The translations under genes and the position numbers were made by a program. The notes under the pieces were generated by a model. The model searched no databases. It was not told where the DNA came from and saw only the letters and a program-made list of their open reading frames with translations. Of a stretch of 64,000 nt of DNA, positions 1 to 64,000 are shown one piece after another. The first letter of the stretch is position 1, and every line of letters starts with the position of its first letter. The stretch comes from Streptomyces capitiformicae (GTDB lineage: Bacteria; Actinomycetota; Actinomycetes; Streptomycetales; Streptomycetaceae), in the NCBI RefSeq assembly GCF_002214185.1, contig NZ_CP022161.1:1983767-2047766 (forward strand). Reading direction: 5' to 3'.

Positions 1-1563
1 GGGCGTGCGGGCGTGCTCCAGCCACTCCCTGGAGGGCTCCGAGGCCGGGTCCTGGCCCATGAGGAGCTGAACGGTGTCGCCGTCCTTCAGGACCGTACTC
101 AGGGTCGCCAGGCGGCCGTTGACGCGGGCTCCGATGCAGGCGTGCGCGTCCTCGCCGTACTGCGCGTACGCGGCGTCCACGCAACTGGCGCCCTCGGGGA
201 GCCCCAACGTGCCCCCGTCGGGCCGAAAGACGGTGATCTCACGGTCCTGGGCGAGGTCCTCACGCAGGGTGGACCAGAACATGTCGGCGTCCGGCGCGGC
301 CTGCTGCCAGTCGAGGAGCCGGGAGAGCCAGCCGGGGCGCGTGGGGTCGACGCGCTCGCCCTCGCCGCCGACCCGCTCCCCGTCCGCCTGCTCCTCCGAA
401 GGAGGAGCGTACGGATTGCCGAGCGCGACGACGCCGGCCTCGGCGACCTTGTGCATCTGGTGCGTACGGATGAGGACTTCGGCGACCTGGCCGTCCTCAC
501 GGGCGACGGCCGTGTGCAGCGACTGGTACAGGTTGAACTTCGGTACGGCGATGAAGTCCTTGAACTCCGAGACGACCGGCGTCATGCAGGTGTGCAGCTC
601 GCCGAGGACGGCGTAGCAGTCGGCGTCCTCGTTGACGAGGACCAGGAGGCGGCCGAAGTCGACGCCGCGCAACTGGCCGCGTTTGCGGGAGACCCGGTGC
701 AGCGAGACGAAGTGCCGTGGTCTTATGAGGACTTCGGCCTGGATGCCGGCCTCGCGCAGGACCCCGCGCACCTCGTCGGAGATCTCGGCGAGCGGGTCGG
801 TGTCCTGCGCGGCGTTGTCGACGATGAGTTCGCGGGTGTGCTCGTACTCCTCGGGGTGGAGGATCGCGAAGACGAGGTCCTCCAGTTCGGTCTTGAGCGC
901 CTGGACGCCGAGCCGTTCGGCGAGCGGGATCAGCACGTCCCTGGTGACCTTGGCGATGCGTTCCTGCTTCTCGGGGCGCATCACGCCGAGGGTGCGCATG
1001 TTGTGCAGCCGGTCGGCAAGTTTGATCGACATCACGCGGACGTCGTTGCCGGTGGCGACGAGCATCTTGCGGAAGGTCTCGGGCTCGGCGGCGGCCCCGT
1101 AGTCCACCTTCTCCAACTTCGTGACACCGTCGACGAGATAACGCACCTCCTCGCCGAACTGCTCGCGCACCTGATCGAGCGTCACGTCCGTGTCCTCGAC
1201 GGTGTCGTGGAGCAGAGAGGCCGTCAGGGTCGTTGTCTCCGCGCCGAGTTCGGCGAGGATCAGCGTCACGGCGAGCGGGTGTGTGATGTACGGCTCACCG
1301 CTCTTGCGCATCTGACCGCGATGCGAGGACTCGGCGAGAACGTACGCCCGGCGCAGCGGATCCAGATCGGCGTCGGGGTGGTGGGCGCGGTGGGCCTCGA
1401 CGACATGGCTGATCGCGTCGGGCAACCGGTCACGGGTGGTCGGGCCCAGGAGTGCGGCGCGGCCCAGACGGCGCAGGTCGATACGAGGTCGGCCCTTCCT
1501 GCGGTGCGCTGTGGGCGGCGCAGGGGCGGGCGATACGGCGGGGTTCGTGGCCTCCGCGCTCAT
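1..1563 (-). CDS. RelA/SpoT-homologue (RSH) family protein, 3' end cut by window edge
   Basis: 521 residues are visible from an ATG at 1563 (MSAEATNPAV); the C-terminus lies outside the window. The N-terminal half is a (p)ppGpp hydrolase-type HD domain: HRGQMRKSGEPYITHPLAV near residues 81-99, then the HD pair in LLHDTVEDTD near 117-126 and KLADRLHNMRTL near 181-192. The middle resembles the RSH synthetase domain (FKDFIAVPKFNLYQSLHTAV) but is divergent: the usual GRFKDY reads SEFKDF, ELQIRT reads EVLIRT, and the GIAAHW motif is absent. A TGS domain follows (EITVFRPDGG, then KDGDTVQLL). The family makes and degrades the stringent-response alarmone. Hydrolase activity looks intact; synthetase activity is doubtful. 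Synteny with dapF, miaA and miaB recalls the S. coelicolor rshA neighbourhood (recalled, not checked). Confidence 0.88.
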   Translation of the reverse strand, partial: MSAEATNPAVSPAPAPPTAHRRKGRPRIDLRRLGRAALLGPTTRDRLPDAISHVVEAHRAHHPDADLDPLRRAYVLAESSHRGQMRKSGEPYITHPLAVTLILAELGAETTTLTASLLHDTVEDTDVTLDQVREQFGEEVRYLVDGVTKLEKVDYGAAAEPETFRKMLVATGNDVRVMSIKLADRLHNMRTLGVMRPEKQERIAKVTRDVLIPLAERLGVQALKTELEDLVFAILHPEEYEHTRELIVDNAAQDTDPLAEISDEVRGVLREAGIQAEVLIRPRHFVSLHRVSRKRGQLRGVDFGRLLVLVNEDADCYAVLGELHTCMTPVVSEFKDFIAVPKFNLYQSLHTAVAREDGQVAEVLIRTHQMHKVAEAGVVALGNPYAPPSEEQADGERVGGEGERVDPTRPGWLSRLLDWQQAAPDADMFWSTLREDLAQDREITVFRPDGGTLGLPEGASCVDAAYAQYGEDAHACIGARVNGRLATLSTVLKDGDTVQLLMGQDPASEPSREWLEHARTP

Positions 1564-1860
1564 GGGCACCTCCGGCTGCGTGGACCGGCGGACGGGTATC
1601 CCAAGGCGTGCGGCGGCTCAGGGATCGTGTCGTTCCCCCGTCCGTGCCGGTGCTTGATGCTACCGAGCCCACCACGCCCGTCCGACCGCCTCTCGCCGAG
1701 CGTGAAACGGATCACCCATTCGAGCGAAGGTTCTGGCCTTTACGGTTTCGAGCCACCCGACCAGGTGCGCACCATGGATTCGAACCCCTGAACGGCGGTC
1801 GGGCTTGGATACATGCGGCACCCGAGGTCTATACGCCGCCATGTCAAGCCTGACGGCAGG
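1564..1860. other. RSH-dapF intergenic region
   Basis: About 300 bases between the start of the RSH gene and the end of dapF, both on the minus strand. It should hold the promoter of the RSH gene. I see no convincing ORF, RNA gene or strong terminator hairpin. A stretch near 1770 looks like a tRNA T-arm on the minus strand but cannot form the required stem. Confidence 0.5.
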
Positions 1861-2754
1861 TCAACCCGCGGCGCTTTCCAGCCACTTGGCGTCGATCTCG
1901 CCTTCGGCGACGATCACCGCGGGACCTGTCATCTCGATCTCGCCGTCAGGCCGTTCGGTGATCACCAGGGTTCCGCCGGGCACATCGACGGTGTACGTCG
2001 ACGGGGTGCCCGTCACGGCCGGATCGGTGCCGTCACGGCGGGCGGTGGCCACGGCGACGGCACACGCGCCCGTGCCGCAGGAGCGGGTCTCTCCGGAGCC
2101 GCGCTCGTGGACCCGCATCGCCACATGGCGCGGGCCGCGGTCGACGACGAACTCGACGTTGACCCCGTCCGGGTAGGCGGAGGCGGGGCTGAAGGGCGGC
2201 GCCGCGTACAGATCGCCGGCGTCGGCGAGGTCGTCGACGAAGGCGACCGCGTGCGGGTTGCCCATGTTCACGTTGCGCGCGGGCCAGCTGTGCTCGCCGA
2301 CGCTCACCGTGACGTCCCCTTCGGGGAGGCGCGCCCTGCCCATGCCGACGGTGATGTCACCTGCGGCGGAGCCGCTGACGGATGCGGCCTTGGCGATGTG
2401 GACGCGCTTGACGCCCCCGCGCGTGGCGACGGTGAGGTCGCCCTCGGCGACATGACCGGCGTGCTGGAGGTAGCGGGCGAAGACCCGGACGCCGTTGCCG
2501 CACATCTCCGCGATCGACCCGTCGCCGTTGCGGTAGTCCATGAACCACTCCGCCTCGGCCGCCAGCTCCTTGGCCTCCGGGTGCGCGGCCGACCGTACGA
2601 CATGCAGCACGCCGTCGCCTCCGATGCCCGCGCGCCGGTCGCACAGCGCGGCGACGGCGGCCGGGGACAGGTCGATGACGTTGTCGGGGTCCGGGACGAT
2701 CACGAAGTCGTTCTCGGTTCCGTGGCCCTTGAGGAAGGCGATCCGCGTGCTCAT
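1861..2754 (-). CDS. dapF: Diaminopimelate epimerase DapF
   Basis: A 297-residue enzyme that interconverts LL- and meso-2,6-diaminopimelate in the lysine and peptidoglycan pathway, in the cytoplasm. Both catalytic cysteines sit in recognisable motifs: EMCGNGVRVFARY in the N-terminal half and SCGTGACAVAVAT in the C-terminal half. The start at 2754 (MSTRIAFLKGHGTENDFV) matches the family N-terminus; the reading frame stays open 24 codons further upstream but without family-like sequence. Length is normal for the two-domain epimerase fold. It lies 47 bases after a membrane-protein gene on the same strand, so the two may be co-transcribed with miaA. Confidence 0.96.
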   Translation of the reverse strand: MSTRIAFLKGHGTENDFVIVPDPDNVIDLSPAAVAALCDRRAGIGGDGVLHVVRSAAHPEAKELAAEAEWFMDYRNGDGSIAEMCGNGVRVFARYLQHAGHVAEGDLTVATRGGVKRVHIAKAASVSGSAAGDITVGMGRARLPEGDVTVSVGEHSWPARNVNMGNPHAVAFVDDLADAGDLYAAPPFSPASAYPDGVNVEFVVDRGPRHVAMRVHERGSGETRSCGTGACAVAVATARRDGTDPAVTGTPSTYTVDVPGGTLVITERPDGEIEMTGPAVIVAEGEIDAKWLESAAG

Positions 2755-2801
2755 TCCTCGATCGTACGGTCTCGCTACGACACCGCGTCCGCGCCGGGAA
2801 C

Positions 2802-3356
2802 TCAGCGGAGGCGGGCCACACGCCATACGGCCAGTACGGCCACGGCGGCGACGACCAGTGCGTAGGCCAGTACGACGCGCCAGTCGGGGCGGCGTCCGGA
2901 TCCCCGCTGGGGCAGGCCCGGCCAGGTGTGGCCGACCTTGCGGGCGGCCATCATGCCCCAGCCGGCGGAGGTGGAGCAGATCAGCAGGCCGAGCATGGCG
3001 ACCACGGCGCCGCCGTCACCGAACTCGAAGGCGAGCGGGAAGGCGAACATCAGGGAGCCGACCGCGGCGAGACCCACGATGGGAGCGAGCTGCCACAGAC
3101 GCAGTCTGCGCTGGGGGCGCAGTTCGACCTCGACCTCCGGTGCGGACATCTCGTCCGGTTCCGGTCCGTCGTCGGTCACACCGCCGGGAGCCTGGTCGTC
3201 GGGCCCGTCCGGGCTCAGCGGTTCGCCGTCGGAGTCCAGTGCGTACCCCTCGGTAACCAGCTGTTCCCTGTCCTCCGCGGTGCCGTGCTCCGTGCCTTGT
3301 GCGGTGTCGCGAGGGCCGGCCTCCATCGCCACGCGCCCTCCCAACTCGGACTCCAC
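2802..3356 (-). CDS. Conserved actinobacterial membrane protein of unknown function
   Basis: 184 residues, or 174 if the second methionine (3326) is the start. The first 80 residues are acidic and low-complexity (many D, E, G, P), consistent with a disordered cytoplasmic tail. Three hydrophobic segments follow: LWQLAPIVGLAAVGSLMFAF, then AVVAMLGLLICSTSAGWGMM, and near the C-terminus VVLAYALVVAAVAVLAVWRV. No catalytic motif is visible. It sits between dapF and miaA on the same strand. The function is unknown; the position is probably conserved in Streptomyces, but I infer nothing about tRNA or cell-wall metabolism from it. Confidence 0.75.
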   Translation of the reverse strand: MESELGGRVAMEAGPRDTAQGTEHGTAEDREQLVTEGYALDSDGEPLSPDGPDDQAPGGVTDDGPEPDEMSAPEVEVELRPQRRLRLWQLAPIVGLAAVGSLMFAFPLAFEFGDGGAVVAMLGLLICSTSAGWGMMAARKVGHTWPGLPQRGSGRRPDWRVVLAYALVVAAVAVLAVWRVARLR

Positions 3357-3434
3357 TTGGTCGATCGAAGCTCGATGATGGCACGCCCCCGATGGCCGGG
3401 ATGACCGCCGGGGCGACCCGATGCCATGACGTGA

Positions 3435-4373
3435 TCAGGCTGTAACCGGTCGTTCGATCAGCGCCAGGGCGAGCCGCGGGAGTTCCGTCAGGTCCGCGAC
3501 ACCCCCCTTGAGCCAATGCACCCGCGGGTCGCGCCTGAACCATGAATCCTGGCGGCGCGCGAAGCGCTTGGTGGCACGTACGGTCTCGGTCCGCGCCTCG
3601 TCCATGGTGCAGTGCCCGGCGAGCGCCGCGAGGACCTGCTGGTAGCCGAGCGCACGCGACGCCGTACGCCCCTCGCGCAACCCCTGCGCCTCCAGTGCGC
3701 GCACTTCTTCGACGAGCCCGGCGTCCCACATGCGGTCGACCCGGCGGGTGATGCGCTCGTCGAGTTCGGGGCGCGCCACGTCGACGCCGATCTGGACGGT
3801 GTCGTAGACCGAGTCGTGCCCCGGGAGGTTGGCGGTGAAGGGTTTTCCGGTGATCTCGATCACTTCGAGAGCCCGGACGATGCGGCGGCCGTTGCTCGGC
3901 AGGATCGCGTGCGCGGCCTCGGGGTCGGCGGCGGCGAGCCGGGCGTGCAGCGCGCCGGAGCCGCGCAGGGTGAGCTCCTCCTCCAGACGGGCACGGATCT
4001 CGGGGTCGGTGCCGGGAAACTCCAGGTTGTCGACGGCCCCGCGGACGTACAGCCCGGAGCCGCCCACCAGGATCGGCCAGCGGCCCTCGGCGAGCAGGGC
4101 GTCGATGCGCGCCCTGGCCAGCCGCTGGTACTCGGCGACGCTGGCGGTGACCGTGACGTCCCAGATGTCCAGGAGGTGATGCGGGACTCCGTCGCGCTCC
4201 TCGAGGGTCAGCTTGGCGGTGCCGATGTCCATGCCCCGGTAGAGCTGCATGGAATCGGCGTTGACGACCTCGCCGCCGAGGCGCTGGGCCAGGAACACAC
4301 CCAGATCGGACTTGCCCGCCGCGGTGGGGCCGACGACGGCGATGACCCGCGGGGCGGGGACTGCGCTACTCAC
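3435..4373 (-). CDS. miaA: tRNA dimethylallyltransferase MiaA
   Basis: A 312-residue enzyme that transfers the dimethylallyl group to N6 of adenosine 37 in tRNAs reading U-starting codons. The P-loop-like GPTAAGKSDLG is at residues 14-24, followed by NADSMQLYRGMDIGTAK, where the family binds substrate. SGLYVRGAVDNLEFPGTD and the C-terminal RQDSWFRRDPRVHWL are also typical. MiaB, which acts next on the same nucleotide, is encoded 1.7 kb away on the same strand, so both steps of the ms2i6A37 pathway are in this block. The start ATG at 4373 gives the expected N-terminus just before the P-loop. Confidence 0.96.
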   Translation of the reverse strand: MSSAVPAPRVIAVVGPTAAGKSDLGVFLAQRLGGEVVNADSMQLYRGMDIGTAKLTLEERDGVPHHLLDIWDVTVTASVAEYQRLARARIDALLAEGRWPILVGGSGLYVRGAVDNLEFPGTDPEIRARLEEELTLRGSGALHARLAAADPEAAHAILPSNGRRIVRALEVIEITGKPFTANLPGHDSVYDTVQIGVDVARPELDERITRRVDRMWDAGLVEEVRALEAQGLREGRTASRALGYQQVLAALAGHCTMDEARTETVRATKRFARRQDSWFRRDPRVHWLKGGVADLTELPRLALALIERPVTA

Positions 4374-4553
4374 TGCCCCAGTCTCGCAAATGTCGGGGCC
4401 TGTTCTCGAACGAGCTACGTGACGCGACGCGGCCGGGGTCGTTGCGTGTTGCGAGTTCGATGCGCCGGTTCCGAGTGCCGGTGACCCGGCTGACGCAATC
4501 CGACGCTCCGGGAAGCGCGGGACTTAACCCGCATGAGTAGCATTGAGGTTGAT

Positions 4554-4814
4554 ATGGGCGTTTTTTCACTGTTCCGTCGGAAGGCGAAGGGCGCGGAGGA
4601 GACGGCCGAGACGGCCACCGCGACGGCTGCCGCAACCGAGGCGAAAGGGGCCGACCAGACCGAGGACGAGGCCCGGCCCGAGGGCGAGGCCAAGGACACG
4701 GTGACCGACGCCGAGACGGAAGGGACCGGCACGGCGGACGAGGCGGAGATCCCCAAGCAGCAGACCGCCGAGCAGGCCGCCGACAACGAGGCCAGTGAGG
4801 GCGCCCGCACGTGA
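4554..4814 (+). CDS. Small acidic, low-complexity protein of unknown function
   Basis: 86 residues from the ATG at 4554 (MGVFSLFRRKAKGAEE), preceded by GAGG at 5 bases; an in-frame ATG at 4533 lacks a ribosome-binding site. The protein starts with a short hydrophobic-basic stretch (VFSLFRRKAKG), then becomes a chain of Ala, Glu, Asp and Thr (ETAETATATAAATEAKGA), suggesting disorder. No membrane segment or known domain is seen. It ends 24 bases before the next gene on the same strand, which is also small and charged, so the two probably form a transcription unit running against its neighbours. Confidence 0.7.
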   Translation: MGVFSLFRRKAKGAEETAETATATAAATEAKGADQTEDEARPEGEAKDTVTDAETEGTGTADEAEIPKQQTAEQAADNEASEGART

Positions 4815-4838
4815 GTGACCCGCGCGGGAAGGTGAACC

Positions 4839-5114
4839 ATGGGTCTTCTGGATAACGTGAAATCCAAACTCTCCCCGGCCAAGGACAAGGTCTCGCACCT
4901 CGCACAGAAGCACGAGGACAAGATCCAGCACGGTCTCGACAGGACCGCGCATGCGGTCGACAAGAAGACCAAGGGCAAGTACAGCGACAGGATCCAGTCG
5001 GGCACGGGCAAGGCGAAGCACGCCATGGACCGACTCGCGCACAAGGACGACGACGGCGGCTCGATGTCTCCGCCTCCGGCCGGCGGGGCCACACCACCGC
5101 CTCCGGCTTCCTGA
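4839..5114 (+). CDS. MT0933-like small antitoxin-family protein
   Basis: 91 residues beginning MGLLDNVKSKLSPAKDKV, with KYSDRIQSGTGKAKHAMDR in the middle. This matches the pattern of the actinobacterial MT0933/Rv0909-like family, named as antitoxins: a lysine-rich amphipathic helix, a K(G)KYSD motif, then a second helix. The tail is glycine- and proline-rich. The ribosome-binding site is GGGAAGGTG just upstream. No toxin-like partner is adjacent; the upstream neighbour is a small acidic protein. The family name should therefore not be read as evidence for a working toxin-antitoxin pair here. The opposite charges of the two neighbours are notable. Confidence 0.75.
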   Translation: MGLLDNVKSKLSPAKDKVSHLAQKHEDKIQHGLDRTAHAVDKKTKGKYSDRIQSGTGKAKHAMDRLAHKDDDGGSMSPPPAGGATPPPPAS

Positions 5115-5178
5115 ACACCCGCACATCGGCGGACGGCCGCGGAGCACTTCGGGCTCCCGGCCGCCCGCCGTGTTCGGC

Positions 5179-5889
5179 CTACGACCAGGTGGCCACCAGA
5201 TAGCCCACCCCGTACGGCGCGTCGTCGTACAGGAGGCTGCCGCTCAGGTCGGCACCCTCGGCGGCACCGGCCAGGATCTGCCAGGGGGCGCGGCCGGAGG
5301 CCTTCAGCTCGCGTGCGAGCCCGGTGTCCAGCGCCTTCAGGGCCGCGGTGTCCGCGTCGGCGAGCGCACGCGCGACCACCGCGTCGAAGCCGGCCGCGCG
5401 GTCGTCCAGGTATCCCGGGGCCTTCAGCGTGCGGCACGCGCTGGCGTCGCCCATCACCAGCAGGACCACCCGCTCGGCCGACCCGGCGATGTCCTGTCCG
5501 ATGTGGATACACCGCTCGACGGCGAGCGGTTCCGCCACACCGAGCCCTTCCATGGGGGCGTCGGCCCAGCCGGTACGGTCCAGCAGCCAGGCGGCGACGG
5601 CGAGAGAGGCGGGCAGCCGGGCTTCCTGGGACACCGTGCCGCCGTCGCGCCCCAAGCGCACGTCGAGATCCACGCCGAAGCCCTGGAACGAGCCGCGCGA
5701 GCCCTGCGGACAAGGACGGTCGTGCTCGGCGGGGCCCACGACCACCAGCCGGTCCGGCCGGGCGGCGGCGAGCACTCCGAGCACATCCGTGCAGGCGTCG
5801 CGCGCCGCGTCCAGCTCGGGCGCCGCCCCAGCGGCGACCTCGGGCACGAGCAGCGGCGCACAGGGACAGACGGCGGCGGCGACGAGCAT
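5179..5889 (-). CDS. LigB-like (class III extradiol dioxygenase B-subunit fold) protein
   Basis: 236 residues from the ATG at 5889 (MLVAAAVCPCAPLLVPEVAAG); the frame is open 13 codons upstream but the family-like N-terminus starts here. The hydrophobic N-terminus with CPCAPLLVPE, the RLVVVGPAEHDR segment and VVLLVMGDASACRT resemble the LigB/MEMO-type fold of class III extradiol ring-cleavage dioxygenases. The usual metal-binding His-Glu set is not convincingly visible, so enzymatic activity is uncertain. In actinobacteria a protein of this type is commonly encoded between miaA and miaB, as here. Its role is unknown. Confidence 0.75.
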   Translation of the reverse strand: MLVAAAVCPCAPLLVPEVAAGAAPELDAARDACTDVLGVLAAARPDRLVVVGPAEHDRPCPQGSRGSFQGFGVDLDVRLGRDGGTVSQEARLPASLAVAAWLLDRTGWADAPMEGLGVAEPLAVERCIHIGQDIAGSAERVVLLVMGDASACRTLKAPGYLDDRAAGFDAVVARALADADTAALKALDTGLARELKASGRAPWQILAGAAEGADLSGSLLYDDAPYGVGYLVATWS

Positions 5890-6042
5890 AAGGCGCAGGC
5901 TAACGTCCACAGCTGACGCAGGCCGCAACCACGCCCCGTCAGGGGAGGCGTGGAACTGCGCGATCAGCCCCCGCGCACCCGCAGCCCGCGCATCACTCCT
6001 GGGACCGAGTTCGAGCCGCGACCGACAGCCGCTGCCGGAACA

Positions 6043-7575
6043 TCAGTGACCGCCGCAGCCACCCGTCGTCGCCACCGGCAGCGGCTCCGGCACACCGATT
6101 TTCGGCAGCCCCAGCATGACCCCCGCCGGCTTCTCCGCAGGCGCGGCGTTCCGCTTCTCCCAGGCGTCGCCCGCGCGCGTGCGGCGCACGTCCAGGACGG
6201 CGCCCTCGGCGAGCAGGTGGTGCGGGGCGGCGTACGTGATCTCGACGGTCACGACGTCACCGGGGCGTACCTCCTGGTCGGGCTTGGTGAAGTGGACCAG
6301 GCGGTTGTCGGGGGCGCGGCCCGACAGGCGGCGGGTGGCACCGTCCTTGCGGCCCTCGCCCTCGGCGACCATCAGCTCCACGGTGCGGCCGACCTGCTTC
6401 TTGTTCTCGTCCCAGGAGATCTCCTCCTGGAGGGCGACGAGACGCTCGTAGCGGGCCTGGACGACCTGCTTGGGGATCTGGTTCTCCATGGTCGCGGCCG
6501 GCGTACCGGGGCGCTTGGAGTACTGGAAGGTGAACGCCTGCGCGAAGCGGGCCTCACGGACCACGTGCATCGTCTGCTCGAAGTCCTCCTCGGTCTCGCC
6601 GGGGAAGCCCACGATGATGTCGGTGGTGATCGCGGCGTGCGGGATGGCGGCGCGCACCTTCTCGATGATCCCCAGGTAGCGCTCCTGGCGGTACGAGCGG
6701 CGCATCGCCTTCAGGACCGTGTCCGAGCCGGACTGGAGCGGCATGTGCAGCTGCGGCATCACGTTCGGCGTCTCCGCCATGGCGGCGATCACGTCGTCGG
6801 TGAAGTCGCGCGGGTGCGGGGAGGTGAAGCGGACCCGCTCCAGGCCGTCGATGGTCCCGCAGGCCCGCAGCAGCTTGCTGAACGCCTGGCGGTCGCCCAT
6901 GTCGCTGCCGTACGCGTTCACGTTCTGGCCGAGCAGCGTGATCTCGGAGACGCCCTCGCCGACCAGGGCCTCGATCTCGGCGAGGATGTCGCCGGTCCGG
7001 CGGTCCTTCTCCTTGCCGCGCAGCGCGGGAACGATGCAGAACGTGCAGGTGTTGTTGCAGCCGACGGAGATCGAGACCCAGGCCGCATAGGCGCTCTCAC
7101 GCCGGGTCGGCAGGGTGGAGGGGAAGGCTTCGAGGGCCTCGGCGATCTCGACCTGTGCCTCGTCCTGGACACGGGCGCGCTCCAGCAGGACCGGCAGCTT
7201 GCCGATGTTGTGCGTACCGAAGACGACGTCCACCCAGGGCGCCTTCTTGACGATGGTGTCCCGGTCCTTCTGTGCCAGACAGCCGCCGACGGCGATCTGC
7301 ATGCCGGGGCGGGAGGCCTTCATGGGGGCGAGGCGGCCGAGGTTGCCGTAGAGACGGTTGTCGGCGTTCTCGCGTACGGCGCAGGTGTTGAAGACGACGA
7401 CGTCGGCGTTGCCCTCGCCGGCGTCCACGGGTGCGCGCACGTAACCGGCCTCTTCGAGGAGACCGGACAAGCGCTCGGAGTCGTGGACGTTCATCTGGCA
7501 CCCGTAGGTTCGGACTTCATAGGTTTTAGATGATCGAACGTCCACTGCCGGGCTCCGGTCGCTGCTGCTGGTCAT
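6043..7575 (-). CDS. miaB: tRNA-2-methylthio-N6-dimethylallyladenosine synthase MiaB
   Basis: A 510-residue radical-SAM methylthiotransferase that adds the 2-methylthio group to i6A37 in tRNA, after MiaA. The N-terminal UPF0004 domain carries three cluster cysteines, in [22 protein letters not shown] and [11 protein letters not shown]. The radical-SAM CxxxCxxC is in [26 protein letters not shown]-binding domain follows ([18 protein letters not shown] to [11 protein letters not shown]), then a short actinobacterial tail ending in GGCGGH. The Cys/His-rich last residues are outside the core family. It belongs to the dapF-miaA-miaB block. Confidence 0.96.
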
Positions 7576-7917
7576 GGCTCAAGGGTAGGCGCTCCCCCAG
7601 AGAGCCCATGCCTCCCCTCACTTGTGGCAGCGGACGCCGGGCACTGCTCGGGTGGTACGCATGGTGAGTGACGACGCGGCCGACCGGCAGATCGCCCTGG
7701 TCCTCGCCTACGGCGAGAAGATCGTGGAACAGGGGCTGACGCGGCTGGTCCGGCGCACCGGACGCGGCTCCCCGGCGGAGTCGGCCGCTGCCTGGCCGAC
7801 CGGGAACCTGGTTGGCTTCCCCCGCCTCAGCCGTTCTGGAGCACAAGGATCACGGTTCAGGTCGGCCAGGCCGACACCATTGATCCGCGGACCGCGCGCC
7901 GGGGAGTCGTCCGGAGT
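7576..7917. other. Intergenic stretch at the edge of the sugar island, with a doubtful short plus-strand ORF
   Basis: 342 bases between the miaB start and the end of the permease cluster. On the plus strand a frame from about 7661 reads VSDDAADRQIALVLAYGEKI and continues with LTRLVRRTGRG before it loses protein-like character. It has no known domain, and the 3' half looks like random high-GC translation. It could be a degraded gene, which would fit a junction between conserved and accessory DNA, but I cannot assign it. The miaB promoter should also be here. Confidence 0.35.
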
Positions 7918-8871
7918 TCACTTCTTCAGGGTGCTGAGCAGTCCGCCGACGTAGTACTTCTCCAGCAGCACGTAGATGATCACGCAGGGGATGATGGTCA
8001 CCGTGACGCCGGCTTGCAGGACTCCCCAGTTGCGGCTGCCGAGCGCCCCGGCGGCGATCACGCTCAGGGTCACCGGGAGGGTGAATCGCTCCTGCTCGTT
8101 GACGAAGATGAGCGCAGCGAAGAACTCGTTCCAGGCGGTGAAGTACGCCAGCAGGCCGGTGGCGATCACTCCCGGTACGGCTACCGGCAGCATCACCCGG
8201 ACCAGCGTCTGAAGATGGCCACAGCCATCGATCCGTGCGGCTTCCTCCAGACTGCGGGGGACCGCCGCGAAGGAGTTGCGCATCAGGAACAGCCCGAAGG
8301 GGAGCTGGAACGTGGTGTAGACGAGGGTGAGTCCCAGCAGCGAGTTCAGCAGCCCGAACTCGTCGAGGAGCAGGTAGAGAGGGGTGACGAGAGCCTGGAA
8401 CGGGACCATGAAGGTGACGAGGGTGGCGAAGAAGAGGACGTTGCTGCCGGGGAAGCGCAGCCGTGCGAAGCCGTAACCCGCGAGAATGCTGAGGACCAGC
8501 GTCGCCAGTGTGGTACCCAGTGAGACCACCACGCTGTTGCGGACGTTGTCCAGAACGTCGATCCCCCCGTTACCGGCAAGTGCCCGGTAGTGCTCCAGGG
8601 ACGGATCGTGCGGGTAGAGGGTGGGAGGTGCCGCGACCGCCTCGCTCGGAGACTTGAAACTGTACGTGATCATCACATACAGCGGATACAGGAACAGTAC
8701 AGCCAGACTGGTGCAGACCGCCCACCAGGCCGCCCGTGGCAGCGACCGCCGGATGGCGGCGGGCAACCGCTCCGGAGCCGCTCTCGGATGTGACCGCGGG
8801 GCCGCATCCGCCAGGCTCTCCTCGTGCTCCGCATGCTCCGGCGGGTTCTGGTCATGCCTGCGGCCGCTCAT
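7918..8871 (-). CDS. Carbohydrate ABC transporter permease (MalG-type)
   Basis: 317 residues with about six membrane segments, e.g. AVCTSLAVLFLYPLYVMITY near the N-terminus. The cytoplasmic EAA loop that docks on the ATPase reads EEAARIDGCGHLQTLVRVMLP. The family imports oligosaccharides together with a second permease and a binding protein, both encoded just upstream. No ATPase gene lies in the cluster; Streptomyces sugar importers usually share the MsiK ATPase encoded elsewhere. The roughly 45-residue N-terminal cytoplasmic tail is rich in His, Glu, Ala and Arg. It is the last gene of the minus-strand operon. Confidence 0.93.
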   Translation of the reverse strand: MSGRRHDQNPPEHAEHEESLADAAPRSHPRAAPERLPAAIRRSLPRAAWWAVCTSLAVLFLYPLYVMITYSFKSPSEAVAAPPTLYPHDPSLEHYRALAGNGGIDVLDNVRNSVVVSLGTTLATLVLSILAGYGFARLRFPGSNVLFFATLVTFMVPFQALVTPLYLLLDEFGLLNSLLGLTLVYTTFQLPFGLFLMRNSFAAVPRSLEEAARIDGCGHLQTLVRVMLPVAVPGVIATGLLAYFTAWNEFFAALIFVNEQERFTLPVTLSVIAAGALGSRNWGVLQAGVTVTIIPCVIIYVLLEKYYVGGLLSTLKK

Positions 8872-8919
8872 ACTGCCTCACTGCGCATGTTCGCTCGCAT
8901 CGACTCAGGTCGTCTCGGC

Positions 8920-8997
8920 GTTCGGTCGGAGTTCGGTCAGGGTTCGGTCGGAGTTCGGTCAGGGTTCGGTCAGGGTTCGGATCCGGGTTCGGACGAG
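8920..8997. repeat. Seven tandem copies of an 11-bp repeat between and into the permease genes
   Basis: Units read gttcggtcgga, gttcggtcagg, gttcggtcgga, gttcggtcagg, gttcggtcagg, gttcggatccgg and gttcggacgag, starting at 8920, 8931, 8942, 8953, 8964, 8975 and 8987. The last units are diverged and one is 12 bases long. The array covers the last codons and stop of the upstream permease (stop at 8970) and runs into the spacer before the downstream permease. The C-terminal residues (SSEPGSEP) are thus encoded by repeat DNA. It looks like slippage expansion. Confidence 0.9.
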
Positions 8998-9902
8998 CGG
9001 AGCAGATACAGCTGCAGTGCGCTGACCAGCACGAGAACGATCATGAGCAGGGCGGAGAAGGTGGCGCCGAGTCCCAGCTTGAACTGGATGAAGGACGTGC
9101 GGTAGATCTCGTACACCGCCGTGATGGTCGAGTTGGTGGGGCCGCCGCTGGTCATGATGAAGAACTGGTCGAAGGCGAGCAGCGAGCCGGCCACGGAGAA
9201 GACCAGGACCAGGGCCAGTGTGGGGCGCAGCAGCGGCAGCGTGATGTGGCGGAGGGTCTGCCACTTGTTCGCACCGTCGACCCGGGCGGCCTCCTCCACT
9301 TCGGCCGGGATCGCCTGCAGCCCGGCCAGCAGCAGGAGCATCTGCAGCCCGACGACCTTCCAGGTCACCATGGCGATGACCACGAGCAGAGCGGAGGTCT
9401 TGTCGGCGAACCAGTCGGTGTTGCGGCTCGTGAGGCCCAGGCGGTCGGCGAGGTGGCTGACGGGTCCGATGTCGGACTGGAACAGGAACAGCCAGAGAAA
9501 GGATCCCGCTGCGAGACCGATCACCACCGGCATGAAGTACAAACCCTGGAAGAAGCGGGCCGCGTGGCCGCTCCTCCTGACCAGCAGGGCGAGCGCGAGC
9601 GCCAACACAAGCAGCACCGGCGTGCTGATCAGTGTGTACTCGAAGGTGAAGAGCACGGCGTTGCGGAACGCGACGTCGTCCAGGGCGTCACGGTAGTTCC
9701 GCAGTCCGACGAAGCGGCGCTCTCCCAGCAGCGGCCAGTCGTGCAGTGTCATCCACAGCATCGTCACGAGCGGCACGTAGAAGAAGACGGCGATCATCGC
9801 CAGAGCCGGGGCCGTGAGGGCGGCCCCGGCCAGACGGACGCCGGCCCGGGCCGGCGTCCGTCTCGGTGCGGCACCACGGCCGAGGCCGGTGGGAGGCGTC
9901 AT
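8970..9902 (-). CDS. Carbohydrate ABC transporter permease (MalF-type)
   Basis: 310 residues, six predicted membrane segments. The first is near ALTAPALAMIAVFFYVPLVT, and the EAA loop reads EEAARVDGANKWQTLRHITL. It pairs with the MalG-type permease downstream to form the channel of a sugar importer. The ATG at 9902 overlaps the TGA of the binding-protein gene (ATGA), indicating translational coupling. The stop codon lies within the 11-bp tandem repeat array, so the C-terminus may have been altered by repeat expansion; the core family sequence before it is complete. Confidence 0.93.
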   Translation of the reverse strand: MTPPTGLGRGAAPRRTPARAGVRLAGAALTAPALAMIAVFFYVPLVTMLWMTLHDWPLLGERRFVGLRNYRDALDDVAFRNAVLFTFEYTLISTPVLLVLALALALLVRRSGHAARFFQGLYFMPVVIGLAAGSFLWLFLFQSDIGPVSHLADRLGLTSRNTDWFADKTSALLVVIAMVTWKVVGLQMLLLLAGLQAIPAEVEEAARVDGANKWQTLRHITLPLLRPTLALVLVFSVAGSLLAFDQFFIMTSGGPTNSTITAVYEIYRTSFIQFKLGLGATFSALLMIVLVLVSALQLYLLRSSEPGSEP

Positions 9903-11194
9903 CTGTTGCCCCGGGCGTTCGTGCCCTGCGGCGCTCTGTCGATGATGGCCTGGGCCGCCTCCTGTCCCTCCTTCTGAGCCGCGGCGATGTCACCGCCGAA
10001 GACGGCCTTGTTGATCATCTGGATCCAGGGTCCGTTGGGGTCGTTGAACAGTTGGTGTTCGACGGTGCTGTACGGCGTGCGCCCCTTCTCCATGGCCTCG
10101 GCGAACAGCTTGTTGCGGGGATCGAGCGGGACGTAGATCTCGTCGGTCAGATCATTGCGCACGGGCGTGATGCTGTTGTCGGCGAGCACCTTCTGGGCCT
10201 GCTCACCGGTGGCCCAGGTGACGAAGTCACGCGCCCCCTTCTTGTTCTCGCCGTTCTTCATGACAGCGATCTCGTCACCGCCCGCGAAGGAGGACCAGCC
10301 GCCGTTCTTGCCGGGCAGGGGGGCGACACCGAAGTCGACGTCCGAGTCCTGCTTGAGGACCTGGGTGTAGAAGGCGCCGAGCGGCACCATGCCCACCCTG
10401 CCGGTCTGGAACACCGCGGGCTGATGGGTGCCGTTGTCCGTCCGGGACTGCGCCGGCATCGTGCCGTCGGTGTACAGCCGGCGGTAGAAGGTCAGGGCGT
10501 CGGTGACCTCCTGGGAGTCGAACCGGGCCTGTGAGCCGTCTTCGGAGAGCACCTCGCCGCCGCTGGCCCACACATGCGGGGTGAACTCGAAGACGTTGCA
10601 GCCGCCGCACTGCCCGGCGATGGCGAATCCGTGGATGTCCGGCCCCAGATCGCTGATCTTGTTGGCAGCGGAAATGATCTCCGCGTAGTTCTTCGGGGGC
10701 TTCTCCGGGTCGAGGCCGGCGGCTTTGAACAGCGACTTGTTGTAGATGAGCACCGAGGCCTCACCGCTGAACGGCAGAGCGTAGGTGCGCTCGTTGTAGG
10801 TGGCGAGCGCGCGGTGGGACGGGCTCAGGCTGTCCTTGTACGGCAGGTCGTCCGCCAGCTCCGTGATGTCCTCGAGCGTTCCGGTGGAGGCGAAGTACGG
10901 CAGATACACCAGGTCGATGGAGGCGACATCGGGTGCGTTGCCGGACGTGGCCGAGGTGGCGAGCTTCTGGATGAAGTCGGCCGCCGGGACGAGGGTCACC
11001 TCCACCTTGGTGTCATGGCTCTCGTTCCAGGCGTCCGCGACCAGGTTGATGAACTCCTTCTGGGTGTCACGGGTCCACAGACTGATGGTGGCGTCCGTGG
11101 CCGAGGCCGACGACTGCGCGCCGGTTCCACAGCCTCCGGCCAGCAGAAGGACTGACGTCATCAGCGCACCTACGGTCTTCGCTCTGATTCTCAT
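9899..11194 (-). CDS. Extracellular sugar-binding lipoprotein of an ABC importer
   Basis: 431 residues. The N-terminus is a lipoprotein signal peptide: basic MRIRAK, a hydrophobic run, then the lipobox LLLAGGC with the modified Cys near residue 22. The mature protein is a type 1 sugar-binding protein, with ISLWTRDTQKEFINLVADAW at the start and VDFGVAPLPGKNGGWSSFAG in the C-terminal half. It would be anchored outside the membrane and deliver a sugar to the two permeases encoded downstream. It follows the GH127 gene by about 37 bases, so the likely ligand is a plant-derived arabinose-containing oligosaccharide. That ligand is inferred only from context. Confidence 0.93.
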   Translation of the reverse strand: MRIRAKTVGALMTSVLLLAGGCGTGAQSSASATDATISLWTRDTQKEFINLVADAWNESHDTKVEVTLVPAADFIQKLATSATSGNAPDVASIDLVYLPYFASTGTLEDITELADDLPYKDSLSPSHRALATYNERTYALPFSGEASVLIYNKSLFKAAGLDPEKPPKNYAEIISAANKISDLGPDIHGFAIAGQCGGCNVFEFTPHVWASGGEVLSEDGSQARFDSQEVTDALTFYRRLYTDGTMPAQSRTDNGTHQPAVFQTGRVGMVPLGAFYTQVLKQDSDVDFGVAPLPGKNGGWSSFAGGDEIAVMKNGENKKGARDFVTWATGEQAQKVLADNSITPVRNDLTDEIYVPLDPRNKLFAEAMEKGRTPYSTVEHQLFNDPNGPWIQMINKAVFGGDIAAAQKEGQEAAQAIIDRAPQGTNARGNR

Positions 11195-11231
11195 GGCTTC
11201 CGTCCTAGGAGCAGGCTCGCATGGGGGGAAT

Positions 11232-13277
11232 TCAGCAGGTAGGCAGCCAGACGCGCATGCTGCCCCGGTGGCGGTTGGCCCAGGCGTAGTAGGGAATGGC
11301 GGTCAGTTCGACGGGGACGGCCGCTCCGTTCCAGGCCCGTGTGTCGTGCGGTGCCCGGTCCGCGTCCGGTGTGCCGCTCGGCACCGAGCGGTAGGGCCAC
11401 CAGGCCGCCGGGGCGGGCCCGGGCCCACGCAGCAGTCCGGAGCCGACCAAGGTGGTGATCCCTCCCAGCAGACCGGGGCGGTGCCTGGTGGTCAGCCCGG
11501 CGGTGGTGTCGAGCAGGACGTCGTCCAGACGGGGGGCGCCCGGCTGATCCGCCTGCTCCAGGCAGTAGACGAGGGGGCCGCGCTCCAGGGCCACACAGCC
11601 GCGGACCGCGTCGACCCTGGGGTGGGCCGCGGTCAGTCGCGGCTGAATCCCGAGGTCCAGGACGACCGTGTTGCCAGGCCGCCAGGTGCGGCGGATCCGC
11701 AGCCAGCCGTCCTGCTGCGCCGGCTCTCGGGCCCCACCGGCGCTCGGGGAGTCCACGGAGTCGTCGGCGGTAGGCGTCACCGCGTACTCCCGGCACCACT
11801 GCGGCACGCGTAGCGAGAGGGTCCACTCCCCTGTGCCCGCCTCGTCGACGGTCACCGTGATACGGCCCTGCCAGGGATAGCCGGTGTCCACCCGGACCAT
11901 GACTCGCCCGTCGGCGGTGGACCCGCCGTAGGATCCGTCGGCGTACTGGTGCAGCTGCAGACCGTCCGCGTCCGTGCTGGCGACATAGTGGGGCAGGCTG
12001 GCGAGCAGCCGCATGACGTTCGGCGGACAGCAGGCGCAGGTGAACCAAGGGGCCCGGCGGGCTCCCTGGTCCTCGCCGTGGTACTCGTAGCCGTCGCGCA
12101 CCTGGAGGGGGTTGGTGTAGAGCCAGCCCCGGCCGTCCAGCGAGACTCCGGGGAGAACGCCGTTGTAGAGCGTCCGCTCGATCAGGTCCGAGTAACGGGC
12201 CTGACCGGTGAGCAGAGCCATCCGCCAACTCCACTGGATCGAGGCGATGGCCGCGCAGGTCTCGCAGTACGCGCGCTCATTGGGCAGTTCATAGGGATCG
12301 CCGAAGTCCTCCCATCGGTGGTGCGCTCCCACGCCACCCGTGAGATACGTCTTGGTGGTGGTCATCGCCTCCCACAGTCGTTCCATCGCCGCGCGCAGTT
12401 CCGGTTCGCCCGTCTCGGCCGCCACATCGGTGGCACCGGCCAGCAGATAGAGCTGGCGTACGGCGTGGCCGGTCACCGTCTTGGCTTCCCGCACGGGGAC
12501 GTGGTCCTGGCAGTGGTCGGGGCCCGGGGCAAGGCCGCGGGGGTCGTCCTCATCCAGCAGGCCGTGGCCGCGCCGGTCGATGAAGTATCCGGCGAGGTCC
12601 AGGTAGCGGCGCTCACCGGTCTCGCGGTAGAGCTCCACGAGGGCGGTTTCGATCTCGGGGTGCCCGCAGATGCCGTCGACGGGTTTGCCAGGGCCGAAGG
12701 TGCCGTCGATGTGGTCGGCGAAGCGGCGGGCGACGGTGAGTAGATCCTCGCGTCCGGTGCTGCGGTGGTGGGCGACGGCGGCCTGGAAGAGGTGGCCGGC
12801 GCAGTACAGCTCGTGGCCCCGGAGCAGTTCGGCGAACCGCGGACCGGGCTTGGCCACCTGGTACCAGGTCTGCAGATAGCCGTCGTCCTGCTGGGCCTCG
12901 GCGAGCAGCCTGATCACCCTGTCCACGGCCCCGGACAGGGTGCGGCGATTCGGTGTGTCGGGGTCGCCCAGCTGCCAGGAGGCGGCCTCCAGCCACTTGG
13001 TCACGTCGCTGTCCAGAAAGGGCAGCGCACCCCGGTACGCGCCGTCCGCGGTCCCGGCGGCCAACCGCAGATTGTGCAGATTGCCGGCGGATTCCAGCAG
13101 GGCCGGCCCCTGGGGGATGCTTGTCTCCGCATTGACGCGTCGGCGCTCATGCCAGAAGCCTCCGGTGATCCGGGCGACCTCGGCAGGCCGGAGCGCGATC
13201 CGGGCCCGGTCGCTGGGCCGGACCGGCCCTGACAGCCGCGTACTGACGGGCCGCGAGGCTGCGGGAGAAGAGGACAC
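11232..13277 (-). CDS. Glycoside hydrolase family 127 protein (beta-L-arabinofuranosidase type)
   Basis: 681 residues from the GTG at 13277 (VSSSPAASRPVSTRLSG), preceded by GAGGGA at 9 bases. An in-frame ATG at 13304 has no ribosome-binding site and lies in the putative operator. GH127 enzymes remove beta-L-arabinofuranose and use a zinc-bound cysteine. Both halves of the site are present: a Glu-x-Cys in NERAYCETCAAI and a Cys pair in FTCACCPPNVMRLLASLP. The N-terminal half has the (alpha/alpha)6 barrel pattern; the C-terminal part is beta-rich. No signal peptide is seen, so it should act in the cytoplasm on imported oligosaccharides. It heads the operon with the ABC importer. Confidence 0.92.
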   Translation of the reverse strand: MSSSPAASRPVSTRLSGPVRPSDRARIALRPAEVARITGGFWHERRRVNAETSIPQGPALLESAGNLHNLRLAAGTADGAYRGALPFLDSDVTKWLEAASWQLGDPDTPNRRTLSGAVDRVIRLLAEAQQDDGYLQTWYQVAKPGPRFAELLRGHELYCAGHLFQAAVAHHRSTGREDLLTVARRFADHIDGTFGPGKPVDGICGHPEIETALVELYRETGERRYLDLAGYFIDRRGHGLLDEDDPRGLAPGPDHCQDHVPVREAKTVTGHAVRQLYLLAGATDVAAETGEPELRAAMERLWEAMTTTKTYLTGGVGAHHRWEDFGDPYELPNERAYCETCAAIASIQWSWRMALLTGQARYSDLIERTLYNGVLPGVSLDGRGWLYTNPLQVRDGYEYHGEDQGARRAPWFTCACCPPNVMRLLASLPHYVASTDADGLQLHQYADGSYGGSTADGRVMVRVDTGYPWQGRITVTVDEAGTGEWTLSLRVPQWCREYAVTPTADDSVDSPSAGGAREPAQQDGWLRIRRTWRPGNTVVLDLGIQPRLTAAHPRVDAVRGCVALERGPLVYCLEQADQPGAPRLDDVLLDTTAGLTTRHRPGLLGGITTLVGSGLLRGPGPAPAAWWPYRSVPSGTPDADRAPHDTRAWNGAAVPVELTAIPYYAWANRHRGSMRVWLPTC

Positions 13278-13593
13278 GGGCACACTTCCCTCTAAAATGG
13301 ACATATCCCATATCGGGACTATAGGGAATCAAGGGGTACATCGCGCTGCCACGCTGCACGCGAAGGCCGAACCACGAACGTCCGACCTTTGCGACAGTCA
13401 GGCAGCCGGGCAGCCATGCACCCAGGTCGAAACGCCACGCCACTCCCGACCGCCCCACGGTTCGCGACGGAGACCGTCGAGCAGCACGAACTGACATACA
13501 GCATGAACCGGTCACACGGCACTTCACTGGCATGTCCGACATACGCAGGTATGGTGAACATCAAGCGGAGTGAGGGTTGCGGGGTGAGCGACC
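13278..13593. promoter_or_regulatory. Divergent promoter region between the GH127 operon and the PP2C regulator, with a candidate operator
   Basis: 316 bases separate two divergently transcribed units, so both promoters should be here. Close to the GH127 start, at 13302-13316, CATATCCCATATCGG holds a direct repeat (CATATCC/CATATCG) and a TCCC-5-GGGA inverted repeat; the adjacent TATAGT on the minus strand could be its -10. Near the plus-strand gene a TATGGT sits at about 13551. The repeats are a plausible site for a sugar repressor, although the LacI-like protein encoded nearby has no DNA-binding domain. All of this is inferred from pattern. Confidence 0.45.
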
Positions 13594-16035
13594 ATGGCAC
13601 AGCGTGGCAGCGCTGTACACGAGAGCCCCCATGACCACCGGCCTCCGGCCGACCTGGCCACGATCGTCGTCAGCGCGCACGGCAGAGTGCTGGGCTGGAG
13701 CGACGATGCCGAGCATCTGCTCGGCCACTCCCCCGAGGTCGTCGGCCACACTCTCACCGAGCTGCTCGCCGTGGACGCCTCCCACCCGGCCTGGGGCGCC
13801 CTCGCCGCGGGTGAGGCATGGAGCGGGCCCGTGGCGGTCCGCCATCGGGACGGCCGCCGGCTCGACGCCGATCTGCGCGCCTGTCCGTCCCTGGACGGTC
13901 AGGGCAAGGCCCACGGGTGGTCCGTCGTGACCGTGACCGTCTCCCCGCGCCCGTCCGAGAACGGAGCCGGGGCCGCGGGCAGGTCCGACGGGGCGATGCT
14001 GGAGCCGACCTTCGCCCAGGCGTCGGTCGCCGTCGCCACCTTCGACGCGAAGCTGCGGTACCAGCAGGTCAACAGCCTCCTCGGCGACATGATGGGCACC
14101 GGGGCGGCGCAGCTGCGCGGACGGTCCTACGCCGATGTTCTCCCGGACGGCGCCGACGGGGCCTGGCTGAGGCAGCTGCGCCAGGTCTCCGAGACCGGAT
14201 CACCGGCACGCTACGACGGCTACATCGGTGACCGTGCCTGGAGCGTCGAGATGTGGCCGGTCAAGGATTCCTCCGGCCGGGTGTGCGGAGTCGGTACCGC
14301 CGCGTTCGACAACAGCGCGCAGCACGGAGCCCACCAGCGGCTGGCCCTGCTGAACCAGGCCGGCGCACTGATCGGCGCCACCCTGGACGTGGGCCGCACC
14401 GCTCGGGAACTGGCCGACGTGGTAGTCCCACAGCTTGCCGACTTCGTCACCGTGGAGCTCTTCGATTCGGTCCTCGCGGGAGAGGAGCCGATGCCTCAGA
14501 AGGCCGGCGAGCCCGTGCTGCTGCGCAGGGCCGCGGCCCGATCCGCCATCGAGGGCGTCCCCGAACTCGCCGTCGAAGTGGGCGCGGTCGACAGTTACCC
14601 GCCGTTCTCTCCCCCGGCCCGCTGCCTCGCCGCCGGACGCCCCCTGCTGAGCGGGCTCGACGACCCCGGCTTCGTCCGCTGGATCGAGGGCGACGAGACC
14701 AGAAGCGCCGGCGTCCACCGCGACGGCATCCACTCGGGCATGGCAGTACCGCTGCGCGCCCGCGGCATCGTGCTCGGCGTGGCCGTACTCTGGCGCTGGA
14801 CCCGCCCGGGTGCCTTCCAGCAGGACGACCTGCTTCTCGTCGAGGAGCTGGCCGGCCGGGCCGCCGTGAGCATGGACAATGCCCGGCGCTACACCCGCGA
14901 GCACGCCACCGCCCTCACCATGCAGCGCAGCCTGCTGCCGCAGGTACTACCCCAGCAGGCCGCGGTCGAGGCCGCCTTCCGCTACCTGCCGGCCAGCTCC
15001 GAGAGCGGGGTCGGCGGCGACTGGTTCGACGTCATCCCGCTGTCCGGCACCCGGGTCGCCCTGGTCGTCGGCGATGTGGCCGGACATGGCGTCCATGCCT
15101 CCGCCGCCATGGGACGGCTGCGTACGGCCGTACGGACCCTCGCCGACGTCGACCTGCCGCCCGACGAACTCCTCACCCACGTCGACGACCTGGTCACCCA
15201 TCTCGCCAGTGACGACGGCATGGGCTCGGCCGGGTTGCCCGGGGAGTTCGGCGCCACCTGCCTGTACGCCGTCTACGACCCTGTGTCCCGGCACTGCGTC
15301 CTCGCCAGCGCCGGCCATCCCCCGCCCAGCGTCCTCTACCCCAACGGCACGGTCGCCACCCTCGGTCTCACCCCCGGGCCCCCGCTGGGCGTGGGCGGCG
15401 TGCCCTTCGAGGCCACGGAACTGGAACTGCCCGAGAGCAGTCTGATCGTCCTGCACACCGATGGGCTGGTCCACTCCCACAACCAGGATCTGGACACGGG
15501 CTTCGCCCGGTTGCGCGACGTCCTGACCGCCGCCTCCTCCTCCCTGGAGGAGACCTGCGACAGGCTGATCGCCGCCATGTTGCCCGAGCGCCCCTCGGAC
15601 GATGTCGCCGTGCTGGTCGCACGCACCCGCGCCCTGCACTCCGACCAGGTCGCCACCTGGGGTCTGCCCGTCGATCCCGAGGTCGTCGCGGACGCGCGGG
15701 CACAGGCCACCCGTCAGTTGGCGGCCTGGGGGCTGGAGGCGGCCTCGTTCGTCACCGAGCTGGTGGTCAGCGAGCTGGTCACCAACGCGATCCGGTACGG
15801 CGCACCCCCGATCCAGCTACGGCTGATCCGCGACCGCACCCTGATCTGTGAGGTGTCCGACGGCAGCAACACCGCTCCCCATCTGCGCCGTGCCCGCACC
15901 TTCGACGAGGGAGGCCGCGGTCTCCTCCTGGTCGCCCAGGTCACCCAGGGCTGGGGGACCCGCCACGCCGGAATCGGCAAGACCATCTGGGCCGAGCAGC
16001 CCCTGCCGGACGACCCGTGGTGGGCCGACCTGTGA
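13594..16035 (+). CDS. PAS-GAF-PP2C (SpoIIE-type) phosphatase with C-terminal anti-sigma-factor-like ATPase domain
   Basis: 813 residues. Two PAS-like segments occupy roughly 15-110 and 130-240, with GAF around 250-430 ending in SMDNARRYTREHATAL. The SpoIIE-type PP2C domain spans about 440-680, with metal-site motifs GGDWFD, VVGDVAGHG, ASAGHPPP, LHTDGLV and DDVAVLVA. A C-terminal HATPase_c domain (about 690-805) has ELVTNAIRYG and DEGGRGLLLVAQ, as in RsbW/SpoIIAB anti-sigma kinases. The family reverses phosphorylation of anti-sigma antagonists; one chain here could hold both phosphatase and kinase. No membrane segments are seen. It is coupled to the LacI-like gene by a GTGA overlap. Confidence 0.92.
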   Translation: MAQRGSAVHESPHDHRPPADLATIVVSAHGRVLGWSDDAEHLLGHSPEVVGHTLTELLAVDASHPAWGALAAGEAWSGPVAVRHRDGRRLDADLRACPSLDGQGKAHGWSVVTVTVSPRPSENGAGAAGRSDGAMLEPTFAQASVAVATFDAKLRYQQVNSLLGDMMGTGAAQLRGRSYADVLPDGADGAWLRQLRQVSETGSPARYDGYIGDRAWSVEMWPVKDSSGRVCGVGTAAFDNSAQHGAHQRLALLNQAGALIGATLDVGRTARELADVVVPQLADFVTVELFDSVLAGEEPMPQKAGEPVLLRRAAARSAIEGVPELAVEVGAVDSYPPFSPPARCLAAGRPLLSGLDDPGFVRWIEGDETRSAGVHRDGIHSGMAVPLRARGIVLGVAVLWRWTRPGAFQQDDLLLVEELAGRAAVSMDNARRYTREHATALTMQRSLLPQVLPQQAAVEAAFRYLPASSESGVGGDWFDVIPLSGTRVALVVGDVAGHGVHASAAMGRLRTAVRTLADVDLPPDELLTHVDDLVTHLASDDGMGSAGLPGEFGATCLYAVYDPVSRHCVLASAGHPPPSVLYPNGTVATLGLTPGPPLGVGGVPFEATELELPESSLIVLHTDGLVHSHNQDLDTGFARLRDVLTAASSSLEETCDRLIAAMLPERPSDDVAVLVARTRALHSDQVATWGLPVDPEVVADARAQATRQLAAWGLEAASFVTELVVSELVTNAIRYGAPPIQLRLIRDRTLICEVSDGSNTAPHLRRARTFDEGGRGLLLVAQVTQGWGTRHAGIGKTIWAEQPLPDDPWWADL

Positions 16036-16943
16036 AGAAGGGGGACCTGGGCGCTGATGCGCACGCTTTGCCGACCGTCGACCGGACCCGCGCGCTCGGC
16101 ATGGTCTTCCCTCCCGCCAACGACCACTACACGGGGATGCAGCTTGATTTCTTCGGCCGGGTGGCCGAAGCGGCCCAGGGCTACGACTACGACATCCTGC
16201 TCACCACCGGCAGGGAGAGGGGCGACCCGCCGTTCCAGCGGCTGCTGGCCGGAGGCCGGGTGGACGGCATCATCCTGATGGAGATCAAACTGGTGGACTC
16301 ACGGGTCGACCACCTCACCGAGCTGGGGTTTCCCTTCGTCACGATCGGACGGCCGGGTATCGAGGACGCCTGGTGGGTGGATCTGGACTGGGTGGCGCTC
16401 GGCCGCAACTGCGTGCGGCACCTGGCCGACATGGGCCACACCACCATCGCCTTCGTCAACCGGTCGGAGCAGTTCTTCCGGACGGGATACGAATCCGCGC
16501 ACCGCGCACTCGACGGGTTCAACAAGGGCATCGAGGAACTGGGGCTCACCGGGCGCGCGTACTTCTGCGGCGACGACACGGCCGCCGGCGAGGCGTGCAT
16601 CGAACAGATCCTGCGGGACAACCCGGCCACCACGGCGGTGGCGACGCTGAGCGAGGCATCCGTGGCCGGCCTGTACCGCGGCCTGACGCGCGCGGGGCGG
16701 GTCGTACCGCGGGACTTCTCGGTCGTCGGTCTGACGGCCGTTCCCTCCGTGACGACAGCGGTGACCCCGCCGCTCACTGCGGCCGAGCAACCGGTCGACG
16801 AGATCGGCCGGATCGCTGTCGAGCTGTTGATGGAGCGGCTGAAATCCCCCGGCGCCCCTCCCCGGAGCGTTCTGCTGAGACCGCTGATCACCATCCGCTC
16901 CAGCACCAGCCTCTGCCGCTCGGTATCGGACGCCGCGTTCTGA
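16032..16943 (+). CDS. LacI-family sugar-sensing domain protein lacking the N-terminal DNA-binding domain
   Basis: 303 residues from a GTG at 16032 that overlaps the TGA of the preceding gene. After about 18 residues it enters the periplasmic-binding-protein-like core of LacI regulators: RTRALGMVFPPANDHYTG, GGRVDGIILMEIKLVD, FPFVTIGRP, HLADMGHTTIAFVNR, and PRDFSVVGLTAVP near the end. LacI proteins normally carry a 60-residue helix-turn-helix plus hinge before this. None is present, and the upstream frame is occupied by the PP2C gene. It could be a 5'-truncated gene or a dedicated ligand sensor working with the phosphatase. It cannot be an ordinary repressor by itself. Confidence 0.88.
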   Translation: MKKGDLGADAHALPTVDRTRALGMVFPPANDHYTGMQLDFFGRVAEAAQGYDYDILLTTGRERGDPPFQRLLAGGRVDGIILMEIKLVDSRVDHLTELGFPFVTIGRPGIEDAWWVDLDWVALGRNCVRHLADMGHTTIAFVNRSEQFFRTGYESAHRALDGFNKGIEELGLTGRAYFCGDDTAAGEACIEQILRDNPATTAVATLSEASVAGLYRGLTRAGRVVPRDFSVVGLTAVPSVTTAVTPPLTAAEQPVDEIGRIAVELLMERLKSPGAPPRSVLLRPLITIRSSTSLCRSVSDAAF

Positions 16944-17513
16944 ACCGTCACAGCGGCGACGGGCTGCCGCCTGCCACAAGGTCAACGCGCGATCGGCGAC
17001 TTCCCCGTGTGGCACGCGGCACTCAGCGCCGGTACGGTCGGAGAGGTGCCGACCGTCCAGGAGCTCTCGCGGACGTCCTTCGAGGTCCGTACCACCACCG
17101 GGACCGCCCCGTCCCTGCCCGCCGCCGTCCGCTCCTCCTTCTCCGACGGCTTCGACCGCGACATGCCGGTCACCTGGGAGGCCGTACCGGCCGAGAAGTA
17201 CGCGCAGCCAGGGACGTTCACCGTGGCGGGAACGGCGGCCGGACGCGCTGTGTGCGGCACCCCTGCCCTGTTCCCGCCGCGCTCGCCCAATGATCCCGCG
17301 CGAGGGGTCTCGGTCCGGTTCGGCAGTCCGGTATCGGTCATCTTCGGTCACCTCTTTCCGAGGCGCAGGCGGCCTGTCGTGCCCCTTCCTTCACGCTAAC
17401 GGCGATTGCCCGACGTCGCTCAGGCAAGTGGCATGCGAGCGATGCCGGGTGCGGCGCCAGGAGACGGTGGTACCCCATGCAGAAGGGCAGGTCGGGTGGC
17501 CGGCCGGACCGCC
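16944..17513. other. Gene-poor stretch after the LacI-like gene
   Basis: 570 bases without an intact gene. The first half, about 16980-17280, holds the Big_4-like domain remnant listed separately. From 17281 to 17513 I see no protein-like frame, RNA gene or clear terminator. It is the start of a zone of degraded genes that extends to the tRNA at 20.4 kb. Confidence 0.55.
17007..17285 (+). pseudogene. Remnant of a secreted protein: bacterial Ig-like (Big_4-type) domain fragment
   Basis: The plus-strand frame reads VPTVQELSRTSFEVRTTTGT, then LPAAVRSSFSDGF, MPVTWEAVPAEKYAQPGTF and TVAGTAAGRAVCGTP. This is the pattern of bacterial Ig-like group 4 domains: APxLPAxV, SDGxxxxxxVTWxxV, xxYxxxGTFTVxGTVxG. 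Such domains are found at the C-termini of secreted glycoside hydrolases. Here there is no signal peptide, catalytic domain or credible start, and the frame dissolves after the domain. It is most likely a leftover of a large extracellular carbohydrate-active enzyme, which would fit the adjacent sugar island. Whether anything is expressed is unknown. Confidence 0.6.
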
Positions 17514-17681
17514 CTACCGGACGCGGTGTCTGCGGCCGCGCCCCATCCGCGTTCTGAGGAGGACAAGATCGGCGATGAGCACCATCACCCCGATGATCAG
17601 CAGGTAGAGCGTGTCCCTGCCGAGCGCCCCGATGACGCCGAGCGCAACCGCCACGATGAGCAGCAGAAGAAACAGCACCAC
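17514..17681 (-). CDS. Small hydrophobic membrane protein (55 aa)
   Basis: A short ORF starting with GTG at 17681, preceded by a strong GGGAGG at 5 bases. The protein begins VVLFLLLLIVAVALGVIGAL, continues with a second hydrophobic segment (LYLLIIGVMVLIADLVLL) and ends in a basic tail (RTRMGRGRRHRVR). That is a two-helix hairpin with a cytoplasmic positive tail. Small membrane proteins of this kind are common in Streptomyces and have no known function. The ribosome-binding site, clean hydrophobic pattern and in-frame TAG support a real gene in an otherwise degraded region. Confidence 0.7.
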   Translation of the reverse strand: MVLFLLLLIVAVALGVIGALGRDTLYLLIIGVMVLIADLVLLRTRMGRGRRHRVR

Positions 17682-18027
17682 GTCAGCCTCCCGGCGTCAG
17701 CGGCGGGCCAGTCCGGTCCAGTCGCGTCAGTCGCTCGCTGTCCGCCGTCCACGTAGACGACGTGCTGACCTCTCGACCCTTCGGGTCAACGACGACGCAG
17801 TTGCGTCACTCGCGGAGATCGGCCGAGTGGATCACACCTTCTCCCTGTGGCAGGTGCCGGTGACGCAACGGCCCCGGCGTATACACACCGGGGCCGCCCT
17901 TCCGGGTCGTTGCACGTGAGAGTGCGCCGACCCACACACCAGGGTATGCCCGAGAGGCCATTTCGGTCATATGGGAGGACACGTCTCCATGTGATCGGCC
18001 GGAGCCCTGAGGGCGGCCTGGGCCGTG
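17682..18027. other. Intergenic region with one hairpin
   Basis: 346 bases with no supported gene. A plus-strand frame reads NDDAVASLAEIGRVDHTFSL near 17795-17860 but has no start, ribosome-binding site or recognisable domain. The hairpin at 17869-17896 is listed separately. Nothing else is visible. Confidence 0.5.
17869..17896. terminator. GC-rich hairpin, probable terminator
   Basis: CGGCCCCGG and CCGGGGCCG form a 9-bp stem around a loop of about 10 bases. It lies downstream of the minus-strand gene ending at 18028. There is no long T-run, which is usual for Streptomyces terminators. Confidence 0.6.
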
Positions 18028-18300
18028 TCAGTCGCTGTCCTTCTCCTCGGTCTCCATGAGCTGGATCCCCTTGTGCTTCAGTGTGACCATCGCGGGTGTG
18101 TTTCCTCTCGCCCAGTCGACCTGGATCAGCCCTTCGGCCGCGAGGTACGTGCAGGCGGCGGCCAGGTCCTCCTCGGGCATGGCGAGGTCCTCGCGCAATT
18201 GCGCCCCGGTGAGGCCGAGGAGGCGATTGCCTTCGACGGCCTCGTACAGGGTCTTCATGATCGCCTCGCGGTAGTGCTGCCGCTCGTGCAGTGTCGCCAT
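18028..18300 (-). CDS. Small winged-helix-like protein, function unknown
   Basis: 90 residues from the ATG at 18300, with GAGGCAGG upstream as ribosome-binding site. The layout, helices around REAIMKTLYEAVEGNRLLGL and TGAQLREDLAMPEEDLAAAC followed by TYLAAEGLIQVDWARG, resembles a compact winged helix-turn-helix, in which 'AAEGLIQVDW' would lead into the wing. The C-terminus is acidic (METEEKDSD). The ligand or DNA target is unknown. It lies in the region of broken genes but looks intact itself. Confidence 0.7.
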   Translation of the reverse strand: MATLHERQHYREAIMKTLYEAVEGNRLLGLTGAQLREDLAMPEEDLAAACTYLAAEGLIQVDWARGNTPAMVTLKHKGIQLMETEEKDSD

Positions 18301-18574
18301 GGTCGCCTGCCTCTCGTGCCGGCACCGACGGAAACCCGTACGTCTGGGGCGGTATCCACCTTCCCCCGCTGAGGGGCATCTCCTCGGATTTCGTCCGGCT
18401 GTGTGTGAGCGTCCCGGGAGGACTGGCTGGTCAGCAGCCAGGAGCGGACCGGCTCCGCCATGCGCGTGGTGTCCACGGTGAGGCGGAGGCGTCTTCCGCC
18501 GTCGCCGCCTCCGGGTCCGCGGCGACGATACGAACCTCCGCGTGCCCGGCCGAGGGCAGTTCCGGTGACTTCAT
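18290..18574 (-). pseudogene. Frameshifted small gene of unknown function
   Basis: From an ATG at 18574 the minus strand encodes MKSPELPSAGHAEVRIVAAD then PEAAT, a protein-like start with a ribosome-binding site (AAGGGG). That frame stops at about 18433 after losing protein character. A different frame picks up downstream with GRRLRLTVDTTRMAEPVRSW then LLTSQSSRDAHTQPDEI, which reads like the C-terminal half of the same small protein. A shift or small internal deletion near 18500 therefore seems to have split the gene. Its exact 3' end is unclear. The 18300 gene follows directly. This is inferred from the change of coding character between frames. Confidence 0.5.
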
Positions 18575-18699
18575 GGTGACCCCTTTTGGTCATACAGGAC
18601 GACGTGCGTCAGGGGCGACGTGTCGGTCGGCGTGACGGCCGACGCCCCGCCCCATACCCACCCCGGATACCCTCCCCGGCTGGAACCAGGTCTGCGTCG

Positions 18700-18930
18700 T
18701 CAGCGGCTCCCGTCTTGACGCTCACGGCGGGTGGCGTCGGCAGGAGGACCCTTCGGCGCGGTCGCACGTGAGCTCTTACGGGTCCGGGTCCGCCGGCCGA
18801 TTCCCGGTAGGACGTCGCTGTAGCGGAACGCCCCGATCCTCTCGTCATGCTGCGCGTTGAGCCGGTGGATCAGGAACATTCCCACGATGATCACGAAGAT
18901 GATCACGGCGACGGTGACGGCTGTCTCCAC
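18700..18930 (-). CDS. Small single-span membrane protein
   Basis: 76 residues starting with GTG at 18930, preceded by GGAGG at 7 bases. One strong membrane helix at the N-terminus (TAVTVAVIIFVIIVGMFLIH) is followed by a polar, basic cytoplasmic tail rich in Arg, Lys and Pro (RRTRTRKSSRATAPKG). Nothing identifies a function. The start lies 22 bases from the end of the DUF5994 gene on the same strand, so the two may be co-transcribed. Confidence 0.65.
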   Translation of the reverse strand: METAVTVAVIIFVIIVGMFLIHRLNAQHDERIGAFRYSDVLPGIGRRTRTRKSSRATAPKGPPADATRRERQDGSR

Positions 18931-18951
18931 ATCCTCACCTCCACAGGATCC

Positions 18952-19512
18952 TCACCTCCACAGGGCGGAACTCAAGATCCCGATCGAGGCTCCGGGCGCC
19001 GCAGCGGCTCCGCCGTCGGTCTCCCATTCCTCTTCCCGGCTCCGAGTCTCCGCCGCGTCGTGACTGATGGCCTCGTCGGCCATCAGACCGCTGGCGGTGC
19101 GGATACCTCCTGGAACGGTTGCTGCTGCCATCAGCCGGGCGGCGGCGGCCGGCTCCGTCTCCGGAGGGATCACCAGCAGGTCCAGACGGCCCACCGTGTA
19201 GGAGAGGAGGATCACTTTGTTCGGGTCCTGCTCGTCGGCGAACCAGCCGACATGCACCGTGTGCCCCGTGACGGGGACCTTGCGCGGGATGACGGGCCAG
19301 TGGGCCGGGTTCACGGTGACGTGGGTGATCCGGCCCCAGCACGCGTCCAGGGCGTTCGTCAGAGTGGGGATCTCCCGGAGGAGATCACGGGAGCGGGGCC
19401 ACCAGGCACCGTCCACAAGACCTGGAACCGAGCCGGTCGGGGCCAGGGACAGCCGGGCCGACGCCGAAGGCAGACGCTCTTTGAAGATCGTAGGTTCGAT
19501 GGTCGCGGTCAT
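18952..19512 (-). CDS. DUF5994-type protein
   Basis: 186 residues if the start is the ATG at 19512 (MTATIEPTIFKERL); the frame is open to 19581 with another ATG. The family pattern is clear: ARLSLAPTG, LVDGAWWPRSRDLLREIPTL and HVGWFADEQDPNKVILLSYT, then RLDLLVIPPETEPAAAARLM. This is what I know as the DUF5994 family of actinobacteria, whose function is unknown. The C-terminal 40 residues are low complexity. It is one of the few intact genes in the 17-20 kb stretch. Confidence 0.75.
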   Translation of the reverse strand: MTATIEPTIFKERLPSASARLSLAPTGSVPGLVDGAWWPRSRDLLREIPTLTNALDACWGRITHVTVNPAHWPVIPRKVPVTGHTVHVGWFADEQDPNKVILLSYTVGRLDLLVIPPETEPAAAARLMAAATVPGGIRTASGLMADEAISHDAAETRSREEEWETDGGAAAAPGASIGILSSALWR

Positions 19513-19759
19513 GACGCGGACCTGTCCCCGGACCTCCTCTGGGAGGCCGGTGTTGTTGCTCGCCGGGAACGACACCGACATGGCAGCCGGTGTGCGAAGT
19601 GCTCCCGGTGCCTTTCACTCTACGCCGCTGCCGAGGCCCGGGGGCGCGCTCGTGAGCAGGCACTTTACCGAGAGGCAACGAGTCCGGCACCGCCGGCGAG
19701 CGCAGCGGGTGCGGCAGCGCACGACTTACGGTGAGAGGACGACCGAGAGGACGAGGTCC

Positions 19760-20023
19760 CGCGTTCGGCGCGGGGCACCGGATTCTCGCGGCGATCCTCG
19801 CGGCCGTCACCATCCCCGCCCCCTGCAGTCGCTCGACGGTCAGCCCGTGCACCTCAACCGGCCCCGGATCGCACCCCGGATTGAGCAGTGTCGAGAACTC
19901 CCCGGTCTGCTCGCCGTCCGGACCGATCGTGATCACCGAGACGGACGGCACCCGATCTCGCCGGGTAATGAGTCCTGAGGTCTCCACATCGACCAGGGCC
20001 CAGCCGTAGGCGTAGTCGCCCAT
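19760..20023 (-). pseudogene. Truncated DnaQ-like 3'-5' exonuclease
   Basis: From an ATG at 20023 the minus strand reads MGDYAYGWALVDVETSGLIT, then VSVITIGPDGEQTGEFSTLL and NPGCDPGPVEVHGLTVERLQ. This is the N-terminus of DEDD exonucleases: the DVETSG motif supplies the first catalytic Asp and Glu, and HGLTVERL is the region before the second. After about residue 73 the sequence turns into unrelated Arg/Pro-rich translation. The conserved HNAxFD and C-terminal HxxxDD parts are absent. The gene has lost more than half its length, probably by a deletion, and cannot encode an active nuclease. Confidence 0.75.
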
Positions 20024-20344
20024 GGCGGGCACATCGAAGGAGGCGGAGACGACTCATGGCGGCAAGGATGATCTGATATCCAGCTCTCCTTCAACCTGTA
20101 TACCGATTTGCCCTCATCTGGAGGGTCGCGTGGAGGGTCGTGTGGAGGTTCGTGACGAGGTGGTCGTCTTGCGTCGACCGCGGAGAGACCGCACCGAAAC
20201 TTCGGGAAGTTTTCGGGAAGAACACCCGCCGAGGGCCGGACAAAATCGTCTCCAGCCGGACACCCGCTGACTTCGCCAGGGCTTTCATCGGCACCCGCTA
20301 AGTCGTTCCGCCGAGCCCGATAAATGCCCCTGACCGGCAAAAAC
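20024..20344. other. Intergenic region with a short 12-bp repeat
   Basis: About 320 bases between the exonuclease remnant and the tRNA terminator. At 20119-20154 there are three tandem copies of a 12-base unit (tggagggtcgcg, tggagggtcgtg, tggaggttcgtg). A 67-codon frame on the minus strand (20091-20294) has no domain or convincing ribosome-binding site, and I do not call it a gene. Confidence 0.5.
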
Positions 20345-20363
20345 GCCCTCCCCATGGGAGGGC
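20339..20363 (-). terminator. Rho-independent terminator of the tRNA-Arg gene
   Basis: On the minus strand GCCCTCCC and GGGGAGGGC pair around a very short loop (20345-20363), followed by GTTTTTG. It lies just downstream of the tRNA 3' end. Confidence 0.85.
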
Positions 20364-20373
20364 TGAGACTGGG

Positions 20374-20446
20374 CGCCCCCGGCAGGACTCGAACCTGCGG
20401 CCAAGCGCTTAGAAGGCGCCTGCTCTATCCACTGAGCTACGGGGGC
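20374..20446 (-). tRNA. tRNA-Arg, anticodon UCU
   Basis: 73 nucleotides, minus strand. The acceptor stem pairs GCCCCCG with CGGGGGC and leaves discriminator G. The D-arm starts TAGCTCAGTGGATAGAGCA. The anticodon loop CTTCTAA sits on a GGCGC/GCGCT stem, giving anticodon TCT (reads AGA, rare in this GC-rich genome). The T-arm GCAGG-TTCGAGT-CCTGC is perfect. No CCA is encoded. The gene marks the end of the degraded zone and is a possible integration site. Confidence 0.96.
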
Positions 20447-20717
20447 CGGGTGTGGTGGCCTCTGTCTTGGTGCCCGGGTGTGGGCTGATCCGTGACGTTG
20501 CCGGGGACAAGGATAGGGCTCCCGAGTCCTTGTCCCTGTTGCTTCGCCTCCGTGGCTCAATGTGGAGGTTCGGTGAAGCGGTCCTGATAATCGCAGGCAG
20601 GTACGAATCGTGCACCTCTTTTGGCGTCTGAAGCCTCGGGTGTTGTGCACTCGTTATGCCTGGGCCCCTCCCGTCCCCAGCGCCTCGTGTGTCCTGTCGG
20701 CGCGCAGACGTACTTAT

Positions 20718-22403
20718 ATGCTTCAGAAAGTCCACAAAATTGGGCATTCTTCGCATGTGGTGACCTTGGACGTACGGCCTCAGCTGCTCGACGCGCTCTC
20801 CGCCCTGCGCGACCGTGTCGCCGCCGCGCGCTTCCCGCTCCCCCTGGCGGGGGCCCCGCGCGCGCGTGCCAACCGCGACGAACTGCTCGCGCAACTCGAC
20901 GACTACTTGGTGCCCCGGTTGCGGCAACCCGAAGCGCCCTTGCTGGCCGTTGTGGGCGGATCGACCGGCGCCGGGAAGTCCACCCTGGTCAACTCCCTGG
21001 TGGGGCGGAAGGTCAGTGAGGCCGGTGTGCTGCGGCCGACCACCCGGACGCCCGTACTCGTGTGTCATCCCGAGGACCACCACTGGTTCAGCGGCATGCG
21101 CGTACTGCCGAACCTCACACGCGCGTGGGTGCCTCAGCGGGAACCCGGCCAGGATCCGGATCATGAGCTGGGCAGGTCATTTCCGCCGGGCATCGCAGGT
21201 CGGGCGGGCAAGGACGGCGAGCGTGTACTGCGGATCGAGACCACCGAGAGCCTGCCGTCCGGCCTCGCCCTCCTCGACGCTCCCGACGTCGACTCCCTGG
21301 TCGCCGAGAACCGCGTCCTCGCCGCCGAACTCATCTGCGCCGCCGACATCTGGGTCATGGTCACCACCGCCGCCCGGTACGCCGACGCCGTGCCCTGGCA
21401 TCTGCTGCGCACCGCCAAGGAGAACCGGGCGACCCTGGTCACCGTGCTCGACCGGGTGCCCCACCAGGTGGTGTCCGAGGTCTCCCGGCAGTACGGGGCG
21501 CTGCTGACCAAGGCCGGGCTCGGCGACGTACCCCGGTTCACCGTGCCCGAGCTGCCCGAGTCCGCGTGGGGCGGAGGGCTGCTTCCGGCCACTGCCGTCG
21601 CGCCGCTTCGGACCTGGCTCATTCAGCAGGCGACCGACCCGGCGGCACGGCAGCAGGCCATGGCCCGCACCGCCCGCGGCGTTCTCGACTCGCTGCGGTC
21701 CCGGATGCCCGAGCTGGCCGGCGCGGCGGCCCAGCAGTACTCCGCCGCACTCCGGCTCACCTCCGCCGTCGACACGGCGTACGACAACGAGCACGCGCGC
21801 GTGAAGGGGCGACTGCAGTCGGGGGCCGTGCTCGCCGGCGACGCCCTCAAGCGGTGGCGCAGCTATCCGCTCGACTGCACCGCCCGTGAACTGCTCGATG
21901 CCCTCGTGGAGAGTCTCGGCACACTCATGCTGTGCGCCGTCACCGCCGCCGACGACCGGATCGCCGAGGCCTGGCGACGCGAACCGGCCGCGGTGGCCGC
22001 CGGGCTGACGGAACGTGACGCGACGGGCGAGAGTGCCGAACACCGCATCGGGATGACCGTACGACGCTGGCGGCGCGTCCTGGAGGAGTACGCCGAGGAA
22101 GAGGTCCGCGGCCTCGACCGGGGCGTCGCGCCGGACGCCGAGGTCGTTGCCGCCCTGGTCGCCACGGCCCTGCTCGGTGGCCGCCGGGCCCGGTCGGCGG
22201 GGGAGGGGCTCGCCGAACGTATCGGGGCGCACGGAGCCCTCCGGCTGCGCGACCGCGGTGGGCGGCTGCTCACCGAGTACCTCGACCGGGCCCTCGACAC
22301 CGAACGCGACCGCCGCCTCGCCCCCCTCGACGCACTCGACGTACACCCCGAGCCGCAGGCCGAACTCATCGCCGCGCTGTCCGTACTGCAGAAGGAGAGG
22401 TGA
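20718..22403 (+). CDS. Dynamin-like / P-loop GTPase, first of a coupled pair
   Basis: 561 residues from the ATG at 20718; a TTATAT just before it could be a -10, in which case the GTG codons at 20757 or 20760 ([11 protein letters not shown]) are the true start. The P-loop is [19 protein letters not shown], followed by switch-like [11 protein letters not shown] and the G3-like [10 protein letters not shown]. The C-terminal half is helical without membrane spans. The size and G-domain layout match bacterial dynamin-family proteins; in Streptomyces a pair of such proteins (DynA/DynB) stabilises FtsZ rings during sporulation septation. I suspect but cannot prove equivalence. The stop overlaps the next start (GTGA). 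Confidence 0.8.
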
Positions 22404-24301
22404 CCGCCGTGACCGCCGTCGCTGACCACGAGGATCAGACGGAGGACGGCGTCCCCGAAGGGGACGACGATCGCGAAAGCAGCCTCCCCGTAGCGGACGT
22501 TTCCGCAAAGGACGCTTCCGAGGGGGTCCACGCGCGCGTGGCTGGCGTCGACGGGGCCGGTGACAGGTCTCGTACGGAAGGTTCTACGGACACCGACGAC
22601 GCCTGGGACGACGGGCTCATCGCTCGGCGGGTGTCCGAGACGACCGGCGCCGAGCAGGCTCCGATGCCGGTCCTGGAGACCAAGGCTCCCAGTACACAGC
22701 CGGTCGTCCCACTCGCGTACGACGGTGCCCTGCGCTCGCGGCTGGAGGCGTTGCGGGAGCTGGTGGGACTGTCCCGGACGCGGCTGGACAGCGGAACGCT
22801 CGCCGAGGCGGGGCGGGTGCTGGACGAGGCGGCGGCGCGCCGCAGGCTCTCGGGGGAACACACCGTCGTCGCCATCGCGGGTGCCACCGGCAGCGGCAAG
22901 TCGATGCTGTTCAACGCGCTCGCCGGCGTGGCGATTTCGGAGACGGGCGTACGCCGGCCCACCACGGCGGCCCCCATCGCGTGCAGCTGGAGCGATGGCG
23001 CGGCGAGCCTGATCGATCGGCTCGGCATTCCGGGACGGCTGCGGAGGCGGCCGTTGCAGAGTCCGGAGGCGGAGGCGCAGCTGCGCGGGCTCGTGCTGGT
23101 GGATCTGCCCGACCACGACTCGGCGGCGGTGCAGCACCGGCAGCACGTCGACCGGATTCTGGCGCTGGTCGACGCGGTGATCTGGGTCGTCGATCCGGAG
23201 AAGTACGCCGATGCCATCCTCCACGAGCGGTATCTGCGGCCCCTGGCCGGTCACGCGGAGGTCATGTTCGTCGTCCTCAACCAGATGGACCGGCTGCCGG
23301 GGGAGGCCGCCCACCAGGTCCTCGACGACCTGCGGCGGCTGCTCGACGAGGACGGGATCGCGCTGGGGGAGTACGGCGAACCGGGGGCCACCGTGCTCGG
23401 GCTCTCCGCGCTGACCGGGGACGGGGTGGGTGAACTGCGGGACGCGCTCGGGCAGTTCGTGGCCGAGCGGGGCGCTCCGGGCCGCCGGGTCCGCGCCGAT
23501 CTGGACACGGCCGCCGCGCGGTTGTGGCCGGTGTACGCGACCAGGAGGGGCACCGGGCTCAGCGAGCGGGCCCGGGAGGAGTTCACGGCACGGCTCGCGG
23601 ATGCCGTCGGCGCCACCGCGGCGGGCGAGGCCGCCGAGCGCGCCTGGCTGCGCAACGCGAACCGCGCCTGCGGTACGCCCTGGCTGCGGCTGTGGAGGTG
23701 GTACCAGGACCGGAACGAACCCCCGACCGGGCGGCTCGCCCTGGCGGCGCCCGTGGACGAGGAGGCCACCGCCCGCCAGCGCGTCGAGCACGCCGTACGC
23801 ACGCTGTCGGACCGCGCCTCGGCCGGGCTGCCCGCGCCCTGGGCGCAGGCGGTGCGCGAGGCCGCCGTACGGGGGGCGCAGGGGCTGCCCGAGGCGCTGG
23901 ACGAGTTGGCGGCGCGGGCCGGGGCGCCCACAGGGCGGCCGCCGCGGCCGGGCTGGTGGCCCGCCGCGGTGCTCGCACAGGCGTCCATGACCCTGCTGCA
24001 AGTCATCGGCGGGCTGTGGCTGTTGGGACAGATCATCGGCTTCATGGCGCCGAACCTCGGGGTGCCGGTGCTGCTGATGGTGCTCGGCATCGTCGGCGGT
24101 CCGGCCGTCGAATGGGGTTGCCGGCTGGCGGCACGGGGGCCGGCACGGCGCTACGGGCTCGAAGCGGAGCGCCGGTTGTGGGAGGCGGCCGCCGGGTGTG
24201 GACGGGCACGGGTGTTGGATCCGGTGGCGGCCGAACTACTGCGCTATCGGGAGGTGCGGGAGCAGTACGGGCGGGTGCTGGGGGCGGCGCGGGTGGGGTG
24301 A
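22400..24301 (+). CDS. YfjP/dynamin-type GTPase with C-terminal membrane helices, second of the pair
   Basis: 633 residues starting at a GTG that overlaps the previous stop. The first 100 residues are acidic and disordered. The G domain follows: [18 protein letters not shown] (P-loop), [13 protein letters not shown] (switch), [10 protein letters not shown] (G3) and [10 protein letters not shown] (G4, NxxD). Two membrane helices lie near the C-terminus, [18 protein letters not shown] and [18 protein letters not shown], as expected for a membrane-remodelling GTPase. It probably forms a complex with the soluble GTPase encoded upstream. The tight overlap argues for stoichiometric synthesis. Confidence 0.85.
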
Positions 24302-24495
24302 GGCGCGGCCGTCGTAGGAACGGTTCACCCCGTCGGGTGACGGAGTTGTCCACAACCGGCGGGTAGCACACAGGGCTCAGCGGGCTCGGCCCGACGGCGG
24401 CAGTCTGAACGGACGCAGCAGCCGTACGGGACGGGCCCGTGCGTGTGTGAGGCCGGTGCCCAGCGTGGCGCCGGCGTGAGGGAGGGTTTGGCGAC

Positions 24496-24966
24496 ATGAA
24501 CGAGACGATGGTGTGTGTGGTGGGGAACGTGGCGACGCAACCGGTCTGCCGTGAGTTGTCGACGGGTTCCTCGGCCCGGTTCCGGCTCGCGGTCACCTCG
24601 CGGTACTGGGACCGGGAGAAGAACGAGTGGACCGACGGCCACACCAACTTCTTCACGGTCTGGGCGAGGCGCACCCTCGCGGCGAACGTGGCGTCGTCCG
24701 TGTCGCTGGGCGATCCGGTCGTGGTGCAGGGGCGGTTGAAGGTGCGCAGCGAACAGCGGGACGGGCAGAGCTGGGTGTCGGCGGACGTCGACGCGGTGGC
24801 GATCGGCCACGACCTTTCGCGGGGGACGTCGGCGTTCCGGCGGACGCCCAGGGGAGAAGCGGTGACGGCGGCCCCGTCCCAGCCGGAGCCGAACTGGGAG
24901 ACGCCGCCCGGAAGCCGACTCGACACAGGGACCGAACCCCGGCTGGAGCCAGCAGGAGTGACGTGA
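24496..24966 (+). CDS. Single-stranded DNA-binding protein (SSB family)
   Basis: 156 residues with a strong ribosome-binding site (GAGGGAGG). The OB fold covers residues 1-115: MVCVVGNVATQPVCRELSTG, FRLAVTSRYWDREKNEW, TNFFTVWARRTLAANVASSV and GDPVVVQGRLKVRSEQRDG. The C-terminal tail is short and lacks the acidic tip (DDDIPF type) by which the main replication SSB recruits partners, so this is a paralogue rather than the essential SSB. Streptomyces species encode more than one SSB. Its position between the GTPase pair and a surface protein gives no clear functional hint. Confidence 0.9.
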   Translation: MNETMVCVVGNVATQPVCRELSTGSSARFRLAVTSRYWDREKNEWTDGHTNFFTVWARRTLAANVASSVSLGDPVVVQGRLKVRSEQRDGQSWVSADVDAVAIGHDLSRGTSAFRRTPRGEAVTAAPSQPEPNWETPPGSRLDTGTEPRLEPAGVT

Positions 24967-25173
24967 CGTCAACTCTCATTGATTTGTCGATAAGGCCTGT
25001 TCGCGAGCCGTGCGAGCGATAACGATTCCGATTCGGATCGCTTGTCCGACGATACGACTGGGAAGAGTGGTGCGCCGCATCCCTAGGATGCCGGGCATAG
25101 CTCATGGGGCTTCTGATTCTGCTGGTGGGACCACACCCCCCACATCAACGGGTCCTGCTCGAAGGGAAATTCA

Positions 25174-26607
25174 GTGGTTTCTTCGTTCTCGGGGTCGCTC
25201 TCCGCGTGGTCCGGTTGGGTCGCGCGCAGGCGAGGGTCGGCCCGTCTCGCCGCCGTGTCGCTGGCGTCCGGACTCGTCGTAGCGGGTGCGATCGTCACCG
25301 CGGGCGCGGCCGCCGCCGACGGGACGGCGCAGAGCCCGGGTGGAGCGACGGCCACCATGGGCGGCCTGAAGACGTACGGGACGGCTGTGATCCGTACCGA
25401 CGGCGAGGAACAGCAGCTGCCCGCGGGCCTGTTCGAGATGTTCGTCGACGGCGGCGGCACCCTGCAGACCTACTGCGTCGACGTCCAGAACCCGACACAG
25501 AAGGACGCCAAGTACCAGGAGACCCCCTGGAGCGGCACCTCGCTGGGAGCCAACAAGGACGCGGGCAAGATCCGCTGGATCCTGCAGAACTCCTATCCGC
25601 AGGTGAACGACCTCGCGGCGCTCGCCGCCAAGGCCGGCGCCAAGGGGCTCACCGAGCAGGACGCGGCGGCCGGTACCCAGGTGGCGATCTGGCGGTACTC
25701 GGACGGGGCCGAGGTGACGGCCCTGGATCCGGAGGCGGAGAAGCTCGCGGACTATCTGCAGAAGAGTGCGCGGAATCTGACGGAGCCGGCGGCTTCGCTG
25801 ACCCTCGACCCGCCGGCGGTCTCCGGCCGTGCGGGCGAGCGGCTCGGTCCGATCACGGTGCACACCAACGCGGACGGCGTGACAGTGACCCCGCCCCCGG
25901 ACGCGGCTGCGGCCGGGGCCAAGGTAGTCGACGCGGACGGCGAGGCCGTGACCTCGGCCGGTGACGGCAGTGAGCTGTACTTCGAGGTGCCCGAGGACGC
26001 GGAGGACGGCTCGGCCGAGCTGACCGTCCAGACCTCGACCACCGTGCCGGTCGGCCGCGCCTTCGCCTCCGAGACCCGCAGCCAGACCCAGATCCTCGCC
26101 GGTTCCAGCGAGTCCACGGTCTCCGCGACAGCCACCGCGAACTGGGCGGAGAAGGGCGCGATACCCGCACTGTCCGCCGAGAAGAACTGCGCCGAGGGCG
26201 GCCTGGGCATCACCGTGGCCAACGAGGGGGACGAGGCCTTCACCTTCGAGCTGATGGGGATCGAGTACGGCATCGACGCCGGCGAGACCCGGACGGTGAC
26301 GATCCCGCTGCAGGAGGACCAGGTCTACGACTTCACGATCAAGGGGCCGAACGGCTTTGCGAAGCAGTTCCGGGGCGTCCTCGACTGCCAGACGGAGACC
26401 GAGGCGGGCGCGGGCGGCGAATCGGTGCAGACGCTGAGCGAGCCGAGCCCGGCGACGGTGGGCGGGAGCACCGTCTCCGACTCCGGCACCGACCTCGCCG
26501 AGACCGGCAGCTCCGGCGCGACCCCGGTGATCGGCGGCATCGCGATCTCCCTGGTCGTGATCGGCGGCGCGGTCATGATCATCCTGCGTAAGCGGGAGCA
26601 GCGGTAG
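25174..26607 (+). CDS. Sortase-anchored surface protein with Cys-Gln thioester domain
   Basis: 477 residues from a GTG at 25174 (AAGGGA ribosome-binding site). A long signal peptide (LAAVSLASGLVVAGAIVTAG, cleaved near AAAAD) leads to a thioester domain. Its reactive Cys is in QTYCVDVQNP and the bonding Gln in the TQxA(I/V)W motif GTQVAIWRYSDG; these form an internal thioester able to bind host or substrate amines covalently. Beta-sandwich-like repeats follow. The C-terminus carries the sortase signal LAETG, a membrane helix (VIGGIAISLVVIGGAVMIIL) and RKREQR, so it should be attached to the cell wall by a class E-type sortase. No sortase gene is adjacent. Confidence 0.9.
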   Translation: MVSSFSGSLSAWSGWVARRRGSARLAAVSLASGLVVAGAIVTAGAAAADGTAQSPGGATATMGGLKTYGTAVIRTDGEEQQLPAGLFEMFVDGGGTLQTYCVDVQNPTQKDAKYQETPWSGTSLGANKDAGKIRWILQNSYPQVNDLAALAAKAGAKGLTEQDAAAGTQVAIWRYSDGAEVTALDPEAEKLADYLQKSARNLTEPAASLTLDPPAVSGRAGERLGPITVHTNADGVTVTPPPDAAAAGAKVVDADGEAVTSAGDGSELYFEVPEDAEDGSAELTVQTSTTVPVGRAFASETRSQTQILAGSSESTVSATATANWAEKGAIPALSAEKNCAEGGLGITVANEGDEAFTFELMGIEYGIDAGETRTVTIPLQEDQVYDFTIKGPNGFAKQFRGVLDCQTETEAGAGGESVQTLSEPSPATVGGSTVSDSGTDLAETGSSGATPVIGGIAISLVVIGGAVMIILRKREQR

Positions 26608-26663
26608 ACGGAAAGAGTTCCTTGACAGCTCAACAGTGAGTGACCGCGCGGTGACCACTGCGT

Positions 26664-26708
26664 GCGACGCGGCCCCGGTACGCCCCCAAGGCGCCGGGGC
26701 CGCGTCGC
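26664..26708 (+). terminator. Strong hairpin after the surface-protein gene
   Basis: GCGACGCGGCCCCGG (26664-26678) pairs perfectly with CCGGGGCCGCGTCGC (26694-26708) around a 15-base loop. It has no T-run. It separates the surface-protein gene from ettA. Confidence 0.85.
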
Positions 26709-26810
26709 TCTTCCGGGGGGTTCATCATTCGGTTTCCGTCGAGGGCTGGCCGTACGGCAAGATGGGTGGTACTGCCCACTGCCAGATTTCAAGCTGCCGG
26801 ACGGTTTCTC

Positions 26811-28475
<1,665 letters not shown>

Positions 28476-28477
28476 TC

Positions 28478-28888
28478 TTGCGGCACATCTACCGCTGCCC
28501 ACTGCGCTGGGCGGACATGGACGCGTACGGCCACGTCAACAATGTGGTGTTCCTCCGGTACCTGGAGGAAGCCCGTATCGACTTCCTGTTCCGCCCGGAG
28601 AAGGACTTCAAGCAGGGGTCCGTGGTGGCACGCCATGAGATCGACTACAAGAGGCAGTTGGTGCACCGGCACAAGCCGGTGGACATCGAGCTGTGGGTCA
28701 CCGAGATCAGAGCGGCGTCCTTCACGATTTGCTACGAGGTCAAGGACCCGGACCAGGTCTATGTCACGGCCTCGACGGTGATAGTGCCGTTCGACTTCGC
28801 CGCACAGCGGCCCCGCCGGCTCACCTCCGAGGAACGGGAGTTCCTGGAGGAGTACAGGGATGACGAGGAGGAGGCCGTCGCCGCATGA
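28478..28888 (+). CDS. Acyl-CoA thioesterase, hotdog (4HBT/YbgC-like) family
   Basis: 136 residues from a TTG at 28478, two bases after the ettA stop. The 4HBT signature is clear: RWADMDAYGHVNNVVFLRYL with the catalytic Asp and the HVNN motif, then EEARIDFLF, and FTICYEVKDPDQVYVTASTV as the core strands. Length is normal. The family hydrolyses short or medium acyl-CoA thioesters, but the substrate is unknown. It forms a tight trio with ettA upstream and the next gene, which overlaps it by ATGA. Confidence 0.9.
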   Translation: MRHIYRCPLRWADMDAYGHVNNVVFLRYLEEARIDFLFRPEKDFKQGSVVARHEIDYKRQLVHRHKPVDIELWVTEIRAASFTICYEVKDPDQVYVTASTVIVPFDFAAQRPRRLTSEEREFLEEYRDDEEEAVAA

Positions 28889-29568
28889 CGGTGCTCCACC
28901 TCGCCGACGAGGGGGAGGCGGCGGATCTCGCGGCCTTCCTCTCCCGGCTGCTCCACTACGACCGTGGGGCCGCGGTGCGCCTCCAGGGGGCCGGCACCGC
29001 ACTGGCCGTCTTCGGCCGGCCACCGTCCTTCGAGGTGCTGGCGATCCGCGCGGTGCGGCTCGCCAAGCCGTACGAGAAGGGGCTCGACGTCACGCTCGAC
29101 GTGACCGTGTCGGCGGGTGAACTCCTGGAGTCCATCGACGAGTCGGCGGGTACGGCGGTCGTGCCCGCCGCCGTCACCGGGCCGCCGTGGGCCGGGGTGC
29201 TGCCCCCGCGCGGCGGCTGGCGTCCCGAGCCGGGGCTGCCCGCGCCGGACGTGGTGCGGACGATGGTCGCCGGGGCGGTGGCCGAATTCCGGTCCCGTAC
29301 GCAGGAGCTGACGCCCGAGCGGCGCACCCGGGCCGAACTCGACCGGATCGGGCGGGAGATCTGGTCCCGCCCCATCGGCGACACCGCCCTGCCGGTGCGG
29401 GCCGCGCACGCGGCACAGTCGCTCGGCTTTCTCCGGCCCTCGGGCGGCCCGGCAGAGGGGCAGCTCGCCCTGTTCTCGTCGGGCGCGTGGCTCAGGCTAC
29501 GGACGGCGTACGGGTCGATCGCCGTACGCCGGGCGGGGCTCGGCTCGCTGGACGTCAGCGTCCGCTGA
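28885..29568 (+). CDS. Conserved actinobacterial protein of unknown function
   Basis: 227 residues; its ATG overlaps the TGA of the thioesterase gene (ATGA). The N-terminal third looks alpha/beta (EAADLAAFLSRLLHYDRGAA then VRLQGAGTALAVFGRPPSFE). The middle is proline-rich (TGPPWAGVLPPRGGWRPEPG), and the C-terminal part is helical then beta (LRLRTAYGSIAVRRAGLGSL). No membrane spans and no catalytic motif known to me. The conserved arrangement with ettA and the thioesterase suggests a shared, still undefined, role. Confidence 0.75.
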   Translation: MTVLHLADEGEAADLAAFLSRLLHYDRGAAVRLQGAGTALAVFGRPPSFEVLAIRAVRLAKPYEKGLDVTLDVTVSAGELLESIDESAGTAVVPAAVTGPPWAGVLPPRGGWRPEPGLPAPDVVRTMVAGAVAEFRSRTQELTPERRTRAELDRIGREIWSRPIGDTALPVRAAHAAQSLGFLRPSGGPAEGQLALFSSGAWLRLRTAYGSIAVRRAGLGSLDVSVR

Positions 29569-29589
29569 GCCGCGCCCTCGGGCGGTGGT

Positions 29590-30003
29590 TCAGCCCGGGG
29601 TGTTCACCATCGAGGCCGCCGCGTACGTCAGGTAGCTCCACAGGGTGTGCTCGTGTTCCTCGGAGAGACCGATTTCGTCGACGGCGTCGCGCATGTGCTT
29701 CAGCCAGGCGTCGTGGGCCGCACGGTCGACGACGAACGGGGCGTGGCGCATGCGGAGACGGGGGTGGCCTCGGTTCTCGCTGTACGTGGTGGGGCCGCCC
29801 CAGTACTGGATCAGGAACAGGACGAGGCGCTCCTCGGCCGGGCCCAGGTCCTCCTCCGGATACATGGGCCGCAATATCGGGTCCTCGGCGACACCCTCGT
29901 AGAAACGGCGCACCAGGCGCCGGAAGGTCTCCTCGCCACCGACCTGCTCGTAGAAGGTCTGCTCCTGAAGCGTTCCCCGCCGGATCTCTTTCACGTACCC
30001 CAT
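29590..30003 (-). CDS. Truncated hemoglobin (group II type)
   Basis: 137 residues from the ATG at 30003; a GTG at 29994 (VKEIRRGTLQEQTFYEQVGG) is an alternative start. Globin features: FYEQVGGEETFRRLVRRFYE forms helices A-B/E with the tyrosine at B10 position, RPMYPEEDLGPAEERLVLFL leads to the F helix, and MRHAPFVVDRAAHDAWLKHM carries the proximal region with Trp at G8. Short length and the PxYPEED motif are typical of group II truncated hemoglobins, which bind O2 or NO. It is convergent with the upstream-facing conserved gene and divergent from the methyltransferase. Confidence 0.92.
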   Translation of the reverse strand: MGYVKEIRRGTLQEQTFYEQVGGEETFRRLVRRFYEGVAEDPILRPMYPEEDLGPAEERLVLFLIQYWGGPTTYSENRGHPRLRMRHAPFVVDRAAHDAWLKHMRDAVDEIGLSEEHEHTLWSYLTYAAASMVNTPG

Positions 30004-30038
30004 GGTCTCAGACGCGGGGACGGAGGACTCAAGGCTTA

Positions 30039-30113
30039 GGACCAGACTGCTTGGGACCAGACTGCTTGGGACCAGACTGCTTGGGACCAGACCGCTTGGG
30101 ACCAGACCGCTTG
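30039..30113. repeat. Five tandem copies of a 15-bp repeat in the globin/methyltransferase divergent region
   Basis: Units of ggaccagactgcttg start at 30039, 30054 and 30069, then ggaccagaccgcttg at 30084 and 30099: five perfect-length copies with one position varying. It lies between the globin start (30003) and the methyltransferase start (30194). As a multiple of three it would keep an upstream reading frame open (repeated LLGTR), but the family start and ribosome-binding site of the methyltransferase lie beyond it. Confidence 0.95.
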
Positions 30114-30193
30114 GGAGCGCGACCGGGGAGGGGCATTCCGCCCGGTGCGCCGTGACACTCGCCTCTTGGGACGTACCGCAGCACAGTGGAGAC

Positions 30194-31174
30194 ATGGGCA
30201 CGCACGCTGTGGACCACGATCTGGAGCGCCTCGCCGCCGAGGCCCGCTCGGCGCTCGTACGTGAGATCGAGGCGAGCGGGGCATGGGACGCCGATCCGGT
30301 ATGGCGGGAGGCGTTCGAGGCGGTGCCGCGTCATCTCTTCGTTCCGTACTACTACATCGGGGCCGTGGGCGGCTTCGAGCGGCTGTGGGGCGAGGAGCGC
30401 GACCCCAGGCGGCGTGCGCGCTGGGTGCGGGGAGCGTACGCCGACGCGCCACTGGCGACCCGGGTACGGGACGGCGAGTTGATCTCCTCCAGCAGTCAGC
30501 CCTCGCTGATGGCGAAGATGCTGGCCGAGTTGGAGGTGGAGGACGGCAACCGGGTGCTGGAGATCGGCGCCGGGACCGGTTACAACGCGGCGCTGCTCGC
30601 GCACCGGCTGGGCGACGACCTGGTCACGACGGTCGACCTGGACGTGGACATCACGGAGGCGGCGCGCAGGCATCTGGACGCCGCCGGGTACCACCCGACC
30701 GTCGTCACCGGGGACGGGGCGCGAGGAGTTCCCGAACGCGCCCCCTACGACCGGATCATCGCCACCTGCACGCTGCACTCGATCCCTCGACCCTGGCTCG
30801 AGCAGTGCGCCCCCGGCGGCCGCATCCTGACGCCGATGGCCACGGGGCTGGTCCGGCTGCGGGTCGAGGACGCCGAGCACGCCGAGGGGCGCTTCCTGCA
30901 CACGTCCGCGTACTTCGTGCCGTTGCGCGGCGGCAGTGAGCCGGAGGCGGTGCATCGGCATCTGGGCGGGCTGCCGCGCCGGGCCAGGGAGCACGAGCTG
31001 TTCCGGTTCCTGCTGGCCCTGACGGCGGGCAGCCTCGACCCGCACGAGGCGCTCGCGCTCTGGCAGCGGGAGGGCATGCCATCGCGCGAGCGCTACGGGA
31101 TCACGGTCAGCGGCGACCGTGCCTGGGCGTGGCTGGACGACCCGGAGGGGGCCTACTCCTGGCCCCTTCCGTGA
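30194..31174 (+). CDS. Protein-L-isoaspartate O-methyltransferase-like SAM methyltransferase
   Basis: 326 residues from the ATG at 30194 (TGGAG upstream). The frame is open 64 codons further through the 15-bp repeats, which I regard as non-coding. The SAM-binding motif I is RVLEIGAGTGYNAALLAHRL, preceded by SSSSQPSLMAKMLAELEV, where PCMT enzymes have the S-Q-P substrate/cofactor region. TVDLDVDITEAARRHL (motif II) and PYDRIIATCTLHSIPRPWLE follow. The C-terminal 130 residues extend past the usual PCMT length, as in actinobacterial maturase-associated methyltransferases. The substrate is not known: repair of damaged protein or modification of a peptide. Confidence 0.88.
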   Translation: MGTHAVDHDLERLAAEARSALVREIEASGAWDADPVWREAFEAVPRHLFVPYYYIGAVGGFERLWGEERDPRRRARWVRGAYADAPLATRVRDGELISSSSQPSLMAKMLAELEVEDGNRVLEIGAGTGYNAALLAHRLGDDLVTTVDLDVDITEAARRHLDAAGYHPTVVTGDGARGVPERAPYDRIIATCTLHSIPRPWLEQCAPGGRILTPMATGLVRLRVEDAEHAEGRFLHTSAYFVPLRGGSEPEAVHRHLGGLPRRAREHELFRFLLALTAGSLDPHEALALWQREGMPSRERYGITVSGDRAWAWLDDPEGAYSWPLP

Positions 31175-31222
31175 TCGTCCACCGCGTACGGGTTCCTACG
31201 GCTACTGCCGGGTTCCCCTGGT

Positions 31223-32977
31223 TCAGCCCCGGCGGATCGTGATCGTCGTCCACGCGCCCACGTGCACCCGGTCCCCGTCCTGGAGCGGGACCGGAACGAA
31301 GGGCTGGATGGGCTCCTCGGAGCCGTTGACCGTGGTTCCGTTCGTGGAGTTCTGGTCGACGATCGCCCAGCTGCCGTCGGGCTGCTGCACCAGTACCGCG
31401 TGCTGGTGCGAGACGCCCGGGTCCTCCGGCGGCACCGAGAGATCGATGTCGGGGGTGTCGCCGGTGGAGTGCCGGCGGCGGCCGATGGTGATCTGGTTGC
31501 CGGTGAGGGTGCGCTGCTGCTCGGGGGAGTACGCGGGCAGGTTCAGGCCCGCGGCCTCGGGGCCCGAGCGCTGCATCATCGCCATGAAGTACTCGCGGTC
31601 CGGGCCGATGGTCGCGCTCCAGGTCGCCGGTGCCTGCGGGTAGGCAGGACCGGGCGGGGCCTGGGTGGCGCCGGGCTGCGGATAGCCGTAACCGCCGGGG
31701 CGTGCCGCCGCACCGCTGGGACCGCCCGGGCCACCGTGCCCACCGGGGCCGGTCGACGAGGGCGGTGAGATCACCCAGTCATCGCCCCCGAAGGAGGGGC
31801 CACCCGACTGCGGACCACCGGGGCCGCCACGACCACCGGGACCCCCAGGGCCGCCGGGCTGGGGTCGCCCGGTCTCCTGCGGGAAGGCGGGCGGAGCCGG
31901 AGGCCCGGCCTGCTGGAACGCCTGGGGCGCCCCACCGGCCGGACCATTGCCGGGACCACCAGGGCCAGGACCAGGGCCGCCGGGACCACGGCCGCCCGGG
32001 CCGCCGGGGCCACCCGGCGTCGGGCCGGGCGGTGGCGGAACCGGCCGCGACGGATCGCCGCCGAAGCCCGAGGGGCCCGGCCGCGACGGGTCGCCGCCGA
32101 AGGCGGACGGACCGGGCTGTCCGGACGGACCACCCGGGCCTGAGGGCCCGCCACCGAAGAGGGACGGACCGCCGGGCCCACCGGGACCACCAGGGCCCGA
32201 AGAACCGCCGGGACCGGACGGGCCGCCGGGACCACCAGGACCGCTGGGGCCACCCGGTCCCGGGAAACCATCACGTCCACCGGGACCACCAGGACCGCCG
32301 GGGCCACCCGGCCCCGGGAAACCGTCACGTCCACCGGGACCGCCGGGACCACCAGGGCCGCCCGCCGGCCCACCGGGACCCGGGAAGCCGTCGCGCCCAC
32401 CCGGTCCACCCGGTCCACCGGGACCGCCCGGTCCACCCGGGCCCGAGGGCTCGCCGGCGAACGGCGGGCCGGGCGGGATCGGCTCGGCGGGGCGGTTCAT
32501 CTGCGAGGGCCGCGAGCTCTGGTAGTCGTACGCGTCACTGCCGCCGAAGGACGGCGGGGGCGGCTGCTGGAAGCGCAGCGCGGGGTTACCACCAGGGCCG
32601 GGACCAGGACCAGGGCCAGGGCCGGGCCCCTGACCGCCAGGGCCGGGGCCGGGGGCCGCAGGTCGGGGTGCGGCGGGCGTGTAGGTCGTCGCCGTGTTGG
32701 TCAGGAAGTTCCACCGGCACTCCTCGCAGAAGGGCGCGCCGCCCTCGCGGGGCGTGCGGCACTGCGGGCAGAGCTCCGGCTGGGCGGCGGCGGGCGGGCG
32801 TCCGCCGGGACCGCCCGCGCCCGGAGGCGGCGGAGGCGAGCCGGGCGGCGGGTATCCGTAACCGCTGCCCGAGGGCGGCGGTGGAGGCGGCGGGGGCACG
32901 GCACCGGCCATACGGTGACCGCAGACCTCGCACCAGTCGTCGGAACCCGACTGGTGTCCGTTCGGGCAGGTCGGCAT
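31223..32977 (-). CDS. FHA-domain protein with N-terminal zinc ribbons and a long Gly/Pro collagen-like linker
   Basis: 584 residues. The N-terminus has two zinc-ribbon knuckle sets: [17 protein letters not shown] (residues 4-20) and [19 protein letters not shown] (about 71-89). Residues 100-430 are a Gly/Pro linker with many GPGGPGG repeats, interspersed with Phe-Pro. The last 95 residues form an FHA domain: [20 protein letters not shown] (the SxxH phosphothreonine contact) and [15 protein letters not shown] domains bind phosphothreonine, so a partner phosphorylated by the PknG-like kinase upstream is the natural guess. It is the last gene of the seven-gene operon. Confidence 0.92.
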
Positions 32978-33061
32978 GTCGGCGCTTCCCCCTCTCCTTT
33001 CCGGCCCTTCGGCCGGGTTCTGTGGCCGCGACGGGCACTGAGTACTACTGACTACTGCTCG

Positions 33062-34408
33062 TTACTTCTTTACACGAACAGTCTTTGTCGACCGAGTCTC
33101 GAGAGTCATCTCGTCGGCCTCCGTGACCTTCGCCTTCAGTCGCACAGTACCTGTCGCCGCGTCGACCACGTCCACCACCTTCGCAAGCAGTTTCGCAGTA
33201 TCCGCGTTCCCCGACGCACTGGCGAGCTGAACGGCCCGTCCCAGCTTGGCCGTTGCTCCGTCGACATCGCCCGCTTTGCGGGCATCCAGCCCCTGTTGGA
33301 TGACTTGCGCCAGTTCGGCCTGACCTGTGTAGTGCGCGACTTGGGGGTTGATCGAGGTGGAGGCGGCCATGTCGTCGGTCCAGACGGCCTTCACCAGGCC
33401 CTGCGCGCCGAGGTTCTGCGCGGTGCTGTCGGGCTGCGGGATGACCAGGGAGACACGGGCGGCGAGCATCTCCTGGCCGAGGGTCGCGGGCGGGACCTCG
33501 ACGCACACGTGGTAGTCACGGGACTCGTCTCCCCACGAACCGGTCGGGTAGTCCCCGGCGCGCGGGCCGGCCTCGGTGCGGCGGTCGGTCAACTCCTCGA
33601 CCGTGGGGGCCACTTGTTTCACGAACTTGATCCGCGTGCCGACCGGCGTCCACAGCCGCAGGGCGACGTCCGCGACCTCCTTGCCCATGGTCGCCTCCAT
33701 CATCTGCGTGAAGTCGGCGGACAAGGCGGCAGGGTCGGCGATGATGTCGGCGGTGCCGAGCAGCGCGGAAGCGATCCCGGTGACCTCCTTGACCTCCCAG
33801 TCGGTGCCCACGCCACGCGCGTCACAGGTGAACCGCCCGGCACAGGCGTCCAGCGCGGCCTTCAGGTCCTCGGGCGACTCGTGCTCGTTGCGGCCGTCGG
33901 TGAGCAGGATCCCGTGCCGTATCGCGACGTCGGCCGAGGCGAGCAGGCGGTCGGCGAGCTTCAGCCAGGTGCCGATCGCCGTGCCGCCGCCCGCGCTGAG
34001 CTTGCGCAGCGCCTGCTTGGCCTGGTCCCGGGTGGTGGAGTCGGCGACCGCGAGCCGGCCGCCGCCGGGGTAGACCTCCCGGGCCACATGGGTGCCGTCG
34101 ATCACCGCGAAGTGAACCCCGTCACGCAGGGTGTCGATCGCGGCGGCCGTGGCGTCCCGGGCGTTGCGCATCTTGGTCGGCGGGTAGTCCATCGACCCCG
34201 AGCAGTCGACCATGATCGCCACGGCGGCGGACGGGCCCTGGCCGGGCGAGTAGAGGTGCGGCGCGGTGACGGCGCTGCCCACGGTGCCCCCGCCCGTCGC
34301 GCTCACCGTCACGATCGCGTTGACCTCGCGGCCGCCCTCGGGCAGGTACTCGTTCTGGTAGACGTCCACCGAGAACTGCGGCACGTTCGACTTCGAGAAA
34401 TTGGCCAT
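33062..34408 (-). CDS. VWA-domain protein of the kinase operon
   Basis: 448 residues, cytoplasmic (no signal peptide or membrane segment). A von Willebrand A domain occupies about 60-240 with a complete MIDAS metal site: MVDCSGSMD (DxSxS), then a conserved Thr near GGGTAIGTWLKLADR and Asp in GILLTDGRNEHES. The C-terminal half is beta-rich then ends in helices (LDARKAGDVDGATAKLGRAV). VWA proteins are metal-dependent adaptors. It begins 131 bases after the PP2C gene and 85 bases precede the FHA gene. In this operon it probably assembles the signalling complex. Confidence 0.9.
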   Translation of the reverse strand: MANFSKSNVPQFSVDVYQNEYLPEGGREVNAIVTVSATGGGTVGSAVTAPHLYSPGQGPSAAVAIMVDCSGSMDYPPTKMRNARDATAAAIDTLRDGVHFAVIDGTHVAREVYPGGGRLAVADSTTRDQAKQALRKLSAGGGTAIGTWLKLADRLLASADVAIRHGILLTDGRNEHESPEDLKAALDACAGRFTCDARGVGTDWEVKEVTGIASALLGTADIIADPAALSADFTQMMEATMGKEVADVALRLWTPVGTRIKFVKQVAPTVEELTDRRTEAGPRAGDYPTGSWGDESRDYHVCVEVPPATLGQEMLAARVSLVIPQPDSTAQNLGAQGLVKAVWTDDMAASTSINPQVAHYTGQAELAQVIQQGLDARKAGDVDGATAKLGRAVQLASASGNADTAKLLAKVVDVVDAATGTVRLKAKVTEADEMTLETRSTKTVRVKK

Positions 34409-34538
34409 GCCTACTCTGATCCCCCTAGCGGCCCCACAGCACGTGGGGTGATGACTGTGCGTGGCTGTGCCCGGACCAGTCCCCTCCGGTCCGTCGGCCG
34501 TTCCCGTCCTCCGGCCGCCGGGGCACCCGAAAGTGCCC

Positions 34539-35858
34539 TCAGGCCGATCCTGCCCCCGGAGGCGGGGCCGGGAACGGCAGGACGGCCACTGTTACGTTGT
34601 CGTGGCCACCGCCGTCGAGCGCGTGGCCGACCAGAACCTGGGCGCAGTGCAGCGGGCGCCCGGCCGCGTCCAGGGGCACGGCCTCGGCCATCTCCTCGGC
34701 GGCCTCCGCGTAGTTCCACAGCCCGTCGGTGCACACCACCACTACTCCCGGCCGGTCCGGTTTGAAGGAAGCGGTGTGCGGCTCCAGTTCGTACGCGTCC
34801 GCGCCGAGCCAGCCGGTGATCGCGTGGGCGCGCTCGTCGGCGTACGCCTCGGCCTCGCTCATCAGTCCCGCGGACACCATCTGTGCCGCCCAGGAATCGT
34901 CCTCCGTCAGCCGTGCGGCGGGAGCGCTCCGGTCCACGGGGACCCAGTAGGCGCGGCTGTCGCCGACCCAGCCGACGACGAGCAGGCTGGGGGTGACGAC
35001 GGAGCCGACGATGGTGCACGCCGGCGCGTTCTGGTGCGGGGCGTGCTCCTGGGCCGTCTCCGGTTCCTGCGCGAGGGCGTTGACGGCGCCCGAGGCGGCG
35101 ACGATCGCGTCGTGCATCGCCTGCTGCGGGTGCGTGCCGCGCGGGAGGGACTCCAGGAGTGTCTCGTTGGCGGCGCGGGCGGCGGCGAGGGAGGCGTCGT
35201 CGGGGCGGGTCGCGGACGACACGCCGTCGCAGACGATCGCGACGACGGCGGGGGAGCCGTCGGGCAGGGCGGTCGAGGAGACGGCGAACGCGTCCTCGTT
35301 GCGGTGATGGCGCAGCCCCCGGTCGCTGACTGCGGCGACCGCGCCCAACTCCTGCTCCATGTGGTCGCGTTCACGCGGCTGGGCGTGCCCGCAGTTCTCG
35401 CAGTAGCCGTCCCGGTCGACATACCCCGCCCGGCAGGCCACGCAGAGCTTCATGCCGGCCGGTGGGGTGGCCGGTTCGGCGGTGCGCGGGTCCGGCGGCA
35501 GGGGCGCCGCCAGCGGGTACTCGTCCGGTTCGCGGGGCCGGTCGAACCGCACGCCCCGCCCGGGGCCGGGCAGTTCGCCGCCGCCCGACTCGGTGCCCTG
35601 GAGGTCGGTGGGCAGGACGACCGGCGTGGACGGGCCCGAACCGGCCGACGGGGGTGCGACGGGCCAGGCCACGGACGCGGCCTCGTCCGGCGGGTCACCC
35701 GCCGTCCCGTTCATGGTGAGGGTCGGGTGGTCCTCCGGCGGCGCGGGCACCGCCGAGAGATCATGGCCGCACGCGCCGCAGAAGCGGTCGTCCGAGGCGA
35801 GCGGCCACTCGCAGATCGGGCACTTCGTCAGCGCGGTCGGCTGGGGCATCTGCGACAT
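34539..35858 (-). CDS. PP2C-family serine/threonine phosphatase with zinc-ribbon N-terminus
   Basis: 439 residues from the ATG at 35858 (MSQMPQPTALTKCPICEW). Two zinc ribbons precede the catalytic domain: CPICEWPLASDDRFCGACG near the start and CVACRAGYVDRDGYCENCG near 140-158. The PP2C domain (about 175-435) has all metal-binding motifs: DRGLRHHRNEDA, VCDGVSS, WVGDSRAYW, VCTDGLWNY and GHDNVTVAV. It should remove phosphate from Ser/Thr. It starts right behind the PknG-like kinase gene (35862), making a kinase/phosphatase pair. The zinc ribbons match those in the kinase and the FHA protein. Confidence 0.94.
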   Translation of the reverse strand: MSQMPQPTALTKCPICEWPLASDDRFCGACGHDLSAVPAPPEDHPTLTMNGTAGDPPDEAASVAWPVAPPSAGSGPSTPVVLPTDLQGTESGGGELPGPGRGVRFDRPREPDEYPLAAPLPPDPRTAEPATPPAGMKLCVACRAGYVDRDGYCENCGHAQPRERDHMEQELGAVAAVSDRGLRHHRNEDAFAVSSTALPDGSPAVVAIVCDGVSSATRPDDASLAAARAANETLLESLPRGTHPQQAMHDAIVAASGAVNALAQEPETAQEHAPHQNAPACTIVGSVVTPSLLVVGWVGDSRAYWVPVDRSAPAARLTEDDSWAAQMVSAGLMSEAEAYADERAHAITGWLGADAYELEPHTASFKPDRPGVVVVCTDGLWNYAEAAEEMAEAVPLDAAGRPLHCAQVLVGHALDGGGHDNVTVAVLPFPAPPPGAGSA

Positions 35859-35861
35859 CAA

Positions 35862-38459
35862 CTACACCCACGTCCGGGGGCGGTAACGGTTGGCACGTTC
35901 CACCAGGTCGATCCTCTCCTCGCCGCCTTGCGCGAGCCGGGCCAGCGTGCGGTACGCGCGCTCCAGTCCGAGGCGGAGGCCGCGCTCGTCCAGCGCGCTG
36001 CCGAGCAGCGTCCGCTCGCCGCCGGCCGGGGGCGCTCCACCCTGGCCTCCGGAGAGTACCCAGTCCAAGGCGCAGCCAAGGACCTCTGTGGACAACTGCT
36101 CACGGCGCACCGCGTCCAGACCGTACCCGCCGAGCGCCTCGACCTGGCCCGCGGCGGCGGTCAGGTCGTCCAGAAACGGTGCGTCCGGCGCGGCCCCGGA
36201 CGCGAGCGTGGCCTCCGTACGGTGTCTCAACCGCGCCCGTACGGCGGCGACCCGGGCGGCGGTGTAGTGGATGGACGCCTCCGGCACGGACTCCAGGGTG
36301 CGTACGGCGTTCTGCCGGTCCCCGGCGGTCAGCCGCACCCGGGCGAGCCCGAACGCGGCGCTGACGAAGCTGGGGTCGGTCGTCCACACCAGGCGGTAGT
36401 ACTCGGCGGCGTTGTCCAACTGCCCGAGGACCTCGGCGCACAGACCGAGGGCCAGCTTGGGGGCTGGCTCGCCCGGGAAGGCGTCGTAGATCGCGTCGAA
36501 GGACAGCGCGGCGTTCTCGTGGTCGCCGGTCGCGAGCGCGGCGACGCCCCGGTACCAGACGACCCGCCAGTCGTCGGGGTGGTCCCGCTCCAGGGCGTCC
36601 AGGGTGTTCTGTGCGAGGGGGAACTCGCCCATCTCCAGGCGGGCCCGCAACTCCCGCAGCCGCAGCTCCAGTGAGCCGGTGGGCGCCGCGTGCAGCGCGG
36701 TGATCAGCTCGGCGGGCGCGGAGGCGATGAGACCCGCCAGGAACCCGGCGTTCGGGTCGCCCGGGTCCACGCGGGGGATGGGCAGCGCGAGCGCCGCGGC
36801 GGCGGTGTCGAGCTGCTTGGTGAGCCGCGCGGGGGAGGAGGCCACGGCCGCGCCACCGGTCAACAGGGCGGACGTACCGGAAGGAGGAGCACCGTTCTTG
36901 GATTTCGTCTTCTCGCGGCGCATCCCCAGCCGGGACACATCCTCGTCCAGCGCACCGAACAACTCCGTGTCCGTGACCTTCAGTTCGGGCCCGAAGATCG
37001 TCGACAGGGCGGGGCGGGCCCGGCCCGTCTGGAGGGAGACGACCTCCCGCAGGACACCCGTCAGCTGCTCCGACATCTCCTGCGCGGAGGCGAACCGGCG
37101 GGCCGGGTCGGGGTCGGTGGCACGTACCAGCAGGCGGTAGAAGGACTCGTACTGGCGGAAGACCTCGATGTTGTCGGGGTCGGGCAGGGAGTCGACGAAG
37201 ACGCTCGTGTAGCCCTGGAAGTCGAAGGTCAGGACCGCGAGCGTACGCGCGACCGTGTACAGGTCGGACGCCACCGACGGGCCCGCGTCGGCGACTTCGG
37301 GCGCCTGGTAGCCGACCGTGCCGTAGATGGCCGACTCGTCGTCGTCCATCCTGCGCACCGCGCCCATGTCGATCAGCTTGAGCTGGTCCTCGGTCTGGAT
37401 GGCGTTGTCGACCTTGAAGTCGCAGTACAGCAGGTTGCGGCTGTGCAGATGGCCGAGGGCTTCGAGCGCCTCGATGCCGTACGCGCACGCCTGCTCGACC
37501 GGCAGGGGATCGCGGCGCCCGTCCGGTGTACGGCGGCCGTTGGCGATTTCCTTGAGGGACTTGCCGCCGACGTACTCCATGACGATGTACCCGTCCAGCG
37601 AGCCGGTGCGCTGGTCGAGGTGCTCGACGAAGTTGTAGATACGGACGATGTTGTTGTGCTCGATCTCGGCGAGGAAGCGGCGCTCGGAGATCGCGGCGGC
37701 CATCGCGTCCTGGTCACCGGTGTCGAGGAGGCCCTTCAGCACGACCCAGCGGTCGGACACGGCCCGGTCTATGGCGAGGTAGATCCAGCCCAGACCGCCG
37801 TGCGCGAGGCAGCCCACGACCTCGTACTGGCCGCGCACGATGTCGCCCGAGTGCAGCTTCGGCACGAACGAGTACGGGTGGCCGCACCTGGTGCAGAAGC
37901 CCTCCGTGCGCCCCGGCTGGTCGCCGCGCGCCCGCCCCACCGGCGCCCCGCAGTCGGAGCGTGAGCAGAACCGCTTGCGCTCGGGCACCTCGGCGGTCTC
38001 CAGGACCATCGAGCGCGGGTCCGGGCGCGGCACGTCCGGCACCTGGACCAGACCGACGCCGAGCCGGGCCCGGCCGGAGGAGGAGACGGTCTTGCCGGAG
38101 CTGCGGACGGACACCGAGCGGCCCGTCGACTTGCCCGACAGGGCGCGCGAGAGGCGGCCGGAGACCGAGCGCCGGGACTGCGCGGAGCGCGAGGACGGCC
38201 GGGAGGCGCGCGAGGAGCTGCTGGAGCCGGAGCCGCGTGAGCCCTTGCCGCCGGTGATGCCGGTGGGCGGGGAGGCGACCATGCCGTCGGGTGAGACGAC
38301 CGGTGCCAGACCGCAGGTGTCGCAGTACAGCTCGCCGCCGCCCACGTCCTCGTACGAGCCCTCGCAACCGGGTCGCTGACAGGACTGCTGCTGACCCTGC
38401 TCGCTCGTCTGTTCGCCTGCCTGACCTGTGCCTGCCCGGCCTTCGCCTGTCTGACTCAC
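35862..38459 (-). CDS. PknG-type serine/threonine protein kinase
   Basis: 865 residues. A zinc-ribbon (CQRPGCEG...YCDTCG) opens the protein, then a Ser-rich disordered stretch, then a rubredoxin-like pair (CSRSDCGAPVGR and FCTRCGHPYSF) just before the kinase, as in mycobacterial PknG. The kinase domain (about 215-480) has the atypical glycine loop LAHGGLGWIYLAID, a catalytic loop NLLYCDFKVDNA in place of the HRD form, and LIDMGAV for DFG. The C-terminal 350 residues are TPR-like helical repeats. Its GTG start overlaps the stop of the coiled-coil gene (GTGA). In mycobacteria PknG with GlnX and GlnH responds to Asp/Glu. Confidence 0.93.
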   Translation of the reverse strand: MSQTGEGRAGTGQAGEQTSEQGQQQSCQRPGCEGSYEDVGGGELYCDTCGLAPVVSPDGMVASPPTGITGGKGSRGSGSSSSSRASRPSSRSAQSRRSVSGRLSRALSGKSTGRSVSVRSSGKTVSSSGRARLGVGLVQVPDVPRPDPRSMVLETAEVPERKRFCSRSDCGAPVGRARGDQPGRTEGFCTRCGHPYSFVPKLHSGDIVRGQYEVVGCLAHGGLGWIYLAIDRAVSDRWVVLKGLLDTGDQDAMAAAISERRFLAEIEHNNIVRIYNFVEHLDQRTGSLDGYIVMEYVGGKSLKEIANGRRTPDGRRDPLPVEQACAYGIEALEALGHLHSRNLLYCDFKVDNAIQTEDQLKLIDMGAVRRMDDDESAIYGTVGYQAPEVADAGPSVASDLYTVARTLAVLTFDFQGYTSVFVDSLPDPDNIEVFRQYESFYRLLVRATDPDPARRFASAQEMSEQLTGVLREVVSLQTGRARPALSTIFGPELKVTDTELFGALDEDVSRLGMRREKTKSKNGAPPSGTSALLTGGAAVASSPARLTKQLDTAAAALALPIPRVDPGDPNAGFLAGLIASAPAELITALHAAPTGSLELRLRELRARLEMGEFPLAQNTLDALERDHPDDWRVVWYRGVAALATGDHENAALSFDAIYDAFPGEPAPKLALGLCAEVLGQLDNAAEYYRLVWTTDPSFVSAAFGLARVRLTAGDRQNAVRTLESVPEASIHYTAARVAAVRARLRHRTEATLASGAAPDAPFLDDLTAAAGQVEALGGYGLDAVRREQLSTEVLGCALDWVLSGGQGGAPPAGGERTLLGSALDERGLRLGLERAYRTLARLAQGGEERIDLVERANRYRPRTWV

Positions 38460-39781
38460 GATTCCTCCCCTCTCCGGTCCTGGGGCTCACGCGGGGCCGG
38501 CACGGACTGGCCCAGCAGTTCGGCCGCCGCCTGCTGGTAGCGCAGTACGGCCTGCTCGGCGACGCGCAGGTCGCAGGGGGCGCTCCACAGCATGCGGCGC
38601 GCCGCGTCGTACCGCTCGATGAGCAGCGAGTCCTCCGCGAAGCCATGCCTCGCGACCTTCGCCTTGTAGGCGTCGAGGCGGCCGCGCAGCTCGGCGCGGA
38701 CCGCCAGGGGCGCGGTGACCGCCGTCAACGACTCGCGGGCGCGCAGCAGTTCGTCGTCCGCCTTCTGCTCCAGGGAGTCAAGCAGCGGGGACAGCCGGTG
38801 CCACTGCGCGTGTCTGCGGTACTCGGCGGCCATCGCCAACTGCTCCTGCAACACCGTCGGCGGACCGGAGACCACGGGCACCTCGGTCGCGGCGATCTTC
38901 GCCAGCACCTCGCCGCGGGCACTGCGCGCCTCGGCGAGCGTGCGGTCCGCGCGGCTGAGTACATCCCGCAGCTTCACCAGCCGCGCCTCCGCGTCCTGCC
39001 GGACCGTCAACACGGCCTCGATCTCCCGGCGTACGTCCTCCAGGGCGCGCGCCTCGCGGTCGTAGGCCGAGGTGTCCGGGCGGCCGCCGCCGGGCGCCGA
39101 ACTGCCCGGTGCAGGGGTCCAGAAGGCCAGCGGGTCGGAGACGACCTGCTCGCGGAGCCTGGTCAGGGTGCGGGTGATCCGCTCCAGGTCGTCGCCCGCC
39201 GGGTGCTCGCCGGGGCGTACGCCTACGGAGTGCGCGAGTTGGCGCGTGCGCTGGAGTTCGGCAGCCAGTAAATCGATCCGGGCGGGCAGCGCGGACCACA
39301 CCGCGTCGGCGGCCACGACCATGTCCAGCGAGGACGCGTACAGGTCGTTCATCCGGTCCACCAGCGTGGACAGCGAGAACTGCTCGCTGAGGCGGCTCGC
39401 GCCCTGCAGCGTCGGCGCGTTCGCCATGGCCGTGGCGGAGCCGGCGACCGTGACGGCCTCGCCGCGCAGCAGCTCGGTCAGCTCCACCAGGTCCTCGCGG
39501 CTGGACCAGCGGCGGCGCGAACGGATCTCGCGGGCGCTGTGCAGCGCGTCCGTGTACGCGTCGAAGTACGCCCACAGCAGCGTGATCGACGCCTCCGCGG
39601 AGGCCCACCGCTCTTGGGTGACGCCGGTCAGCGCGGCGCCTTCGAGGAGTCTGCGGCCCGCGTGGTCCTGCAGGGCGAGGAGCGAGGTCTCGATGGCCTC
39701 GTGCTCCGCGCCGAGCCGCGCAAGCGCACGGTCCACCTCGTCCCGGTCCATCACCGGCCCGGTGGATCCCGCGACGCCCAT
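38456..39781 (-). CDS. Coiled-coil protein of unknown function inside the glnH-pknG operon
   Basis: 441 residues, almost entirely helical with heptad-like stretches: ALEDVRREIEAVLTVRQDAE, RLVKLRDVLSRADRTLAEAR and LQEQLAMAAEYRRHAQ. No membrane segment or known domain. It lies between the GlnH-like gene and pknG with a GTGA overlap to pknG, a position with no counterpart in the mycobacterial glnX-glnH-pknG unit as I know it. A scaffold or regulator of the kinase is the natural hypothesis. It contains few aromatic residues and one cysteine. Confidence 0.85.
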   Translation of the reverse strand: MGVAGSTGPVMDRDEVDRALARLGAEHEAIETSLLALQDHAGRRLLEGAALTGVTQERWASAEASITLLWAYFDAYTDALHSAREIRSRRRWSSREDLVELTELLRGEAVTVAGSATAMANAPTLQGASRLSEQFSLSTLVDRMNDLYASSLDMVVAADAVWSALPARIDLLAAELQRTRQLAHSVGVRPGEHPAGDDLERITRTLTRLREQVVSDPLAFWTPAPGSSAPGGGRPDTSAYDREARALEDVRREIEAVLTVRQDAEARLVKLRDVLSRADRTLAEARSARGEVLAKIAATEVPVVSGPPTVLQEQLAMAAEYRRHAQWHRLSPLLDSLEQKADDELLRARESLTAVTAPLAVRAELRGRLDAYKAKVARHGFAEDSLLIERYDAARRMLWSAPCDLRVAEQAVLRYQQAAAELLGQSVPAPREPQDRRGEES

Positions 39782-39858
39782 CGATCACCTCTCGCTGCTG
39801 TCGGGGTCGGTCAGTTGGTCTGTACGTGGTCCGTCTGTGCGTGGTCGGTTCCTGTACT

Positions 39859-40890
39859 TCAGTCCCGGTACTGCTGGCCCGCCGACGGCCGGGAGTTCGC
39901 CGAATCCGCGCCGAGCGTCGCGGACAGCCAGTTGGTGTACGAGTCCTGCCAGCCGTCCTTCAGGTAGTCCACCAGCACCTGATTGACCCGGCGTACCAGA
40001 TCCTCGGCCTTCAGATTCATCGCCACGCCGTAGTACTCGGTGGTGAAGGGCGCGCCCTGCAACTCGACCGTCGGATCCTGCGCCGCCTGGCTCGCGGCGA
40101 GCGCGCCGTCCGTGACCACGGCGTCGGCCTCGCCGAGCTGGAGCCTTACCAGGCAGTCGAGTTGGTTGGGCACCTCGATGATCCTGGCGTCGGCGGCCGG
40201 CCTGCCCGGTTTCTGATCCTCTTCAAGGGCGGTCAGGGCGGTGGAGCCGGAGGCCGCGCAGACCTTCGTGCCCGCCAGCGTCTCGTCGTAGCCCTTGATC
40301 GTCGAGGACTTGGGAACCAGGACCTGCTGGCCGGTCTTGAAGTACGGCTGGGAGAAGGCGACTTCCTTCATGCGCTTGCAGCTGATCGTCATCGTGCGGA
40401 CCACCATGTCGACCTGCCCCGATTCGATCGCGGGGATGCGCTGGTTCGTGGGAATCGCCCGGAAGCGCACCTTCTTCGGGTTGCCGAGGATCTCCTCGGC
40501 TATGCGGTGCGCCAGGTCGATGTCGAAACCCTCCAACTCGGCGCCCGCCTCCGTGTTGTTCGGGTCGCGGTAGCCCCAGCGGTAGCTGTTCTGGTCGACA
40601 CCGACCGTGATGTAGTCCTTCTCCTTGATCTTCGCGATCGTGGCGCCGGACTCGTCGGAGGACGGCCTGAGGCTCTGGTTCTGCGGATCGTCCATGGTGT
40701 CGCACTCGTCCGCCCGCACCTGGGTGCCCCGGGTGACGCCCTGGCCGCCGGTTCCCGTGGAGCCGTCGCCGCGTGTCCCGCTCAGCGGCAGCATGAGGGC
40801 GAAGACCACGGTCAGGGCGCAGAGGACGGCCATCGCGCCCACGCCGCCCCAGCCCCTGAGGCCTGCCCTCAGGCGTCGTACCGCACTCAT
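39859..40890 (-). CDS. glnH: GlnH-like glutamate/aspartate-binding protein, membrane-anchored
   Basis: 343 residues from the ATG at 40890, preceded by GAAGGAGGAGG; an upstream ATG at 40932 overlaps the glnX stop but has a weaker site. The N-terminus (GVGAMAVLCALTVVFALMLP) is a signal anchor without lipobox Cys, unlike the lipoprotein form in mycobacteria. The rest is a type 3 amino-acid-binding fold: ITVGVDQNSYRWGYRD, ELEGFDIDLAHRIAEEILG, MVVRTMTISCKRMKEVAFSQ and YYGVAMNLKAEDLVRRVNQV. It binds extracellular Asp/Glu and signals to PknG through GlnX. No transporter genes are nearby, supporting a sensory role. Confidence 0.88.
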   Translation of the reverse strand: MSAVRRLRAGLRGWGGVGAMAVLCALTVVFALMLPLSGTRGDGSTGTGGQGVTRGTQVRADECDTMDDPQNQSLRPSSDESGATIAKIKEKDYITVGVDQNSYRWGYRDPNNTEAGAELEGFDIDLAHRIAEEILGNPKKVRFRAIPTNQRIPAIESGQVDMVVRTMTISCKRMKEVAFSQPYFKTGQQVLVPKSSTIKGYDETLAGTKVCAASGSTALTALEEDQKPGRPAADARIIEVPNQLDCLVRLQLGEADAVVTDGALAASQAAQDPTVELQGAPFTTEYYGVAMNLKAEDLVRRVNQVLVDYLKDGWQDSYTNWLSATLGADSANSRPSAGQQYRD

Positions 40891-40928
40891 CGTTCCTCCT
40901 CCTTCCACCGCGTCTCCTCCGGTCGTCC

Positions 40929-42446
40929 TCATCGGTACTCCGAGAGCCTGCGCCCGATGCCGAGGACCGCGCCCGCCGCGCCCAGTACCGCCAGGACGGC
41001 GGCGCCCACCGGGAGTCCGAGCATCGCGTTCCGGCCGCCCTCGGCCGCCAGCCGGAACTCCTCCTCCTCGTGCCCGCGCGCGTTGTCCAGGTTCTGGTCG
41101 ACCTTGTCGAAGCAGTCGCCCGTCGGCTTGTCGCCCTGCGGGCAGTCGGCCGACACCTTGCCGTCCTTGGCACCGATCACCTGGTCGAGGGCACACTGGA
41201 AGTCGCCCCCGTCGTCGGCCTTGCGGGCGCTCTCGTGCCGCTCCAGCCAGACCTCCATGTTGGCGGTGGCGGCCTGCACGGGCTTCTCGCCGCTGGCGTC
41301 GTCGGCGATCTTCTCGGCGTCGGCCAGCGCCGACTTGAGCTCGCTCATGTCGCCCGTGAACTCGTGGTCGAACGTGTCGACGGTCGTGTCCTTGCCGTCG
41401 ACCTTGATCGTCGTGGTCTCGGCGCCACGGCTGATCAGCGTCAGGTTCTCGTTGCCGCGGGCCTTGAGGGAGGCGATGCTCGCGTCGTTCAGCACGGTCA
41501 GGGACCGCACGCCGTTGTCGTACGAGTCGTTCAGCCCCGAGCGGGCGACGGTGTGGCCGACGGTCAGCCACAGCAGGACGACCGTGGAGGCGGCCGTCGC
41601 CGCGACCAGGCCGTGGTTCAACACCCGGTTCGTACGCCGGTAGTTGCGGCGCTGGGCCCAGGCCAGGCCGGCGAGGGCGACGACGCCGAGGCCGATCGCG
41701 GCCCACGGATACGACGTGGCGTCGGCGTAGTCGTCGCGCAGGCGCTGGTTCTCGTTGTCGTAGATCTTCTGCGCCTTCGGGAGCATGTCGCCCTGCATCT
41801 TGGAGTTCGCGTAGCGCAGGTAGGCGCCGCCCAGCGGGTAGCCCAGGCGGTTGTTGGCGCGGGCCCGCTCGACCAGGCCCTTGTACTCCGGCAGCAGTTC
41901 GTTCAGTTCGGCGACGAGCTTCTCGGATTCGGAGCCGGTCTCGGAGGCCGCGGCCGCGGCGGCCAGATTGTCGGCGGCATCCGCGATCTCCCGTTCGTAT
42001 CTGTCGCGCGATGCCTTCGTTTCCTGGCCGCCGGCGAGGAAGCCGCTGGAGGCCGCTGTGTTGGCGTCGGCGAGGGAGCGGTAGATGTCGGCCGCGGCGG
42101 AGCTGAGGGGCTGACTGCTGTGGAGCACGTCGTCGGCGGCGCTCGAACGGTCGTTCATCTGCCAGGCGGTGACGGAGCCGAACGCGACGACGAGGAAGGC
42201 GAGGACAGCGCCGATGATGCGCAGGCGGCCGGGCTCGGTCACCGCGGCGGCCTTCAACTGGTCGAGGCCCTCCGCGAACGCCGTCCGGCGGGGTGGGCCG
42301 CCGTCGGGGCCAGGGGGCGGCACGGGTGGCCGGGACGTGTACGCGCCCTGCGGCGGCACGGCCGGGGCCGCGGCGCCCGGGTGCGGGCCGGCGGACGCGG
42401 CGGACGGTGCCGGTGGTGCCGCGCGGCCCTTCGGCGTGTATGTCAC
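40929..42446 (-). CDS. glnX: GlnX-like membrane sensor
   Basis: 505 residues. A Pro/Ala-rich cytoplasmic N-terminus (residues 1-60) leads to membrane helix one (IIGAVLAFLVVAFGSVTAW). Helical extracytoplasmic regions follow, with further membrane helices near 245-265 (WAAIGLGVVALAGLAW), 280-302 (AATAASTVVLLWLTVGHTVA) and at the C-terminus (PVGAAVLAVLGAAGAVLGIG). The two long outside loops are helical, like four-helix sensors. It opens the operon with GlnH and PknG, matching mycobacterial GlnX, which links GlnH ligand binding to PknG. Its stop overlaps the upstream GlnH ATG. The assignment rests on topology and gene order. Confidence 0.85.
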   Translation of the reverse strand: MTYTPKGRAAPPAPSAASAGPHPGAAAPAVPPQGAYTSRPPVPPPGPDGGPPRRTAFAEGLDQLKAAAVTEPGRLRIIGAVLAFLVVAFGSVTAWQMNDRSSAADDVLHSSQPLSSAAADIYRSLADANTAASSGFLAGGQETKASRDRYEREIADAADNLAAAAAASETGSESEKLVAELNELLPEYKGLVERARANNRLGYPLGGAYLRYANSKMQGDMLPKAQKIYDNENQRLRDDYADATSYPWAAIGLGVVALAGLAWAQRRNYRRTNRVLNHGLVAATAASTVVLLWLTVGHTVARSGLNDSYDNGVRSLTVLNDASIASLKARGNENLTLISRGAETTTIKVDGKDTTVDTFDHEFTGDMSELKSALADAEKIADDASGEKPVQAATANMEVWLERHESARKADDGGDFQCALDQVIGAKDGKVSADCPQGDKPTGDCFDKVDQNLDNARGHEEEEFRLAAEGGRNAMLGLPVGAAVLAVLGAAGAVLGIGRRLSEYR

Positions 42447-42860
42447 TTGACCTCCCCCATGGTCATCCCTCGGTCACCTCCGCCCCGGTGCGCGGGCAGA
42501 GGTGCACGGCCGCAAGTATCGCCGCCGGGACTGACATCCGCACAGGTCTTCACTCGATCTTGTTCCCCGATCGTGTCCGTGCGCGGTGCGCGTGTCGAAT
42601 TCCGGCGCAGCACAAGGCTTCCCGCACTGCCCCCTGCCCATGAACACGCGGTTCGATCGGGTTCGGTTCCTTGGGGGTTCGTATGTGTTCGGGGGAGGGT
42701 GGGGGTGGTGTGGGGGTTTTCTCGCCCCCGCCGCCCCTACCCGTCCCATCCCCCAGGGGCGGCTGTCCCTTCGACCCCGCTGCGCCTGATAGCTCGGGGG
42801 CTTCGGTTCGTTGGCGGTTGCGGGTTGTGTGTGGTTGCTCGCGCAGTTCCCCGCGCCCCT
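42447..42860. other. Intergenic region: glnX operon promoter and dispersed Streptomyces repeat
   Basis: 414 bases. The glnX-proximal half should carry the operon promoter. The other half contains a copy of the widespread Streptomyces intergenic element: gctcgcgcagttccccgcgc at 42837-42856 continuing cccct to about 42861, preceded by a ggcggttgcgggttgtgtgt stretch. The same parts recur at 58.2-58.3 kb. Plus-strand G-rich tracts (ggggtggtgtggggg) lie between 42.69 and 42.72 kb. I see no gene. Confidence 0.7.
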
Positions 42861-42861
42861 T
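42813..42861. repeat. Dispersed Streptomyces intergenic repeat, copy 1
   Basis: Contains ggttgcgggttgtgtgtggt followed by gctcgcgcagttccccgcgc, then cccct. The second copy at 58.2-58.3 kb shares both parts (gctgcgggttgcatgtggct, and the complement aggggcgcggggaactgcgc). It ends at the 3' end of the sugar-kinase gene. Confidence 0.7.
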
Positions 42862-43859
42862 TAGGGCTCGAGGGCTTCGAAATGTGCGCGTACGCGCGCG
42901 TGGGCCTCTTTTTTCGCGCCCGCTTGGTCCAGGCCCAGTAGGGCCGCGCCCAGGACGGGGGGCGCTGTGACCACCTTGGGGGTGGCCTTTGGGGCTGCGG
43001 TGGCCAGTAGGTCGCGTACTCGGGTGTCGAGGTGGGGGTGGCGGGCCGCCAGGACGCTGCCGCCGAGGAGGACGGGGGTCTCCTCCTCCAACAGGTCCAG
43101 GCGGGTGAGGGCCACCGTGGCCATGGTGACCACCTCCTCGGCCAGGCGGTCGATCAGGGAGCGGGCCACCGGGTCGCCGGCGGCCGCCGTGGCGAAGAGC
43201 ACCGGGGTCAGCTCGTGGCGGCGGGCGGGCGGGATGTTCTCCAGGTGGAGGGCCTCGATCAGGGCGTACATGGAGTCCAGGCCGAAGTGCGCGGGCAGGG
43301 TCCGGGCGAGGGCGGTCGGGCCGCCCCGGCCGTCCTCCGCGCGGGCCGCGTGCCACATCGCCTCCTCGGCGAGGCCCCAGCCGCCGCCCCAGTCGCCGGA
43401 GACGCGCCCGAGCGCGGGGAAGCGGGCGGTGCGGCCGTCGGGGCGCATGCCGACGCAGTTGATGCCGGCGCCGCACACCACGGCCACCCCGCGCGGCTCG
43501 GCCACGCCCGCCCGGAGGATCGCGAACGTGTCGTTGCGGACCTCGACCGAAGCGCCCCACACGCGCGCGTGCAGCGCGGCGGCCAGCCCTTCCTCCTCTA
43601 CGGGGAAGTCGGCGTTGGCGAGGCAGGCCGACACATGGTCGACCGCCTCGACGCCCGCCTCGTCGAAGGCCTCCCGCACCACCTCCGCCAGGGCGTCCAC
43701 GGCCGTCGGCACCCCCACCGCCGGCGGCCGGAACCCGCCCCCGCGAGCCGTGCCCAGCACCTCCCCGTCAGCCGCGATCACTGCCACGTCGGTCTTGCTG
43801 TTGCCCGCGTCGATCGCGAGGACACTCCCGGTCACGCCCGCGCTCACACCAACGCTCAT
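42861..43859 (-). CDS. BadF/BadG/NagK-type sugar kinase
   Basis: 332 residues from the ATG at 43857-43859 overlapping the GH4 stop. ASKHA-fold phosphate loop LAIDAGNSKTDVAVIAADGE at the N-terminus, VEVRNDTFAILRAG (catalytic Asp region), VAVVCGAGINCVGMRPDGR and VSGDWGGGWGLAEEAMWHAA are typical of N-acetylglucosamine kinase-like proteins. The second half has LLGGSVLAARHPHL, the adenosine motif. It should phosphorylate a sugar, probably an amino sugar or the disaccharide imported by the neighbouring ABC system. It follows the GH4 gene with an ATGA overlap. Confidence 0.9.
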   Translation of the reverse strand: MSVGVSAGVTGSVLAIDAGNSKTDVAVIAADGEVLGTARGGGFRPPAVGVPTAVDALAEVVREAFDEAGVEAVDHVSACLANADFPVEEEGLAAALHARVWGASVEVRNDTFAILRAGVAEPRGVAVVCGAGINCVGMRPDGRTARFPALGRVSGDWGGGWGLAEEAMWHAARAEDGRGGPTALARTLPAHFGLDSMYALIEALHLENIPPARRHELTPVLFATAAAGDPVARSLIDRLAEEVVTMATVALTRLDLLEEETPVLLGGSVLAARHPHLDTRVRDLLATAAPKATPKVVTAPPVLGAALLGLDQAGAKKEAHARVRAHFEALEP

Positions 43860-45121
43860 GCCCACGCGAGGTGCTCCCGGTTGTGCGCGATCAGCTTGTC
43901 GGTGAGGGCGTCGGCGTACTCGTACTGGCCGATCAGGGGGTGGGCCAGCAGCGCCCGGAACACGCGGTTCCGGCCGCCGCGCAGCGCCGCGTCGAGCGCC
44001 AGGTCCTCGTAGGCGGTCACGTTCGCCATCAGACCGGCGTACAGCGGATCCACGGACGGCACCGGCAGCGGGGCGGCGCCCTCGCCGCTCACTGACGCCT
44101 GTACCTCGATCACCGCGTCGGCGGGGAGGAAGGGCAGCGTGCCGTGGTTGTACGTGTTCACCACCTGGTACGTGCTGCCGCTGCCGCCCAGCAGCGACGC
44201 GGCCAGGTCGACGGCGGCCTCCGAGTAGTACGCGCCCCCGCGCTCGGCGAGCAGCGCGGGCTTCTCGTCGAGCGCCGGGTCGGCGTACATCCGAAGCAAC
44301 TCGCGCTCCATACGGGCCACTTCGGCGGCCCGCGAGGGCTTGGTGCGCAGCTCCCGTACGACCTCGTCGTGGGCGTAGAAGTAGCGCAGGTAGTAGGAGG
44401 GGACCACGCCCAGGCGGTCGAGGAGGGGGCGGGGCAGCCGCAGGTCGGCGGCGATCGTCCCGCCGTGGTCGGTCAGCAGCTTCGCGAGGACGTCCTCGCC
44501 CGCGGGGCCGCCGAGGCGGACTCCGGTCTCCCAGGTGAGGTGGTTGAGACCCACATGGTCCAGGTGCACCTCGGCCGGGGTCACGCCCAGCAGGTTGGCG
44601 AACTTCCGTTGCAGTCCGATCGCCACATTGCACAGTCCGATCGCCTTGTGACCGGCCTTGAGCAGGGCGCGGGTCACGATCCCCACCGGGTTCGTGAAGT
44701 CGATGATCCAGGCGTCAGGGTTCGTACGGCGGACCCGTTCGGCGATGTCCAGGACGACCGGGACCGTGCGCAGCGCCTTCGCCAGGCCACCGGCACCGGT
44801 CGTCTCCTGCCCGACGCAGCCGCACTCCAGCGGCCAGGTCTCGTCCCGCTCCCTGGCCGCCTGTCCGCCGACCCGGAGTTGCAGCAGCACGGCGTCGGCG
44901 TCCGCCACGCCCGCGTCCAGGTCGGCCGTCGTCACGATCCGCCCGGGGTGTCCCTGACGGGCGAAGATGCGCCGGGCCAGACCGCCGACCAGCTCCAGCC
45001 GCTCGGCGGCCGGATCGACGAGCACCAGCTCCTCGATCGGCAGCGTGTCCCGGAGCCGGGCGAACCCGTCCACGAGTTCGGGTGTGTAGGTCGAGCCTCC
45101 GCCGACCACGGTGAGCTTCAC
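43856..45121 (-). CDS. Glycoside hydrolase family 4 (6-phospho-beta-glucosidase type)
   Basis: 421 residues from the GTG at 45121 (GGAG at 6 bases); the frame is open 26 codons upstream. GH4 enzymes use NAD and a divalent metal in an oxidation-elimination mechanism. The NAD loop is KLTVVGGGSTYTPELVDGF; the metal site Cys and His are in GLCNVAIGLQRKF and DHVGLNHLTWETG; FTNPVGIVTRALL is also typical. The family usually cleaves 6-phosphorylated disaccharides. Here the sugar enters by ABC transport, so the coupled kinase may supply the phosphate. Confidence 0.93.
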   Translation of the reverse strand: MKLTVVGGGSTYTPELVDGFARLRDTLPIEELVLVDPAAERLELVGGLARRIFARQGHPGRIVTTADLDAGVADADAVLLQLRVGGQAARERDETWPLECGCVGQETTGAGGLAKALRTVPVVLDIAERVRRTNPDAWIIDFTNPVGIVTRALLKAGHKAIGLCNVAIGLQRKFANLLGVTPAEVHLDHVGLNHLTWETGVRLGGPAGEDVLAKLLTDHGGTIAADLRLPRPLLDRLGVVPSYYLRYFYAHDEVVRELRTKPSRAAEVARMERELLRMYADPALDEKPALLAERGGAYYSEAAVDLAASLLGGSGSTYQVVNTYNHGTLPFLPADAVIEVQASVSGEGAAPLPVPSVDPLYAGLMANVTAYEDLALDAALRGGRNRVFRALLAHPLIGQYEYADALTDKLIAHNREHLAWA

Positions 45122-45173
45122 TGAGGACTCCATGACTTCAGGACACGGGGCACGCCGACGAACGGCCGGGGGT

Positions 45174-45191
45174 CCGGGGGTTGTCCCCCGG
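45174..45191. terminator. Short intercistronic hairpin between permease and GH4 genes
   Basis: CCGGGGG pairs with CCCCCGG around TTGT. It lies in the 90-base spacer of an otherwise tightly packed operon and could reduce read-through into GH4. Confidence 0.5.
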
Positions 45192-45211
45192 GGAAGCACT
45201 GCATGTGGATA

Positions 45212-46102
45212 TCAACCCTTCACTCCGGTCAGAGTGACGCCCTCGACGAACGCCTTCTGAGCGAAGAAGAACACGAGGATCACGGGGGCCATGACCAGCA
45301 CGGTCGCGGCCATGGTCAGATTCCAGTCGGTGTGGTGCGCGCCCTTGAAGGACTCCAGGCCGTAGCTCAACGTCCAGGCGGCGGGGTTCTCCGAGGCGTA
45401 GATCTGTGGGCCGAAGTAGTCGTTCCAGGCGTAGAAGAACTGGAAGAGGGCGACAGCCGCGATACCCGGCTTGGCCATGGGCAGGACGACCCGCACCAGG
45501 GTGCGCAGTTCGCCGCAGCCGTCCACCCGGGCCGCGTCCAGGTACTCGTTCGGGATGGTCGTCAGGAACTGCCGCAGCAGGAAGATCGAGAACGCGTCCC
45601 CGAACGCCATCGGGATGATCAGCGGCCACAGTGAGCCCGACAGGTCCCACTGCTTCGCCCAGAACAGGTACATCGGGATGACGACCACCTGCGGCGGCAG
45701 CATCATCATCGAGATGACCAGCATCAGCGCCGGATTCCGGCCCCGGAAGCGGAACTTGGCGAGGGCGTACGCCACGGGGAGGGACGACACGACGGTGAGG
45801 ACGGTGCCGAGGCCCGCGTAGATCAGGGTGTTCTTCCACCAGGTCAGGAAGCCGGGGGTGTCGAAGACCTGCCGGTAGTTGTTCCACTCCCAGGTGTCCG
45901 GGACGAGGTCGCGGGTGAGGGCCTGCTGGTCGCTCATCAGCGAGGTGAGGACGACGAACACGAAGGGCAGGGTGAAGAAGAGCGCGGCGGCGACACCGAG
46001 GGAGTGGACGGCGATCCACTCCAGGAGCACGCGCCGGCGTGCGGTGCGCTCACTCGTGACGGAGACATCCGCCAGTGCGGGCTTGTCGAGTATCCGGGTC
46101 AT
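45212..46102 (-). CDS. Carbohydrate ABC transporter permease (MalG-type)
   Basis: 296 residues from the ATG at 46102, which overlaps the upstream permease stop (ATGA). Six membrane segments, the first SLGVAAALFFTLPFVFVVLT, and an EAA loop AARVDGCGELRTLVRVVLPM. With the MalF-type permease and lipoprotein upstream it forms a sugar importer. No dedicated ATPase gene is present. The operon order (binding protein, two permeases, GH4, kinase) implies import of a beta-linked disaccharide and cytoplasmic processing. Confidence 0.93.
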   Translation of the reverse strand: MTRILDKPALADVSVTSERTARRRVLLEWIAVHSLGVAAALFFTLPFVFVVLTSLMSDQQALTRDLVPDTWEWNNYRQVFDTPGFLTWWKNTLIYAGLGTVLTVVSSLPVAYALAKFRFRGRNPALMLVISMMMLPPQVVVIPMYLFWAKQWDLSGSLWPLIIPMAFGDAFSIFLLRQFLTTIPNEYLDAARVDGCGELRTLVRVVLPMAKPGIAAVALFQFFYAWNDYFGPQIYASENPAAWTLSYGLESFKGAHHTDWNLTMAATVLVMAPVILVFFFAQKAFVEGVTLTGVKG

Positions 46103-47043
46103 CAGTCGGCCGCTCCGATCAGTCCGCCCCGGCGCCGCATCAGCAGCGCCGTGAACACCATCGACAGGGCGAACAGCACGAGGGCGACCACGCAGGCGGC
46201 GCCGTAGTCGAAGCGCTGGAAGCCCAGGTTGTAGACGAGCTGGGGGAGGGTGAGCGTCGACTTGTCCGGGTAGCCCGGTTCGAACTGCTGGCCGGAGCCG
46301 CCGATGATCCCGGAGGCGACCTTCCCGGCCACCAGCGGCTGCGTGTAGTACTGCATCGTCTGGATCACGCCCGTGACCACGGCGAACATCACGATCGGCG
46401 AGATGTTCGGCAACGTCACGAACCGGAACCGCTGCCAGGCCGACGTCCCGTCCAGTTCCGCGGCCTCGTACTGCTCTTTCGGTACGTCGAGCAGGGCGGC
46501 CATGAAGATGACCATCAGGTCTCCCACGCCCCACAACGCCAGTGCGGTGAGGGCCGGCTTGGACCAGGCGGGGTCCGTGAACCAGCCGGGTGTCGGCAGC
46601 CCCAGGCCGTCGAGGACCGAGTTGACCGGGCCGGTGCCGGGGTTGAGGAGGAAGACGAAGGCCAGCGTCGCGGCGACCGGCGGGGCCAGGTACGGCAGGT
46701 AGAAGAGGGTGCGGAAGACGCCCGCGCCCGTCTTGATCTTCGTGATGAGCAGACCGACGCCGAGCCCGAACACCACCCGGCAGGTCACCATCACCAGCAC
46801 CAGCCAGAGCGTGTTGCGCAGGGCGGGCCAGAACATCGGGTAGTCGGTGAAGACGTAGGCCCAGTTGCCCAGGCCGCGGAACACCGGTGTGCCGAAGCCG
46901 TCGTACTTCATGAGGGAGAAGTACACGGTGGACACGAGCGGATAGGCGAAGAAGACGCCGAAACCGATCAGCCACGGTGACAGGAAGGCCACCGTTCGAA
47001 GCGCCGACCTGCGGCGCTTCGCGCGGAGAGTGTGCGTGGACAT
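46102..47043 (-). CDS. Carbohydrate ABC transporter permease (MalF-type)
   Basis: 313 residues with six membrane segments (first SALRTVAFLSPWLIGFGVFF) and the EAA loop YEAAELDGTSAWQRFRFVTL. It begins 8 bases after the binding-protein gene and is coupled to the MalG-type gene. Its N-terminus is basic (TLRAKRRRSALR), which fits an inside-positive orientation. Channel half of the importer. Confidence 0.93.
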   Translation of the reverse strand: MSTHTLRAKRRRSALRTVAFLSPWLIGFGVFFAYPLVSTVYFSLMKYDGFGTPVFRGLGNWAYVFTDYPMFWPALRNTLWLVLVMVTCRVVFGLGVGLLITKIKTGAGVFRTLFYLPYLAPPVAATLAFVFLLNPGTGPVNSVLDGLGLPTPGWFTDPAWSKPALTALALWGVGDLMVIFMAALLDVPKEQYEAAELDGTSAWQRFRFVTLPNISPIVMFAVVTGVIQTMQYYTQPLVAGKVASGIIGGSGQQFEPGYPDKSTLTLPQLVYNLGFQRFDYGAACVVALVLFALSMVFTALLMRRRGGLIGAAD

Positions 47044-47050
47044 CGGGACG

Positions 47051-48388
47051 CTACTTCGCCTGCTCGATGTCGGTGTCGATCTGCTGGGCGGTCTTCTCCA
47101 GGCCGGCCTTGAGGTCCTTCACCTTGCCGGACTCGTACTGGTAGCCGAAGTCCTGCAGAGTCGTCTGGTACGTCGAGCCGTTGATGGACGCCGGCGGTGT
47201 GTTCGACTCCGGGTGCTGGGCGATGTCCAGGAACGTCTTGAAGCCGGGGTCCACCTTCAGGTCGGGCGACTTCAGTGCCTCGAAGGTGGACGGCACGTTG
47301 TGGATGGCGTTGGCGAAGGAGACGACGGCCGCGGTGTCGGTCGTCAGGTACTTCACCAGCTCCCAGGCCGCGTTCTGCTTCTCGCTCTGCGGGGCGATCC
47401 CGATGATCGTGCCGGAGAGGAAGCCCTTGCCGTACTCGTCGGCCTCGTCGTCGGCGACGGGCATCGGGGCGGTGCCGATCTCGAAGCCGACGCCGGCGTC
47501 CTTCGCCATCCCCAGACGCCACTCACCGTCCAGCTGCATGGCCACCTGACCGGTCTGGAACGGGTGCTTGGCCCCCCACTCGTCACCGAAGGTGTTCCGG
47601 TACTTCTCCAGCCTCTCGAAGCCGCCGAGCGAGTCCACCAGGCTCTTCTGGTACGTGAACATCTCCGCGAACGCCGGGTCCTCGGCGATGCTCGACTTGC
47701 CGTCGGCGTCGAAGTAGGAGTGGTCCCACTGGGACATGTAGTGGTCCACGACCGTCTCGTAACCGTGGTAGTTCGGCATGAAGCCCAGCTGCGAGTAGCT
47801 GTCCCCCTCGGTGGCGGTCAGCTTCTTCGCGACCTTCGCGAACTCCGACCACGTCTTCGGCGGCGACTTGATCCCGGCCTTCTCGAACGCGTCCTTGTTG
47901 TAGTACAGCCCGTACGCGTCCCCGAGGAGCGGCAGGGCACACCGGGTGCCCTCGAACTGGGTGTAGTCCAGCATCGGCTTCGGGATGATCTTGTCGAGCT
48001 CGAGCTCGGACTTCTCGATGAAGGGCTTCAGGTCGAGGAAGGCCCCGGACGAACAGAACTTCCCGATGTTGGAGGTGGTGAAGGACGACACGACATCCGG
48101 CCCGTTCGAACCACCGGCCCGCAGCGCCTGGTTGAGCTTGTCGTCGTTGATGTTCCCGACGACCTTGACGGTGATGTTCGGGTGCGCCTTCTCGAACCGG
48201 TCGACGTTCTCCTGGATGGCCTTCACTTCGGTGGGGGCACTCCAGCCGTGCCAGAAGGTGATGGTGGTCTTGGCGTCGGGGTTGTCGGTGGCTCCGGACG
48301 AGGACTGTCCGGTGCAGGCGGTGGCGAGGAGGGCGAGGGAGGCGGAGGCGGCGAGCGCGATTGCCGTGTTCTTGGATATTCCGGGCAT
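47051..48388 (-). CDS. Sugar-binding lipoprotein of an ABC importer
   Basis: 445 residues from the ATG at 48388 (MPGISKNTAIALAASASLAL). A lipobox LLATAC places the lipidated Cys near residue 25. The mature part is a type 1 extracellular sugar-binding protein: TITFWHGWSAPTEVKAIQEN near the start, YGLYYNKDAFEKAGIKSPPK in the middle and KHPFQTGQVAMQLDGEWRLG towards the end. It would be tethered outside the cell. The ligand is inferred from the GH4 and kinase genes as a beta-linked disaccharide, such as cellobiose, chitobiose or a related sugar. Confidence 0.93.
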   Translation of the reverse strand: MPGISKNTAIALAASASLALLATACTGQSSSGATDNPDAKTTITFWHGWSAPTEVKAIQENVDRFEKAHPNITVKVVGNINDDKLNQALRAGGSNGPDVVSSFTTSNIGKFCSSGAFLDLKPFIEKSELELDKIIPKPMLDYTQFEGTRCALPLLGDAYGLYYNKDAFEKAGIKSPPKTWSEFAKVAKKLTATEGDSYSQLGFMPNYHGYETVVDHYMSQWDHSYFDADGKSSIAEDPAFAEMFTYQKSLVDSLGGFERLEKYRNTFGDEWGAKHPFQTGQVAMQLDGEWRLGMAKDAGVGFEIGTAPMPVADDEADEYGKGFLSGTIIGIAPQSEKQNAAWELVKYLTTDTAAVVSFANAIHNVPSTFEALKSPDLKVDPGFKTFLDIAQHPESNTPPASINGSTYQTTLQDFGYQYESGKVKDLKAGLEKTAQQIDTDIEQAK

Positions 48389-48486
48389 GGCGGGGTCTCC
48401 TGAGGGCAGGGAAGGGTGACTTTGCGTTGCGCGGTAAGGGGAGCGCCCCAGAGGGGCGCGGCGACACATCAGCGGGAGGTGACTGA

Positions 48487-49695
48487 TCAGCGGGAGGTAT
48501 CGAAGACTTCGTCACGAGTAGTGGTCAGCGCGCTCTCCAACGCCCCCCGCAGCACGGGGCGTTCAAGCACGTCACCGAGAACCAGCCGAGGCCGGGACGC
48601 GGCAAGCTCACCCAACTCGGCCTGGACCAACCCCCGAAGCGGCTCACCGCCGGAGGTCAGCGCGGCACCGCTGAGAACGATGAGCTCGGGATCGAGTACG
48701 GACACCAGCGCGGCCAAACCGGTCGCGAGCCCGGTGGCGTACGTGGCCAGAAGCCGCCGATACGGCCCGGAGGTAACGTCGGCGGCCCGCGCGACCAACG
48801 CCGCCGCGACCTCGGCGTACGGCCCGTCGGGGATGTCGGCGATGCCCAACTCACGGGCCAGCCGGGGGAGGACCTGCGACCCGGCGAGCTCCTGGAAGCC
48901 GCCGCTGTTGGCCTTGGTCACATGCCGGACCAGCGGAGCGCCCGGCACCGGCAGGAACCCCACCTCCCCGGCACCCCCGGTGAACCCCCGATGCAGCCGT
49001 CCGCCCAGGACGACCGCGGCGCCGAGACCGCCCTCGTTCCACAGCAGGACGAAGTCGTCGTGGCCCTTGGCCGCACCCAGCCGTTGTTCGGCGAGGGCGA
49101 CGAGGTTGACGTCGTTCTCGTACTCCACCGGCATCGGCAGCGCGGCGGCGAGTTCGTCGAGGAGGGTGGGGGAGTGCCAGCCGGGGAGGTGGGAGGCGTA
49201 GCGCAGCCGCCCGGTGCCCGGGTCGAAGGCGCCGGGGGTGCCGATGACGAGGCGGCGCACGTCGGACCGTATGAGCCCGGCTGCCTTGACCGCCTCGTCG
49301 AGCGCGGTGGTGACCTGCCGTACGACGGGCTCGGCCGATCGGCGTCCGGGGGTGGGGACGGCGTACTCGCCCACTGTGCGGCCGGTGATGTCGGCGACGG
49401 CGGCGAGGACGCGTTCGGGGGTGACGTCGAGGCCGGCGGCGTACGCGGCGGTCGGGTCGACGGCGTACAGCTGGGCGTTGGGGCCGGGTCGGCCCTCGCC
49501 GGCGCCGGTTCCGCCGGTGCCTGTGGCGACCACGAGCCCGGCGGCCTCCAGCCGGGCCAGCAGCTGTGAGGCGGTCGGCTTCGACAGGCCGGTGAGCTTG
49601 CCGAGCCGGGTGCGGGAGAGCGGCCCGTGCTCCAGCAGCAGATCGAGCGCGGCACGGTCGTTCATGGCGCGCAGTACGCGAGGGGTTCCTGCCAT
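48487..49695 (-). CDS. ROK-family transcriptional regulator
   Basis: 402 residues from the ATG at 49695 (MAGTPRVLRAMNDRAALDLL), with GGGGAGC upstream; an earlier ATG at 49713 is less likely. The N-terminal winged helix is RTRLGKLTGLSKPTASQLLA and RLEAAGLVVATG. The ROK sugar-binding domain follows (YAAGLDVTPERVLAAVADIT, VIGTPGAFDPGTGRL, ENDVNLVALAEQR), but the ROK kinase zinc motif CxCGxxGC is missing, so it is a regulator without kinase activity. It should repress the sugar operon, which runs on the same strand just downstream, and its own gene through the palindrome at 49718. Confidence 0.92.
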   Translation of the reverse strand: MAGTPRVLRAMNDRAALDLLLEHGPLSRTRLGKLTGLSKPTASQLLARLEAAGLVVATGTGGTGAGEGRPGPNAQLYAVDPTAAYAAGLDVTPERVLAAVADITGRTVGEYAVPTPGRRSAEPVVRQVTTALDEAVKAAGLIRSDVRRLVIGTPGAFDPGTGRLRYASHLPGWHSPTLLDELAAALPMPVEYENDVNLVALAEQRLGAAKGHDDFVLLWNEGGLGAAVVLGGRLHRGFTGGAGEVGFLPVPGAPLVRHVTKANSGGFQELAGSQVLPRLARELGIADIPDGPYAEVAAALVARAADVTSGPYRRLLATYATGLATGLAALVSVLDPELIVLSGAALTSGGEPLRGLVQAELGELAASRPRLVLGDVLERPVLRGALESALTTTRDEVFDTSR

Positions 49696-49717
49696 GGGTA
49701 CGCCGCTCCCCAACTGT

Positions 49718-49732
49718 TAGGAAACTTTCCTA
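49718..49732. promoter_or_regulatory. Perfect palindrome upstream of the ROK gene, candidate operator
   Basis: TAGGAAACTTTCCTA is a perfect 15-base palindrome around a central C, 22 bases before the ROK start. A related half, aggaaacataggac, lies at about 49748. Repressors of the ROK family bind such A/T-cored palindromes, so autoregulation is likely. Confidence 0.75.
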
Positions 49733-49793
49733 TCGGATGTCGATGGCAGGAAACATAGGACTAGACCAGTCGGGCGTCAATATCCGGCCAACG

Positions 49794-49830
49794 AAAAAGC
49801 CCCCGGGCAACGGAGTCGTTACCCGGGGGC
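49794..49830 (-). terminator. Rho-independent terminator of the secreted-protein gene
   Basis: On the minus strand GCCCCCGGG pairs with CCCGGGGGC (49799-49830), followed by TTTTT at 49794-49798. It lies 26 bases after the stop of the 49856 gene. Confidence 0.9.
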
Positions 49831-49855
49831 GATGCGTGCCGCGAAGGCGGTGGCG

Positions 49856-50692
49856 CTACGTCACGTCGACGTAATCGGCCGCCGAGGTCTTCGCCGCGGT
49901 GGTGGACGTACCCGCGAACTTGTAGCGGTACGAGCCGTCCTGCGACGCCTTCACGGTGGTGGACAGGGCCCCGCCCGTGCCGGAGGTGACCGTCTTGACG
50001 TCGGTGTAGGCGGTGGCGCCCTTGGCCTTGAACTGGAGGGTGACCTTCTGGTCCTGGTAGCCGGTGAAGGTGCCCTTGGCCCAGTCGGCGCGGGTGAGCT
50101 TGCCCTTGACGGTCAGGGTCGTGCCCTTGACGGCCGGCTCAGGGGTCGCGTTGGTGCCGAGCCCGGCCTTGCGCTGCACCTTGGCCGTGCCGAGGTTGCC
50201 CCACGCGTCGACGCCGCTCTCGAAGCTGACGTGGTCGTCGGAGTCGTCCATGTCCACGTACGAGCGGACGTAGACGGCGGCGGCCTTCCAGGTGGTGGCG
50301 TCCGCGGCGCTGTGGAGCTGCTCGCGCGGGTCGACGGTGAGCGTCGTCCCGCACGACTCGGTGACCGTGGTCTGAGTCGTCGCGGTCGTGGTGCAGGTCG
50401 GCGCGTTCGAGGAGGTCTCCAGGGCGTTCGCGGTCTCCGTGAGCGAGCCGCGGTACAGGATGACGCCCAGGAAGTTGTTCTTGTAGTCGATGACGAGGTC
50501 CGACGGGCGGGTGAAGCTGTAGGTGACCGGCACGGTCACCCTCGCGTCGGTGCCGACCACGATCGACTTGCCGTTGTTCACCGTGATGGCACCGAAGGCC
50601 AGGTCCGGCGAGTCGGCGAGCGCGGTGGGCGCGGCCAGGCCGGTGAGAGCCAGGGCGCCGGACACGACGGCGCCTATGGCGAGCTTTCGCAT
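49856..50692 (-). CDS. Secreted protein of unknown function with repeated beta-rich domains
   Basis: 278 residues from the ATG at 50692, with GGGGA upstream. An N-terminal signal peptide (KLAIGAVVSGALALTGLAAP) is likely cut after TALAD. The mature part is Thr-, Val- and Ala-rich with beta pattern: KSIVVGTDARVTVPVTYSFT, TTWKAAAVYVRSYVDMDDSD and KGKLTRADWAKGTFTGYQDQ. The last 100 residues look like an Ig-like fold with ending YRYKFAGTSTTAAKTSAADY. Acidic clusters (DMDDSDD) could bind calcium. Two Cys pairs are possible. No enzymatic motif is seen. Confidence 0.85.
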   Translation of the reverse strand: MRKLAIGAVVSGALALTGLAAPTALADSPDLAFGAITVNNGKSIVVGTDARVTVPVTYSFTRPSDLVIDYKNNFLGVILYRGSLTETANALETSSNAPTCTTTATTQTTVTESCGTTLTVDPREQLHSAADATTWKAAAVYVRSYVDMDDSDDHVSFESGVDAWGNLGTAKVQRKAGLGTNATPEPAVKGTTLTVKGKLTRADWAKGTFTGYQDQKVTLQFKAKGATAYTDVKTVTSGTGGALSTTVKASQDGSYRYKFAGTSTTAAKTSAADYVDVT

Positions 50693-50876
50693 GAGTCCCC
50701 ACATTCGAGGCGAGCCCCTGGGCGTTGCGCTCCAGAACAAGGGCTCGCTGTTGGGGGCGACACTAGGCGATCACGTGTGTGGGGGGAGCGCGGGGTACCC
50801 GTGAAGACGATAACGAATGCGCAGGTCAAGCAGGCCTGCATGTCCCGGACGCCCCTGTTGGGGACGCCCGGCCATG

Positions 50877-50918
50877 CAAAAGCCCGGATCGTCAGGCGGA
50901 GATGCCGTCGATCCGGGC
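50877..50918 (-). terminator. Terminator overlapping the 3' end of the HNH gene
   Basis: GCCCGGATCG (50882-50891) pairs with CGATCCGGGC (50909-50918); on the minus strand it is followed by TTTTG. The stem contains the last codons of the HNH gene. Confidence 0.8.
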
Positions 50919-51428
50919 CAAGGCGTCGTCCGCGCCGTACGGCTGCAGGTAGGGCAGCCAGCGCGGGTCCCTATGGCCCGTGCCGATGATGCGCCAGGCC
51001 AGGCCGGTGGGCGGGGCGGGTTTGTGGCGGAGCCGCCAGCCGATCTCGAAGAGATGGCGGTCGGCCTTGACGTGGTTGCAGCGACGGCAGGACGCCACCA
51101 CGTTGTCCCACACGTGCTTGCCCCCGCGACTGCGTGGGATGACGTGGTCGACGCTGGTTGCGACGCCACCGCAGTACATGCACCGGCCCCCGTCACGGGC
51201 GAACAGCGCCCGACGGGTCAGAGGAACGGGCCCCCGATAGGGAACCCGGACGAATCGCTTGAGCCGGACCACGCTGGGTGCGGGGATTGTGACGGTCGCG
51301 CTGTGCATAAAGGCGCCGGATTCCTCCAAGGCGACAGCCTTGTTCTCCAGGACGAGGACGAGCGCGCGGCGGAGCGGTACGACGCCGAGCGGCTCGTACG
51401 ACGCGTTGAGGACCAGGACATGCGGCAC
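50892..51428 (-). CDS. HNH endonuclease-family protein
   Basis: 178 residues. The HNH motif is CMYCGGVATSVDHVIPRSRG, with the first His as DHV, and GGKHVWDNVVASCRRCNHVK with the Asn and second His. Two CxxC pairs (CMYC and CRRC) hold the structural zinc. The N-terminal region (VLVLNASYEPLGVVPLRRAL) is common to a widespread actinobacterial and cyanobacterial HNH family encoded as a single gene. No toxin, phage or restriction partner is adjacent, so a housekeeping role in DNA or RNA metabolism is as likely as defence. Confidence 0.93.
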   Translation of the reverse strand: MPHVLVLNASYEPLGVVPLRRALVLVLENKAVALEESGAFMHSATVTIPAPSVVRLKRFVRVPYRGPVPLTRRALFARDGGRCMYCGGVATSVDHVIPRSRGGKHVWDNVVASCRRCNHVKADRHLFEIGWRLRHKPAPPTGLAWRIIGTGHRDPRWLPYLQPYGADDALARIDGISA

Positions 51429-51743
51429 GGATGCCTCCTTGTACGCCGGCGGCGCGTGGCTCGCGCCGTGGACGATCCGTAGTCAGTCTCCCCTCATGCC
51501 TGGTGGAAGCGCCACCATGTCCCGGTAACGGGCTGGGAGTGTTTTCGACCACACCCTGATTCATCCCCCGCCTTGTGCGCCCTTCACTCCCTGGTGAGCG
51601 CCCTGTCTCCCTCGAACGTGGCGACGACCTCCACACAATGCCCCGTTAGTGTGGTGGGCCTGCCCCTCCGGTGACCTTTCTGTGACCTGATCGATCTTGA
51701 CCGCCGTACCGGAGGGTAGATAACGCGCCTGGAGGTACCCGCC
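51429..51743. other. Divergent promoter region between the HNH and MscS genes
   Basis: 315 bases. Before the MscS start there is a 9-bp inverted repeat, CCCTCCGGT (51664-51672) and ACCGGAGGG (51708-51716), with three TGACC repeats in the loop region. It could be a leader structure or regulator site. No ORF is supported. Confidence 0.5.
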
Positions 51744-52838
51744 GTGTCGTCCGTTTCTTCCCTGTCCGTCCTGCTGGCGGCCGCGTCGCCGTCGCCGTCT
51801 CCCTCGGAGACGCCGACGACGCCCGCGGTGCCCACGCTGGAGGACGCCCAGGAGAGCGCGACCAACGCCGCCAGCTGGGTGGAGGAGAACTGGTCCACAT
51901 GGCTGGCCATCGGTCTCCGCGTCCTGCTGATCGTGGTGATAGCGGCGGTGCTGAGAGTGGTGGTCCGGCGGGCGATCACCAAGCTGATAGACCGGATGAA
52001 CCGCTCCGTCCCGGGCGTCGAGGGCACCACCCTCGGCGGGCTCCTGGTGAACGTCGAGCGTCGCCGCCAGCGTTCCCAGGCCATCGGTTCGGTGCTGCGC
52101 TCGGTGGCGTCCTTCCTCATCATGGGCACCGCCGCCCTGATGGTCCTCGCCACGTTCGAGATCAACCTCGCCCCGCTGCTGGCCTCGGCAGGTGTCGCGG
52201 GCGTGGCCATCGGTTTCGGCGCCCGGAACCTGGTCACGGACTTCCTCTCCGGCGTCTTCATGATCCTTGAGGACCAGTACGGCGTCGGCGACACCGTCGA
52301 CGCGGGCGTCGCCTCCGGCGAGGTCATCGAGGTCGGCCTGCGCGTCACCAAGCTGCGCGGCGACAACGGCGAGATCTGGTACGTCCGCAACGGCGAGGTC
52401 AAGCGCATCGGCAACCTCTCCCAGGGCTGGGCCACGGCCGGCGTCAACGTCACGGTCCGCCACGACGAGGACCTCGACAGGGTCCGTCGTACTCTCCTGG
52501 CGGTCGGCGAGGAGATGAGCAAGGAGGAGCCCTGGAACGAGCTCCTGTGGGGCCCGATCGAGGTCCTCGGCCTCGACGACGTGCTCCTGGACTCCATGGT
52601 GGTCCGCGTCTCCGCCAAGACCATGCCCGGCAAGGCCCTCACCGTCGAACGCGAACTCCGCTGGCGCATCAAGAAGGCCTTCGACGCCGCCGACATCCGC
52701 ATCGTCGGCCAACTCCCGCCGGAACTGGCCGCCGACGCCGACGACCCCACGGCAGGCGTGGCGGCCCCGTCCGTCTACGCCAACACGACTTCCCCGCAGT
52801 CGGAACGGGCGACCCCGATCACCCCGACGACGAAGTAG
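51744..52838 (+). CDS. MscS-family mechanosensitive channel
   Basis: 364 residues starting at a GTG with CTGGAGG upstream. An Ala/Ser/Pro N-terminus is followed by membrane helices (WLAIGLRVLLIVVIAAVLRV near 52-72; SFLIMGTAALMVLATFEINL near 125-145). The pore-lining TM3 has the Gly/Ala pattern: LLASAGVAGVAIGFGARNLV, then TDFLSGVFMILEDQYGVGD. The cytoplasmic beta domain is complete (GEVIEVGLRVTKLRGDNGEI). It should release solutes on hypo-osmotic shock. The gene ends before a strong terminator. Confidence 0.95.
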   Translation: MSSVSSLSVLLAAASPSPSPSETPTTPAVPTLEDAQESATNAASWVEENWSTWLAIGLRVLLIVVIAAVLRVVVRRAITKLIDRMNRSVPGVEGTTLGGLLVNVERRRQRSQAIGSVLRSVASFLIMGTAALMVLATFEINLAPLLASAGVAGVAIGFGARNLVTDFLSGVFMILEDQYGVGDTVDAGVASGEVIEVGLRVTKLRGDNGEIWYVRNGEVKRIGNLSQGWATAGVNVTVRHDEDLDRVRRTLLAVGEEMSKEEPWNELLWGPIEVLGLDDVLLDSMVVRVSAKTMPGKALTVERELRWRIKKAFDAADIRIVGQLPPELAADADDPTAGVAAPSVYANTTSPQSERATPITPTTK

Positions 52839-52857
52839 GCGGCACAAGCCGTACGCA

Positions 52858-52896
52858 GGAGAGGCGCCGCCCGGATGCTCCGGGCGGCGCCTCTCC
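52858..52896 (+). terminator. Strong hairpin terminator after the MscS gene
   Basis: GGAGAGGCGCCGCCCGG (52858-52874) pairs with CCGGGCGGCGCCTCTCC (52880-52896) around a 5-base loop. It probably also stops the convergent permease transcript. Confidence 0.9.
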
Positions 52897-52989
52897 ACGT
52901 CCGCGCGGGCGCGCCGTGACGTCCACGCCGACGGCGCCCCGGGAGGCCCCCCGTGGCTCCCCGGAACGCCGGTTCTCAGGCGGTCGGCG

Positions 52990-54351
52990 CTATGCGTACC
53001 GCAGTTCCGTCGGCCGTACCGTCCGCCGCAGCAGCGGCAGTGACGTGGCTGCCGCCAGGAGGCAGCAGGCGTAGACCGCGAAGGGGACCAGCAGGGACCC
53101 GATCGGCAGTACGAGGGCGCCGCCCAGGGCGGAGGCGTACACGACGGCGATCGCCGTGCCCCCCAGGCCGGCGACCAGCATCGACGGTGCCAGCGGCAGC
53201 GCGGTCTCCAGAAGGAGGGCCCGGCCCAGCACCTCGTGCGGCACCCCGGCGGCGACCTGGGCCGCCAGGCCGCGGCGGCGGGTGGAGAGGGACTCGGCCG
53301 TGCCGACGGCCAGGGCGAAGAGGGTGATGGCGAAGCCGACGAGGATGGCGGTGACGGTGAGGTTCAGACCGGTGATGTAGAAGGCCCGGTCCTCGGCCAG
53401 ATACTGCTCTTCGTCGAGAACCGCGATCAGCGCCTGCCGTACCCCGATGAACCCGGCACCGACGACGGTCCCCATGAGGACGGCCGCGTGCGTGCGGGCC
53501 GCCGCCCACGGGTCGTCGCGCAGCCGCTCCGCGGCGATCAGGACCGCCGGGTTCCCGGTACGGGCGGCGAGCAGCCGGCCGGTGACCTTCGAGACGAAGC
53601 CCGACAGCAGCACCGCGCCCGCGCCCACCGCGAGCAGCGCACCGCAGACCGTCAGCGGGGCCTTCCCGTAGGAGCTGCCGGGCGCGTTCGTGTTGGTGGT
53701 GGCCATGGCGGCGAGTGCCACGAGCACCAGCAGGCCCACCGCTCCCAGAAAGACGATGCCGGACCCCCGCCCGGAGCGCGGCCCCACCCGCCGTACCCAG
53801 CCCAGCGGAGAGGCCACCACCCGGCGCAGCGCCAGCACGCTCGTGACCGCGCCCAGCACCGGCACGCCCAACGCCACCAGCACGATCCCCACCCAGGCCA
53901 GGGCCGGGTGGTCCGGCCACTCGCGCACCATGAGCAGCACGAAGAAGACGGTGGCGACCACCGAGCCGACCAGACAGGCCAGCCCCGTCTCCAGAGCGGC
54001 GATCCGGCGCACCTGGCCCGCCGACGCCCCGGCCAGCCGCAGCCCGGCCAGCCGCCGGTCCCGGTGCACGGCGCCCACGCGGGCGCACTGGCCCAGGAAG
54101 CCGAGGACCGGAATCAGCAGGAGCAGCAGGGTCAGGATCACGCCGGAACGCTCACCGGGGTTGTCCAGCAGACCGTTGGCCAGTGGGACGCGGTAGTGGC
54201 CCCGCAGCACGGCCAGCACGGCCGCCGCCATGCCGAACGCCGTCGCCAGCGCGGCCCCCAGCCCCGTCAGCGTCACCCGCCACCACTCGCGCCGGTCGGA
54301 ACCCCGGGTCAGCAGGAGGGCCAGGCGGAGATCGTTCGTGAGCGCGCTCAC
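52990..54351 (-). CDS. FtsX-like ABC transporter permease
   Basis: 453 residues from a GTG at 54351 overlapping the ATPase stop (GTGA). Two FtsX-type membrane blocks can be recognised: SGVILTLLLLLIPVLGFLGQ and TGLACLVGSVVATVFFVLLM in the first half, NLTVTAILVGFAITLFALAV and LPIGSLLVPFAVYACCLLAA in the second. Such permeases, with MacB/LolD-like ATPases, export lipids, peptides or antibiotics or confer resistance. It is shorter than the usual two-module form. The operon with PadR suggests inducible export. Confidence 0.88.
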   Translation of the reverse strand: MSALTNDLRLALLLTRGSDRREWWRVTLTGLGAALATAFGMAAAVLAVLRGHYRVPLANGLLDNPGERSGVILTLLLLLIPVLGFLGQCARVGAVHRDRRLAGLRLAGASAGQVRRIAALETGLACLVGSVVATVFFVLLMVREWPDHPALAWVGIVLVALGVPVLGAVTSVLALRRVVASPLGWVRRVGPRSGRGSGIVFLGAVGLLVLVALAAMATTNTNAPGSSYGKAPLTVCGALLAVGAGAVLLSGFVSKVTGRLLAARTGNPAVLIAAERLRDDPWAAARTHAAVLMGTVVGAGFIGVRQALIAVLDEEQYLAEDRAFYITGLNLTVTAILVGFAITLFALAVGTAESLSTRRRGLAAQVAAGVPHEVLGRALLLETALPLAPSMLVAGLGGTAIAVVYASALGGALVLPIGSLLVPFAVYACCLLAAATSLPLLRRTVRPTELRYA

Positions 54352-55076
54352 CTGGACACCTCCAGCGACCCCACCGACGCGTCGGCCCCGGACACCACGA
54401 CGCCGTCCTTCAGCGTGACCACGCGGTCCGCGTACGCCGCGATCTGCGCGTCGTGCGTGATCAGCAGCACCGCCGTACCGGACTCCCGGGCCGTGTGGAC
54501 CAGCGCCGTCATCACCTGCTCGCTCGCCAGCGAGTCCAGCGCGCCGGTCGGCTCGTCCGCGAACACCACCTTCGGCCCGGTCACCAGTGCCCGCGCCAGC
54601 GACACCCGCTGCGCCTGCCCGCCGCTCATCTCGCCGGGCCGTTGCTCCTCCTGCCCCCGTACGCCGAACCGCTCCAGCCACTCACCGGCCCGCGCCCGCG
54701 CCTGAAGGCGGGGCGTGCCCGCGAGCAGCAGCGGCAGCGCCACATTGTCGACGGCCGTCAGCTCGGGGATCAGCTGCCCGAACTGGAAGACGACCCCGAA
54801 GTCCGTACGCCTCAGCTCGCTGAGCTGCTTCTCCGGGAACTGGTCCAGCCGGTTCCCGGCATACGCCACCGAGCCCTCGTCCGGCCGTACGATCCCCGAC
54901 AGGCAGTGCAGCAGCGTGGACTTGCCGCTGCCGCTGGCCCCCGTGACGGCGAGGATCTCGCCCGCGCCCAGCTCCAGTGACGCACCGCGCAGCGCCCGCG
55001 TCCTGCCGTGCTCCTTGACGAGGCCACGGGCCGCGAGCAGCGGCACGGGCGTCTTCTTCGTGGTGTTCTCACTCAC
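54348..55076 (-). CDS. ABC transporter ATPase (LolD/MacB-like)
   Basis: 242 residues from a GTG at 55076 (VSENTTKKTPVPLLAARGLV). Walker A AVTGASGSGKSTLLHCLSG, Q-loop VVFQFGQLIPELT, signature MSGGQAQRVSLARAL, Walker B KVVFADEPTGALDS and H-loop LLITHDAQIAAYADR are all present. The 'PTGALDS' form is typical of ATPases that power FtsX-like permeases. The start overlaps the PadR stop and the end overlaps the permease start, so the three genes are one translationally coupled unit. Confidence 0.95.
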   Translation of the reverse strand: MSENTTKKTPVPLLAARGLVKEHGRTRALRGASLELGAGEILAVTGASGSGKSTLLHCLSGIVRPDEGSVAYAGNRLDQFPEKQLSELRRTDFGVVFQFGQLIPELTAVDNVALPLLLAGTPRLQARARAGEWLERFGVRGQEEQRPGEMSGGQAQRVSLARALVTGPKVVFADEPTGALDSLASEQVMTALVHTARESGTAVLLITHDAQIAAYADRVVTLKDGVVVSGADASVGSLEVSR

Positions 55077-55606
55077 GCTGTGTCGACCTCCGCGGTCAGG
55101 GTGGTCAGCCGGGCCGCGGTGGTGTTCATCCAGCGGAGGTCGGCGTCGAGATGGTTGAGGGCGTAGTCCGCCGAGAGCAGGGTCGCGAGATCGGATCCCG
55201 GCGTGGTCTTCAGGGCCGTCAGCTCCCGCATCCGCGCCATGTGCGCGGCGCGCTGCGCCTGGAGGTAGGCGGCCGGGTCGCCGTCGGAGAGGATCGAGAC
55301 GACGAGCTTGGCGAAGATCTCGTTCGTCACGAACGGCGCGGGCGGCGCGATCTCCCCGGCCCACTTCGCCAGTTCGCGCGCCCCCTCGTCCGTCGAGCGG
55401 TACATCGTCCGCTCCGGACCGCTCTCCGCCTCGGTGCCGTCGACCTCGGCGAGCCCGTCGCGGACCAGCCGCTGCAGGGTCGTGTAGACCTGCCCGTAGG
55501 CCAGCGGTCTGGCCTGCGGGAAGCGTTCGTCGTGGCGTCGCTTGAGGTCGTAGCCATGGCTCGGCCCACTGGCGAGCAGCCCCAACAGGATGTGACGGGT
55601 GCTCAT
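55073..55606 (-). CDS. PadR-family transcriptional regulator
   Basis: 177 residues from the ATG at 55606. The N-terminal winged helix reads RHILLGLLASGPSHGYDLKR, ARPLAYGQVYTTLQRLVRDG and the wing LAEVDGTEAESGPERTMYRS. A C-terminal helical region (TNEIFAKLVVSILSDGDPAA) forms the dimer and ligand cavity. PadR proteins repress nearby genes, often ABC exporters, until they bind a small molecule. It heads the PadR-ATPase-permease operon, with operator-like repeats just upstream. Confidence 0.93.
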   Translation of the reverse strand: MSTRHILLGLLASGPSHGYDLKRRHDERFPQARPLAYGQVYTTLQRLVRDGLAEVDGTEAESGPERTMYRSTDEGARELAKWAGEIAPPAPFVTNEIFAKLVVSILSDGDPAAYLQAQRAAHMARMRELTALKTTPGSDLATLLSADYALNHLDADLRWMNTTAARLTTLTAEVDTA

Positions 55607-55618
55607 GCGGACCAGTAT

Positions 55619-55673
55619 GCACTGAGTACATGTACTGAGTGAATAGCTTTTTGGAATCTCTGTACTGAGTGAA
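55619..55673. promoter_or_regulatory. Repeated sites upstream of padR, candidate operators
   Basis: AGTACATGTACT (55625-55636) is a perfect palindrome. TGTACTGAGTGAA occurs twice exactly, at 55631-55643 and 55661-55673, 30 bases apart, with an inverted half (actgagtaca) at 55621. Two sites on the same helical face at 30 bases suit a PadR dimer pair. Confidence 0.7.
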
Positions 55674-55835
55674 CAGTGGGGGCGTGAAGAGTGGAGAAGG
55701 GGGGCGTGAGACCTCGGGCGCCGGCGTGAGCAAAACCATGATGTCCCCCCGCCCACGTCTGCGGCGGCGCCCGCTGGGTAGGGCTGGAGTACCCCGGACC
55801 CGCATCCATCGCCGTACGACGACAAGGAGGCCCCC

Positions 55836-56072
55836 GTGGCCGCACCCGCACAGCTTCCGACCTCGACCCGCTCCAAACGCGCGTCGGAGCCCCATCAACT
55901 CGTCGAACCCCACGTCTGCGTCTTCAGCGCGGAGGGCCCGTGCGCGGACGTCCCGCTCACCAGTGAGCCCCCGCTCCCGGACGCCGAGCCCCTCACCAGC
56001 GAGCCGCCTCTCACCGACGCGGCCCCCCTCACCAGCGAACCCACGTCCAACGGCGCCGCATCGGGGGTCTAG
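55836..56072 (+). CDS. Small acidic repeat peptide encoded just before malQ
   Basis: 78 residues from a GTG at 55836, with AAGGAGG at 5 bases. The N-terminal half is mixed (KRASEPHQLVEPHVCVFSAE), with two cysteines; the C-terminal half repeats PLTSEPPL-type units: PLTSEPPLPDAE, PLTSEPPLTDAA and PLTSEP. The stop TAG touches the malQ ATG directly. There is no signal peptide or membrane segment. The ribosome-binding site and adjacency support expression with malQ. Function unknown. Confidence 0.6.
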   Translation: MAAPAQLPTSTRSKRASEPHQLVEPHVCVFSAEGPCADVPLTSEPPLPDAEPLTSEPPLTDAAPLTSEPTSNGAASGV

Positions 56073-58172
56073 ATGCCACCACGCCCGGCCGATCCCGGGG
56101 ATCCACCGGGGACGCCGCTGTCCCGGCTCGCCGCGCTGCACGGCGTCGCCACCTCCTACAGCCCCTCCCCGGACCGTACGGTCGCGGCCTCGGACGGCGC
56201 GGTCGTCGCCACCCTCGCCGCGCTGGACGTCGACGCGAGCACCCCGGAGGCCGTGGACACCGCCCTCGCGGCACGCGAACGGCAGCTGAGCGGACGGTTG
56301 TTGCCGCCGACCGTGGTGTGCTGGGGCGACGGCCCGGCCTCCGCCGCCCTGGCCGCCCTCCCGGACGGCACCCGGCTGCGCATCGAGACCGAGCAGGGCG
56401 AACTCCGGTCCACGGTCGAGAAGTTGCCCCCAGGTGTGCACGCGCTGCGCGCCACGACCCCCGACGGCCGCACCGCCGAGGCCCACCTCGTCGTGGCCCC
56501 GCCCCGTCTGCCCGCCCCGCCCGGCCGCACGTACGGCCTCCTCGTGCAGCTCTACTCCCTGCTCTCCCGGCGCAGTTGGGGCATGGGCGACCTCGGCGAC
56601 CTGGCCGAGCTCACCGCCTGGGCCGGCCGCGCCCTCGGCGCCGGATTCGTCCAGGTCAACCCGCTGCACGCGGGCGTCCCGGGCGCCCCCACGGACCCGT
56701 CCCCGTACCGCCCCTCCTCGCGCCGCTATCCCGACCCCGTCCACCTCCGCGTCGAGGACATCCCGGAGTACCCGTACGCCGTCGCCTCCACCGACGACCG
56801 CCACCGGCTCGGCGGGCTGCTGGAACGGGCCGCGCGTCTGCGCGAATCCGTCCTGGCCAAGGGCGAGTTGATCGACCGGGATGCGGTGTGGGAGCTCAAG
56901 CGGCAGGCGCTGGAAGTCGTACGTGCCGCGCCGCTGGGGCCCGGCCGGCGGGCCGCGTACTGCGACTTCCTCGCCGAGGAGGGCGAGGCGCTGGAGGACC
57001 ACGCCACCTGGTGCGCGTTCGCCGAGGTGTACGGCTCCGACTGGCACCGTTGGCCACCGGGCCTGCGCGACCCCCGCTCCGCCGAAACCGCCCGCGCCCG
57101 CGCGGAGCTGATGGACCGCGTCGACTTCCACACCCGCCTGGCCTGGCTCACCGACGCCCAGCTGGGCGCCGCGCAACGCTCCGCGCGCGACGCCGGCATG
57201 CCGATCGGCCTCGTGCACGACCTGGCGGTCGGCGTCCATCCGGGCGGCGCCGACGCCTGGGCCCAGCAGGAGTACTTCGCGGCCGGCATGTCCATCGGCG
57301 CGCCCCCCGACGCCTTCAACTCCCGCGGCCAGGACTGGGGTCTGCCCCCCTGGCGCCCCGACCGCCTCGCCGAGTCCGGCTACGCCCCCTACCGCCGCCT
57401 CCTGCGTGCCCTCCTCCGCCACGCGGGAGCGCTGCGCATCGACCACGTCATGGGCCTCTTCCGCCTGTGGTGGGTGCCACAGGGCCGACCGCCGACGGAG
57501 GGCACGTACGTCCGCTACGACGCCGACGCCATGCTCGCGATCCTGGTGCTGGAGGCCTCGCGGGCCGGGGCCCTGGTGATCGGTGAGGACCTGGGGACGG
57601 TCGAGCCCGGCGTCCGCGAGGCGCTCGACGAGCGGGGCGTGCTGGGTACGTCGGTGATGTGGTTCGAGCGGGACTGGCAGGGGACGGGCCGCCCCCTGCC
57701 GCCCGAGCGCTGGCGAGCGAACTGCCTCGCCACCGCCACCACCCACGACCTCCCGCCCACCGCCTCCCGCCTCACCGGCGACCACGTCGAACTCCGCCAC
57801 GGCCTGGGCCTGCTGCCCCGCCCCCTGGAGGAGGAGCGGGCCGAGGCCGCCGCCGACACGGGGGAGTGGCTGGCCCTACTGGCCCGCCTCGGCCTCCTGA
57901 ACGGCACCCACGGAGGCATCTCCGCCGCCTCCGAGGAGGCCGAGATCCAGGCCGTCCACCGCTTCCTGCTCCGCACCCCCGCCCGCATGATCGGCCTCTG
58001 GCTCCCGGACACGGTCGGCGACCGCCGCCCCCAGAACCTTCCCGGCACGTGGGACCAGTACCCGAACTGGCGCCTCCCCATCGCCGACGCGATGGGTCGC
58101 CCCGTGACCTTGGAGGACTTGGCGGTATCACCTCGCCTGCATGCGCTGGTGGATGTGCTGAGGGGCGCCTGA
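56073..58172 (+). CDS. malQ: 4-alpha-glucanotransferase MalQ
   Basis: 699 residues, GH77 family, which transfers alpha-1,4-glucan segments between maltodextrins. An actinobacterial N-terminal beta domain (residues 1-150) precedes the barrel, which has RSWGMGDLGDLAELTAWAGR, LRIDHVMGLFRLWWVPQG (catalytic Asp), LVIGEDLGTVEPGVREAL (acid/base Glu) and TTHDLPPTASRLTGDHVEL (third acid). The C-terminus includes LPGTWDQYPNWRLPIADAMG. Length fits actinobacterial MalQ. No glycogen genes are adjacent. Confidence 0.95.
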   Translation: MPPRPADPGDPPGTPLSRLAALHGVATSYSPSPDRTVAASDGAVVATLAALDVDASTPEAVDTALAARERQLSGRLLPPTVVCWGDGPASAALAALPDGTRLRIETEQGELRSTVEKLPPGVHALRATTPDGRTAEAHLVVAPPRLPAPPGRTYGLLVQLYSLLSRRSWGMGDLGDLAELTAWAGRALGAGFVQVNPLHAGVPGAPTDPSPYRPSSRRYPDPVHLRVEDIPEYPYAVASTDDRHRLGGLLERAARLRESVLAKGELIDRDAVWELKRQALEVVRAAPLGPGRRAAYCDFLAEEGEALEDHATWCAFAEVYGSDWHRWPPGLRDPRSAETARARAELMDRVDFHTRLAWLTDAQLGAAQRSARDAGMPIGLVHDLAVGVHPGGADAWAQQEYFAAGMSIGAPPDAFNSRGQDWGLPPWRPDRLAESGYAPYRRLLRALLRHAGALRIDHVMGLFRLWWVPQGRPPTEGTYVRYDADAMLAILVLEASRAGALVIGEDLGTVEPGVREALDERGVLGTSVMWFERDWQGTGRPLPPERWRANCLATATTHDLPPTASRLTGDHVELRHGLGLLPRPLEEERAEAAADTGEWLALLARLGLLNGTHGGISAASEEAEIQAVHRFLLRTPARMIGLWLPDTVGDRRPQNLPGTWDQYPNWRLPIADAMGRPVTLEDLAVSPRLHALVDVLRGA

Positions 58173-58195
58173 CGGGTCGGGTGAGTGGGGTTGTC

Positions 58196-58320
58196 TGGCG
58201 GCTGCGGGTTGCATGTGGCTGGTCGCGCCCCGCGGCGGAGCCGCAGATGTCACAGCCCCGCGCCCCTTGAAGGCACGGGGGGGCACCCCCAGGTTCTTAG
58301 GGGCGCGGGGAACTGCGCGA
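58196..58320. repeat. Dispersed Streptomyces intergenic repeat, copy 2, with a long stem
   Basis: The region contains ggcggctgcgggttgcatgt, a GCGGCGGAGCCGC hairpin, and CCCCGCGCCCCT (58256-58267) that pairs with AGGGGCGCGGGG (58299-58310). The second arm continues aactgcgcga, shared with the copy near 42.85 kb. It lies after malQ and may end its transcript. Confidence 0.75.
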
Positions 58321-58419
58321 CCGGTCCCCATCCATCCGCAGCGGCCGAACAACCCGCATCCCCACTCCTTAGGCCCCCCCGCCTAGGCCAAGCGCACGCG
58401 GGTTCGTTACCTTTGGGCC

Positions 58420-58671
58420 GTGGACAAGAAGAACGCCCTGCGCGCCGGAGCCCTCGCCGCCGGTACGACGCTGATGATGCTGCTCATGTCGTCCCCCGCG
58501 CTCGCGCTGATCCCCGACGACGGTGACGACCCGGGCCCGGGCCTCAACGTGGCGGAAACGCTGGGCCTCTTCGTCGTGGCACCGATCGCGATCTTCGCGG
58601 TGATCACCGGCCTGGTCATGGTCCTGGACAGGTCCACCGACCGTCAGCCGAAGGCCAAGGCGAAGGCCTGA
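58420..58671 (+). CDS. Small membrane protein with N-terminal signal-like helix
   Basis: 83 residues from a GTG at 58420 with no strong ribosome-binding site. LRAGALAAGTTLMMLLMSSP is a signal sequence or first helix, followed by a short acidic outside loop (IPDDGDDPGPG). A second helix (LGLFVVAPIAIFAVITGLVM) precedes a basic tail (RSTDRQPKAKAKA). The topology is out-loop hairpin. It is a small conserved-looking actinobacterial protein of unknown function. Confidence 0.75.
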   Translation: MDKKNALRAGALAAGTTLMMLLMSSPALALIPDDGDDPGPGLNVAETLGLFVVAPIAIFAVITGLVMVLDRSTDRQPKAKAKA

Positions 58672-58761
58672 CCCCCGCCGCGACACCTCCGCAACACTTC
58701 TCGCCGAGGGCACCCACGCGCACCCGTGCGCCGAGGGTGCCCTCGGCGTGTCTCAGGGTCC

Positions 58762-59334
58762 TCACGGTCGCGGCGCGGTGAGGTACCGCTGAATCGTCGG
58801 CGCCAGCCACTCCACGATCTCCTCCCGCCCCAACGCCACCGCGGGCGGGAGCCGCAGCACGTACCGCGTCAGCGCCAGCCCCAGGACCTGTGAGGCGATC
58901 AGCGCCGCCCGGATCGGGGCCTGCTCCGGCTCCGGGCACACCCGCCGGGCCAGCGGAATCAACTGATCCCGGAAGACGCCCTGGATCCGCTCGGCCCCGG
59001 CCTGACTGGTGGCGCCGACCCGGAGCAGCGCGCTGAGCACCTCGTTCTCCTCCCAGAGATCGAGGAAGTGGGTCACCAAGACCCGGCCCACGTCCCGTGG
59101 ATCGAGCCCGGCGGGGTCGGGCAGCCGCAGGTCGACATCGAGCGCGGCGGCGTACAGCCCCTCCTTCGAGCCGTAGTACCGCATGACCATCGACGGGTCG
59201 ATCTTCGCCTCTTTGGCGATCGCCCGGATGGTGGCCCGGTCGTACCCCTCGGCGGCGAACCGCTCCCGCGCGGCCACGAGGATCGCGTGCCGCGTGGCAT
59301 CGGAGCGGCGGAGCGCCTTTTCCGTATCACTCAT
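58762..59334 (-). CDS. TetR-family transcriptional regulator
   Basis: 190 residues from the ATG at 59334 (MSDTEKALRRSDATRHAILV). The helix-turn-helix is EGYDRATIRAIAKEAKIDPS then MVMRYYGSKEGLYAAAL, exactly the TetR pattern. The ligand domain is helical (DVGRVLVTHFLDLWEENEVL; LIASQVLGLALTRYVLRLPP), of the TetR_C_25-like kind. It is divergent from the FAD monooxygenase gene with a 111-base gap filled with 14-bp repeats, which it most likely binds. Confidence 0.94.
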   Translation of the reverse strand: MSDTEKALRRSDATRHAILVAARERFAAEGYDRATIRAIAKEAKIDPSMVMRYYGSKEGLYAAALDVDLRLPDPAGLDPRDVGRVLVTHFLDLWEENEVLSALLRVGATSQAGAERIQGVFRDQLIPLARRVCPEPEQAPIRAALIASQVLGLALTRYVLRLPPAVALGREEIVEWLAPTIQRYLTAPRP

Positions 59335-59335
59335 G

Positions 59336-59432
59336 CCAACAAACGTAGGCCAACACGTGTTGACGTACAAGAGATGCCAACCTATGTTGGCAAACGAACG
59401 TTGGCCAACAGCCGTTGACCAACAAGCGTTGG
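59336..59432. promoter_or_regulatory. Array of 14-bp palindromic operator units between the TetR and monooxygenase genes
   Basis: Units of CCAACnnnnGTTGG: 59336-59349 (aaac, GTAGG), 59350-59363 (acgt, GTTGA), a degenerate 13-base unit, then 59377-59390 (ctat, perfect), 59391-59404 (CAAAC, gaac), 59405-59418 (agcc, GTTGA) and 59419-59432 (aagc, perfect). The last four are exactly 14 bases apart. Both promoters must lie here. Confidence 0.9.
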
Positions 59433-59444
59433 CAGGAGGCCGCC

Positions 59445-60956
59445 ATGAACGACAGGACGGGCACGAACGGCACCACCGGCACCCACCGCACCAACGGCAC
59501 CACCCGCGACGTCATCGTCGTAGGCGCGGGCCCCACCGGGCTTCTGCTGGCCGGTGACCTCGCCGCCGCCGGTATCCCGGTCACGCTCGTCGAGCGCCGC
59601 CCGCACAAGATCAGCAATCTCTCCCGCGCCTTCGTCCTGCACGCCCGCAGCCTGGAGCAGCTCGATGCCCGCGGTCTCGCCGACGAACTGGAGGCCAAGG
59701 GGCGGAAGCTGGACCGCCTCCGCCTCTTCAGCCACCTCACCGTGCGGCTCGACACGCTCCCCTCGCGCTTCAACCACCTCCTCGTCCTCCCGCAGTACGA
59801 GGTGGAGGAGGCACTGGAGCGGCGGGCGGTCGAGGCGGGGGTGCGGTTCCGGTACGACACCGAGGTGACCGGGGCCGATCAGGACGCCGACGAGGTCACC
59901 GTTCACGTACGCGGCCCGGAGGGCAGGAGCGAGGCACTCGCCGCCGCTTACGCCGTCGGGACGGACGGACATCGCAGTGCCGTCCGCCGGGCGATCGGCC
60001 TGCCGTTCCCCGGCAAGTCGGTCATCCGTTCCGTCGTCCTCGCGGACGTACGCCTCGACGAGGAGCCCGAGGAGGTGCTGACCGCGAACGCCGTCGGCGA
60101 CGCCTTCGCCTTCATCGCGCCCTTCGGCGACGGCTACTACCGGGTCATCGGCTGGCACCGCGGCCGCGACGTCTCCGACAGCGAGCCCCTCGACCTCGAC
60201 GAGGTCAGGGAGATCACCCGGCTCGCGCTCGGTCGCGACTACGGCATGCGGGACGCCCGTTGGATGTCCCGCTTCCACAGCGACGAACGGCAGGCGCCCG
60301 CGTACCGGGTGGGCCGGGTCTTCCTCGCCGGCGACGCCGCCCACGTGCACACCCCGGCTGGCGGCCAGGGCATGAACACCGGCCTCCAGGACGCGGCCAA
60401 CCTCGGCTGGAAGCTCGCCGCCGTCCTGGGCGGCCACGCCGACCCCGCCCTCCTGGACACCTACCACGCCGAACGCCACCCCGTCGGCAGGGCGGTCCTG
60501 CGCAGCAGCGGCGGCATCGTACGGCTCGCCATGGCCAAGTACCCGTGGACGCTGGCGTTCCGCTCCGCCCTCGCCGCCGTCCTGGGCCACGTCGGCCCGG
60601 TCCGCACCCGGGCGATCGGCCAGGTCACCGGCATCGGCTACACGTACCCGGCGCCCCACGGTTCCCACCGCCTCGTCGGCACCCGCGTCCCGGACGTCGC
60701 CCTCCGCTCCGGCCGCCTCTACGAGTCCCTGCGCGGCGGCCGCTTCGTCCTCATCACCCCGCGGGACGCCACCCCGCACGCGTACGACACCGGGGACCGC
60801 AAGGGCCGCCTCGCCGTGGAGAGCTGGGCGAGCGACCGGCGTACGACCGTCCTCGTGCGGCCCGACGGCTACGTGGCGTGGGCGGCGGAGGGCGCGAACG
60901 GCGACGCGGACAGGGTCGAGGCGGCACTGACGGCGGCGCTGGGCACCGCTTCCTAG
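59445..60956 (+). CDS. FAD-dependent monooxygenase (PheA/TfdB, aromatic hydroxylase type)
   Basis: 503 residues from the ATG at 59445 (CAGGAGG upstream). The N-terminal FAD fold is VIVVGAGPTGLLLAGDLAAA, with GIPVTLVERRPHK after it. The DG motif is YAVGTDGHRSAVRRAIG, and the GD motif VFLAGDAAHVHTPAGGQGMN with TGLQDAANLGWKLAAVLGG. The last 130 residues form the extra C-terminal domain of the phenol hydroxylase subgroup. The enzyme hydroxylates aromatic or antibiotic-like compounds with NAD(P)H and O2. It is regulated by the divergent TetR gene, so a substrate-like inducer is probable. Confidence 0.93.
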   Translation: MNDRTGTNGTTGTHRTNGTTRDVIVVGAGPTGLLLAGDLAAAGIPVTLVERRPHKISNLSRAFVLHARSLEQLDARGLADELEAKGRKLDRLRLFSHLTVRLDTLPSRFNHLLVLPQYEVEEALERRAVEAGVRFRYDTEVTGADQDADEVTVHVRGPEGRSEALAAAYAVGTDGHRSAVRRAIGLPFPGKSVIRSVVLADVRLDEEPEEVLTANAVGDAFAFIAPFGDGYYRVIGWHRGRDVSDSEPLDLDEVREITRLALGRDYGMRDARWMSRFHSDERQAPAYRVGRVFLAGDAAHVHTPAGGQGMNTGLQDAANLGWKLAAVLGGHADPALLDTYHAERHPVGRAVLRSSGGIVRLAMAKYPWTLAFRSALAAVLGHVGPVRTRAIGQVTGIGYTYPAPHGSHRLVGTRVPDVALRSGRLYESLRGGRFVLITPRDATPHAYDTGDRKGRLAVESWASDRRTTVLVRPDGYVAWAAEGANGDADRVEAALTAALGTAS

Positions 60957-60985
60957 CTCCTCAGCTCCGTCGCCGGTCTCTTCGC

Positions 60986-62143
60986 TCAGCGGGACCGGTG
61001 GGTGTTGAGCCGGGCGGCCTGGCGGGTCAGGTGGTGGCGTTCGGCGAGGTTGGGGGCCTTGTGGGCCGCCTCGGCGTAGAGCCGAGCCGCCGTCGTCAGG
61101 TCGCCGTCACGCTCGTGGAGGTACGCCGCCACCGCGGTGTGGCGGGGCAGGGAGGCGTCGAGCACCGCGAGTGCCGCCAGGCCGGCGCGCGGGCCGTCGG
61201 CCTCGCCCACGGCGACCGCGCGGTTGAGCCGGACAACTGGGCTGTCGGTCAGGCGCGCGAGTTCGTCGTACCACTCGACGATCTGCACCCAGTCGGTCTC
61301 CTCGGCGGTGGGCGCGTCGGCGTGGAGGGCGGCGATGGCGGCCTGGGCCTGGTACTCGCCGAGCCGGTCGCGGGCGAGGGCCGACTGCAGGATCCATACG
61401 CCCTCCGCGATCGACGCGGTGTCCCACCGGCGGCGGTCCTGCTCGGCGAGTGGGACCAGGCTGCCGTCGGGCGCGGTGCGGGCGGCGCGCCGGGCGTGGT
61501 GGAGCAGCATGAGGGCGAGGAGCCCCGCCACCTCGGGGTGGTCGGTAGCGGCCGCGAGCTGCCGGGTGAGGCGGATGGCCTCGGCGGCGAGGTCGATGTC
61601 GCCGGAGTAGCCCTCGTTGAAGACGAGGTAGAGGACGCGCAGCACGGTGGCGACGTCGCCGGGCCGGTCGAAGCGCACACCGGAGACGGTCCGTTTGGCG
61701 CGGCTGATGCGCTGGGCCATGGTCGCTTCGGGCACCAGGTAGGCCCGCGCGATCTGGCGTGTGGTGAGCCCGCCGACGGCGCGCAGCGTGAGCGCGACCG
61801 CCGACGACGGCGTCAGTGACGGATGGGCGCACAGGAAGTACAGCTGGAGCGTGTCGTCCACCGTGGGCGACGGCCCGGGCGCCGGCTCCTCGTCGAGGCG
61901 GTCCTCACGCCGGCGGCGGGCGGCGTCCGAGCGGGCCTGGTCGAGGAACTTGCGCCAGGCCACGGTGACCAGCCAGCCCTTCGCATCCCGCGGCGGGTCG
62001 GCCGGCCAGACGCGGACCGCCTCCACCAGCGCGTCCTGGACGGCGTCCTCGGCCGCCGCGAAGTCGGCTCCGCGGCGGACGAGGACGGCGAGAACGCTCG
62101 GCGTGAGGCTCCGGAGCAGGGCCTCGTCCATCGATGACGTCAT
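60986..62143 (-). CDS. ECF42-type RNA polymerase sigma factor with C-terminal extension
   Basis: 385 residues from the ATG at 62143. Sigma region 2: AAEDAVQDALVEAVRVWPAD and RDAKGWLVTVAWRKFLDQAR. Region 4: LTLRAVGGLTTRQIARAYLV and PEATMAQRISRAKRTVSGVR. A long C-terminal helical, TPR-like extension follows (DUF6596-like), including LARLTDSPVVRLNRAVAVGE. This is the ECF42 group, which is normally paired with a YCII/DGPF protein gene rather than an anti-sigma factor. The start overlaps the YCII stop (ATGA). Confidence 0.94.
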   Translation of the reverse strand: MTSSMDEALLRSLTPSVLAVLVRRGADFAAAEDAVQDALVEAVRVWPADPPRDAKGWLVTVAWRKFLDQARSDAARRRREDRLDEEPAPGPSPTVDDTLQLYFLCAHPSLTPSSAVALTLRAVGGLTTRQIARAYLVPEATMAQRISRAKRTVSGVRFDRPGDVATVLRVLYLVFNEGYSGDIDLAAEAIRLTRQLAAATDHPEVAGLLALMLLHHARRAARTAPDGSLVPLAEQDRRRWDTASIAEGVWILQSALARDRLGEYQAQAAIAALHADAPTAEETDWVQIVEWYDELARLTDSPVVRLNRAVAVGEADGPRAGLAALAVLDASLPRHTAVAAYLHERDGDLTTAARLYAEAAHKAPNLAERHHLTRQAARLNTHRSR

Positions 62144-62547
62144 TCCGTGATGGTGGTCGTCGTGCCGTAGAACGGGCGCACCTCGAGCCACTCGTGGATC
62201 GGCCTCCCGCCCGCCCCGGGGGCGGCCGACAGTTCCCCGGCCAGCTCGACGGCGCGCTCGTGGCTGTCGACGTCGATCACCATCCAGCCGGCGATGAGGT
62301 CCTTGGTCTCGGCGAACGGGCCGTCGGTGACCGGCGGGCGCCCTTCACCGTCGTACCGGACCCACATCCCCTCGGGCGCGAGCGCCTGACCGTCGACGAA
62401 CTCGCCGGTCTTCTCGAGCCGGGCCGCGAAGTCGTTCATGTACTGCATGTGCGCCGAGATCTCCTCCGGCGTCCACTGGTCCATGGGCACGTTGTTGACC
62501 GGAGCCGGAGCGCCACGGTAGTGCTTCAGCAGCAGGTACTTGGCCAT
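62140..62547 (-). CDS. YCII / DGPF-domain protein paired with the ECF42 sigma factor
   Basis: 135 residues from the ATG at 62547 with GAGGAGAAA upstream. The DGPF motif is RPPVTDGPFAETKDLIAGWM. MAKYLLLKHYRGAPAP and VIDVDSHERAVELAGELSAA complete the ferredoxin-like YCII fold. Proteins of this kind are co-encoded with ECF42 sigma factors and are their usual target or sensor. The overlapped stop and start point to coupled expression with the sigma factor. The promoter lies between 62548 and 62663. Confidence 0.94.
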   Translation of the reverse strand: MAKYLLLKHYRGAPAPVNNVPMDQWTPEEISAHMQYMNDFAARLEKTGEFVDGQALAPEGMWVRYDGEGRPPVTDGPFAETKDLIAGWMVIDVDSHERAVELAGELSAAPGAGGRPIHEWLEVRPFYGTTTTITE

Positions 62548-62663
62548 CGTGTTTCTCCTCGGTGCTGTGCGACCCATTGTGGTCGCTTCACCCCGGGGAC
62601 GGAGCAGGGCACGGGTTCTCGACATCGCTCCGAAGATTCCGCCGAAACTTTTTTCGCCGGACC

Positions 62664-64000
62664 TCACGGCAGGGCCAGAACCTCGTCGATCGCGGACCGC
62701 ATCTCCTCGTCCCCCAGGACGGCCCGGTAGTCCTGGTGGGCCGACAGCCGCCGGTCGGAGTCCCGCAGCGTTCGCAGGGCCGCCCGCGCCGCCGGCGAGA
62801 CCGTGCCGATCCGGGTGAAGGCGCTGAGCGCGAAGGAGAGGAAGCCGTAGGAGTCGTCGCCGTCGGCCATCGGAAGGACGTACTCCGTCAGGACGGACAC
62901 GGTCGGCTCCGCCTCGGCCGTGATCGACCACAGCGCGATCGCCGCCTTCAGCCGCTGATAACCGTCACAGCGCTCCATGATGTACCGCACCCGGTCGGCG
63001 TAGGGCGCGGCCACCGGGCCGAAGTCGCCGAGGCGCTCGACCGGACCGTACAACAGCGGCCCCTCCTCGGTCAGCACCGCCTCGGCTATGGGAGCCAGCG
63101 CCGTGTCGCGGTCGCCGCCCAGACGCCAGGCGGCCCACGCCACGTACTCATGGTTCCCGGGGTGGTCGAGGACCGTGGCCCGGCGCACGGCGGGCTCGGC
63201 GGACCGGGCGGCCGGTCCCATCGCCATCAGCGCCTCCATCGCGCTCACCGAGTACCGGGCGTCGTCCAGCAGGGCCACCACCTCCGGCAGCGCGGGCGCC
63301 GCGGCCGGCCCCCAGGCCTGGAGGACTTCGAGGAAGCTGCACGTCAGCGAGCCGCCCTTGCCGTCCTTGCGGAGCAGCTCGCGCACCGCAGGCAGCAGGG
63401 TCTCCGCGTGCGCCGACAGCGGAGTCAGGACGTCCTCGACCTCCGGCAGGCGCGGGTCGCCCGAGCAGTACGAGCGGGACCACTGACCCTCGTACGGCGC
63501 GTACAGCTGCTCGACGAGCCCGGGCAGGGCGCGCTCGTCGCCGATGCGGGTCAGCGCCCAGCGGGCCTGCTCGCCGACGGTGCCCTCGATGAGATCGCCG
63601 GCCTCGCCCGGGTCGTCGAGGAGCGCGGCCAGCCCGTCGGCGTACGGAGCCGCCTGCCGGCCGAGTACCGCGAGCAGGTGGGCCGCCCGGTACCGTACGC
63701 CGGCGTCCGGGTCGGCGAGCAGCGCGCCCGCGAGCGGCAGCAGCACGGGTGCCGCGGACGGCCGGTCCACCAGCAGCCGCCACGCCTCGTCCAGCGCGGC
63801 GCTGCACAGCGGGGCGTCACCGTTCCGGCGTGCCGCGTCGATGAGCCGGACGACGAAGTCGAGTGCCGTGTGCGGTACATCCTCGAACAGGCCGACCGCC
63901 CGGGAGACGACGTCTTCACGGGTGAAGGCCCACTTGAAGTCCGGCACGTACCAGATCGCCTCGAACAGCGGGCGCACGGCAGGGTCGGACAGGACCTCCA
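62664..64000 (-). CDS. HEAT-repeat protein, 5' end beyond window edge
   Basis: At least 445 residues; the frame stays open to the window edge (EVLSDPAVRPLFEAIWYVPD), so the start is outside. It is built of helical pairs typical of HEAT repeats: DPDAGVRYRAAHLLAVLGRQ, YADGLAALLDDPGEAGDLIE, VLQAWGPAAAPALPEVVALL and DARYSVSAMEALMAMGPAAR. No catalytic domain, membrane segment or signal is visible. Proteins of this sort are scaffolds with unknown partners; Streptomyces carry many. It reads away from the window edge and ends 117 bases before the YCII gene. Confidence 0.85.
   Translation of the reverse strand, partial: EVLSDPAVRPLFEAIWYVPDFKWAFTREDVVSRAVGLFEDVPHTALDFVVRLIDAARRNGDAPLCSAALDEAWRLLVDRPSAAPVLLPLAGALLADPDAGVRYRAAHLLAVLGRQAAPYADGLAALLDDPGEAGDLIEGTVGEQARWALTRIGDERALPGLVEQLYAPYEGQWSRSYCSGDPRLPEVEDVLTPLSAHAETLLPAVRELLRKDGKGGSLTCSFLEVLQAWGPAAAPALPEVVALLDDARYSVSAMEALMAMGPAARSAEPAVRRATVLDHPGNHEYVAWAAWRLGGDRDTALAPIAEAVLTEEGPLLYGPVERLGDFGPVAAPYADRVRYIMERCDGYQRLKAAIALWSITAEAEPTVSVLTEYVLPMADGDDSYGFLSFALSAFTRIGTVSPAARAALRTLRDSDRRLSAHQDYRAVLGDEEMRSAIDEVLALP

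Follow-up and report, generated by a model that had tools for sequence, protein, structure and literature searches.

The GlnX/GlnH/PknG pathway has been described, together with GarA/OdhI, for mycobacteria and corynebacteria (PMC6069109, PMC8546545, PMC9769921), and PknG, although much studied, is known from this three-gene version. A seven-gene locus lies within the window, that is, the whole 64,000-nucleotide stretch of Streptomyces capitiformicae DNA that was analyzed. The glnX-glnH-pknG unit shares with this locus related GlnX, GlnH and PknG proteins, the same order of these genes, and a GarA that is encoded elsewhere. The locus studied here differs in the presence of a coiled-coil protein (CC), a PP2C phosphatase, a VWA protein and an FHA protein, as well as in an extra PknG zinc ribbon, a GarA ribbon, and Gln at the position of GlnH Trp232. 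The locus can be divided into Half A (GlnX, GlnH and PknG) and Half B (CC, PP2C, VWA and FHA), which are separable.

Two other described systems share parts of this gene set. The TerY-P triad consists of VWA, PP2C and a Ser/Thr kinase with a C-terminal zinc ribbon (PMC11090510). Kinase, PP2C and VWA genes are likewise grouped in our locus and zinc ribbons are present, but the PknG kinase ends in a TPR domain, with its ribbons at the N-terminus rather than the C-terminus; PknG also has a rubredoxin domain, and CC, FHA, GlnX and GlnH are added. Actinobacterial GAP1-N2 GTPase systems adjoin kinase-PP2C-VWA genes in which a zinc-ribbon kinase lies beside an active PP2C and a stand-alone VWA protein, as here (PMC7159879). 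In contrast to those systems, no GTPase gene is found among the seven, and the sensor is a solute-binding protein. Pairs of a PknG-like kinase and an adjoining VWA protein also occur in one f3 genome and in some Streptomyces (L187-L190, L194), with 31-39% identity to PknG and 34-40% identity to VWA, respectively. No GlnX, GlnH, PP2C or FHA match was detected in the 20 kb fetched around these pairs (tblastn, E <= 1e-3).

ORF calls and translations yielded seven ORFs, all on the minus strand, in the 5' to 3' order GlnX, GlnH, CC, PknG, PP2C, VWA, FHA (Table 1). Pfam, NCBIfam and PDB relatives agreed on their identities, confirming the seven co-directional genes proposed in a sequence-only reading of this DNA. 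The overlaps between several genes described in that reading were overstated: CC and pknG share the sole overlap, pknG and the PP2C gene abut, and the remaining junctions are separated by 38, 77, 130 and 84 nt. A longer GlnH ORF that overlaps GlnX was rejected as a mere upstream extension, and the ATG at 40890 lies behind a purine-rich stretch. A pattern scan detected nothing terminator-like on the minus strand, and nothing promoter-like. The arrangement suggests that the seven genes would be transcribed as a single operon.

Table 1 Features of the seven-gene locus (positions in the window).
Feature	Position	Strand	Details
GlnX-family membrane signal transducer	40929..42446	-	505 aa, GTG start; NCBIfam NF058618; alignment of 36 sequences
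GlnH-like solute-binding protein	39859..40890	-	343 aa, ATG 40890; Pfam; PDB 6h1u/6h2t; pocket columns
CC, all-helical coiled-coil protein	38456..39781	-	441 aa; 4-nt overlap with pknG; alignment; AlphaFold2 model
PknG-type Ser/Thr kinase	35862..38459	-	865 aa, GTG; Pfam, PDB relative
PknG extra N-terminal zinc-ribbon pattern (C27-C49)	38313..38381	-	pattern count in long-form PknG
PknG rubredoxin domain, residues 129-202	37854..38075	-	PF16919 99.5 bits
PknG kinase domain, residues 212-471	37047..37826	-	PF00069 88 bits
PknG TPR domain, residues 545-863	35871..36827	-	PF16918 295 bits
PP2C phosphatase, two N-terminal zinc ribbons	34539..35861	-	440 aa, start TTG or the following ATG; Pfam
VWA protein, intact MIDAS and VWA_3_C domain	33062..34408	-	448 aa; Pfam; PDB 4fx5
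FHA reader with N-terminal zinc ribbons, a Pro/Gly-rich linker and a C-terminal FHA domain	31223..32977	-	584 aa; Pfam
FHA domain of FHA reader, residues 496-574	31256..31492	-	PF00498 61.6 bits

Gene order was compared across actinomycetes. All seven genes occurred in the same order in 60 of 60 Streptomyces loci with more than 7.5 kb of 3' DNA, among 80 named loci that were the best 80 of at least 557 confirmed Streptomyces-type loci, and the seven genes thus form a conserved genetic unit. Of the 102 loci fetched from other genera, 51 had PP2C, VWA and FHA genes adjacent to pknG, and these 51 came from eight coded families and Nonomuraea. The 102 loci include those of 8 of the 13 f3 genomes, one f43 locus and Nonomuraea, and exclude 15 of the 25 genus-g7 genomes. 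One long locus, that in f43, lies outside the class. Half A alone is kept in the mycobacteria-like loci of f5, a family so termed from its three-gene layout and its ETTSVFRADFL GarA, as in GarA chain 7rj3. A VWA match was absent genome-wide in 16 f5 genomes, and 15 of these 16, with PknG loci fetched, show no Half B gene. CC occurs in f5 only with Half B (2 of 2 long and 0 of 24 short loci), and was found in neither of the two f115 loci. The CC profile gave no match in 8 of 72 long loci.

On the sensor side, GlnX scored 496.8 bits against the NCBIfam subfamily NF058618 (cut-off 250) and 189 bits against the equivalog NF041460, protein kinase G-activating GlnX (cut-off 780), and is therefore a GlnX-family protein but not that equivalog. 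GlnH has a PDB relative in 6h1u (E 5e-44). The Asp/Glu-binding pocket described for GlnH comprises Arg147, Thr162, Ser164, Arg169, Trp232 and Asp250 (PMC6069109), numbers that we placed on the PDB chain. Four of these residues are identical in our GlnH, Ser164 is replaced by Thr, and the ligand-contacting Trp232 is replaced by Gln. Trp232 was kept in 19 of 20 short f5 rows, 2 of 2 long f5 rows and 2 of 2 f115 rows, and in 0 of 25 Streptomyces rows. Asp/Glu specificity of this GlnH, with Gln in the pocket, is plausible.

The rubredoxin, kinase and PknG_TPR domains of PknG all scored above their Pfam cut-offs, and alignment with its PDB relative 2pzi (E 1e-165) indicated that the lysine, catalytic Asp and DxG, whose roles we presume, are retained. 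Of 122 anchored long loci, 117 had the extra zinc-ribbon pattern, and 87 of these 117 were from Streptomyces; none of the 18 anchored short f5/f115 loci whose flank was complete had it. These counts exclude 44 frames without the anchor motif. N-terminal zinc ribbons are common to the long-form kinase, phosphatase and FHA reader, and one is also present on GarA in most long-form lineages and absent from mycobacteria-like GarA. CC has invariant Trp, Arg, Gly and Pro positions (alignment of 32 sequences), and its AlphaFold2 model consists of long helices (pLDDT 88.9) for which Foldseek gave no match at E <= 0.001. The PP2C Asp residues that we take to bind metal, at positions set from an alignment with PstP, are conserved in 81-82 of 82 long loci, and an Arg near the metal site in 69 of 82. 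The VWA protein (Pfam VWA_3/VWA_3_C; PDB relative 4fx5, E 3e-140) has a MIDAS conserved in 75-77 of 78. The phosphothreonine-binding residues of the FHA protein (GR, SxxH, NG; motif from PMC1262709) are conserved in 77-78 of 78 long loci.

Half B also occurs without the kinase. In the sister Streptomyces genomes G084 and G087, pknG is deleted and CC-PP2C-VWA-FHA remain; in G084, 24 residues from the 3' end of pknG persist as a remnant. Half B of this pair is under purifying selection (dN/dS 0.05-0.26 at dS 0.50-0.65). Compared to the kinase-bearing control L184/L191, dN/dS was higher for PP2C (0.17 vs 0.08), VWA (0.26 vs 0.20) and FHA (0.05 vs 0.02), so some relaxation is possible; for CC it was lower (0.13 vs 0.19). 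In G022, CC, PP2C and FHA are intact and PknG, GlnH, GlnX and VWA are fragmented. The VWA gene is also missing in three of six Streptomyces genomes without intact PknG (G040, G044, G111), and this joint absence fits a joint function. Separation of PP2C, VWA and FHA from pknG, which would count against the circuit originally proposed, was thus found in a minority, G084 and G087. Such natural kinase-less loci provide a ready test for assigning partners to halves.

Gene content and order, conserved residues, separability, purifying selection and the PknG tree form the basis of our best explanation. We consider there to be about an even chance that this is a widely conserved phosphosignalling locus of two separable halves, in which Half B, wherever it occurs together with Half A, most likely serves to organise PknG phosphorylation and to undo it and, because it survives without PknG, would act for other kinases too. 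The ligand that GlnH would sense outside the cell is probably an acidic amino acid, and GlnX would relay this signal to PknG, as mycobacterial and corynebacterial genetics indicates. CC may act as a helical scaffold, with phosphates removed by PP2C, phosphothreonine docked by the FHA protein, a metal-dependent contact made by the VWA protein via its MIDAS, and the common zinc ribbons used as docking handles. Co-transcription, every protein contact, the substrates, the ligand and the ribbon role are what we infer from this basis. Given its survival without PknG, the main job of Half B may be unrelated to that kinase. Half B could even be an independent unit that reads and erases the marks of other kinases and shares the PknG locus for joint expression only, as its persistence under selection in G084/G087, the decay pattern of G022, and the PP2C-VWA-kinase sets known in other settings (PMC7159879, PMC11090510) suggest. 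We regard this as possible but doubtful, since the block encloses pknG, which precedes PP2C and follows CC wherever CC was found, even in loci with GlnX-GlnH downstream; the additional ribbon of PknG goes with the long form, and VWA and PknG are jointly absent in three genomes.

The sequence-only reading, which was partly supported, had envisaged a self-contained circuit controlled by Asp/Glu, with the operon FHA protein as the GarA-like output of PknG. Conserved linkage of all seven genes and intact FHA binding residues agree with such a circuit, yet a GarA orthologue with ETTST is encoded at C1:9448448-9448906, 7.4 Mb from the locus, and none of the 130 operon FHA frames contained the ETT motif when the last 620 residues of each were searched. 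The operon FHA protein also scored only 19.2 bits against the OdhI model NCBIfam NF041660 (cut-off 200). GarA was found in 20 of 20 genomes tested, whatever form the locus took, so the locus is not needed for GarA control, and the main metabolic target of PknG is probably still GarA. These results, and the two genomes that hold PP2C, VWA and FHA under selection without pknG, make a self-contained circuit very unlikely and argue against the FHA protein as the GarA counterpart.

The locus had also been viewed as an extension of the three-gene unit, but long loci are common and the short form looks derived. In the PknG tree, three-gene loci adjoin seven-gene loci of their own family, which makes reduction from the long locus the more likely origin of the textbook unit. 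Outgroup rooting of a tree of 61 chosen rows placed the clade of short f5 loci next to two long f5 loci (support 100/99), and all other rows except f115 are long. Were the three-gene unit ancestral, the four genes would have been added once and the mycobacteria-like lineage would have branched off first. The best tree that joins the f5 short clade to the outgroup survives the 0.05 cut-off (p-AU 0.069), and the outgroup branches are long. We nevertheless consider this improbable, since it conflicts with the placement of the f5 clade, with rejection of a single clade of all long loci (p-AU 0.0185) and with the f43 long locus outside the class. If a seven-gene version that includes its own phosphatase, reader and scaffold is present in many actinomycetes, mycobacterial wiring could be read as the outcome of losses, and the eraser and assembly of the pathway would be open to direct study in Streptomyces. 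We tentatively speculate that the GlnH-GlnX-PknG-GarA pathway is a pared-down survivor of an older machine of actinobacteria. There, the N-terminal zinc ribbons of kinase, phosphatase, FHA reader and GarA would have served as a shared code for docking onto a scaffold of the coiled-coil and VWA proteins. Loss of the four partner genes, of the ribbon on GarA and of the extra one on PknG in mycobacteria-like lineages would then have left the general phosphatase to act against PknG. The Nonomuraea PknG sits among the f91 rows of the tree, and this genus may itself fall within a coded family. Four f91 loci carry PP2C and FHA without VWA.

The seven-gene unit noticed in the sequence-only reading stands: it is common, old and separable, and the FHA protein it encodes serves as a second phosphothreonine reader, not as GarA. 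In S. capitiformicae the genes for GlnX, GlnH, a coiled-coil protein (CC), PknG, a PP2C phosphatase, a VWA protein and an FHA protein lie within positions 1,983,767-2,047,766 (the window) of the single-contig, 11.0 Mb genome. The domain assignments made earlier for the seven proteins agree with domain, NCBIfam and solved-structure matches. PknG contains rubredoxin, kinase and TPR domains, and its rubredoxin is the one match in the whole genome. GlnX scored 496.8 bits and passed the NCBIfam GlnX-family cut-off of 250; against the kinase-G-activating equivalog it scored 189 bits, below the cut-off of 780. The VWA protein is matched along its entire length by the solved relative 4fx5. Overlaps had been described between several genes, which held only for CC and PknG (4 nt); PknG and PP2C abut, and the remaining junctions are gaps of 38 (GlnX/GlnH), 77 (GlnH/CC), 130 (PP2C/VWA) and 84 nt (VWA/FHA). 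The genes upstream of the module are perhaps a sugar-uptake cluster. A PCMT-type methyltransferase gene adjoins its 3' end, and one also lies on the 5' side, upstream of CC, in two loci that lack the kinase (L262, L263).

Features of the S. capitiformicae genome (G000) discussed in the text
Feature	Position	Strand	Remark
GlnX, GlnH, CC, PknG, PP2C, VWA, FHA, in that order	window 42446 to 31223	minus	seven-gene module
PCMT-type methyltransferase	window 30002-31174	plus	
BadF-type ATPase, family 4 glycosyl hydrolase, transporter permease	window 42861-46975	minus	upstream neighbours
GarA orthologue (L122, L271)	G000:C1:9448448-9448906		ETTSTISISG after N-terminal zinc ribbon
Two FHA proteins adjoining a PP2C phosphatase (L127, L131)	G000:C1:2387695-2388421		

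The GlnX-GlnH-PknG pathway has been published as widely conserved, Streptomyces included (PMC6069109), and passages in PMC8546545 and PMC9769921 give the operon as three genes. The terms phosphatase, von Willebrand, forkhead and coiled do not occur in the main text of PMC6069109; the paper also has supplements and figures, a STRING panel among them. Kinase-PP2C-VWA sets are described in passages on TerY-P (PMC11090510) and GAP1-N2 neighbourhoods (PMC7159879). Among the papers listed by literature searches, titles and abstract openings yielded no description of the seven-gene locus, which does not prove its absence from print.

The best 80 named PknG relatives were all from Streptomyces, at up to 90% identity. 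All seven genes were present in the order of the window and on one strand at 60 of these 80 loci, and each of the remaining 20 had less than 7.5 kb of DNA 3' of it. Of 121 Streptomyces, 112 carry the VWA gene (E <= 1e-60). PF16919 was matched in 112/119 genomes of the order (E <= 1e-3), 131/394 genomes and 26/137 genera of the class (E <= 1e-15), and 26/396 genomes of the phylum (E <= 1e-8). Outside Streptomyces, 102 PknG loci were fetched. PP2C, VWA and FHA all lay beside pknG in 51 of them (by coded family: f91, 21; f92, 11; f9, 7; f3, 6; f5, 2; f85, f111, f43 and Nonomuraea, 1 each), two of the three in 6, just one in 15 (short-flanked in 9 cases), and none in 30 (f5, 24; f115, 2; f92, 2; f91, 1; f3, 1), 5 of which had short flanks. 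A profile search of all fetched loci found CC in 64 of 72 long loci, as opposed to the short, three-gene type. GlnH was located downstream of FHA, with or without a GlnX match, in 20 of the 21 f91 loci with all three genes and in Nonomuraea; pknG was still ahead of PP2C there, and after CC wherever CC was matched. Four f91 loci (L213, L214, L217, L218) have CC, PknG, PP2C and FHA and no VWA match.

The seven genes had been read as an extension of glnX-glnH-pknG; the locus is no local addition to that unit but a common and old one. In f5, taken as the mycobacteria-like family, PP2C, VWA, FHA and (by profile search) CC are all absent from 24 of 26 loci, and the two long loci (L171, L199) both have CC. 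These belong to G803 and G733, genomes that hold a short, three-gene locus (L168, L198) alongside the long one; additional PknG copies also occur in G733 (L198-L200) and G803 (L168-L171). Among 20 genomes searched the VWA gene was present in three: G733, G803 and G704, the last an f115 genome in which the gene adjoins a different PknG-like kinase; the other 16 f5 genomes gave no match (E <= 1e-10), and PknG loci were fetched for 15 of them. A PknG tree was built from 61 rows that we picked out of 125 and rooted on four PknG-like kinases from kinase-VWA pairs. The short f5 clade (100/100) grouped with L171 and L199 (100/99). Placing all long loci in a single clade was rejected (p-AU 0.0185), a tree constrained to unite the outgroup and the short f5 clade was not rejected at 0.05 (p-AU 0.069), and parsimony required two changes. 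Because of this placement, these tests and the parsimony count, the f5 and f115 lines are better read as reduced, subject to an unsettled root. Some Streptomyces, and one f3 genome, have a diverged second PknG-like kinase beside a VWA gene (L187, L188, L189, L190, L194); sensor, PP2C and FHA matches were absent near these pairs, and short CC matches lie upstream in L189 and L190.

The circuit had also been proposed to be self-contained; the locus is instead separable. When 119 genomes from the order were searched, no match to the PknG rubredoxin came from five Streptomyces (G040, G044, G084, G087, G111) and only a weak one from a sixth (G022). The VWA gene is also absent from G040, G044 and G111. 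G084 and G087 retain CC, PP2C, VWA and FHA as ordered open frames, with no match to GlnX, GlnH or PknG at the locus; elsewhere in the two genomes PknG relatives (E <= 1e-10) were limited to two kinase-domain matches, 31-32%, in G087. PP2C, VWA and FHA thus lie apart from pknG in a minority, the arrangement that the sequence-only reading had named as refuting it. The CC-PP2C gap of G084, searched alone, contains a 24-residue match to the PknG end (58%, E 1e-4), and the corresponding stretch of G087 a merely suggestive one (E 0.64). The two are sisters (support 1.0, 24-row tree), and their common layout suggests that the pknG deletion is older than their split. If so, substitution rates indicate that the four genes would be under purifying selection without PknG (dS 0.50-0.65; dN/dS CC 0.13, PP2C 0.17, VWA 0.26, FHA 0.05), perhaps somewhat relaxed; the kinase-bearing control pair L184/L191 gave 0.19, 0.08, 0.20 and 0.02, respectively. 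In G022 (L193), PknG, GlnH, GlnX and VWA are fragmented and CC, PP2C and FHA are intact; the fragments are possibly an assembly fault.

The suggestion that the operon FHA protein acts as GarA was not borne out. Among 11 FHA-domain matches in the genome is a GarA/OdhI orthologue with ETTST (7rj3, E 2e-45; 2kfu, E 6e-45), 7.4 Mb from the locus, so the operon protein is a second reader. GarA of this type is single copy in 20/20 genomes tested, with the module present or absent. In S. capitiformicae an N-terminal zinc ribbon precedes ETTST, as in 10/10 Streptomyces copies, whereas f5 copies (3/3) have ETTSVFRADFL and no ribbon. The ribbon was present in 5/5 copies from f91, f92, f3 and f9 and absent from 2/2 f115 copies. 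On this distribution, the ribbon goes, in a small sample, with families using the long locus; however, module-less Streptomyces still have it, and G803 and G733 hold a long locus and a GarA without it. The two FHA proteins adjoining a PP2C phosphatase form a group that we take to resemble the general fhaA-fhaB-pstP locus.

Working residues were counted in long loci, taking every eighth of the named Streptomyces. The binding residues of FHA were kept in 77-78/78, the PP2C metal Asp in 81-82/82 and the VWA MIDAS in 75-77/78. Two zinc ribbons occur in 64 of 78 PP2C frames, and at least one (strict pattern) in 74 of 76 FHA frames. Ahead of the rubredoxin, PknG carries an extra ribbon in 117 of the 122 long loci that have the anchor (Streptomyces make up 87 of the 117) and in none of the 18 fully flanked short f5/f115 loci that have it, counts that leave out 44 frames without an anchor; f92 was mixed (4/7 long, 1/6 partial loci). 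CC was modelled with high confidence as long helices (pLDDT 88.9), with no significant match among solved folds.

According to passages of PMC6069109, GlnH contacts the side chain of its ligand through Arg147, Thr162 and Trp232, and the ligand's amine and carboxyl groups through Ser164, Arg169 and Asp250. On our alignment, where we placed these numbers, the GlnH of the window retains Arg147, Thr162, Arg169 and Asp250; Ser164 is replaced by Thr, and Trp232 by Gln. Over 111 rows, Arg147 was kept in 105, Thr162 in 93, Arg169 in 103 and Asp250 in 101. The ligand is likely, though not established, to be an acidic amino acid. Trp232 was kept in just 23 of the 111 rows, all f5 and f115, and Gln takes its place in 22 of 25 Streptomyces rows.
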